Assembly (NCBI GenBank): GCA_902803285.1
Contig: CADCPC010000019.1
Coordinates: forward strand, 1 to 36,084
Direction of reading: 5' to 3'
DNA: 36,084 nucleotides
Source of the DNA: an uncultured Erysipelotrichaceae bacterium
GTDB lineage: Bacteria; Bacillota_I; Bacilli_A; RFN20; CAG-826
Below are positions 1-36,084 of the stretch, one piece after another (the stretch's first letter is position 1; every line of letters begins with the position of its first letter). Under the pieces are notes generated by a model that saw nothing but the letters and a program-made list of their open reading frames with translations, ran no database searches and was not told the origin of the DNA. Both the position numbers and the translations under genes were made by a program.

Positions 1-1086
1 ATGCAAAGCTTACTTGATGAATTCAATACCCTAACTAATAGTACTATTAATTTCACAATTACAACTTTTGAAGAAGATAATGGTACTGCAGGATATGGTA
101 AAGCAGATTCCATGCCAGCAGTTTTCCCATATGCTTCTGACCAAACTTTAACATTATTCCAATTCGGTGCTCTCAGCCCATTAGATAAAGCTGATTACAC
201 TTGGATTAAAACTGAAATGGGCGATGATGCTTATAAGGCAGCAAGACTTAAATCAGTTGTTGGCTTCCCATTTGCTGCTGACAATGGTGTTGTTATGTTC
301 TATAACAAGAGCTTTGTTTCTGATCCATCGCAAATCGATACAGTTGATAAGTTATTTGATTTAGCAGATGAAAAGGGCTTGGAAGTTAACTACGCAATTG
401 GTAATGCGTTCTATGCCGCTGGTGCTCTTATGACTTATGCTCATGGTGAATCCTTATATACACTCACCCCTAACAATACAAGCTATACTTCTGTCGCAAA
501 CTTCAATAGTGATGCAGGCTTAGAGGGTGCTAAATTAGTCAAAAAAATCACATTAGAAGACGCTATTAGAAATGCTTCAGGTGCTCCACGTAAAGACGTT
601 ATGGTCACAATTACTGATGTTTCTAAAGTTCAAAGTTTCAAAGATCAACTTGGTAGCGATTACGCAGTCGCACCTCTACCATTTGTTGATGATGCACACA
701 CAGCAAGACTTGGCTCTTACTTAGGATATAAGTTCTTAGGTGTTAACAACACATTAAGCGAGTCTGACAAGACCATGGCTTCTGCAGTTGCAAAATTCTT
801 ATGTAGTGAATACGTTCAAGCAAAACGTTTTGATAATTTCTATACAAGACCAACCCTTCTTTCCTTAGAGCAAGAAGGATATGCTTCAAGCGAACCACAC
901 GTAGCAGCTCTTTCAGAGCAATCCAAGAATGGTGGCACCATTCCTCTAACAGCAGTTTCATCAGAATTATGGAGCCAATCTGCTTCAGCAGTTACAAGTA
1001 TTGTTGATTTATCACCAACTGCTTCTGATGAAGAATATAAATCAATTCTCGATGTTCTCGATGCACAATTAACAAAAGTTGATTAA
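1..1086 (+). CDS. Maltodextrin ABC transporter solute-binding protein, 3' part (5' end outside window)
   Basis: This is the C-terminal part (361 residues visible) of an extracellular sugar-binding protein of the MalE type, which captures maltodextrins and delivers them to the permeases encoded just downstream. The visible protein starts directly at the first helix of the mature fold (QSLLDEFN) and shows family features such as the segment FAADNGVVMFYNKSF near residue 91. There is no signal peptide or lipobox, and the family is usually 400 residues or more, so the methionine at base 1 is probably internal and the gene begins before the window. It is followed after two bases by the MalF-type permease, so they are co-transcribed. 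Substrate is inferred from the amylase, pullulanase and malQ context; other alpha-glucosides cannot be excluded. Confidence 0.85.
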   Translation: MQSLLDEFNTLTNSTINFTITTFEEDNGTAGYGKADSMPAVFPYASDQTLTLFQFGALSPLDKADYTWIKTEMGDDAYKAARLKSVVGFPFAADNGVVMFYNKSFVSDPSQIDTVDKLFDLADEKGLEVNYAIGNAFYAAGALMTYAHGESLYTLTPNNTSYTSVANFNSDAGLEGAKLVKKITLEDAIRNASGAPRKDVMVTITDVSKVQSFKDQLGSDYAVAPLPFVDDAHTARLGSYLGYKFLGVNNTLSESDKTMASAVAKFLCSEYVQAKRFDNFYTRPTLLSLEQEGYASSEPHVAALSEQSKNGGTIPLTAVSSELWSQSASAVTSIVDLSPTASDEEYKSILDVLDAQLTKVD

Positions 1087-1088
1087 TT

Positions 1089-2612
1089 ATGACAACAATT
1101 AAATATTTGTCTTTATCTAAACCTGAGCGTTTCCTAGTTAAGTTCCTTGATTTTTTCAAGAACTTTGGAAAAGGTTTTGTCAACTTCTTTAAAGGGCTTC
1201 CTTCCAAATTCATGAAGCTTTGGAACAAGATCTGTACTCCTTTCCGCGTCATTGGTGATGCATGGAGAAAAGGCTCTTGGGGTGTTAGAACCAACTTCTT
1301 AGTATTTGGTTTCTATCAACTCACACATCATGAAATCGTTCGTGGTGTCCTTTATCTACTTTATGAAATTGTATTTATATTATTTATGATTATGACTGGA
1401 GGACCATACTTAGCAAAGCTTGGTTCTTTAGGTACATTCTCTACTGATTCTGCTTACGCTGCTAACCCTTATGGTGGAAGCCCTGTTCTAGTTCAAGGCG
1501 GGGATAAATCCTTCACCATCCTCTTATACTCAATTGCAACATTTATCTTAATGATAATCTTTGTTGCGTTATGGTATTTCTCTATTAGAGATGCCAAATC
1601 ATTACAAGATAATAATTATGTTGGTAAATTCTCCAAAGATAGCCAATTCTTTGATGATATGCTCAATAAGAAATATCACACCTTGCTTCTTGCTGTACCA
1701 CTTGTTGGTTTAGTGGGATTTACTGTGATTCCTGTTGTATTCATGATTATTACTTCATTCACTAACTATAACTCCATCCAAGTTAACTTATTCGACTGGG
1801 TTGAATTTGATAACTATGCGGGGTTATTTGCTAGTAAAGCGACTGGTTCTTCCATCGGTATTGGCCAAATTTTCCTTAAGGTCTTGGCCTGGACTCTTTT
1901 ATGGGCTTTAATCGCAACATTCACTAACTATTTCTTGGGTATGGTTGTTGCCTTATTAATTAACAAGAAAGGCATTAAACTTAAGAAATTATGGAGAACA
2001 GTCTTAATCTTAACAATCGCTGTTCCTCAATTCGTTTCTCTCTTGTTAATCAACCAAATGCTTTCTGGTAGTGGCATTCTTTCTAACTTATTTAGACAAT
2101 GGGGTTGGATTGGTGCTGGTAAAGAAACATTTGATAACGTTTTATTAGCAAGAATTATCATTATTATCGTTAATATGTGGGTCGGTGTTCCTTACACCAT
2201 GCTCATCTGTTCTGGTATTCTTATGAATATTCCGGAAGATTTATATGAATCAGCACGTATCGATGGTGCTTCTCCATTCAAGATGTTCTCAAGCATCACC
2301 TTACCTTACATGCTGTTTATCACCGGGCCATATTTGTTATCTCAATTCATTGGTAATATTAATAACTTCAATATCATTTATCTCTTATCTCAAGGTAAAC
2401 CAAGCTTAGGTGTTTTAAACCTTGGATATGGTGATGTTGGTGAAACTGACTTATTGATTACCTGGATTTATAAGATGTCCATGGAAGGACAAGTTAAGAA
2501 CTATGCAGTTGCATGTGCGCTAGGCGTTTTAGTCTTCATTATCATCGCTGTGTTCTCGTTAATCTTCTATGGTCGCAGTGGTTCTGTTAAGAATGAGGAG
2601 GACTTCCAATAA
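1089..2612 (+). CDS. malF: Maltodextrin ABC transporter permease, MalF type
   Basis: Integral membrane permease subunit that forms the translocation channel together with the MalG-type protein encoded next. It has 507 residues with a long N-terminal amphipathic region rich in Phe and Lys (residues 1-70), a transmembrane pair before residue 170, and the core membrane domain from about residue 197. The EAA loop that contacts the ATPase is clear at residues 387-400 (ESARIDGASPFKMF, with the invariant Gly at 393). The extended N-terminus with extra membrane segments is typical of MalF rather than MalG. The start lies two bases after the previous stop without a strong ribosome-binding site, which suggests translational coupling. 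The gene ends in GAGGAGG, which serves the next gene. Confidence 0.9.
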   Translation: MTTIKYLSLSKPERFLVKFLDFFKNFGKGFVNFFKGLPSKFMKLWNKICTPFRVIGDAWRKGSWGVRTNFLVFGFYQLTHHEIVRGVLYLLYEIVFILFMIMTGGPYLAKLGSLGTFSTDSAYAANPYGGSPVLVQGGDKSFTILLYSIATFILMIIFVALWYFSIRDAKSLQDNNYVGKFSKDSQFFDDMLNKKYHTLLLAVPLVGLVGFTVIPVVFMIITSFTNYNSIQVNLFDWVEFDNYAGLFASKATGSSIGIGQIFLKVLAWTLLWALIATFTNYFLGMVVALLINKKGIKLKKLWRTVLILTIAVPQFVSLLLINQMLSGSGILSNLFRQWGWIGAGKETFDNVLLARIIIIIVNMWVGVPYTMLICSGILMNIPEDLYESARIDGASPFKMFSSITLPYMLFITGPYLLSQFIGNINNFNIIYLLSQGKPSLGVLNLGYGDVGETDLLITWIYKMSMEGQVKNYAVACALGVLVFIIIAVFSLIFYGRSGSVKNEEDFQ

Positions 2613-3469
2613 TGGCTGAGAAACATTACGCGAGTAAGAGAGCCGCGGAAAAAGCACAACGCGTCCTCATTTATACAATTCTTACAGTTATTTCTGTAAT
2701 CTGGATTTTCCCATTCTTCTATTTGATTCTTCAATCATTTGCGAAATTCCCAGATCCAAAGAGCATTTTCCCTACAGAATGGACAATGCAAAATTATGCG
2801 AATCTATTCACAGATACAGCGACTCCATTCTTTAGATGGTGGCTCAACACCTTTATCATTGCTTTGTTTACCTCTGTTTTACAAACAGTATTAGTCTTAA
2901 TGACTTCATATGCATTATCAAGACTTAGATTCAATGGCAGACAAGCATTGATGAAATTAATCCTTATCTTAGGTATGTTCCCTGGATTCTTAGGCATGTT
3001 AGTTGTCTATTACATTCTTGAACTTCTTAAGATTAATACTTCTATTTATTCATTAATTATCGTCTACGTTGCTAGTAGTGCGATGAGTTATTACGTGGCA
3101 AAAGGATTCTTTGATACAGTTCCTAAATCTCTTGATGAGGCCGTCATGATTGATGGTGGCACTAAGAACACAGTTTTCTGGAGAATCATCTTACCACTTT
3201 CAAAACCAATTATTATTTATACAATCCTCGTTTCCTTCACAGGACCATGGGGTGACTTTATGTTTGGTAAATACATTGTTCAAACCGCAAACTTACAACC
3301 TGAGGGTTATACAGTCGCAGTTGGTTTACAAGGATTAATCGGACAAGATTCATTCTATGGCACATTCTGTGCTGGAGCGGTGATGGTGTCAATTCCAATT
3401 ACTGCGCTATTCTTCTGGCTGCAACGTTACTACGTTGAAGGTATTGCTGGTGGCGCAGTTAAAGGATAA
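2612..3469 (+). CDS. malG: Maltodextrin ABC transporter permease, MalG type
   Basis: Second permease subunit of the maltodextrin importer; 285 residues, normal for MalG. It shows an N-terminal membrane segment (IYTILTVISVIWIFPFFYLI), the typical periplasm-facing segment with WTMQNYANLF, and the EAA loop around residues 175-190 (DEAVMIDGGTKNTVFWRI). The C-terminus (YYVEGIAGGAVKG) is the usual MalG ending. Its ATG shares one base with the stop codon of the MalF-type gene and is preceded by GAGGAGG, so the two subunits are translationally coupled. The ATPase gene follows after 12 bases. Assignment to maltodextrin rather than another oligosaccharide rests on the locus. Confidence 0.92.
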   Translation: MAEKHYASKRAAEKAQRVLIYTILTVISVIWIFPFFYLILQSFAKFPDPKSIFPTEWTMQNYANLFTDTATPFFRWWLNTFIIALFTSVLQTVLVLMTSYALSRLRFNGRQALMKLILILGMFPGFLGMLVVYYILELLKINTSIYSLIIVYVASSAMSYYVAKGFFDTVPKSLDEAVMIDGGTKNTVFWRIILPLSKPIIIYTILVSFTGPWGDFMFGKYIVQTANLQPEGYTVAVGLQGLIGQDSFYGTFCAGAVMVSIPITALFFWLQRYYVEGIAGGAVKG

Positions 3470-3481
3470 GGAGGAAGAACT

Positions 3482-6037
3482 ATGGCTTCACTAAAATTAG
3501 AACACATTTATAAGGTCTATCCTAATGGCCATAAAGCTGTTAGCGACTTTAATATGGAAATCGAAGATGGCGAATTTATCGTCTTCGTCGGTCCATCAGG
3601 TTGTGGTAAATCAACAACCTTGAGAATGATTGCGGGATTAGAAGAAATCTCTTCTGGCGAACTTTATATCGGCGATACTCTTGTTAACGATATGCAACCA
3701 AAAGATAGAGATATCGCTATGGTCTTCCAAAACTACGCTCTTTATCCTCACATGACCGTTTATGAAAATATGGCGTTTGGTCTTACATTAAGAAAAGTTC
3801 CTAGAACAGAAATCCACGAAAAAGTTATGTGGGCTGCTGATGTTCTTGGCTTAAAAGATTATCTTGATAGAAAACCAAAAGCAATGTCTGGTGGTCAAAG
3901 ACAACGTGTTTCCTTGGGACGTGCTATCTTACGTAACCCTAAGGTTATGCTTCTTGACGAACCATTATCTAACCTTGATGCGAAATTAAGAGGTCAAATG
4001 AGAAGCATGATCTCTAAACTCCATCAAAATTTAAAAACTACATTTATTTATGTTACTCACGACCAAGTCGAAGCTATGACTCTTGGTACTAGAGTAGTGG
4101 TTATGAAATTAGGTAGAGTCCAACAAATTGATGCTCCACAAAATTTATATGACCACCCAATCAATAAATTCGTCGCAGGATTTATTGGTACTCCACAAAT
4201 GAATTTCTTTAACGTTACTTTGAAAGAAGAAAAAGATAACGTTGAAATTAGATGGAGCGATTGTGAACAACCTGCATTAAAAGTATCTCATGACGCTTTA
4301 TTAAAAGCAGAAAAGAAATATCTACAAGGCGATAAACCAGTTTGCTTAGGTTTCAGATGCGAAGCAGTTTCTGCGGAAGAAGAAGAGCTTAAGAAAGGTG
4401 ATAACATTGTTAATGTTACAATTTCTCACTTTGAAGAACTCGGTAATGAAACCTTAATTTATGGTGACTTAAAAGAAGTTGAAGGCTTAGGCGGAGAATC
4501 TACAACCGGTATCATCATCAAAGCGCCTTCTAAGATGGGCCATAAACCAGGTGATGTCATCAAAGCTAGAATCGATGTTGACCATATCCATTTATTCGAC
4601 GCTGAGACAGAGATGACTATCATCCCACCAGTCCCAGATCATAGTGTACTTCCAGTTGATATTACTAATGGCAAGATGACACTATTTGGAACTATCACCA
4701 AACCTGAAAGTATTCCAGTAGACTTCTTACAAAATGGAACAATTTCTATTCCATTAGACGCAATTACATTAAATGCTGGTAATGTCGAAGGCAAAATCTT
4801 ATTAATTGAAAAACACGGCAAGAAGAACCTTGCAATGATCGAAGCTGATAAGAAGAAATTATTCGTCTTCGTTGATGGCAAAGCAAAAGTTGGCGATAAG
4901 ATTATCTTCTCGGTTGATTATTCTAAAGCAACATTCTTTGATGAAAATGAAGCAGTAGTGGCTTCTCCTTTAACCATTAGAGACCACTTACATGCAACTT
5001 TTGTCAACTTCAAGACTGCATATGAAGATACACAGAATCCTGACTTCTTAGCATTAAAAGAAGAAAAGGTTCAAGAAGTTGAAGCTAAATATGCAGAAAT
5101 CGAACAAAAATTCGAAGAAGAAAAAGCTCAAGTTTTACAAGAAGCCGCTGCTAAAGAAAGCGCAGTTAGCGGTAATGTTGAAGGTAATAAAGCAGCCTTA
5201 GCAGAAGCTAATGGTAGATTAAATGCCGAACTAAAAGAGGCAAAAGTTAACTACTCTAATGAAGTTAAAGAAATCAAAGCACGTCATGCTCAAATTATGA
5301 AAGAAGAAATGGGCAAGATTGATGCGATGTATAAGAAGATGTGGGAAGAAGAAAAAACTGACTATCAAAACTCTATGGCTAAGAATAAAGACGCAGAAAG
5401 CCGTAGAAGCCGTCGCTTATCTTACCAAGTCTTCAAAGAGAGTTTCCCTCAAATGAAAGCTAATGACGTTGAAAGAAAGTCTAACGCTTTAGAATTTGAT
5501 AAAGAAACCGAACTTAATGGTGTTAAGGCTCGTTATTCACAAAAGAAAGCCCTTATTAAAGACACAATTAAGGAAAACAAGAGAAAATATGAAGAGGAAT
5601 GCTTCCCTCTCAAATTAGCCGAAAAAGCATATGCTAAGAAAGAGAAAGAATTAGCGAAAGAAAAAGCAGAAGCTATTTTAAGAGCACAACTCATTTTCTT
5701 CTTCAAATATGACAACTATTACCAAATCATTCCTGAAGATATCACTAACAAGATTATTCAAGGTTTAGGCAATAGAGTCTTTACAAAGATTTTCCGTATT
5801 GAAGTACCTCACTATAGCTTTGCCGAAGAAGAAGGCACAATGGAATTCAAAGTTATCGCTTTAGCTAACTATGGCGATGTGAAGTTCTATAAGTGTGTCG
5901 GAGAAGCTTTCGGCGAACAAGTAGTGGTTTATATCAATAAAGCAAGAGAAATCCCTCTTGGCAGCACAATCTTCTTAAAACCTGTTCTTGAACAAACAGA
6001 GATTTATGAAGATGAACTCAATATCAGGTTGTTCTAA
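3482..6037 (+). CDS. MsmX/UgpC-type sugar ABC ATPase with long coiled-coil C-terminal extension
   Basis: ATP-hydrolysing subunit energising the importer. Residues 1-240 are a canonical carbohydrate-importer ATPase: Walker A GPSGCGKST (37-45), Q-loop Gln83, signature MSGGQRQR (135-142), Walker B VMLLDEP (155-161) and switch His193. Residues 241-375 are the expected TOBE region. Family members usually end near residue 370, but this one runs to 851. Residues about 385-490 look like another small beta-barrel, residues about 524-740 are highly charged and alpha-helical with coiled-coil character, and residues 741-851 form a further beta-rich domain. The reading frame is open throughout and codon use matches its neighbours, so this is not two genes with a missed stop. 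AGGAGGA precedes the ATG. The role of the extension is unknown; regulation, cytoskeletal or membrane tethering are guesses. Confidence 0.9.
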   Translation: MASLKLEHIYKVYPNGHKAVSDFNMEIEDGEFIVFVGPSGCGKSTTLRMIAGLEEISSGELYIGDTLVNDMQPKDRDIAMVFQNYALYPHMTVYENMAFGLTLRKVPRTEIHEKVMWAADVLGLKDYLDRKPKAMSGGQRQRVSLGRAILRNPKVMLLDEPLSNLDAKLRGQMRSMISKLHQNLKTTFIYVTHDQVEAMTLGTRVVVMKLGRVQQIDAPQNLYDHPINKFVAGFIGTPQMNFFNVTLKEEKDNVEIRWSDCEQPALKVSHDALLKAEKKYLQGDKPVCLGFRCEAVSAEEEELKKGDNIVNVTISHFEELGNETLIYGDLKEVEGLGGESTTGIIIKAPSKMGHKPGDVIKARIDVDHIHLFDAETEMTIIPPVPDHSVLPVDITNGKMTLFGTITKPESIPVDFLQNGTISIPLDAITLNAGNVEGKILLIEKHGKKNLAMIEADKKKLFVFVDGKAKVGDKIIFSVDYSKATFFDENEAVVASPLTIRDHLHATFVNFKTAYEDTQNPDFLALKEEKVQEVEAKYAEIEQKFEEEKAQVLQEAAAKESAVSGNVEGNKAALAEANGRLNAELKEAKVNYSNEVKEIKARHAQIMKEEMGKIDAMYKKMWEEEKTDYQNSMAKNKDAESRRSRRLSYQVFKESFPQMKANDVERKSNALEFDKETELNGVKARYSQKKALIKDTIKENKRKYEEECFPLKLAEKAYAKKEKELAKEKAEAILRAQLIFFFKYDNYYQIIPEDITNKIIQGLGNRVFTKIFRIEVPHYSFAEEEGTMEFKVIALANYGDVKFYKCVGEAFGEQVVVYINKAREIPLGSTIFLKPVLEQTEIYEDELNIRLF

Positions 6038-6039
6038 TT

Positions 6040-6846
6040 ATGAAAAAGCCATTATTAACATTACTTGTTTTACCAATAATGCTAACAAGCTGTTCTACCA
6101 ACAGATCTTCTTTTGATGCACTCAAAGCGAGAATTGATACCATCGAAGATAGTGCTGTTTATCCATATTACAAAGTTATTGGCTCTATCGACTTTAACAA
6201 TGAATATATGGAAGTGGAGTACATTTTCAAAGAAACTCCAAAATTAGATACATTCGTTCCTTTTGCTAGATATAACGATGGTTTCTATAATGAAACCGCT
6301 GATAATATGATGGCAGAAGAAGACGTTGTTATATTTGGAATGGCTTCTCATAGCTATTGGCTAAGAGCACCTATGCGCCTCAATAAAGAGAATTTCTATA
6401 AAGAAATGCAAGTAGGAAGTGCCACAATTGAAAACAAATCATGTGGTCATTATATCTTGCAACACATCATTACTTCTTATTTAGGCGAGACAGGTTCTAC
6501 TAATCCAAGTAAAAACCAATGTTACTATGAACTACTCGCTGATGGTGGATTTGCCATCGGTGGAGATAAAGTTCACACCAAAGTCAACATTGATAACTTC
6601 CCTCTTTACCCTGACGAAAATTACTTCCGTCCAGTAGAAGAAGGAGGATATGGAGAATGGGATCCAGATGACCCACTCCCTCTATACTATAAAAACACTG
6701 TGAATGCGAAAGTTAATATTCGCTTCGAATATAACAAAGATGGCTGGCTCGTTAAAGAAAGCATGACCTCTGTCGATTATAACTTTAATGTAGCAAGTAC
6801 TTCTCAAGTTTCATTAGAAGCAGTATATAGTTATCAATTCGAATAG
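6040..6846 (+). CDS. Lipoprotein of unknown function
   Basis: A 268-residue predicted lipoprotein: Lys-rich N-terminus, hydrophobic core and lipobox LTSC with the acylated Cys at residue 18. The rest is beta-rich with many aromatic residues and no motif that I recognise. The C-terminus (KVNIRFEYNKDGWLVKES) resembles the end of the next gene's product, so the two may be divergent duplicates. It begins two bases after the ATPase stop codon and ends two bases before the next start, which places it firmly in the transporter operon. Since it is exported and lipid-anchored beside the binding protein, an accessory role at the membrane during sugar capture is possible, but this is inference from position only. 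Confidence 0.75.
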   Translation: MKKPLLTLLVLPIMLTSCSTNRSSFDALKARIDTIEDSAVYPYYKVIGSIDFNNEYMEVEYIFKETPKLDTFVPFARYNDGFYNETADNMMAEEDVVIFGMASHSYWLRAPMRLNKENFYKEMQVGSATIENKSCGHYILQHIITSYLGETGSTNPSKNQCYYELLADGGFAIGGDKVHTKVNIDNFPLYPDENYFRPVEEGGYGEWDPDDPLPLYYKNTVNAKVNIRFEYNKDGWLVKESMTSVDYNFNVASTSQVSLEAVYSYQFE

Positions 6847-6848
6847 GT

Positions 6849-7532
6849 ATGAAAAAAACCGTTATCTTTTTAAGTGCTTTTCTACCCCTTCTAACATCTT
6901 GCAAAACAGTTCAAATTAGAAGCGAAATATCAGAATTTCTCGCTTCTTTTTCTTTGGACGAATCGATCAAAACATATTTAGAAGGTGGATTAGAAAAGAT
7001 ATCAATTACCACCGAAGAAGGAGTGGGAATCATTAAAGCAGTGGAAACATTGTCTTTTAATGTTAAAAATGCTTCAGACCCTCATTATAAAAAGGTAATT
7101 ACCACTTATAAAGATGATGAAATAGTGGACACATCGAGCGAAGAAATCATCAAAGAAAATGACATCTTTTATCTATACGAAATTAGTAAAGATAAGAGTG
7201 AGAAAAATGAGAAAACTTTAGAAGAATGTCATGATTTGGTAAAGAAGTTTTTCTACACTCAAACAGCCTTCGAAGGGACATATCATAGTGGTGGGTATTT
7301 CTATGGAGATTACATCAAGCAAGGCATTGAATATTTCCAACCATATGTCACTATCAAAGATGAACTATATACCTACGAATATAGCGAAGAAACCAAAGAC
7401 AAATACGATCATAATTTGCACAAAGAAATTAAATATTCAGTCAATAAACTTGGAATGGCAGAAACCCATCATCTTTTAGAGTACACTGCCTCACTAAGTA
7501 AAAGTGTAGATATAAAAACCTATAGAATATAA
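6849..7532 (+). CDS. Lipoprotein of unknown function, possible paralogue of the preceding one
   Basis: A 227-residue predicted lipoprotein with lipobox LTSC, Cys at residue 18. The mature part is charged (many Lys and Glu) and probably beta-rich; no known domain is recognised. Its last 40 residues (KEIKYSVNKLGMAETHHL and following) follow the same pattern as the end of the product of the gene before, a strand pair followed by a long terminal strand. It is the last gene before the internal promoter at 7552, so it probably closes the transporter transcription unit, though no clear terminator is visible and read-through into the amylase genes is likely. Confidence 0.72.
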   Translation: MKKTVIFLSAFLPLLTSCKTVQIRSEISEFLASFSLDESIKTYLEGGLEKISITTEEGVGIIKAVETLSFNVKNASDPHYKKVITTYKDDEIVDTSSEEIIKENDIFYLYEISKDKSEKNEKTLEECHDLVKKFFYTQTAFEGTYHSGGYFYGDYIKQGIEYFQPYVTIKDELYTYEYSEETKDKYDHNLHKEIKYSVNKLGMAETHHLLEYTASLSKSVDIKTYRI

Positions 7533-7551
7533 ATGAAATTATATTCTGCTG

Positions 7552-7580
7552 TTGACTGGTAAAATATAGAAGAATAAACT
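7552..7580 (+). promoter_or_regulatory. Candidate sigma-A promoter of the amylase/pullulanase genes
   Basis: TTGACT at 7552-7557 and TAAACT at 7575-7580 are separated by 17 bases, five and four matches to the consensus hexamers. It lies in the 88-base gap before the amylase gene. The predicted start of transcription, about 7 bases after the -10, falls inside the perfect inverted repeat described next. Confidence 0.5.
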
Positions 7581-7597
7581 AATAGTAGAATACTATT
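7581..7597. promoter_or_regulatory. Perfect inverted repeat at the predicted transcription start (candidate operator)
   Basis: AATAGTA and TACTATT are perfect 7-base complements separated by GAA, immediately after the candidate -10 box. In this position a bound repressor would block initiation. An RNA hairpin with a three-base loop, stabilising or attenuating the transcript, is the alternative; the following TTTTCCCTTTTT is T-rich. No matching regulator gene is in the window. Confidence 0.45.
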
Positions 7598-7620
7598 TTC
7601 CCTTTTTAAGGAGAGAGACT

Positions 7621-10600
7621 ATGAAAAAATTATTTTTCTTATCTTCTTTGCTCGCGTGCACGCTCATGCTTTCGTCATGCGCACAAAGTGCTTTAGTTGA
7701 GTATCCTTCCTACATCGATACTTCAGTTACAGTTACTTTGGAAGCTGACGAATTACAAATGAATATTGGTGAGACTAAAACTCTCGATGCTTTCTTGAGT
7801 GAAGCGAGTGAAGGAACAACCGTTAAATGGCTTAACGAATATGAATCAGTAGTCAAGATGACTTATAACGGTTTAACCGCAACATTAACTGCTTTATCAG
7901 AAGGAACTTCCTACATTACTGCGATTGCTGGCGCCAGCGTTGCTAGTTGCCAAGTAGTGGTTGGCGGATCTTATACCCCAATTACTGTGACAAGCTTATC
8001 TTTAAGTGAAAGCGAAAAAACATTAAACGTTGGCGAAAACTTCAACTTATCCGCAACTGTCGAAGCAACAGGTGGCACCCCACTTATTAACTGGGTTAGT
8101 GGTAACGAAGATGTCGCTACAATCAGTAGACAAGACAGTAAAAACGTAATAGTCACCGCCAAGGGAAAAGGTAGTACCGCTATTAGTGCTGTTTGTGGTA
8201 GTAAAACTGCTCAATGTATCGTGACAGTTGATGACCCAGACGAAACATTATCAATCAGATTAAATACCTCAGGTTTATCCATTGTCGAAGGCAAAACTTC
8301 TAAATTAATCGCAACCACAAAACCAAGCGATGCAGTAGTTAATTGGCAATCTAATGATCAAGCCGTTGCTACTGTTGATTCAAATGGTTTAGTTACTGGT
8401 GTGGCAGTTGGAAAAGCAGTCATCTCTGCAACTGTTACTGATGGTTCTGAAAATAAAACCGCAACATGTGATGTTACTGTTACTTCTGGAAGTGATAGTG
8501 AATATGAAAGCAAGATTGCTGCTTGGAGTAAACCAGGACACTTATATATGCACTATCTCAGGAATAGTGACAAGAACTATAGCAAATGGGCATTATGGAT
8601 TTGGCCTAACTACCCACACGATGGCGAAGGTAGCTTATGGGCTGCTAATAGTGCTTTCGACCTCAAAGGTATCGTTCCGCAAACATATGGTTTCATGACC
8701 AAAGCAGAATGTGGTGAAACTGGCACTGATGTTTATTCAGATGCTTATGGACAAGTTATTGATGTCGATTTAACATTACAAACCTTACCTGGTGGAAAAA
8801 CCGGTAAAGTTTCTCCGTTAATCTCTGATGATTTATGGACCGATCAAACTAAACTCAACAAGGCTGCTCTTGGATTCCTAATCGTTGACCAATCTAAGAT
8901 GACTGGCAAAGATATGTGGGTGAGTGATGGCGGCGCTGAAACATATATTAAGAGAATTGGTACATTAATGCCTAATGGTCAAAGTGACTACTTACATGTT
9001 TATTGTGTAGAAGGCAATGTGGCCGAATTTACTACTTCTAGTGGCAAACAAGAATTTGTTAATCCAACAATCGAAGATAAAACTGGTGATTATCGTAGTA
9101 AAAACGATATCTCTAATCTCAAATATGATGCATTCACTTCTGGTGTTGCTACTTCTACTTCATTCTTAGAAGATAGACCAGGAACAGGTTATCAAATCTT
9201 CGTTCCTTCTTTCGCTGATAGTGATGGAGATGGTTATGGCGATATCAAAGGTATTACAAATAAACTCGATTACTTAGAAGAACTCGGTGTTGATGTCTTA
9301 TGGTTAACCCCAATTCAAGAATCTAATAGCTATCACGGCTACGATGTTACTGATTATTACAAGATTGACCAAAGATTTGGAACCCTTGTTGATTATCAAG
9401 AATTAATTTATAAAGCTCACCAAAAAAACATGAAAGTTTTAATGGATATGGTTATTAACCATACTTCCAAGAGTAATGTCTTATTCAAGAAATCTCAAAG
9501 AGCAGAAACAGAAATTATCAACGGCAAAACAATTAACTACCGTGATATGTATCTCTGGAAATACCAAGGCGATAAGATTCTTGAATGGAATGGTGTCGAA
9601 GGTAAATATGATGTTGATAATCCAGCTACATTCATCACCAAGAATGTTGAAGATTCAGATGACTGGTATAAAGATGGCACTTCTAACTATTATTACTACG
9701 GTAAATTTGGAAGTGGTATGGCGGAACTTAACTATTCTTGCCAAGCTACAAGAGATTATATGACTGATATGTGTAAATATTGGTTAAGCTTTGGCCTTGA
9801 TGGCTTCCGTCTTGACGCGATTAAACACATTTACTTATTAGGCGAACTCGATCCAACTTATAACTATGGTGGTGATTACATCTCTTACGATGTTGGTTAC
9901 CGTGAATATTGGAACGAAGAAATGCAACAAACCGTAAAAGTTCAAAACGATTATTCATATGATAGAGAACTTAATGTTGCATTCTGGAAACAATTCGCAG
10001 GCACATTAAAGAGTGCTTATCCAAACTGTTTCTTAGTTGGCGAAAACTTTGATGGATGGAACGCAAGAATCGCTCCATTCTATAGCGCAATTGATTCACA
10101 ATTTGACTTCTCTACTTATTATCATGTCCACGAAAGCACTGAAAGCGGTATTGTGGCAATGGGTGGAGATATTAACGCAACACTCAATTACAACAAAGCA
10201 TATAGGGCTGACCACATCAATGGTGCATTTACTTCAAACCATGATGTGGCTAGATTACTTAACCACGCAGCAAGTAAAGTCCAAACCGCTCATCACGTTG
10301 AAGTTAATAACTCCAACAAAGTTGAAGCAAATCAAAGAGCGAGATGGACTGCTGCAATTACATTGCTCACTCCAGGTGTGAGCTGGATCTATTATGGAGA
10401 TGAAATCGGTATGAGTGGTAACTTAGCCGATAAAGTCCCTGATAGCACTGGCACAATCGTTGATGACCATGGTAACAATATCGATAGATGGTATCGTCAA
10501 CCAATGAGATGGAGCAATACTCTTGGCGATAAAGGTGTGGTTAAATATGGATTCTCAGGATTAGAAGTTCTTTGGGATTTATATAATCAAAATCTTCCAA

Positions 10601-10917
10601 CTGTTTCTGAGCAACAAGCTGATCCAAATTCAATGTTCACATTGTTCAAATACTTATGTCACGCAAAAGGTGATGAACGTTATCCAACATATGGCTATAT
10701 TGCTAACCAATGGGCAGAAGGCTCTGACCAAAACGTTTTATGCTTACAAATCAGTGATGGTACTAGAAAAGTAAATGCCTTTATTAACGCTACTGGCAGT
10801 GCAATGTCAATTGCTGGACAAAACCAAGGCGAATTAATCTATGACTCAAACGGAAATCATAGTGGAACAGGAACAAGCGTTCCAGCATATGGTTTTGCGG
10901 TTGTAGTAGCAAAATAA
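7621..10917 (+). CDS. Cell-surface lipoprotein alpha-amylase (GH13) with three Ig-like domains and a CBM41-like module
   Basis: Extracellular, lipid-anchored endo-acting alpha-glucan hydrolase of 1098 residues. Lipobox LSSC puts the acylated Cys at residue 20. Three Big_2-type Ig-like domains follow (about 36-116, 120-204, 208-288) and probably hold the enzyme away from the membrane. Residues about 305-480 begin HLYMHYLRN...WALWIWPN, the pattern of CBM41 starch/pullulan-binding modules. The GH13 barrel begins near residue 522 (GYQIFVPSF) with all four signature regions: DMVINH (609-614), GFRLDAIKH with nucleophile Asp732, VGENFD with general acid Glu808, and FTSNHD with Asp875. The barrel resembles the oligo-1,6-glucosidase/neopullulanase-like group, so the exact bond preference is uncertain. 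AAGGAGAGAG precedes the ATG. It heads the surface-degradation genes. Confidence 0.92.
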   Translation: MKKLFFLSSLLACTLMLSSCAQSALVEYPSYIDTSVTVTLEADELQMNIGETKTLDAFLSEASEGTTVKWLNEYESVVKMTYNGLTATLTALSEGTSYITAIAGASVASCQVVVGGSYTPITVTSLSLSESEKTLNVGENFNLSATVEATGGTPLINWVSGNEDVATISRQDSKNVIVTAKGKGSTAISAVCGSKTAQCIVTVDDPDETLSIRLNTSGLSIVEGKTSKLIATTKPSDAVVNWQSNDQAVATVDSNGLVTGVAVGKAVISATVTDGSENKTATCDVTVTSGSDSEYESKIAAWSKPGHLYMHYLRNSDKNYSKWALWIWPNYPHDGEGSLWAANSAFDLKGIVPQTYGFMTKAECGETGTDVYSDAYGQVIDVDLTLQTLPGGKTGKVSPLISDDLWTDQTKLNKAALGFLIVDQSKMTGKDMWVSDGGAETYIKRIGTLMPNGQSDYLHVYCVEGNVAEFTTSSGKQEFVNPTIEDKTGDYRSKNDISNLKYDAFTSGVATSTSFLEDRPGTGYQIFVPSFADSDGDGYGDIKGITNKLDYLEELGVDVLWLTPIQESNSYHGYDVTDYYKIDQRFGTLVDYQELIYKAHQKNMKVLMDMVINHTSKSNVLFKKSQRAETEIINGKTINYRDMYLWKYQGDKILEWNGVEGKYDVDNPATFITKNVEDSDDWYKDGTSNYYYYGKFGSGMAELNYSCQATRDYMTDMCKYWLSFGLDGFRLDAIKHIYLLGELDPTYNYGGDYISYDVGYREYWNEEMQQTVKVQNDYSYDRELNVAFWKQFAGTLKSAYPNCFLVGENFDGWNARIAPFYSAIDSQFDFSTYYHVHESTESGIVAMGGDINATLNYNKAYRADHINGAFTSNHDVARLLNHAASKVQTAHHVEVNNSNKVEANQRARWTAAITLLTPGVSWIYYGDEIGMSGNLADKVPDSTGTIVDDHGNNIDRWYRQPMRWSNTLGDKGVVKYGFSGLEVLWDLYNQNLPTVSEQQADPNSMFTLFKYLCHAKGDERYPTYGYIANQWAEGSDQNVLCLQISDGTRKVNAFINATGSAMSIAGQNQGELIYDSNGNHSGTGTSVPAYGFAVVVAK

Positions 10918-10929
10918 GGAGGAACTGAC

Positions 10930-11718
10930 ATGAAAAAGAAATTATTATTAACTCTTCTCCCTCTTGTTTCACTAGTGGGATGTACATCAAATCAAGTCTT
11001 TGTTCCTTATCTAGATTATGAAGGCGGGTTACCAGTTATCCATAGAGATAATAGTGGTCATACAACATATTTAATGCTTTCTCATTTTGGCACAATCGAA
11101 GGTTATGAAGGCGTTACTACCAAAGGTGATGTTAGTGACAAATTCTTAGAAGAGACTGCTGTCTTAGTGGCAGAAGCTGGAGTAGCTTTACCAAACGCTA
11201 GCCAAGTTAAATCATCAGTTAGTGGCGTAACTTTTAGAGGTTGGGCTTATTACGATGAATCTAACGACAATGTCTGGCCTGATTATTACACAACAGTTCC
11301 TGCTGTTAGTGGATTAGCGTTGAAAGCAATCTTCGACGGCACATCTTCTTCCGGCGGTGGCGGCGGAGGAGGCGGCGGTGGCGGAGAAGTCACAACCGTT
11401 ACTTGGGAAGCCAAAAACATGCCTGAATGGGTTACTAATGATGGATGTGTTATCTTTGCCTGGGCTTGGCAACAAAATGTTGAAGGCAAATGGTACTCAT
11501 TAACATATTCCGATAAGACAACTGCAACATTCTCTGCTCCAAGTAATTTAGTAGGAATGCTCCTCGTTAGATGCGCACCTAATACAGTGACACCTAACTG
11601 GGATGAAACAGAGGATGTCCCAGGACGTGTTTATAACCAGACTGAAGACGTCGAAGTTGAAAGCGGAACAGTTAGTTATCCATTCCCTAATAGCATTTGG
11701 AAAGAATACACAAAATAA
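10930..11718 (+). CDS. Lipoprotein with a poly-glycine linker and a putative carbohydrate-binding C-terminal domain
   Basis: A 262-residue lipoprotein (lipobox LVGC, Cys at residue 18). The N-terminal half ends in a segment of the Listeria-Bacteroides repeat type (FRGWAYYDE...LALKAIFDG). Eleven consecutive glycines (residues 142-152) form a flexible linker. The C-terminal domain (about 156-250) has the pattern W-A-W, then GKW, then a central NW and NQTEDVEV. I see the same pattern at the end of the large lipoprotein (19870-20149) and of the SipW-cognate protein at 24898, so I read it as a shared, probably starch-binding module. GGAGG precedes the ATG and the gene follows the amylase after 12 bases, suggesting a non-catalytic binding partner on the cell surface. 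Confidence 0.78.
   Translation: MKKKLLLTLLPLVSLVGCTSNQVFVPYLDYEGGLPVIHRDNSGHTTYLMLSHFGTIEGYEGVTTKGDVSDKFLEETAVLVAEAGVALPNASQVKSSVSGVTFRGWAYYDESNDNVWPDYYTTVPAVSGLALKAIFDGTSSSGGGGGGGGGGGEVTTVTWEAKNMPEWVTNDGCVIFAWAWQQNVEGKWYSLTYSDKTTATFSAPSNLVGMLLVRCAPNTVTPNWDETEDVPGRVYNQTEDVEVESGTVSYPFPNSIWKEYTK
11353..11385 (+). repeat. Eleven-glycine codon run (interdomain linker)
   Basis: Eleven glycine codons in a row (GGC, GGT and GGA mixed) make a short GC-rich island in AT-rich DNA. Mixed codons argue against simple trinucleotide slippage of one codon and for selection on the flexible linker. The complementary strand shows a poly-proline reading frame that is only a shadow of this run. Confidence 0.9.
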
Positions 11719-11754
11719 AAATTTAAATTTTTAAAGAATAATGGAGGATAGTCC

Positions 11755-14700
11755 ATGAAGAAGAAATTATATTTAACGGCATGCGTATTTGGAGGACTGC
11801 TAATGGCGGTACCTTTACCAATCGCAATTGCTACAAGTTTATCTAATCAAACACCTATCGAAGTCTTTGATGACCCAGTGGAATACGCAAAAGAAGACGA
11901 TTTGGTCGTCGATATGAATAATCCATACATGGTCAAAAGAGATGGTGATAGCGGTAGCGAAGTAAGTGTCACCCCTGACAAAGTCATTTTACATTACCAT
12001 AATGACGATAACGCTTGCTTATCACGTCGTTTCTATACTTGGGTTACAGGTATTGATGGAATTGAAAGAAAACCAGATTCCACAGTAACTTGGACCGCAA
12101 CCGATATGGCGATTACCCTTGACTTTTCTTCTATCCCAGACTATCAAGGTTCTATTTCCTTATTCTTTATCATCAAAGTCGCTGGTACTTGGGCTGGACA
12201 AAGTGAAGATACCGAACTCAAATACGAAGACTATACCATCAAAGATGGTGTTCTTGAAGTTTGGACCATCCCAGGAGAAGGTACTGCTATTGAAATCTAT
12301 GAAACCGAAGAAGAGACTATGTTTCCTAAGATTCAAACCGCTAAATTCAAAGATTTCAAAACTATCGAATGTAAGTGCACAATCGATAAAGAAGGTAAGG
12401 CCTGGATTCCTAGCGAATATCGTTTATACGCATTTGATAAGAGCTATCTAAGTGGCACTGAATCCTATCAAATGTCTCATAAGGACTTTTACCTATTTAA
12501 GAGGGGAATTCCTACAAGTAATGTCTTTAATATTTCTTTCAATTATACCGCTAAAATCAATGTTCAATACGTCATTGAAAGCATTTTCCCAGGTTATGAA
12601 GATAGAACTCAAAAAGCTATCGTTTCTTCTGAATATCTATATGAGAATTCAAGATTTGAAGAATATTACACATATGATGGCGATGATTTAGGCATGACCT
12701 ATACTCCAAGTGGTACAACATTTAAGGTTTGGTCGCCTATCAGCGCTTTTGTGACAGTTAACATTTTTGAAAATGGCACTCCTAAGAGCTTAGGTGGTAG
12801 TGATTCTTCTAAGATTTATAAGATGAACTATGTTAAAGGTGGTGTTTGGGAAGTGACAGTCACTGGCGATTTAAAAGGTAAATTCTATACCTACACCTTG
12901 ACTCATTCTGCAGGTACAGTCGAAGCTATGGATCCATATGCTAAGGCATGTGGTATCAACGGCATGCGTGCTTATATTTATGATAAGAATAGTAGCGAAG
13001 CTAATCCAGATGGTTGGGACACTGTTCCAGCAAAATGGGATGGTAATGGAGCTTATGACATTGCTTCTCCTCAATATTTATCAATTTATGAAGCTCATAT
13101 CAGAGATTTAACAATGGATGAAACATGGGTTTCTAAGAAAAACACACAAAGAGGCACATTTAATGCCTTCTGTGAAAGCGGCACAACTTATTCCAAAAAC
13201 GGTAAGACAGTTACAACTGGTTTTGACCACATCAAGGAATTAGGTGTTAACGCTGTTCAATTAATCCCTGTCTTTGATCATGATGATGATGAAAGACCTG
13301 AAAAAATGAAATTTAACTGGGGATATAACCCTCTCAACTATAACTGTGTTGAAGGTGGCTATTCTTCGGATGCATATAATCCTTTGGCAAGAATTAAAGA
13401 ATATAAGAATTTAATTAAGGCATTTAGTGAAAACGGCAATCACACCAGAATCATTATGGACGTTGTTTATAACCACGTCAGCAGCGCTGGTGCTTCTTGC
13501 TTTACTAAGACCATGCCAAAATATTACTTCCGTTATACAGAAGATTGGTCATATTATGATGGATCTGGCTGTTCTAACGAAGTTAAGACAGATGCAACCA
13601 TGATGAGCAAATACATCGTTGATTCTCTCAAATGGTGGGCAACTGAATATAAGATTAAAGGTTTCCGTTTTGACCTTATGGGTTTAATCGATACCTTAAC
13701 TCTTAAGAAAGCTAAAGAAGCAATGTATGAAATCGACCCAGATATCTATCTCTACGGAGAAGGATGGACCAGTGGTGGATATCATGGCAGATATGAAGAA
13801 ATCGAAATGGTCGATGGAAGAGAAAGCGGCAAATTCCAAATCGGTGGAGCAGAAAATAGCTTAATCTACTCTCAATTATTTGAAACCACAGGTTCTAAAG
13901 GCTATGTCGGTGGCTTTAACAACGCTGGTAGAGATAATCTCAAAGGTGGAAATGATGATGGTTATAACGGCAATCCATATCCAACTTGGGGCTTTATCAA
14001 TAGAGGTAGCGATGTCGGTGATACATCAAGTGAAGTTGCGAACATGCTCAAAGGTATTAACTCTTGGGCACCAGGAGCTAACCCATATCAAACAGTTAGC
14101 TACGCAAGTTGTCACGATAACTACACATTATGGGATCAATTAAGATACACATTAGCAGGTAGTTACGATAGCAGCAATCATTCGCCAAAGAACGCTCCTA
14201 GTGTCTATGACACTATCAATGCTTCTATCGTTACTCATGGTGCAGTATTTGCTTCTAACTCTGCGGCCTTTATCCAAGGTGGTGAAGAGTTATATAGAAC
14301 TAAATCATATTCTTATGATAAAGAAGATTTAGCAAGATTAATGGAAGGTGGTGCTGACGCAATTGTTAGACCATATCCAACATATGTTCACTATTCTGAT
14401 AACCCAGAAGTTATTCAAGCTACTTCTGATGTTTATATGTATGGTGACGTTATTACTCATAACTCATATAAATCTCCTGACTATGTCAACTCCTTCAAAT
14501 GGGATCGTAAGATCGAAGTTGATGGCAATGATGTCAGTGGATATAACCAAGTATGGTGTAATTTAGTTAAGGTCCACGCTGAAATGGCTAAGGTTCCTTA
14601 CCCAATTAATTTAGATACTCCAACATTCAATGTTTGGGCAGAAACTGTCTATACAGGAAGCCATGGTGTTGCTTTATGGAACGGCAATGAAGCAGGCACA

Positions 14701-14865
14701 AGTGGTTATTACGTATTTATCGTTGGTAGAGAAGGCGCAACCATTAGCGTTGGTGATTCATTCACGTTCAGCAGTATCATTTACGATATTAATTATTCTC
14801 CAGATATTTACTACAGTGGAGGATTGCATTTCCCTCAATTCTCTATCTTGGTAGCTAAGAAATAG
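11755..14865 (+). CDS. pulA: Secreted type I pullulanase (GH13, CBM48)
   Basis: Debranching enzyme that hydrolyses alpha-1,6 bonds in pullulan and branched starch; 1036 residues. The N-terminus (KKK then a hydrophobic stretch ending near IAIATS) is a signal peptide, probably cut by signal peptidase I. The LTAC at residues 8-11 comes too early to be a convincing lipobox. Residues about 70-190 begin VILHYHNDDN and resemble a CBM41 module. Residues about 310-400 (TPSGTTFKVWSPISAFV) are CBM48. The type I pullulanase signature is FNWGYNPLNYN (usual form YNWGYNP), followed by DVVYNH, GFRFDLMG with nucleophile Asp640, YLYGEGW with general acid Glu669 and SCHDN with Asp788. It has no C-terminal anchor, so it may be free or held by binding modules. 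TGGAGGA precedes the ATG. It complements the upstream amylase. Confidence 0.93.
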   Translation: MKKKLYLTACVFGGLLMAVPLPIAIATSLSNQTPIEVFDDPVEYAKEDDLVVDMNNPYMVKRDGDSGSEVSVTPDKVILHYHNDDNACLSRRFYTWVTGIDGIERKPDSTVTWTATDMAITLDFSSIPDYQGSISLFFIIKVAGTWAGQSEDTELKYEDYTIKDGVLEVWTIPGEGTAIEIYETEEETMFPKIQTAKFKDFKTIECKCTIDKEGKAWIPSEYRLYAFDKSYLSGTESYQMSHKDFYLFKRGIPTSNVFNISFNYTAKINVQYVIESIFPGYEDRTQKAIVSSEYLYENSRFEEYYTYDGDDLGMTYTPSGTTFKVWSPISAFVTVNIFENGTPKSLGGSDSSKIYKMNYVKGGVWEVTVTGDLKGKFYTYTLTHSAGTVEAMDPYAKACGINGMRAYIYDKNSSEANPDGWDTVPAKWDGNGAYDIASPQYLSIYEAHIRDLTMDETWVSKKNTQRGTFNAFCESGTTYSKNGKTVTTGFDHIKELGVNAVQLIPVFDHDDDERPEKMKFNWGYNPLNYNCVEGGYSSDAYNPLARIKEYKNLIKAFSENGNHTRIIMDVVYNHVSSAGASCFTKTMPKYYFRYTEDWSYYDGSGCSNEVKTDATMMSKYIVDSLKWWATEYKIKGFRFDLMGLIDTLTLKKAKEAMYEIDPDIYLYGEGWTSGGYHGRYEEIEMVDGRESGKFQIGGAENSLIYSQLFETTGSKGYVGGFNNAGRDNLKGGNDDGYNGNPYPTWGFINRGSDVGDTSSEVANMLKGINSWAPGANPYQTVSYASCHDNYTLWDQLRYTLAGSYDSSNHSPKNAPSVYDTINASIVTHGAVFASNSAAFIQGGEELYRTKSYSYDKEDLARLMEGGADAIVRPYPTYVHYSDNPEVIQATSDVYMYGDVITHNSYKSPDYVNSFKWDRKIEVDGNDVSGYNQVWCNLVKVHAEMAKVPYPINLDTPTFNVWAETVYTGSHGVALWNGNEAGTSGYYVFIVGREGATISVGDSFTFSSIIYDINYSPDIYYSGGLHFPQFSILVAKK

Positions 14866-14878
14866 GAGGTAACTAGCA

Positions 14879-15844
14879 ATGAAAAGAAACATTAAATTAT
14901 TATTTACTTCCTTAGCATTATTAACATGTGGCATTTCCGCATGTAGTGGTGTTAACCCAAGCATTGTTACTCCAAGTAGCAATAGCAAATTCGTTGAAAG
15001 CGTGACTTTTGACGTTAACTATCTTTCATTAGATATTGGAGATACATACACAATTACTCCAACCATCAAGATGAAAGAAGGACATGAAGCAGCTGAAGTA
15101 AGTGGTTTATGGAAAACTTCTAAACCTAATGTTTGTAAAGTTGAAGAAGGATTGGTAACCACATTATCAGCAGGTAGTGCCTCAATTACTTATCTCGTTG
15201 GTTATAAGATGGCTAGCTGCACAATCGTTGTTAATGGTGGTAACTTAGACCCAACTCATGAAGATCCACAACCAACTCCTGCAACTATCACAATTAATGC
15301 AGCAAGTAAGACATTAGTGGTTGGTGAATCATATCAACTTATCGCTTCTACAAATGATGGCGCTGCTATCACTTGGAAATCAAGCGATGAAACTATCGCT
15401 ACTGTTAGTGAGAACGGTTTAGTTTTAGCAGTTGCTCCAGGCGAAGTTGATATTACTGCTAGCGCTAACGAAAAGAGTGCTAAATGTCACGTTACAATCA
15501 CTGATAGTTCTATTGAACCTGAACCAGGAGACGAATATCCTTGTACAGTCTATTTCTTCTTAGACTATAACAACGTTGATGAAAACGATAAAACAGGTAC
15601 CAAATTATTAGGCAGTTTTGGCTGGTATGGCAACCTTCCAATTTCTCAAAGTGGAAAAGTTCCTGCCGATCCAACAACTCCTGCTGATCCTGCATTCCCT
15701 TATTTCGTAGGCTGGAGTAGCCACACTATCATTGATAGTGCTGATGACTTATGGGATATGGAAAAAGACACTATTGGTAACGAATATTTCTTCTATTTAT
15801 ATGGAATATGGTCTGATGTTCCAAAAGGAGGCTTTATTAAATGA
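14879..15844 (+). CDS. Lipoprotein with two Big_2 Ig-like domains
   Basis: A 321-residue lipoprotein (lipobox ISAC, Cys at residue 22). Two Ig-like domains of the Big_2 type occupy about 40-118 and 133-207; the second has the signature ITWKSSDETIATVSENGLV. The C-terminal 100 residues contain YFVGWSSHT and end in FYLYGIWSD, the pattern of Listeria-Bacteroides repeats, also seen in the poly-glycine lipoprotein. The ribosome-binding site TAGGAGGT (14863-14870) overlaps the pullulanase stop codon, and its own TGA overlaps the next ATG by four bases, so it is coupled on both sides. No catalytic motif is visible. A structural or docking role on the surface is inferred. Confidence 0.8.
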   Translation: MKRNIKLLFTSLALLTCGISACSGVNPSIVTPSSNSKFVESVTFDVNYLSLDIGDTYTITPTIKMKEGHEAAEVSGLWKTSKPNVCKVEEGLVTTLSAGSASITYLVGYKMASCTIVVNGGNLDPTHEDPQPTPATITINAASKTLVVGESYQLIASTNDGAAITWKSSDETIATVSENGLVLAVAPGEVDITASANEKSAKCHVTITDSSIEPEPGDEYPCTVYFFLDYNNVDENDKTGTKLLGSFGWYGNLPISQSGKVPADPTTPADPAFPYFVGWSSHTIIDSADDLWDMEKDTIGNEYFFYLYGIWSDVPKGGFIK

Positions 15845-18800
15845 GTAAAAAATTAAAAGTTTTTGCTTTGGCGTTTGCAGGAGTATTAACTCTTGCTGGA
15901 TGTTCTAAAGTTGGCAGTGTCCCTAATCAATATAGCGATGCTGACTTAGACATTAACGAAGATTGGGTTGATTATTCAGTCCCTGCTACTTCTATTTCTT
16001 TTGAAGAAGGCGAAATAAACCTCGTTTTGAACAAAGGCGACTCTTATACTTATTCACCATCATTATCCCCTGCAAAAGCCACTTTAGGCTCCGTAGAATG
16101 GGAAAGCAGTGATACAAGTGTTGTCCTAATTGAAAAAGGAACATTAACTGCAGTTGGTGGAGGAGAAGCAGTGATTACTGTTTCTTCACCTGATGATTAT
16201 TTTGATGATATTCATCTTAATGTCACAGTTGTTGTTCCATTAGAGTCATTCTCTTTAAGTGCCTCATCATTAAATTTAGATTATAACGAAACTTCTAAAG
16301 TCGAAGTTACATATACTCCTGCTGACACCACACAAAGAGAATTAGTGTGGACTGTTAGCGATGAAAGTATTGCTACAGTTGATAAAGGATTAGTCACCGC
16401 TGGTAAAAAAGATGGTAGTACAAAATTAACTGTCCATTCACCTGTTTTAGGGAATGCTAAAGACCAAGTAGTAGCAATCGACGTTATCGATAAGACAGTT
16501 CATGTTAGTAAGGTCTTCATCACAAAGAATCAAGTTGAAGTCTCTTCTGTTGATGTTGAAGTTACTAAAGAATTACAACTAAATGCAGTTATTGAACCAG
16601 ATAATGCAACACATAAGACAGTAGTGTGGTCTAGCGACAACGCTAGTGTGGCAGGTGTAAGTGAAACTGGATTAATTAAGGCTAACGAAGTTGGAACTAC
16701 AAAAGTTAAGGTTGCAGCTGAAAATAATAAAAACGCAGAAGTAACAGTTAATGTTTTTGAAAACATTCCACATACTTTTGAATTATCAGATGATCTTAAA
16801 TTAGATACTGCTAATGTCAAAACTAAACAAATTGAAATTACTTATAAAGATGATGGAGGAGAAATTATTGTTCCTTCTCGTCCTGTTGTTAAATACACCT
16901 CTTCTAACCCAGAAGTTGCAACTGTTAACACTAGTGGCGTTGTAACTGCTGTTAGCAAAGGCGACGCAATTATTACTGTTGAAGATACAAAATATCTCCT
17001 TTCCGGTACAGTTAATGTCAGTGTTGTTAAAGGTACAACTGGTATTAAATTATCTTCTACAAGTTTGAGCATTGCTCCTGAGGATGAATTTGATTTAACT
17101 GCCTCCGTTATTCCAAGTGATAGCGATCAAAAAGATATCACCTTTGAAATCACTACTGGTGAAGTTTTAGTCAAAGAATTCACAGTTGTTGATAACACTA
17201 TCCATGTTGTGGCTGGTGAGACAGCTGGTAATGTTGTTATTACCGCAAAATGCGGTAACATTACTGCAACTTGCTCAGTCAAGATTTCTAACGAAGCTGG
17301 TGCATTTGAATCATCCAGTGCTTATATCGTTGGTATGTCTAGCGATGAAGAAGGCGGATTTGGTGATTATTCTAAACCATCTTGGGGAGATTCAAGATAT
17401 GCCTTCAAGTTCGCTGAAAAGACTGGTAATCAATACGCTATATATGAATGGCATGGATTAGTTAGATTCGATGTCGGTGATCAATGGAAACTCAGAGAAG
17501 GCGATACTTGGAAAAATATCGAAGAATACGCTACTGACGATGAAGGAACACATCAAATTGGTAGATATAAACTTGACGAAGGTGCGTTTGCAGCTGGTCA
17601 AATGCAAGCTCTCAAGAATGACAAAGATGAATATACAAATGTCAAAGTCTTAGAAGAAGGATATTACGACATTTATTACGCATATTATAAAGATGAATTA
17701 TCACCTGCAGAAGGATGGTATGACATCTATGTTGGTAAGCACGCTTTAACTCTAAATGCTTCTAGCATTAAGGCTCTTGTTAACCAAACTTCTAGCGTTA
17801 AAGCATCCTTATTTGAAGGAACATTATTAGCATCAGTTGAAGATGACACTATCGCAGAAGTTACAAACATTGCAAGTGATGGCACAATCACAGTCAAAGG
17901 TCTTGCAGAAGGCACAACAAAATTAATTGTTAGCGATGACGCAAATACTCTTGAATGCGAAATTAAAGTCGTTGATGCTGCATCATTATCAGCATATTAC
18001 CTAATTGGTGACTTCAATAGTTGGACTACTGAAGACGTAAACTATAACCTAACCCAAGTTAGTGAAAACGAATATGAAATTACTGATGTCACATTAACAA
18101 CCGAAATGGGCTTTAAAGTTCATAATCCTGCTGGAGAAGGCACTTGGTATTCAAATAAAAACGCATATGAAGGACATTCTTTAGATGATAACGGCAATGT
18201 CCACGTTACAACTAACGGTGTTTATACAGTTCACTTCTATGTTGAATCAGAATATGAAAACCATATTTACGCTGTTAAGACTGGCGGAGATGAACCAACT
18301 CCTACAACCGAAGTTTATGAAATGCACTACGGCATTGGCGAAAGCTGGGCAACCGTTAACTTAGAAGCTAATGGCGAAGGCGAATATAAACTCTTAGACT
18401 TCGAATTAGCAGAAAATACAGAATTCGTTTTCAACCTCAATGGCACATGGAAACATTATGACCAACTCAAACTTTCTGAATTCGCATTAGAAACATTCGA
18501 ACAAGCTGGTGACAACATCAAAGTTAAAACCGGTAAAGGTGGACACTTCAATATCTACGTTTCAGTAAATCCAGATGAATCTGGAGATTATGAAGGCAAA
18601 TCCATTTGGATTGAAAGTGCAGTAGAACCTCCTGTAAGCGAAGAATACTACATGCATTACACATTAGATGGAACTACATGGTTAGATGAGGATTTAGAGC
18701 TAAATGTCGCTGGTGAATATAAATTATTAGACTTTGAATTAACTGAAGGCGCTCAATTCCTCTTTAATCTCAATGGTCTTTGGAAGAAATATATTGACCT

Positions 18801-19980
18801 CAAACTTTCAGATGATGCTCTAGCAATATTTGAGGCTAGTGGTGAAGATATCAAAGTCAAAGAAGGCAAAGGTGGACACTTCAACTTCTACGTTAAAGTT
18901 TCTCCTGAAACCGAAGGCGATTATATCGGCAAATCAATCTGGGCAGAACCAGTAACACCAATCGCTGATGAATATTACATTACTTATGGTCTTTCCGGCG
19001 AAGCTTGGACAAATGCTGAATTAGAACTTAACGGCGAAGAAGGCTATAAGATTCTAGGCTTACCTTTAGCAGAAAATGTTGAGTTCACTATCAACATGAA
19101 TGGTGATTGGAGACATTATGATCAACTCAAACTCTCTCCATTTGCTTTAGCGACATTTGAACAAAGTGGTGATAACATCAAAGTTAGAGCTGGCAAAGGC
19201 GGAACATTTAATATCTTCGTAGGCTTTGAACCAGATGAATCAGGAGATTATGAAGGTAAATCCATTTGGATTGAAGATGCTGCTCCTGCTCCAACTCCAG
19301 ATACCGAAACAGTGTACTTCACAAATAACTTGGGTTGGGAACATGTCTATGCCTATGCATTCAATGCTTCTGAAGAGGCTATCGTGTCTTGGCCAGGAGA
19401 ATCAATGACTTATGTTGCTACTAACTCATATGGACAAGATGTCTATTCATACGAATTAGATATCGTTGAATACAGCACGATTATCTTTAATAATGGCGAA
19501 GGCGTCCAAACTGTTGATGTCTCTTTAGCTGATTTCACCGAATATAGAGGCTATTATTGTGATGCATTAGAAGACACAAAATACACAGTTGGAACATATA
19601 AATATGAATTAGGCCTCGCTGAAAGCGAAGTCGCAATTCAAACTAATGAAAGTGCAACAGTACAAGCTTATACATACATTGGCGAATTAACTGTTAATAG
19701 TAGTGATGAAACAGTGGCAACAGCGTCTGCAAACGCTTCTGGATTAATTACTATCAATGCAACCGCTAAAGAAGGCACGGCAACTATTACTGTTACTGAT
19801 GAAGCAGGAACAAGTAGAGAAATCGCTGTTACTACTACTGAGGAAATTGTTGTAACAGAATACGAGTATGTCTTCTACTGGACAGGCGAAAGCAAATATC
19901 AAGACATGCGTAATGTGCTTATTTGGGGCTGGAAAGATGGCGAAGAAGGCGCTTGGTATGATGGTGCATATCATTTATGA
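15841..19980 (+). CDS. Giant multi-module starch-binding lipoprotein (reading frame broken near its 3' end)
   Basis: Surface scaffold of 1379 residues; lipobox LAGC, Cys at residue 21. In order: about five Big_2 Ig-like domains (45-485); an unrecognised module (about 491-635, starting AYIVGMSSDE); another Big_2 (640-712); a module starting YYLIGDFNSW (719-815), also present at the end of the protein at 22429; three near-identical repeats of about 110 residues (826-1145); a CBM26-type starch-binding module (1155-1255; key features GWEHVYAYAF, SWPG, IIFNNG); a further Ig-like domain (about 1260-1335); and the beginning of a last domain at 1338. That domain stops abruptly at TGA 19978-19980, while its continuation is open in the +1 frame to 20149. 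No catalytic site is seen. Starts by a four-base overlap with the gene before. Multivalent starch binding is inferred from the modules. Confidence 0.85.
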   Translation: MSKKLKVFALAFAGVLTLAGCSKVGSVPNQYSDADLDINEDWVDYSVPATSISFEEGEINLVLNKGDSYTYSPSLSPAKATLGSVEWESSDTSVVLIEKGTLTAVGGGEAVITVSSPDDYFDDIHLNVTVVVPLESFSLSASSLNLDYNETSKVEVTYTPADTTQRELVWTVSDESIATVDKGLVTAGKKDGSTKLTVHSPVLGNAKDQVVAIDVIDKTVHVSKVFITKNQVEVSSVDVEVTKELQLNAVIEPDNATHKTVVWSSDNASVAGVSETGLIKANEVGTTKVKVAAENNKNAEVTVNVFENIPHTFELSDDLKLDTANVKTKQIEITYKDDGGEIIVPSRPVVKYTSSNPEVATVNTSGVVTAVSKGDAIITVEDTKYLLSGTVNVSVVKGTTGIKLSSTSLSIAPEDEFDLTASVIPSDSDQKDITFEITTGEVLVKEFTVVDNTIHVVAGETAGNVVITAKCGNITATCSVKISNEAGAFESSSAYIVGMSSDEEGGFGDYSKPSWGDSRYAFKFAEKTGNQYAIYEWHGLVRFDVGDQWKLREGDTWKNIEEYATDDEGTHQIGRYKLDEGAFAAGQMQALKNDKDEYTNVKVLEEGYYDIYYAYYKDELSPAEGWYDIYVGKHALTLNASSIKALVNQTSSVKASLFEGTLLASVEDDTIAEVTNIASDGTITVKGLAEGTTKLIVSDDANTLECEIKVVDAASLSAYYLIGDFNSWTTEDVNYNLTQVSENEYEITDVTLTTEMGFKVHNPAGEGTWYSNKNAYEGHSLDDNGNVHVTTNGVYTVHFYVESEYENHIYAVKTGGDEPTPTTEVYEMHYGIGESWATVNLEANGEGEYKLLDFELAENTEFVFNLNGTWKHYDQLKLSEFALETFEQAGDNIKVKTGKGGHFNIYVSVNPDESGDYEGKSIWIESAVEPPVSEEYYMHYTLDGTTWLDEDLELNVAGEYKLLDFELTEGAQFLFNLNGLWKKYIDLKLSDDALAIFEASGEDIKVKEGKGGHFNFYVKVSPETEGDYIGKSIWAEPVTPIADEYYITYGLSGEAWTNAELELNGEEGYKILGLPLAENVEFTINMNGDWRHYDQLKLSPFALATFEQSGDNIKVRAGKGGTFNIFVGFEPDESGDYEGKSIWIEDAAPAPTPDTETVYFTNNLGWEHVYAYAFNASEEAIVSWPGESMTYVATNSYGQDVYSYELDIVEYSTIIFNNGEGVQTVDVSLADFTEYRGYYCDALEDTKYTVGTYKYELGLAESEVAIQTNESATVQAYTYIGELTVNSSDETVATASANASGLITINATAKEGTATITVTDEAGTSREIAVTTTEEIVVTEYEYVFYWTGESKYQDMRNVLIWGWKDGEEGAWYDGAYHL
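18316..19278 (+). repeat. Three tandem protein repeats of about 110 residues
   Basis: Repeat units start near 18316, 18646 and 18973 (residues 826, 936 and 1045), so the period is 110 then 109 residues. Each follows the pattern MHY or similar, W, EYKLLDFEL, F-x-x-N-x-NG-x-W, KLS, GDNIKV, GKGG-x-FN and SIW. Units one and three are the most alike, sharing HYDQLKLS and DESGDYEGKSIWIE. The order of strands and aromatic residues suggests a carbohydrate-binding beta-sandwich. Proteins of the SipW group have looser repeats of the same length at 25060-26030. Confidence 0.85.
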
Positions 19981-20149
19981 TGGATATGGTAACAAAGTTA
20001 CATTGCCAGCTAAAATTGATCATGTCATATTAGTTGTTTTTGCAAATGGAACAACAGCATCTAATGCTAACTGGGCAAATAAAATATCTCAATCTCAGAC
20101 ATGTACATTTACACCTGGTACAACTTCTGATATAGCTATTACTTGGTAA
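19976..20149 (+). pseudogene. Frame-displaced 3' end of the giant lipoprotein gene
   Basis: Read in the +1 frame, this stretch gives YDGYGNKVTLPAKIDHV, then VVFANGTTASNANW, and ends DIAITW at a TAA. Together with the last residues in the main frame (VLIWGWKDGEEGAWYDG) it completes the same W-G-W / NW / QT domain found at the ends of the proteins at 10930 and 24898. An 8-base direct repeat (19957-19964 and 19976-19983) spans the break. Either a real mutation, an assembly error or, less likely, a programmed +1 shift explains it. The stop at 20147-20149 lies six bases before the next gene, as expected for the true end of this gene. Confidence 0.75.
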
Positions 20150-20155
20150 AATAAA

Positions 20156-22261
20156 ATGAACAAGAAATCACTTCTATTTGGAATAATAGTTTCCACTGCG
20201 GTGGTTTCTTTTGCTACATCTTGTAGCTGCCACCCAACTAACTATAAAGAGTTATTAAGAATAGAAATTGCTCATCCTGTTAACAAAACGGAATATGTAG
20301 TAGGGGATGCATTTTCTCTTGAAGGATTAGAAGTCCACTCCATTTATCTAAATGAAGAATACACTATTACTGACTATGCTTCTTCATTAGAAGAAGGATA
20401 TGTCTTTGTTGATAGCGATATCGGTCCTAAACAAGTGACTATTACTTATCAAGAGAAGACTGCTGATTTTGTTGTTAGAATTAAACAAAAAGAGTCACCA
20501 GTTCCAGAAAAAGAACTAGTGGATATAGAATTAACTTCTTTGCCAGAGAAATTAGAATATGTTGTTGGAGAAGAATTTGATCCTACTGGATTAGAGGTCA
20601 CCGCAATATATGATGATGAATCAACAGAGGTGGTGACTGACTATCAAATTACTGATGTCGATACCTCTGTGAGTGGCACAAAACTAGTAATTGTTTCTTA
20701 TCAAGGCTTAACCGCCGAATTTAATGTCGAAGTTAAAAACAAGGAAGTGGTGACCTTAAAGAGCATTAAAGTTACTAATAAGCCAGATAAGTTGACTTAT
20801 TATGTTGATGATGAATTTGATCCTACCGGATTAGAAGTAACAGCGACATATAGTGATTCTTCTACAAAGGTAGTTACAGAATCTTGTACACTTAGTAATC
20901 CAAACATGTCTTCTATTGGTGTCAAATCTATTACAGTTAAATACACAGAAGGCGGAATTACTAAAAGCGCAACATTTTCTATTAAAGTAGAACCTAAACC
21001 ACATTTAACCGACATCACTATAACCAAATTACCTATAAATCAGATTTATTATATAAAAGAAGAATTTGATCCTACTGGTATGGAAATAACTGCTACATAT
21101 TCTGATGGCAGGGAAGCTGTTATTTCTTCCAATGATGAAAACCTTTCTTATTCATACAATTTTGATGATCCAAGTCAAAAAAGCGGAGTAATAGTTATTT
21201 ATAAGGAAGGATCATACACTTGCCAAGATAATTTTAATGTTGAGGTTGTTGATAGAACACATATTGATAAAAAAATTATGTATGAGATAAGTGTTAAAAA
21301 TGATGGCTATGAACAGATTGATAGTGAGACATTCTCTCTTACAAGATTAGATAGTGTCCTAAATCCTAACATTTATTTTAAAACATCTGGATATACGTAT
21401 TTAGGCACTGATACAGTCACATTAGCACCAGGCGGATATATTTCTCTATATTACGTCGATAGCGAAACCAATACATTGCCAAATATTAGATATGTTAGTT
21501 TTATTGGCCAGGAAGAACAAAATATCACCATTCATACTGGCTATGTTAATAAAGAAGTCGGATCTGATGAATTATTTGTAGAAAGCGATGTATTTGCAGC
21601 TAAAGCGAATCAATCTTGGTTCTCTTTAGAAGAATTAAGACCAAGCTATATTGCTTTTACAAACGATACAGATTCTGACATTCACTTTACTGATATTCGT
21701 ATTGCCTATGATAGTGGTAAACATAGATATGATCCATATAAAGGCGGATCTCACTATAGCTTTGTTTCTGGAGTTACCCATTTCGTTAATGGTGAGGAAA
21801 GAGCGAAACCTAGTGGTGATGCCTATTGGCATTATAAGGATGCGATTGATGAATATAATAAATCAGCCGAATTCACCTATAGGCAAGGTAATATGGTGTG
21901 GGATGATAACGGCTATGTTAACGAGCCAAAACCATTCAAGATTAGTGTTGATGTGTTTGTTTTAGCAGATTACGCTGATTATTACAAAGTTGACCCATAT
22001 CTAATAGTGGATGGAGAGAAAGTTATTACAAATGTGACTCTACGTTATCAATATGAAATATCTTTCTTGGGTATGAGTCATTTTGGTTCTGATTATTATC
22101 AATTCCATGTTGATGCGACAGGTGTCTCTACTTGGCATGCAGGTGGGCCATTCTTATACGTCGAAATATATGTAACTGGCTCTAGCGTCAGTGCAAGTGA
22201 GTATGAAAATCTCTGCACCTTCCAAGTCACAACATCTGCAATTGATTATCGATATTATTAG
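20156..22261 (+). CDS. Lipoprotein with four Big_3 Ig-like domains and an unknown C-terminal domain
   Basis: A 701-residue exported protein; the signal peptide ends FATSC, a slightly atypical lipobox with Cys at residue 23. Four Ig-like domains of the group 3 type follow (about 34-112, 121-196, 201-279, 283-363), recognised from the recurrent EFDPTGLEVTATYSD pattern. Residues 365-701 have no match that I recognise; the region is rich in Tyr and Asp and probably beta-sandwich. It has no strong ribosome-binding site and begins six bases after the displaced stop of the scaffold gene, suggesting coupling to it. A terminator 20 bases downstream makes it the last gene of the unit. A surface or binding role is inferred from domain type and position. 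Confidence 0.82.
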   Translation: MNKKSLLFGIIVSTAVVSFATSCSCHPTNYKELLRIEIAHPVNKTEYVVGDAFSLEGLEVHSIYLNEEYTITDYASSLEEGYVFVDSDIGPKQVTITYQEKTADFVVRIKQKESPVPEKELVDIELTSLPEKLEYVVGEEFDPTGLEVTAIYDDESTEVVTDYQITDVDTSVSGTKLVIVSYQGLTAEFNVEVKNKEVVTLKSIKVTNKPDKLTYYVDDEFDPTGLEVTATYSDSSTKVVTESCTLSNPNMSSIGVKSITVKYTEGGITKSATFSIKVEPKPHLTDITITKLPINQIYYIKEEFDPTGMEITATYSDGREAVISSNDENLSYSYNFDDPSQKSGVIVIYKEGSYTCQDNFNVEVVDRTHIDKKIMYEISVKNDGYEQIDSETFSLTRLDSVLNPNIYFKTSGYTYLGTDTVTLAPGGYISLYYVDSETNTLPNIRYVSFIGQEEQNITIHTGYVNKEVGSDELFVESDVFAAKANQSWFSLEELRPSYIAFTNDTDSDIHFTDIRIAYDSGKHRYDPYKGGSHYSFVSGVTHFVNGEERAKPSGDAYWHYKDAIDEYNKSAEFTYRQGNMVWDDNGYVNEPKPFKISVDVFVLADYADYYKVDPYLIVDGEKVITNVTLRYQYEISFLGMSHFGSDYYQFHVDATGVSTWHAGGPFLYVEIYVTGSSVSASEYENLCTFQVTTSAIDYRYY

Positions 22262-22281
22262 AAAAAATTTATTAAAAAAAT

Positions 22282-22317
22282 GAGCTGAATTGCAAATAAA
22301 GAATCGGCTCTTTTTTT
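22282..22317 (+). terminator. Rho-independent terminator
   Basis: GAGCTGA (22282-22288) pairs with TCGGCTC (22304-22310) over seven base pairs including one G-T, followed by seven T residues. It lies just after the Big_3 lipoprotein gene and ends the surface-degradation transcription unit. Confidence 0.85.
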
Positions 22318-22332
22318 GTTATATGTATTTTG

Positions 22333-22352
22333 GATAAATAAATTTATTTATC
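22333..22352. promoter_or_regulatory. Perfect 20-base palindrome upstream of the SipW-cognate genes (candidate operator)
   Basis: GATAAATAAA is followed directly by its exact reverse complement TTTATTTATC. With no loop it is better suited to a dimeric DNA-binding protein than to an RNA hairpin. It overlaps the candidate -35 box of the promoter before the gene at 22429. Confidence 0.5.
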
Positions 22353-22375
22353 TCTTAAATTTGTTGCGCTACAAT
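22347..22375 (+). promoter_or_regulatory. Weak candidate promoter of the SipW-cognate cluster
   Basis: TACAAT at 22370-22375 is a good -10 box. The -35 position at 17-base spacing holds TTTATC (22347-22352), a poor match lying inside the palindrome. A promoter is expected here because a strong terminator stands just upstream, but the exact -35 is uncertain and an activator may be needed. Confidence 0.35.
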
Positions 22376-22390
22376 GTAAGTATCAAAGTA

Positions 22391-22409
22391 GGCATCCGTA
22401 GGTGATGCC
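22391..22409 (+). promoter_or_regulatory. Leader hairpin next to the ribosome-binding site
   Basis: GGCATC (22391-22396) pairs with GATGCC (22404-22409) over six bases with a seven-base loop. The ribosome-binding site AGAAAGGA starts two bases later, so the stem would stack against it in the leader. It may protect the 5' end or tune translation. I do not recognise a riboswitch class. Confidence 0.4.
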
Positions 22410-22428
22410 GAGAAAGGAAAATAAACAG

Positions 22429-23589
22429 ATGAAAAAGAAAATTTTTCTTTTGGCCTCTGTTGCAATGGGTGTCGCTTTAGTAGGCACTACTTTTGCAAAG
22501 TGGGCAGTTACCGATAATGCTGACCCTTTCAGCATTAAGGTAAGTACTGGTGAAGTATCTTCTGATGCTACAACAGAATACGTCACACTCTCCTGGGGTT
22601 CATCTCAAAAAATGGGCAATGTTTCTAATTTAGCGATGAACAGCTTAAGAAGAGTTGGTGTTTTAGATTTACGCGCTGATACTGAATCTGAAAACACACC
22701 TGACGGAACATTAAGCTATGTTTTATCTGGCGATAAAGCATTAAAAGATGTTCTTGAAGTTCATGTTTATCAAGGAGATGTTGAAGAAGCAAATTTAGGC
22801 TCTGCAACAGAAGTCACAGGTTTTGTTTCTGGATCAAAAGTCCTCCAAGTTAATGCTAAACAAGCAAATTTATACACTGTCGCAGTTAAGTTGGCTTCCA
22901 GCATTAATGATGCAGCTAAGTATGCAGCATTGAAAGATAAAGTGGTTGACATCGAATTCGACTGGGCAAAAGGAACTGATGTCCTAGAAGCACATACAAT
23001 TTATGTTACTGGTTTCAGCGGAACTCCAAAGATGTATGCTTGGAATGACTCCGAAATCAATGCCAATTGGCCAGGTGTCGATATGACTCCAGTTGCTGGC
23101 GCTGATGGATATTACACAGCAGAATTAGCAATTAAATACACTAAAGTCATCTTCTCATATAATGGCGATGAACAAAAATCAGAAGACATTACTATTGCAT
23201 CCTCATTCTCATTTACTGGAACAATTAAGAATTTATACAATCACGATGGTGCAACATTCTCTGAAATGCCAGAAGTGAAAGAACCAGAATATTTCTTAAT
23301 TGGCAGTTTCAATAGCTGGACACAATCAGATGCAAATTATAAGATGACAAAAGTTAGTGCTAACGAATACACTAAAGCAGTTACAGTTGAAGCTAATGCA
23401 ACACTTAAAGTCTTTGAAGGAACTTCAAAAATGTACTATTCAAGTGTTTCACCATGGGATGGCTGCGGCTTCACAATCGATGGTGATGGCAACATTCAAG
23501 TTACTGCTGCCGGCACATACACAGTTCACTTCTATCCTAACGGTGACAATGGTAATTTAGTCACATTAGGCTTACCAGTTAATCCTTAA
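22429..23589 (+). CDS. SipW-cognate (TasA/camelysin-like) surface protein with CBM26-like and YFLIGSFNSW modules
   Basis: Exported protein of 386 residues. The signal peptide has the SipW-cognate pattern: KKK, a short hydrophobic core, VGTTFA and then KWAVTDNADPF, with cleavage expected after Ala23. Residues about 25-185 form a beta-rich domain with the layout of TasA/camelysin proteins, which build extracellular fibres in Bacillus. Residues about 189-275 (PKMYAWND, NWPG, VIFSYNG) are CBM26-like. Residues about 286-386 begin YFLIGSFNSW, the same module as in the giant lipoprotein. I start at 22429, not at an in-frame ATG 27 bases earlier, because AGAAAGGA sits 10 bases upstream of 22429 and the signal peptide then begins at MKKK. 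A hairpin and the cognate peptidase gene follow. Starch-binding fibre subunit is inference. Confidence 0.82.
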   Translation: MKKKIFLLASVAMGVALVGTTFAKWAVTDNADPFSIKVSTGEVSSDATTEYVTLSWGSSQKMGNVSNLAMNSLRRVGVLDLRADTESENTPDGTLSYVLSGDKALKDVLEVHVYQGDVEEANLGSATEVTGFVSGSKVLQVNAKQANLYTVAVKLASSINDAAKYAALKDKVVDIEFDWAKGTDVLEAHTIYVTGFSGTPKMYAWNDSEINANWPGVDMTPVAGADGYYTAELAIKYTKVIFSYNGDEQKSEDITIASSFSFTGTIKNLYNHDGATFSEMPEVKEPEYFLIGSFNSWTQSDANYKMTKVSANEYTKAVTVEANATLKVFEGTSKMYYSSVSPWDGCGFTIDGDGNIQVTAAGTYTVHFYPNGDNGNLVTLGLPVNP

Positions 23590-23599
23590 ATTACAAATA

Positions 23600-23632
23600 G
23601 GGAAGGCTCTAATTTCAGGGCCTTCCCTCTTC
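23600..23632 (+). terminator. Strong hairpin between the first SipW-cognate gene and the peptidase gene
   Basis: An 11-base-pair stem (23600-23610 with 23617-23627, one G-T pair) closes a six-base loop and is followed by TCTTC, only a short T-poor tail. It can act as a partial terminator or as a 3' stabiliser. It lies 12 bases before the peptidase start, which has no clear ribosome-binding site, so the peptidase should be made in much smaller amounts than its substrate. Confidence 0.65.
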
Positions 23633-23639
23633 AGCATTT

Positions 23640-24923
23640 ATGAAAAAGAAGATAACAAAGGGTAAAATATTTGACATAATTAGCTGGATAGTTGTTCTTT
23701 TGTTATTCGGCTCTTCTTTGTTCTTGCTTATTTCTAGGCAAAGCAACGGAAGTGTTCTGATTTTTGGAAATAGATATGACGTTGTATTAAGCAATTCAAT
23801 GTCATATAAAAACGAAGCACATTTAGATTTTTTGAACGGTCATGATGATCAAATTCAAAAAATGGACGTTGTGCAATCAAGAGCCGTTGATAAGAACAGC
23901 GAGATTAATGTTTATGATATTGTTCTCTTTAGAGACAAAACAATAGGCACTAACATGCATAGGGTTGTTGATAAACAAGTCAAAAACATCGATTATTTTT
24001 ATTTAAAAGATGCTGCTATTACAAATGAAGAGATATCTTTAAACCAATATGGCAGCAAAATCTATACAAGTACAAATTTACATTTCACAACATTAGAATT
24101 AACTTTTGTTTCGTCAAACGCATCATTTAGCAACGGATACAATGTTTCTCTTAATACTCATTTGTATTTGGATTTAACGGTTGAAACAAAACAAGTTGCA
24201 GATAAATATGAACATAAATTAACTGCAAAAAAGAGTACTGATGCTCCTGGGAAACTAATTATTGGCCACAATAAAGAATTTGATTATGGTAGTGAAGTCA
24301 TAACAAGCATCAAATTAGATTCAACGTATGGCGATATTAATATAAACGGATCTAACTTCGAACTAATCGACGGTATTTATACTAGTATAAATAATATTAC
24401 TTACGAATACATGATTAGAGGCGATGCTGCCAAAACAGAAGATGGTTGGTTTACTATAGATCAAATTTATTCTAAAGTTACCAAAATTATCCCTAAGGCA
24501 GGATACTTTGTTAGTTATATTACTTCTGTTCCGGGCATCATAATGCTTGTTGGAATAGGTTTGTTAATCGTAGTTGCTGATGTTGGATTAGACTTGATTG
24601 CCAAGAAAGAGAAAGAAAAGAAAAAGTTGAGAGTATATTTTTCAACAAAATGGGAATCTTGCTCTTGCGAATTAAAGGGAGATAATTCTTCTGAAAATCA
24701 AGAAGCTACTCTTATTGGTCAAGATAGATATGGCGAAAACATTTACAAAGTTATCGTCGATAACAAGATATTCAAAGAGATTAAATTTAGTAATGGTGAT
24801 AACTCCACTGATTTCATATCTTTAGAAGGTATCAATAGTGGAACTGGTTTTTATGAAAGTGAAGAAGGCATAAAAACATTTGTTCAAGAGGAAAACAATG
24901 AAGCTAAGAATAAGAAAAAGTAA
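23640..24923 (+). CDS. sipW: SipW-like signal peptidase I with extracellular insertion and cytosolic CBM26-like tail
   Basis: Membrane serine protease that removes signal peptides, probably those of the three neighbouring SipW-cognate proteins. Transmembrane segment 1 is residues 11-31. The catalytic serine is Ser53 in LSNSMS, and DIVLFRD (93-99) and NMHRVVD with His107 follow. The third SipW motif appears as RGDAAKTEDG (260-269), with Asp262 or Asp268 as the expected acid. Between His107 and this motif lie about 150 residues, where SipW normally has few. Transmembrane segment 2 is about 297-320, followed by AKKEKEKKK, so the rest is predicted cytosolic. Residues 330-415 (RVYFSTKW, IYKVIV, IKFSNGDNSTDFISL) resemble a CBM26 module. 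SipW is usually about 190 residues; this has 427. The 3' end overlaps the next start by 26 bases. Confidence 0.82.
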   Translation: MKKKITKGKIFDIISWIVVLLLFGSSLFLLISRQSNGSVLIFGNRYDVVLSNSMSYKNEAHLDFLNGHDDQIQKMDVVQSRAVDKNSEINVYDIVLFRDKTIGTNMHRVVDKQVKNIDYFYLKDAAITNEEISLNQYGSKIYTSTNLHFTTLELTFVSSNASFSNGYNVSLNTHLYLDLTVETKQVADKYEHKLTAKKSTDAPGKLIIGHNKEFDYGSEVITSIKLDSTYGDININGSNFELIDGIYTSINNITYEYMIRGDAAKTEDGWFTIDQIYSKVTKIIPKAGYFVSYITSVPGIIMLVGIGLLIVVADVGLDLIAKKEKEKKKLRVYFSTKWESCSCELKGDNSSENQEATLIGQDRYGENIYKVIVDNKIFKEIKFSNGDNSTDFISLEGINSGTGFYESEEGIKTFVQEENNEAKNKKK

Positions 24924-26676
24924 AATAATTATTTCTTCTATATTAGCCGTTTCCGGTGCTTCTTTAATGGTGGGCACAGTAAGCGCAAAATGGGCGGTGA
25001 CTGACAACGCCAATCCTTTTTCTGTGAAAATTAGTGTTGATGTTCCAACAGTTGAACGAGGTTATTATTTAACATTTGAAAGCGATAATTATTTAACCAG
25101 TGGTTCTAAAGCTATTAAAATGACAACTGCTGGAGATAATAAAGCTCAAACAACATCTGTCTCTATCAGCAACGCTGATAAAATAAGAATATATTATTAT
25201 GATGGCAGCACAGTAGAAGATGCCTCATCGTTAACCACATACAGTTTACCTGATACATATGGTTATGCTTCTCTTGGTGGAGATAGCTCCACATTGACAT
25301 TTAACACAAGCAGAAGTGGCAATTCATTTAGTTTCTATCTCAACAACGAGAATAAACTATATCTGGTTGATGAAACATATAATTCATATGATGGATATTA
25401 CATCAGTTATTCCACAAATAGTGGATCTACTTGGTGCTCATTTGCTGATGCAATTCATATGAGCGATACAAGTGGAGATAATGTAGCAGAATATACTGGT
25501 TCATTTAATTCTAACTATATATATAAGATTGAGCATTTCTCTGGCACGAAAGGTATTATTTCTTCTGCCAAGTTGCAAGGTGGAACATATACTCATTTCA
25601 CCAATAGTATGGCTAACGATACCACATTGTCATTTAAAGCTACTGCAAATTACAAATTAATGCTTTCAGCAGATAATGATAAGATCTATATCCAAAAGCC
25701 ATCAGCGTCCTCTCTAAGTGGTTATTACATTTTCTTAAATGGTAATACTGATTACACAACTGCTATCAAGATGGATGCAAGCGTAGGAAACCATGGAGAA
25801 TATACTTTTGACGTTGCTGCTAATACAAGTATTAGAATTGCTAAAGTAGACGCAGTTACTGACGTTACCCATACAGATGCATACGCTACACTAGGAAGAG
25901 CGGAAAGCTTCGTTAATCAAAGTGTTGGTTCATCAACAATTACATTTAATAAAACTGATAAATATACCATCTATCTAAACACAAGCGATGAAGTATTTAT
26001 TGATATTGCTTCGATGAATACTGTGTATTTCAACGATGGCGGATCCGATCTATGGGGCATTCAACGTACTTCTAAGATGATTTACTTTACTATGCCAAAC
26101 AATGGTGCTTGGTCTAGAGTTTATGCTTATGCATGGGATGAAGGTGGTAGTAACGGCAATAATAGTTCATGGCCAGGAGTTGCTGCTACTTATGTCAAAG
26201 ACAACGATTATGGTCAAAAGATTTACTGTTATGAAGTAGATGAAAAATATAACTATGTTATATTTAATAATAACGGTAGCAAGCAAACTTCCAATATTTC
26301 TCTTTCTGGAGTTGATGATTGTTCTCAATATTACGTCAATAACAACGATAGTGGCGATGTTACAAAGATTAAATACTCTGATCCAAGAGCAGAATATGGA
26401 TTATTGTATGCTTGGGTTTGGGAAACGACTGAATCAAGTGGTCACTGGGAAGAACTTACTGCTTCATCTACAAAGTTAGGTTATTATGAAATGACCATCC
26501 ATAGCTATGAAACAAATGTGAAGTTTGCTAGATGTGCATATATACCAACTGCATATTCCGACTTATCAAATAGCTATGTAGTTTGGAATAATGTTCAAAC
26601 AACAGTTCCGGGTGACGGCTATGCGTATACAATCACAAGCTGGAGTGGTGGAAGCTGGTCAGGAGCAGCAATATAA
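24898..26676 (+). CDS. SipW-cognate surface protein with three 110-residue repeats, CBM26 and a C-terminal W-rich module
   Basis: Exported protein of 592 residues. The signal peptide ends VGTVSA followed by KWAVTDNANPFSVKIS, almost identical to the protein at 22429, so it is a likely substrate of the peptidase encoded just before. Three repeats starting GYY at residues 55, 166 and 275 (period 111 and 109) have alternating aromatic strands and end in patterns such as YTIYLN. A CBM26 module spans about 395-490 (WSRVYAYAWDE, SWPG, YVIFNNNG, QTSNISL). The last domain (about 497-592; YAWVW, GHWEEL, WNNVQT) is the shared W-rich module. I chose ATG 24898 over an in-frame TTG 18 bases earlier because AAGAGG lies just upstream. 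No anchor is present, as expected for a fibre or layer subunit. Confidence 0.82.
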   Translation: MKLRIRKSKIIISSILAVSGASLMVGTVSAKWAVTDNANPFSVKISVDVPTVERGYYLTFESDNYLTSGSKAIKMTTAGDNKAQTTSVSISNADKIRIYYYDGSTVEDASSLTTYSLPDTYGYASLGGDSSTLTFNTSRSGNSFSFYLNNENKLYLVDETYNSYDGYYISYSTNSGSTWCSFADAIHMSDTSGDNVAEYTGSFNSNYIYKIEHFSGTKGIISSAKLQGGTYTHFTNSMANDTTLSFKATANYKLMLSADNDKIYIQKPSASSLSGYYIFLNGNTDYTTAIKMDASVGNHGEYTFDVAANTSIRIAKVDAVTDVTHTDAYATLGRAESFVNQSVGSSTITFNKTDKYTIYLNTSDEVFIDIASMNTVYFNDGGSDLWGIQRTSKMIYFTMPNNGAWSRVYAYAWDEGGSNGNNSSWPGVAATYVKDNDYGQKIYCYEVDEKYNYVIFNNNGSKQTSNISLSGVDDCSQYYVNNNDSGDVTKIKYSDPRAEYGLLYAWVWETTESSGHWEELTASSTKLGYYEMTIHSYETNVKFARCAYIPTAYSDLSNSYVVWNNVQTTVPGDGYAYTITSWSGGSWSGAAI

Positions 26677-26678
26677 CT

Positions 26679-27512
26679 ATGAAGCATAAAGGCAAGGTTA
26701 TATTGATTGTTTCTGCTGTTCTTTTATCAACTTCCTTGGTTGGTACTACTTTTGCAGTCTGGGCTGCTAGTAACAAGCCATTTGAGAATAGCAATGTTTC
26801 CCCTTCGGTTATTACTGAAAACGATGATAAAAATGTTGTTTTATCTTGGGGCGATAAAGGATTAATTGATATTGAAGAAATTAATGCAGGCGAAGAAAAA
26901 GGACCTTATAAAGTAGGACTTATTGCTTCTACAAGTGATGATAGTGGAATAAACGGGAAATTCACCGTAACTATTACTAGCCCATCTTCTAGTGAATATA
27001 GCATCTTAAACTATCTAACTGTTGGTGTTTATGATGACAATCTTAAGAGTAATGAGTTACTAAAAATATCGCCTACTAGTTCTTCGAAAGAAAGTAGTAT
27101 CGTTGTTCAATTACAAAGCAGAGTCGCCACAAATGTATATTTCTTTATCTCTCTTTCAAATGATGCAGAGTCGCATATGGAAGAAATAGTTGATACCGCA
27201 ACAATAACAATAGACTTAACTAAAACGGACGATCTCCCAGTAGTAGAGACCATAAAACATTATTTTGATAATTCAATAACTAATTGGTCCAAAGTATACG
27301 CTTATGCTTGGAACAGTAATGGAGTAACAACTAAGTCTTGGCCAGGAATTGAACTTCAGTTATATGAAGGAACTATCTATGCGATATCTATATCCAAAGA
27401 TTTTGATTTCATAATGTTTAGTGATGGTGGTATCAACAAAACAGATACGCTCGAACTAAATAAGACAACTTCCTACATATATTCAAACGGAAATTGGTCC
27501 CCATACTTATAA
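26679..27512 (+). CDS. Small SipW-cognate (TasA/camelysin-like) protein with C-terminal CBM26
   Basis: Exported protein of 277 residues. The signal peptide shows LVGTTFA then VWAASNKPFENSN, a SipW-cognate site. Residues about 27-185 are a beta-sandwich of the TasA/camelysin type (VLSWGDKGLIDIEEIN; similar to TLSWGSSQKMGNVSN in the protein at 22429). Residues about 188-277 are a CBM26 module (NWSKVYAYAWNSNG, SWPG, FIMFSDGG, KTDTLEL) that ends the protein. AGGAG lies 13 bases before the start, inside the preceding gene, and the two genes are two bases apart, so translation is likely coupled. A terminator follows. The simple layout (one fibre-type domain plus one starch-binding module) makes it the clearest candidate for a starch-binding fibre subunit. 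Confidence 0.82.
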   Translation: MKHKGKVILIVSAVLLSTSLVGTTFAVWAASNKPFENSNVSPSVITENDDKNVVLSWGDKGLIDIEEINAGEEKGPYKVGLIASTSDDSGINGKFTVTITSPSSSEYSILNYLTVGVYDDNLKSNELLKISPTSSSKESSIVVQLQSRVATNVYFFISLSNDAESHMEEIVDTATITIDLTKTDDLPVVETIKHYFDNSITNWSKVYAYAWNSNGVTTKSWPGIELQLYEGTIYAISISKDFDFIMFSDGGINKTDTLELNKTTSYIYSNGNWSPYL

Positions 27513-27532
27513 AAAACAGATTGAAATTATTG

Positions 27533-27553
27533 AGAGGTTAAAAGCCTCTTTTT
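27533..27553 (+). terminator. Rho-independent terminator of the SipW cluster
   Basis: AGAGG (27533-27537) pairs with CCTCT (27545-27549) across a seven-base loop and runs into a T tract ending at 27553. The stem is short but the position, 20 bases after a stop codon and before a strong promoter, supports it. Confidence 0.65.
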
Positions 27554-27583
27554 AATTATGCATTTTCAAATAAATATATTTGA

Positions 27584-27612
27584 TTGATAACAATTGTAAT
27601 TAAGCATATAAT
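27584..27612 (+). promoter_or_regulatory. Strong sigma-A promoter with a palindrome over the -35 box
   Basis: TTGATA (27584-27589), a 17-base spacer and a perfect TATAAT (27607-27612). The block 27584-27603 is an imperfect palindrome around the perfect core ACAATTGT (27590-27597 extended by matching AT and TT/AA steps, 16 of 20 positions symmetric). A regulator could bind there and cover the -35 box. The ribosome-binding site TAGGAGGG of the next gene follows at 27655-27662. Confidence 0.75.
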
Positions 27613-27669
27613 TCTTGTATAAAGAAAAGTTTCGGCTTTTATATGTTAATTTCGTAGGAGGGATTTAGT

Positions 27670-29130
27670 ATGAAAAAATCCTTTAAATTAATTGTTGCTA
27701 CAATTTTTGCTTCTTTATCTGTTGGTGCTGCTGTTGGCGCAATAGTTTCTAAATCTGATGTAAAAGATTACGAAGCTGCTCTTGCTGGCGATACTTGGTA
27801 TTATCTTGGCAAAAATGGTCATAAAAACGCTACAGATTGGAGTTGGGCAACAGGTGACTACACAATCGAACAAGGTGTAAAGGCTATTTGGACGATTAGA
27901 CGTTCGGAAGCCTTTAAAGTTGCTAGTAAAGCAGATTGGAGCGGTATTAACCTTGGCTATTCCAATTTGAGTGGCACAGATTATACCACTTATTTTGAAT
28001 CTGATGGCGATGGTAATATTGTTTGTAAAGCCTCTGGTGTTTTTACTGTAAATGTTGCAAGCACATCAAGTATTGTAATTGAGCCAGTTTCTGCATCTGA
28101 TGTTTCTTCAAGCGGAAAAATTTATCGCTTTACCAATAATTTGAATTGGAGCAAAGTTTATGTTCATGCTTGGGGAAGCAGCGATGAAACAAATAACACT
28201 GAATGGGATAAAAATATCGAGTTAACCCATTTTAGCTATAATGAAAACGGTGAAAAAGTTTATTATTTCTTCACTCATGTCACAGATTACTCATCATTAA
28301 TCTTCAGAAATGGTTCAGATGGAAACGCAAATCAAACTGTAGATATTTCATTGTCATATGGTGATGTTGCATGGTTTTGTGAAGGCACTTATGACAGTAA
28401 GCAAAATGTTACAGCTTGGACACCTGGCAATCATGATTACTATTTCTATGATTATGAAAACGCCTATAACTGGGATGTAAGAGTTTACGCTTGGTCTAGC
28501 AATGGCGGATTCCCATCAAACGCATCTTATGCTGAAGCACCAGCAATCTCTGCAGCAGCAAATTCAAGTGGTAGAGTTTATTACTTCTCATTGCCTTGTG
28601 AATATGACTATGTCATATTTAAAAACGCAGATGATTCTGTTAAATCCGCTGATATAGCAATTCACACATATGCTGGTAAAGCTTTTGTTAGATGGAGCTC
28701 ATCTTCTACCGATAATAAGACATACGAATCTACGATGGCTCATGACTGGGTTAATAACACCATGCATTTATGGGATTATGATCCTAATCACGACGATAGT
28801 GAAGGCACAAATGCATGCTATGGAACAACTGGTAAAGATGGTTATTATGCTTATGCGAAATCATGTTATAGCGCATTTAATTCGACCATTAAATCTGATA
28901 TAGCGGCAGAAACCAACTATGGTTTAGCTTATGCAAGATTGCAAGCTTGGGCTACTGCATGTGGAGACACCGTTTCTTCTAGTGATAATGTCATTAGCTT
29001 CTCCAGAATTAATACATTTGTGGGCTTGGGCAGTGAATCAAACGACGTGATGATAATTGCTATTATAGTTTCCGTCATAACATTAACAGCGGTTGCAGGT
29101 TTCTTCTTCTTTAAAAAGAAAAGAGCGTAA
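27670..29130 (+). CDS. Membrane-anchored surface protein with two CBM26-like modules
   Basis: Surface protein of 486 residues. A signal peptide (KKSFK, hydrophobic core, VGAIVS; mature protein probably from about residue 33-38) is followed by a first beta-module (about 40-135, DTWYYLGKNG), a CBM26-like module (about 148-245; NWSKVYVHAWG, LIFRNG, NQTVDISL) and a second one (about 252-345; NWDVRVYAWSSNGG, YVIFKNADDS). A Cys- and Tyr-containing region (about 370-440; ACYGTTGKDGYYAYAKS) of unknown type precedes a C-terminal membrane helix (459-478) ending FFFFKKKRA. There is no LPXTG motif, so anchoring is by the helix or by an unrecognised sorting signal. It has its own strong promoter and terminator. 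It could tether starch, or the SipW-processed proteins, to the membrane. Confidence 0.82.
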   Translation: MKKSFKLIVATIFASLSVGAAVGAIVSKSDVKDYEAALAGDTWYYLGKNGHKNATDWSWATGDYTIEQGVKAIWTIRRSEAFKVASKADWSGINLGYSNLSGTDYTTYFESDGDGNIVCKASGVFTVNVASTSSIVIEPVSASDVSSSGKIYRFTNNLNWSKVYVHAWGSSDETNNTEWDKNIELTHFSYNENGEKVYYFFTHVTDYSSLIFRNGSDGNANQTVDISLSYGDVAWFCEGTYDSKQNVTAWTPGNHDYYFYDYENAYNWDVRVYAWSSNGGFPSNASYAEAPAISAAANSSGRVYYFSLPCEYDYVIFKNADDSVKSADIAIHTYAGKAFVRWSSSSTDNKTYESTMAHDWVNNTMHLWDYDPNHDDSEGTNACYGTTGKDGYYAYAKSCYSAFNSTIKSDIAAETNYGLAYARLQAWATACGDTVSSSDNVISFSRINTFVGLGSESNDVMIIAIIVSVITLTAVAGFFFFKKKRA

Positions 29131-29148
29131 TTCAAATATCAATAATTA

Positions 29149-29176
29149 AGCGGGTCATCGATCCGCTTTTATTTTG
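29149..29176 (+). terminator. Rho-independent terminator
   Basis: AGCGGGT (29149-29155) pairs with ATCCGCT (29161-29167), seven base pairs with one G-T and a five-base loop, followed by TTTATTTTG. It ends the single-gene unit at 27670. Confidence 0.8.
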
Positions 29177-29189
29177 TCCCATTTAATAT

Positions 29190-29207
29190 ACTTATCTATT
29201 GATAAGT
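29190..29207. promoter_or_regulatory. Inverted repeat overlapping the malQ -35 box (candidate operator)
   Basis: ACTTATC and GATAAGT are perfect complements separated by TATT. The right arm overlaps the -35 hexamer TTGATA at 29199-29204. The half-site GATAA also occurs in the palindrome at 22333-22352, so one regulator might bind both, but this is inference. Confidence 0.5.
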
Positions 29208-29227
29208 GTGGTTGGTTGGTTTATTAT
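29199..29227 (+). promoter_or_regulatory. Candidate sigma-A promoter of malQ
   Basis: TTGATA (29199-29204) and TATTAT (29222-29227) with exactly 17 bases between, four and five matches to the consensus hexamers. It lies between the terminator and the malQ start, about 30 bases before the start codon. Confidence 0.65.
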
Positions 29228-29258
29228 GAAAATAAGCTAATATTTGAGGTAATTAAAT

Positions 29259-30689
29259 ATGAATAAAAAATTAGGCATTCTTCTTGCTGTTTCCTCGTTG
29301 CCTGGAAACCATGGAATTGGTGATTTTGGTGAGTCTTGTTTCAAGTTTATTGATTGGTTAAAAGAAAACCATTATCAATATTGGCAAGTTTTGCCTCTCA
29401 ATCCTCTAGGACCTGGATATTCTCCATACATGTCATCTTGTTCTAATGCTTTGGAATATAGATACATTTCCCTAGACTTATTAGCGAAAGACAAACTAAT
29501 CAAGAAAGTTCCTGCTTTCCAAAAAGATAGTGAAGCAGTTAATTTCTATGAAGTTGGTGAATATAAGAAAAAATATCTTTACCAAGCATATAAGAAGTTT
29601 ATTAAGTTACATCCTGAAACATTACATAAGTTTAAATTCCGTCAATCTTGGGTATCTAAATATGCGACATTTGAAGTATTCAAGTGGCATAACGATAATG
29701 TGATGTGGTGTGATTGGAGAAGTGAAGATAGAGACTATTTCTTAACTCATAATAATCCTCCAAAGCACTTAATGGATGAAGTTAACTTTGTTATCTTTCT
29801 TCAATATATTGCTCTAAAACAGTGGAAACGTGTTATGAGCTATGCTAAGAAGAAAGGTATCAAACTTATTTGTGATATGCCTTTCTATGTTGGTTTTGAT
29901 GGAGTGGAATGCTGGTTAAATAGAGATCAGTTCTCTATCGGACCTGATAACCGTTTATTTGAAGTTGGTGGAGTTGGACCAGATGCCTTCTCTGATGTTG
30001 GACAACTTTGGGGAACTCCAATTTATAACTTTGAAAGAATGAAACAAGATGGTTACAAATTACTAGTAGACCGTATTGGTTATTTAATGAACTTATGTGA
30101 TTTATTAAGAATTGACCATTTTAGAGCGTTTGATACATATTACGTCATTCCTGCAAGCGAAGAAACCGCTCGTAATGGTGTATGGAAACTTGGCCCAGGA
30201 ACTGATTTCTTTGATAAGTTATATGAGAAATATCCTTCTATTAACTTAATCGCTGAAGATTTAGGCGATTTAAGACCAGAAGTATTAGAACTTAGAGATC
30301 ATTATAATCTTCCAGGAATGTTCATCTCTGAATTCACAATCTTTGATTTAAATAACTTATCTACTGATAGACAAATTGTTTATCCTGGCACTCATGATAA
30401 CGAAACATTATATGGATGGTATTTGAATCTCTCTAAAGATAATATCGAATTCATTATGAAGAGACTTAATGTTAAGGACGAATCAAAACTATACGATGAG
30501 ATAGTTAAATACATCTTCACAATTCCTTCACTAATGACCATCTTCCAATTACAAGATGTCTTAAAACTTGATAACAAGGCGAGAATGAATTATCCAGGAA
30601 CAGTAGGAGCTCCTAACTGGATGTGGAAGCTCAAAGACTTCTCGTTTACTAAGCACATAAAATATCCTAAAAATAACTGGTTTAAATAA
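29259..30689 (+). CDS. malQ: 4-alpha-glucanotransferase (amylomaltase), GH77
   Basis: Cytosolic disproportionating enzyme that moves maltosyl and longer glucan units between maltodextrins, producing glucose and longer chains for the phosphorylase. 476 residues, near the usual length of the short bacterial form (about 500). The N-terminus is typical (GILLAVSSLPGNHGIGDFG, then WQVLPLNPLGPGYSPYMS). Catalytic residues: nucleophile Asp286 in RIDHFRAF, general acid Glu333 in IAEDLGDL, and Asp380 in YPGTHDNET. TGAGGT lies upstream of the start. It has its own promoter and is followed by glgB after 56 bases. A 12-base-pair inverted repeat overlaps its last codons and stop. Confidence 0.96.
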   Translation: MNKKLGILLAVSSLPGNHGIGDFGESCFKFIDWLKENHYQYWQVLPLNPLGPGYSPYMSSCSNALEYRYISLDLLAKDKLIKKVPAFQKDSEAVNFYEVGEYKKKYLYQAYKKFIKLHPETLHKFKFRQSWVSKYATFEVFKWHNDNVMWCDWRSEDRDYFLTHNNPPKHLMDEVNFVIFLQYIALKQWKRVMSYAKKKGIKLICDMPFYVGFDGVECWLNRDQFSIGPDNRLFEVGGVGPDAFSDVGQLWGTPIYNFERMKQDGYKLLVDRIGYLMNLCDLLRIDHFRAFDTYYVIPASEETARNGVWKLGPGTDFFDKLYEKYPSINLIAEDLGDLRPEVLELRDHYNLPGMFISEFTIFDLNNLSTDRQIVYPGTHDNETLYGWYLNLSKDNIEFIMKRLNVKDESKLYDEIVKYIFTIPSLMTIFQLQDVLKLDNKARMNYPGTVGAPNWMWKLKDFSFTKHIKYPKNNWFK

Positions 30690-30699
30690 ACTAGTTATT
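30672..30699. repeat. Long inverted repeat across the malQ stop codon
   Basis: Bases 30672-30683 pair with 30688-30699 over 12 positions (one G-T) around the loop AAAT, covering the last malQ codons and its stop. In RNA this is a stable hairpin but lacks a T run, so it is more likely a 3' stabiliser or a weak terminator. Its right edge touches the -35 box of the glgB promoter. Confidence 0.7.
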
Positions 30700-30727
30700 G
30701 TGAATAATTTATTCAAGTCTATATAAT
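30698..30727 (+). promoter_or_regulatory. Candidate glgB promoter
   Basis: TTGTGA (30698-30703) and a perfect TATAAT (30722-30727) with 18 bases between. The spacer holds the perfect inverted repeat at 30701-30715. AAGGAG before the glgB start follows shortly after, giving a short leader. Confidence 0.6.
30701..30715. promoter_or_regulatory. Perfect inverted repeat in the glgB promoter spacer (candidate operator)
   Basis: TGAATAA and TTATTCA are exact complements around a single T. The site sits between the -35 and -10 boxes, an ideal place for a repressor to block RNA polymerase. No regulator gene is seen nearby. Confidence 0.5.
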
Positions 30728-30745
30728 ATACAAGGAGTTTATATT

Positions 30746-32563
30746 ATGGCATTTGGAACTGTTTACGATTACTTAATGGGTCAATGCACTGATGCATACC
30801 ATTATTTTGGCGCTCATTTTGTAAAACAAAATAATCAAAGTGGAGTTGTATTTAGATTATACGCTCCTATGGCCAATGACGTTTCTGTTATTGGTGATTT
30901 TAATAACTGGGATGTCGGTGCTCACAAGATGAATAAGATTGATGATTCTGGAGTTTGGGAAGTGTTTATTCCTGGACTATACAATTATCAGTCCTATAAA
31001 TATCACTTCAAAAATGCGAGAGGACAATATGTTGATAAAATTGACCCTTTTGCCTTTTTCTGTGAAATTGCTCCTAATACATGTTCTAGACTCTTTGATA
31101 TCGAAAACTTTGCATGGCACGATAAAAAGCATTTAAAGAATCGTGACCGTAACTACGATAAACCAATGTCAATTTATGAAATGCACATTGGTAGTTGGCT
31201 CAAAAGAGATAGATTTTCTTCTTATGAAGAAGTCGCTGATGAATTAATTCCTTATATCAAAGGAATGGGATTCACTCATATCGAATTAATGCCTATCATG
31301 GCTCACCCATTTGTGGGTAGCTGGGGATATCAAGCAACAGGATTCTACTCTGTTGATCCTAGATACGGTAATCCATTCCAATTAATGTCATTTGTTGATA
31401 GATGTCATAAAGAAGGCATTGGAGTTATTTTTGACTTTGCTCCCGTTCATTTTGCTACTGACCCTTGGGCATTAGCGGAATATGATGGTAGCTGTTTATT
31501 CGAATATTCTAATGAACACCGTGTCTCTCAATGGGGTTCTTTGCAATTTGATTTAGGCAAAGATCCAGTTAGAAGTTTCTTAATGAGTGCAATCCATTTC
31601 TATATCGATTATTTCCATGCCGATGGAATTAGAATTGACGCAGTTAGTAATATCTTATTCTGGAATGGTAATAAGAACGATGGTGCTAATGATGGGGCTA
31701 TCGAATTTATTAAAAGACTTAACGGCAAGATTCATTACCTCCATAACGATGTCATGATGATTGCAGAAGATAGCAGTGATTTCCCTGGAGTTACCAAATC
31801 TACTGAATCTGGCGGTTTAGGATTTGACTACAAATGGGATTTAGGCTGGATGAATGATACCTTAAAGTATTATGCAGACGACCCAATTTATAAGAAATAT
31901 GACCATAACAAACTAACTTTCTCTATGGCTTATTTCTATAGCGATAATTTCCTACTTCCTTTCTCTCACGACGAAGTCGTCCACGGCAAAGGAACTCTTT
32001 TAAATAAGATGTGGGGAGATTATTATCAAAAATTTGCCTTCTTACGTAATTTGATTTCTTATCAATTCGCCCATCCAGGCAAAAAACTTAACTTCATGGG
32101 TAACGAATTTGCAAGTTTTGATGAATGGAATGAAAATAAATCATTACCATGGAATTTAAAGCAATTCCCTGCCCATGATTCAATCTGTCGTTTATATCAC
32201 GATTTAAACCTTATTTATCAAAATCATAAGGCAATGTATTATCAAGAATATAATCCTGAAAGATACAAATGGTTAATCGTTGACAATAAAAATGATTCTG
32301 TTTTCGCTTTCACTCGTAGAGTGGATGATGAAGTATTGATCTTTGTTTTCAATATGACACCTAACTACTATGAGAACTTTGGCATTCCAGTGGAAGTTGA
32401 AGGTGAATATACAGAAATCTTTAATAGTGATAAAGACATTTATGGTGGCGCAAATCAATATAATGGTTTGCCTGTCGGCAGCTTTGGTGGCTTTGTCACA
32501 ATTAAATTAGCCTCTATGGGAGCGTTAATTTTAAAACTCACAAAAAAAGCAAATATTAAGTAA
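30746..32563 (+). CDS. glgB: 1,4-alpha-glucan branching enzyme, GH13
   Basis: Cytosolic enzyme that cuts alpha-1,4 chains and re-attaches them as alpha-1,6 branches to build glycogen. 605 residues, within the range of the shorter Firmicutes form (E. coli GlgB is longer). CBM48 covers about residues 25-110 (VVFRLYAPMANDVSVIGDFNN). The barrel shows SWGYQATGFYSVDPRYG, DFAPVHFATD (first conserved region), GIRIDAVSNIL with nucleophile Asp298, MIAEDSS with general acid Glu341 and LPFSHDEVVHGKG with Asp409. AAGGAG lies 10 bases before the ATG. The phosphorylase gene follows after 11 bases, so these two are co-transcribed: one builds the branched store, the other mobilises it. No glgC or glgA is in the window. 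Confidence 0.96.
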   Translation: MAFGTVYDYLMGQCTDAYHYFGAHFVKQNNQSGVVFRLYAPMANDVSVIGDFNNWDVGAHKMNKIDDSGVWEVFIPGLYNYQSYKYHFKNARGQYVDKIDPFAFFCEIAPNTCSRLFDIENFAWHDKKHLKNRDRNYDKPMSIYEMHIGSWLKRDRFSSYEEVADELIPYIKGMGFTHIELMPIMAHPFVGSWGYQATGFYSVDPRYGNPFQLMSFVDRCHKEGIGVIFDFAPVHFATDPWALAEYDGSCLFEYSNEHRVSQWGSLQFDLGKDPVRSFLMSAIHFYIDYFHADGIRIDAVSNILFWNGNKNDGANDGAIEFIKRLNGKIHYLHNDVMMIAEDSSDFPGVTKSTESGGLGFDYKWDLGWMNDTLKYYADDPIYKKYDHNKLTFSMAYFYSDNFLLPFSHDEVVHGKGTLLNKMWGDYYQKFAFLRNLISYQFAHPGKKLNFMGNEFASFDEWNENKSLPWNLKQFPAHDSICRLYHDLNLIYQNHKAMYYQEYNPERYKWLIVDNKNDSVFAFTRRVDDEVLIFVFNMTPNYYENFGIPVEVEGEYTEIFNSDKDIYGGANQYNGLPVGSFGGFVTIKLASMGALILKLTKKANIK

Positions 32564-32574
32564 AGGGGTATTTT

Positions 32575-34980
32575 ATGTTTACTTCAAAAGCAAATTTTAA
32601 AAAAGAATTTACTGCTCGACTCCTAGAAAGATTTGGTGTCGATGTTTCTAACAGCCATCCAATTGAACAATACACAATTCTTGGGGAAATGGTTAGAGAC
32701 TATGCAAACAAAGACTTATTCAAAACTCATGAAGAAAGTACCGCAAAAGGTAAGAGAACTTTAATCTATTTCTCAATGGAGTTCTTAATTGGCCGTTTGC
32801 TCAATAACAACATGCAAAATTTAGGTATCTTTGATGTAATTAAAGATGGCTTAAATGATTTAGGAATTGATATTAATCAACTAGAAGATGAAGAAAGCGA
32901 CGCTGGACTTGGTAATGGTGGTCTAGGTAGATTAGCGGCTTGCTTCTTAGATTCTATTGCTTCATTAGGCTATATTGGACATGGTAACTGTATTAGATAT
33001 CAATATGGTTTCTTCCGTCAAAAGATTGCTGATGGCAAGCAAAACGAATTACCAGATCAATGGTTAGTTAACGGTAACGTTTGGGAGACCAGAAGAGCCA
33101 AATACGCAGTGGAAGTTAAATTCTATGGACATCCTGAAAGCTATCAAAAGAAAGATGGAACATACGGCATTAAAACTGCTAATGCAGTTTCCGTTAGAGC
33201 GGTTCCGTATGATATGCCAGTCATCGGTTATAAAAACCATGTTACCAACGTATTAAGACTTTGGAACGCTGAACCTACTAACCACACTCTTCCAAAGAAT
33301 GTGCCTTTCAAAGAATACTGTGCAACAATTGAAGAATTATGCCACGGCTTATATCCAGATGATTCTACAGAAGCAGGACGTATCTTAAGACTTAGACAAC
33401 AATATTTCTTAGTTTCTGCTGGTTTACAAAACGCATTGCAATCATATTATAGACATCACAATACCTTAAAAGGTATTCATAACGAATATGTCTTCCAATT
33501 AAATGACACTCACCCAATTTTAGCTATTCCTGAAATGATGAGAATCATGCTTGATGAATATGATATGGAATGGGATGAAGCGTGGGAAGAAGTCACACAG
33601 TGTATGGCTTACACAAACCACACTGTTATGGTGGAAGCTCTTGAAAAGTGGCCAATCACTTATGTTCAAAACTTAATTCCGCGCTGCTTCATGATTATCG
33701 AAGAAATCAACCGTAGATTTAATATCGAAATGAACGCTGCTGGAATTCCAGAATATGATAGATATGCAATGAACATTATTAAAGATGGTCAAATTCATAT
33801 GACTAATCTTGCTATTTACACTGTTTTTAGTGTTAACGGTGTTGCTGCATTACATACCGAAATTCTTAAAACTAATACCTTCAAAGAATTCTATAAGTAC
33901 ATGCCAGAAAAGTTTAATAACAAAACTAATGGTGTCACTCATAGAAGATGGCTTGTTTACGCTAATCCAGAATTAACCAAACTCTTAGATAAGAAGATTG
34001 GTGATGGCTGGAAACTTGATATGATGCAAATTAAGAAATTTGAAAAATTTGCAGACGATCCAAAAGTGTTAACACAACTCGAACAAATCAAATTAGAAAA
34101 TAAAAAGAAATTAGCGGCTTATATTAAAGAGCATAATCACATTGATGTTGATATCAATTCTATCTTTGATGTTCAAATTAAACGTTTACACGCTTATAAG
34201 AGACAATTAATGAATGTATTCCACATTATTTATCTCTATCAAAGAATGAAGAATGATCCTAACTTCAGAATCTATCCAAGAACATTCATTTTTGGTGCTA
34301 AAGCAGCTCCAAGCTATGCTTATGCAAAGAAGATTATCGAATTAATCTTAGCGGTCGGTAATGTTGTCAATAATGATTCTGAAATCTCTAAATATCTCAA
34401 AGTTGTATTTATTGAAAACTACGGCGTTTCCTTAGCAGAACTCATTATCCCAGCAGCCGATGTCAGTGAACAAATTTCTACCGCTGGTAAAGAAGCTAGT
34501 GGTACTTCTAATATGAAATTCATGATGAATGGTGCAATTACATTGGGCACAATGGATGGCGCTAATGTCGAGATTGCTAAATATGCTGGAGAAGAAAACG
34601 AAGTCATCTTTGGCTTAAGAAATGAAGAAGTCGAAGAATACTACGCTAACGGCTCATATTCACCATGGGATGAATATAATAAAGACGACAGAATCAAGAA
34701 GATTATGGATTCTCTATTTGAAGGTGAGTGGGTTAACTACAAACCTGATAAATTCCGTATGATTTTTGATGAAATCATGAACCATAACGATCAATATTTC
34801 ATCCTCAAAGATTTGCCAAGTTATATCGAAGCTCAAGAAAAAATCCAAGAATTATACCAAGATAAAAAGAAATGGTATCATATGTCAGTTATGAATATCG
34901 CTAATAGTGGATATTTCACCTCTGATAGAACTATCGAAGCTTACGCAAAAGAGATTTGGAAATTAGAAAAGATTAAATAA
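32575..34980 (+). CDS. glgP: Glycogen/maltodextrin phosphorylase, GT35
   Basis: Cytosolic enzyme that releases glucose 1-phosphate from the non-reducing ends of glycogen or maltodextrin, using phosphate and pyridoxal phosphate. 801 residues, normal for the family. The PLP-binding lysine is Lys648 in EASGTSNMKFMMNGA. Other hallmarks are GNGGLGRLAACFLDS near residue 113, QLNDTHPILAIPEM, and RLHAYKRQLMN near residue 539. AAAGGGG lies before the ATG. With malQ and glgB it converts imported maltodextrins into glucose 1-phosphate or stored glycogen. It begins 11 bases after glgB and its stop is one base before the dUTPase start, so all lie on one transcript. Confidence 0.96.
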   Translation: MFTSKANFKKEFTARLLERFGVDVSNSHPIEQYTILGEMVRDYANKDLFKTHEESTAKGKRTLIYFSMEFLIGRLLNNNMQNLGIFDVIKDGLNDLGIDINQLEDEESDAGLGNGGLGRLAACFLDSIASLGYIGHGNCIRYQYGFFRQKIADGKQNELPDQWLVNGNVWETRRAKYAVEVKFYGHPESYQKKDGTYGIKTANAVSVRAVPYDMPVIGYKNHVTNVLRLWNAEPTNHTLPKNVPFKEYCATIEELCHGLYPDDSTEAGRILRLRQQYFLVSAGLQNALQSYYRHHNTLKGIHNEYVFQLNDTHPILAIPEMMRIMLDEYDMEWDEAWEEVTQCMAYTNHTVMVEALEKWPITYVQNLIPRCFMIIEEINRRFNIEMNAAGIPEYDRYAMNIIKDGQIHMTNLAIYTVFSVNGVAALHTEILKTNTFKEFYKYMPEKFNNKTNGVTHRRWLVYANPELTKLLDKKIGDGWKLDMMQIKKFEKFADDPKVLTQLEQIKLENKKKLAAYIKEHNHIDVDINSIFDVQIKRLHAYKRQLMNVFHIIYLYQRMKNDPNFRIYPRTFIFGAKAAPSYAYAKKIIELILAVGNVVNNDSEISKYLKVVFIENYGVSLAELIIPAADVSEQISTAGKEASGTSNMKFMMNGAITLGTMDGANVEIAKYAGEENEVIFGLRNEEVEEYYANGSYSPWDEYNKDDRIKKIMDSLFEGEWVNYKPDKFRMIFDEIMNHNDQYFILKDLPSYIEAQEKIQELYQDKKKWYHMSVMNIANSGYFTSDRTIEAYAKEIWKLEKIK

Positions 34981-34981
34981 T

Positions 34982-35473
34982 ATGCTTTGCGATTTAACAG
35001 ATTTATATATCAAACAAAAAGAGTTAGACGAAGAAATTGCAAAGAACCATAATATTTCTTATTCCTCTACGAGGAACAAAAGATTATTAGCTTTGCTTGT
35101 GGAACTTGGCGAATTCGCTAATACGACTAGAACATTTAAATTCTGGTCTAATAAAGGAATGGAAGATAAGGCGATTGTCTTAGACGAATTTGCTGATGGT
35201 CTACATTTCCTATTATCTTTAGGAATTGATCAAGGCTATATAGTAGACACTATAGAAGTGGAAGATGATGAATTATCTTTAACCGATAATCTAATTTCTA
35301 CTTACGAATTAGCGACAAATTTTTATAAAGAACAAACTCTTGTTAACTATCTTAGAATGTTTACTTCCTATTTAAGAGCGTTATTCAAAATAGGTTATAA
35401 ATGGGAAGAAGCAAAAAATGCATATTATCTAAAATGCAAAGAGAATCATGTTAGACAAGAAACTAACTATTAA
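34982..35473 (+). CDS. Dimeric dUTPase (MazG-like all-alpha type)
   Basis: Nucleotide housekeeping enzyme that hydrolyses dUTP to dUMP and pyrophosphate, keeping uracil out of DNA. 163 residues, all-alpha. The metal-binding pattern of the dimeric dUTPase family is clear: LLVELGEFANTTRTFKFWS (near residues 38-56) and then VLDEFADGLHFLLSLG. This fold is unrelated to the trimeric Dut family. It is translated almost directly from the glgP stop (one base gap), so it rides on the glycogen transcript. I see no functional link with starch metabolism. The related MazG-type NTP hydrolases are the alternative, but the TRTFKFWS and DGLHF motifs favour dUTPase. Confidence 0.85.
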   Translation: MLCDLTDLYIKQKELDEEIAKNHNISYSSTRNKRLLALLVELGEFANTTRTFKFWSNKGMEDKAIVLDEFADGLHFLLSLGIDQGYIVDTIEVEDDELSLTDNLISTYELATNFYKEQTLVNYLRMFTSYLRALFKIGYKWEEAKNAYYLKCKENHVRQETNY

Positions 35474-35484
35474 GGAGTATTAAT

Positions 35485-35907
35485 ATGCTTATTGATGAGA
35501 TTAAAGCAAATAACATTAAAGCGATGAAAGAAAGAGATAACGTCACTCGTGGTGTTCTCTCAATTATTATGACCAAATACAAAAATCTTGAAGTCGAACT
35601 TCGTGCTTCAGGAAAAGAGATTGGTGATAAAGAACTTTTATCGATTATCCAAAAGACTCTAAAAGAACTTTCTGATGAAAAAGAAGGATATGCAAAGGTT
35701 GGCAATCAAGAAAAGGTTGATTCTATTTCTAAACAAGAATCTGTCCTTAACGGATATCTGCCAAAACAATTAAGCGAACAAGAAATTAGAGATATCATCT
35801 CTGCCTTAGAAGACAAGAGTGTCCCTAGTGTTATGAAGCACTTTAAAACGAATTATGCAGGCCAAGTTGATATGGGGCTTGTAAATTCTGTGCTTCGTAG
35901 TTTATAA
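35485..35907 (+). CDS. yqeY: YqeY/GatB-tail family protein
   Basis: A 140-residue helical protein of the YqeY family, which shares the tail domain of the GatB amidotransferase subunit and is thought to interact with tRNA. Visible family features are MKERDNVTRGVLSIIMTKYKN near the N-terminus, KTLKELSDEKEGYAKVGNQE in the middle, the segment LNGYLPKQLSEQEI near residue 88, and the C-terminal AGQVDMGLVNSVL, where the family often has GKADGKLVN-like endings. AAGGAG precedes the ATG by seven bases. It follows the dUTPase gene after 11 bases and precedes tRNA-Trp by 25 bases. Its exact function is not established. Confidence 0.88.
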   Translation: MLIDEIKANNIKAMKERDNVTRGVLSIIMTKYKNLEVELRASGKEIGDKELLSIIQKTLKELSDEKEGYAKVGNQEKVDSISKQESVLNGYLPKQLSEQEIRDIISALEDKSVPSVMKHFKTNYAGQVDMGLVNSVLRSL

Positions 35908-35914
35908 TCTTAAA

Positions 35915-35930
35915 ACGTCAGCAATGACGT
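35915..35930 (+). other. Short hairpin with a GCAA tetraloop between yqeY and tRNA-Trp
   Basis: ACGTCA and TGACGT are perfect complements closing GCAA, a stable GNRA-type loop. No T run follows, so a terminator is unlikely. It ends two bases before the tRNA and could be a processing or end-protecting element in a combined transcript. Confidence 0.45.
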
Positions 35931-35932
35931 CT

Positions 35933-36006
35933 AGGGGCATCGTACAACGGCAGTACAGCGGTCTCCAAAACCGTTAATGTGGGTTCGATTCCTACTGCCC
36001 CTGCCA
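35933..36006 (+). tRNA. trnW: tRNA-Trp (anticodon CCA)
   Basis: A complete cloverleaf can be drawn: acceptor arm AGGGGCA (35933-35939) with TGCCCCT (35996-36002), discriminator G at 36003 and an encoded CCA at 36004-36006. The anticodon loop is CTCCAAA on a CGGT/ACCG stem, giving anticodon CCA. The T arm has the TTCGATT loop. Reading only UGG agrees with TGA serving as a stop codon in this genome. Confidence 0.95.
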
Positions 36007-36042
36007 AAACAGTTCAATTGAGGATGACCCCTCTTTGATTAA

Positions 36043-36073
36043 GTGTGACTCCTGAATACTAGTTTGCTCACAC
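36043..36073. other. Inverted repeat at the window edge
   Basis: GTGTGA (36043-36048) and TCACAC (36068-36073) are perfect complements with a 19-base loop. A shorter GAGG/CCTC pair with TTTG lies at 36020-36036. Either may end the tRNA transcript or start a leader of a gene beyond the window; the sequence stops too soon to tell. Confidence 0.3.
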
Positions 36074-36084
36074 ACAAGATAATC

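Follow-up and report, generated by a model that had tools for sequence, protein, structure and literature searches.

We found that positions 22,429 to 27,512 of the window, the whole analyzed stretch of 36,084 nucleotides, hold a four-gene operon encoding three exported proteins and an ER-type (Ser/His/Asp) signal peptidase. It is a real, conserved SipW operon linked to starch genes. On balance, we favor the interpretation that its products make up a SipW-exported starch adhesin assembled by N-strand donation. Because the proteins share a matching N-strand and carry starch modules, they may link up and hold starch at the cell surface.

The operon would thereby constitute a dedicated export and assembly unit for such an adhesin. 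The ER-type signal peptidase would free three starch-binding proteins outside the membrane, and the new N terminus of the main proteins would form a short strand. In subunit 1, this strand would precede the beta-rich subunit domain and, after it, two modules for starch binding, while in the donor-only protein it would be followed by repeats and a CBM26. By analogy with TasA and TapA, the strand of one molecule would complete the fold of the next, so that subunit 1 could build a chain, which the donor-only protein would start or cap. In relatives, a strand-less lipoprotein with the subunit domain could serve as the membrane tether of the chain. Held by the modules, starch would lie beside the lipid-anchored amylase and the neighboring pullulanase. 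We hypothesize that such chains might form a fiber. A more specific version, put forward only tentatively, is a starch-binding pilus: a SipW-exported donor-strand chain of CBM-bearing subunits unrelated in sequence to TasA, with an acceptor-only lipoprotein as its anchor and a donor-only adhesin starting or capping it.

The starch locus and its SipW operon

The window is contig 19 of a 1.04-Mb genome (73 contigs, 91% complete). ORFs and Pfam scans identify it as a starch/maltodextrin locus, in which the operon has the following surroundings:

1-6037: solute-binding protein, two permeases, and ATPase
between 6037 and the amylase gene at 7621: two lipoprotein genes
7621: alpha-amylase bearing a lipobox
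10930: lipoprotein
11755: pullulanase without a lipobox
14879, 15841, and 20156: lipoproteins with Big_2/Big_3 domains, with a CBM26 on 15841
22282..22318, + strand: terminator-like hairpin (gagctga...tcggctc followed by T7) separating the operon from the lipoprotein gene before it, read by eye and absent from the scanner's list
27532..27550, + strand: terminator-like hairpin closing the operon, from the hairpin scan
27584..27612, + strand: promoter-like site TTGATA-17-TATAAT for the next gene (27670), with 11/12 matches; weak, as 46 such sites were found versus 42 expected
27670: C-terminally anchored CBM protein, the first gene after the operon
downstream of 27670: GH77, branching enzyme, and phosphorylase

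The earlier note had placed the operon directly after lipid-anchored amylase and pullulanase genes. This holds for the lipobox of the amylase at 7621 but not for the pullulanase at 11755, which has none, and the pullulanase is separated from the operon by three lipoprotein genes. Within the operon, the four genes are spaced by about 50, -26, and 2 bases, and the features are:

22429..23589, + strand: subunit 1, 386 aa, with SipW-like signal peptide, N-strand, subunit domain, CBM26, and SusE-like module
22498..22551, + strand: predicted mature residues 1-18 of subunit 1 (KWAVTDNADPFSIKVSTG), candidate donor strand, with the cleavage site inferred from the sequence
22576..22983, + strand: subunit domain of subunit 1, beta-rich, ~140 residues, of the family of alignments A3/A6, not detectably TasA/M73
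23011..23178, + strand: CBM26 of subunit 1 (34.1 bits)
23290..23586, + strand: SusE/SusF-like putative starch-binding module at the C terminus of subunit 1 (Foldseek and sub-threshold Pfam)
23640..24923, + strand: ER-type (SipW-like) signal peptidase, 427 aa, with two TM segments
23796..23801, + strand: catalytic Ser53-Met54, invariant in both relative alignments
23958..23963, + strand: catalytic His107-Arg108, invariant in both relative alignments
23997..24404, + strand: insert of approximately 135 aa separating the His and GD boxes, shared with G014 alone
24420..24425, + strand: Gly261-Asp262 box, with Asp invariant and Gly invariant in the first alignment and nearly so in the wider set
24627..24860, + strand: CBM26-derived C-terminal tail of the peptidase, lacking the WPG motif (19 bits, i-E 8.5e-7 among 14 sequences), cytoplasmic by topology prediction
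24898..26676, + strand: donor-only protein, 592 aa, with signal peptide, N-strand, three repeats, and CBM26
24988..25041, + strand: predicted mature residues 1-18 of the donor-only protein (KWAVTDNANPFSVKISVD), nearly identical to those of subunit 1
25054..26016, + strand: three GYY repeats of the donor-only protein, approximately 105 aa each
26080..26298, + strand: CBM26 of the donor-only protein (49.5 bits)
26679..27512, + strand: subunit 2, 277 aa, with signal peptide, divergent N-strand, subunit domain, and CBM26
27261..27452, + strand: CBM26 of subunit 2 (41.5 bits)

Reading of the ORFs bore out the earlier note's description of three exported proteins with SipW-like signal peptides, which in all three (22429-23589, 24898-26676, and 26679-27512) are short and basic/hydrophobic and end with GTTFA or GTVSA. 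The cleavage sites were inferred by reading the sequences. The predicted mature N termini are KWAVTDNADPF (22429), KWAVTDNANPF (24898), and VWAASNKPF (26679), the first two nearly identical, as had been stated.

The S-M, H-R (His in place of Lys), and GD...D boxes are those expected of ER-type (S26B) signal peptidases. All are conserved in the enzyme encoded at 23640-24923, where the earlier note had recognized a SipW-like peptidase gene among those of the exported proteins, and Asp268 is invariant across the aligned relatives. The match to the NCBIfam SipW equivalog NF046067 was weak (24 bits versus a cut-off of 190), below the level for membership. The three exported proteins are probably processed by this peptidase, but the genome also encodes a general signal peptidase I, so that the SipW-like enzyme need not be the only one acting on them. 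The CBM26-derived tail of the peptidase follows its second TM segment and is missing in G014, a genome of the same genus.

CBM26 modules had been ascribed to all three exported proteins, and a PF16738 search (gathering score, 28.1 bits) found each of them above the curated cut-off. The genome contains five CBM26 matches, all within this locus, and the relatives of these modules in the PDB are Ruminococcus bromii Amy10/Amy16 and Amy13K. The Trp of the WPG motif is present in all three exported modules. In LaCBM26, a Trp (W32) is essential for binding (PMC6260227). Judged by their sequences, the CBM26 modules are predicted to bind starch. The C-terminal module of subunit 1 matched SusE 4FCH (with maltoheptaose) in Foldseek with a probability of 1.00 and an E value of 9.5e-4. 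Because this structure model is of low confidence, the SusE-like assignment rests also on the Pfam SusF_SusE match, which at 16.5 bits is below the cut-off. The middle exported protein (24898) lacks the subunit domain, consisting only of the N-strand, the three ~105-aa repeats, and CBM26, and its repeats have no detectable SusE likeness.

Conservation and linkage to starch genes

An orthologous operon occupies the same locus in G014. The order is also kept in G126, from another genus, where amylase, pullulanase, and two lipoproteins are followed by subunit-CBM26, SipW, donor-only protein, GBE, GlgP, and GH77. The donor-only partner of G126 carries CBM20 in place of CBM26; the strand has therefore been combined with starch modules that are unrelated to one another. 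Among the 279 genomes of the order, the A6 profile of the subunit domain matched 23, one of them weakly. Starch/glycogen enzyme genes lie near the module in 14 of the 22 clear genomes (G000, G014, G029, G065, G093, G094, G126, G135, G139, G179, G182, G594, G605, and G606), which span nine genera and two families. The remaining eight module genomes (G106, G108, G225, G228, G233, G235, G237, and G592) have it away from starch genes; some of these loci are on short contigs, and five are from one genus.

As controls, we used another class of SipW-like genes, which accounts for most of those in the family and is located beside a MoxR ATPase. Starch genes were found within 8 kb in 4/37 of these MoxR-linked loci from the same family. 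The Fisher p of 6e-5 for the difference between module and control loci is a guide only: the genomes cannot count as independent samples, and for the module loci proximity was assessed visually over about 10 kb. The number of genera is the safer statement. Thus, the survey of related genomes proposed in the earlier note revealed conserved linkage to starch genes. L146 (G161) also seemed starch-linked and was left uncounted, because its SipW falls into the longer class, which is not starch-linked, and the CBM26 genes close to it encode lipoproteins.

The locus could in principle be an ordinary neighborhood, in which amylase-type modules ended up by chance on unrelated secreted proteins near a signal peptidase. 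CBM26 is indeed common in the family, mostly on amylases; however, operon order and linkage are kept across the nine genera, and we find this explanation scarcely credible. The module is accessory: the subunit family had no match in 17 of the 19 genomes of the genus searched, and the module is missing from the starch locus of L058, a related rumen MAG.

The operons fall into two classes. In class A (g1, g36, G126 of g7, and G594), one protein holds both the subunit domain and the CBM. In class B (g12, g13, g43, g45, g47, g51, plus G106 and G108 of g7), a protein of ~190 residues is the subunit domain alone, while a protein of ~300 residues combines a different domain with a C-terminal module that hhalign relates to the SusE-like modules (85%). 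The class B operon further encodes SipW and a third protein, in several cases with a similar module or CBM26. The subunit domains of both classes belong to one family (hhalign 96%).

The subunit domain and the mature N termini

The TasA/camelysin-type subunit envisaged in the earlier note found no backing. Homology of the subunit domain to TasA/camelysin was rejected after Pfam, NCBIfam, a PDB profile search, and hhalign had all been negative while positive controls worked. PF12389 (Peptidase_M73) had no match in the window's genome and none in 15 family members, and the profile of the subunit domain found no match in the PDB. Profile-profile comparison of the domain with M73 (hhalign) gave probabilities of 0.1-2.9%, as compared to 96-98% for one half of M73 against the other. 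AF2 models from two window sequences were weak (pLDDT 45 and 53; pTM 0.52 for the 53 model), and Foldseek with the weak domain model retrieved generic beta-sandwiches with E values of about 0.01 or worse and no TasA among the matches listed. A true TasA-type biofilm fiber, to which the starch modules were incidental, would fit the fact that, as in tapA-sipW-tasA, a SipW-like peptidase and its predicted substrates are encoded together in one operon. This is very improbable in view of the profile comparisons with their working controls, the recurrence of three unrelated starch modules (CBM26, CBM20, and SusE-like), and the linkage to starch genes.

For 11 genomes, we used BLOSUM62 to score the CBM subunit against its partner over mature residues 1-18. 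The mean score was 45.0 within a genome versus 13.8 between genomes (permutation p about 1e-5, with or without G014). Between genomes, the similarity from subunit to subunit was only 16.5; therefore, partners from the same genome are more alike than orthologues. In contrast, the signal peptides did not co-vary over their final 18 residues (20.4 within versus 18.2 between genomes, p 0.13), and the small subunit of class B, a third predicted SipW substrate, had no N-strand match (S-T p 0.49, S-C p 0.50).

This pattern is most simply explained by a common binding groove, because duplication of gene starts would have brought the signal peptide along and recognition by the peptidase would have included the third substrate. 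Every carrier of the shared mature N terminus is a predicted SipW substrate adjoining that peptidase gene, as expected if it were a recognition sequence co-varying with the SipW-like peptidase of each genome. Nevertheless, the behavior of the signal peptides and of the third substrate makes such a role rather improbable.

The N terminus of TapA resembles the donor strand of TasA and complements TasA (PMC9674648, PMC10151520). The N-strand co-variation has this TapA/TasA donor-strand pattern. Strong sequence evidence suggests that two operon products share a partner via the N-terminal strand, and the co-variation makes donor-strand assembly more likely. A partner-like N-strand on an unrelated body, which likens these proteins to TapA by arrangement, was found in the window's donor-only protein, in G014, and in partners elsewhere. 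Lipoproteins with the subunit domain and without the N-strand were present in G014 (L027:3724) and G065 (L078:14200) and could be membrane anchors, i.e., acceptors. No acceptor-only lipoprotein was recognized in the window's genome; subunit 2 is the orthologue of the acceptor-lipoprotein domain, yet its signal peptide is SipW-like and its strand divergent.

The same co-variation points to a common partner without indicating which one. Thus, the products might bind starch at the surface as separate, non-assembling proteins, with the shared N-terminal segment binding a common receptor or the cell wall. No fiber homology was found, and the CBM content by itself explains starch capture. On the other hand, the match covers 18 residues, is strong between just two operon products, and mirrors the relation between TapA and TasA, and strand-less domains of the acceptor type occur in lipoproteins. 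We therefore regard non-assembling proteins as unlikely and retain assembly by N-strand donation as the preferred reading.

Comparison with known systems

The operon resembles tapA-sipW-tasA of Bacillus subtilis in that an ER-type SipW-like peptidase is encoded in one operon with predicted substrates, two of which share an N-strand just after the cleavage site, one of them, TapA-like, lacking the domain of its partner. It differs in that the subunit domain is not detectably TasA/M73, every exported product carries a CBM, the operon lies in a starch locus, and relatives have acceptor-only lipoproteins.

Well-known means of surface starch capture are Sus-type outer-membrane complexes and cohesin/dockerin amylosomes. 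With the amylosome of R. bromii (Sas proteins and Amy enzymes), the operon shares CBM26 homologous to that of Amy10/Amy16 and surface starch binding, here predicted, in a Gram-positive gut bacterium. No dockerin or cohesin was detected in Pfam scans of the locus proteins; in contrast to the amylosome, a SipW-like peptidase and N-strand would take their place. The C-terminal module of subunit 1 resembles the starch-binding modules of Bacteroides SusE/SusF, whereas no SusC/SusD was present in the genes examined, and where Bacteroides has outer-membrane lipoproteins for binding, the operon encodes predicted SipW substrates. Chaperone-usher and type V pili are built by donor-strand assembly with subunits specific to the ends, the principle proposed here; unlike in those systems, no chaperone, usher, or activating protease was recognized here.

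A literature search, with subscription journals mostly outside it, found no papers tying SipW/TasA systems to starch-binding modules and no account of a system of this kind. If correct, the proposed donor-strand adhesin would represent another way of capturing starch at the surface, relying on strand-donating subunits and an export peptidase of the SipW type, and would recur in different genera of uncultured gut Bacilli. Gram-positive donor-strand assembly would thereby extend from the biofilm matrix to nutrient capture. The analysis supplies a directly testable peptide/acceptor pair.

A search for related loci with the operon's peptidase as the query gave no match, while GH77 as the query retrieved four related MAG loci, one of them titled horse faeces. 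The close GH77 relatives are MAGs named Bacilli or Erysipelotrichaceae, and we read the isolate prefixes RUG/RUI carried by others as indicating a rumen origin.

Extra segments of the signal peptidase

The SipW-like signal peptidase of the operon carries two extra segments:

Window 23997-24404: insert of about 135 amino acids, located after the catalytic His box and before the GD box
Window 24627-24860: CBM26-derived tail without the WPG motif, predicted to lie on the cytoplasmic side

Among the peptidases examined, the insert was common only to those of the window and G014, a genome of the same genus with an orthologous operon; the tail is missing in the G014 orthologue.

SipW loci and a CBM-subunit gene in relatives

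In G594, a member of another family of the same order, SipW and the CBM26 subunit were present as two tandem copies (L208:7477-11859), with an amylase gene on one side and other starch-locus genes on the other. Many genera of the family have a second class of SipW (loci L082, L088, L091, L093, and many of L094-L144), whose gene neighbors are an AAA ATPase of the MoxR type and several SipW-like substrates. Peptidases of this class are mostly about 300-370 amino acids long, and starch linkage is absent in most of these loci.

The CBM-subunit gene of another genome, G029 (L086:8905-9795), contains an in-frame TGA (NPDQ*LSVEYK), which may reflect a pseudogene, an error, or a TGA read as an amino acid.

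Neighboring genes of the starch locus

In the relatives examined, GH77 comes directly after proteins that have a C-terminal TM anchor and an FF(x)KK-type tail; several of these proteins carry CBM-like modules. Proteins of this type lie at:

Window 27670-29130
L059:87-1208
L060:3950-5110
L027:4906 and 6842 (G014)

Within the window, a lipoprotein ORF of 1379 amino acids (15841-20149 region) ends abruptly at 19980. Because a second frame (19868-20149) continues from it, with a module-like ending (...VVFANGTTASNANWANKISQSQTCTFTPGTTSDIAITW), the sequence suggests a frameshift in this gene, either in the genome or in the assembly.
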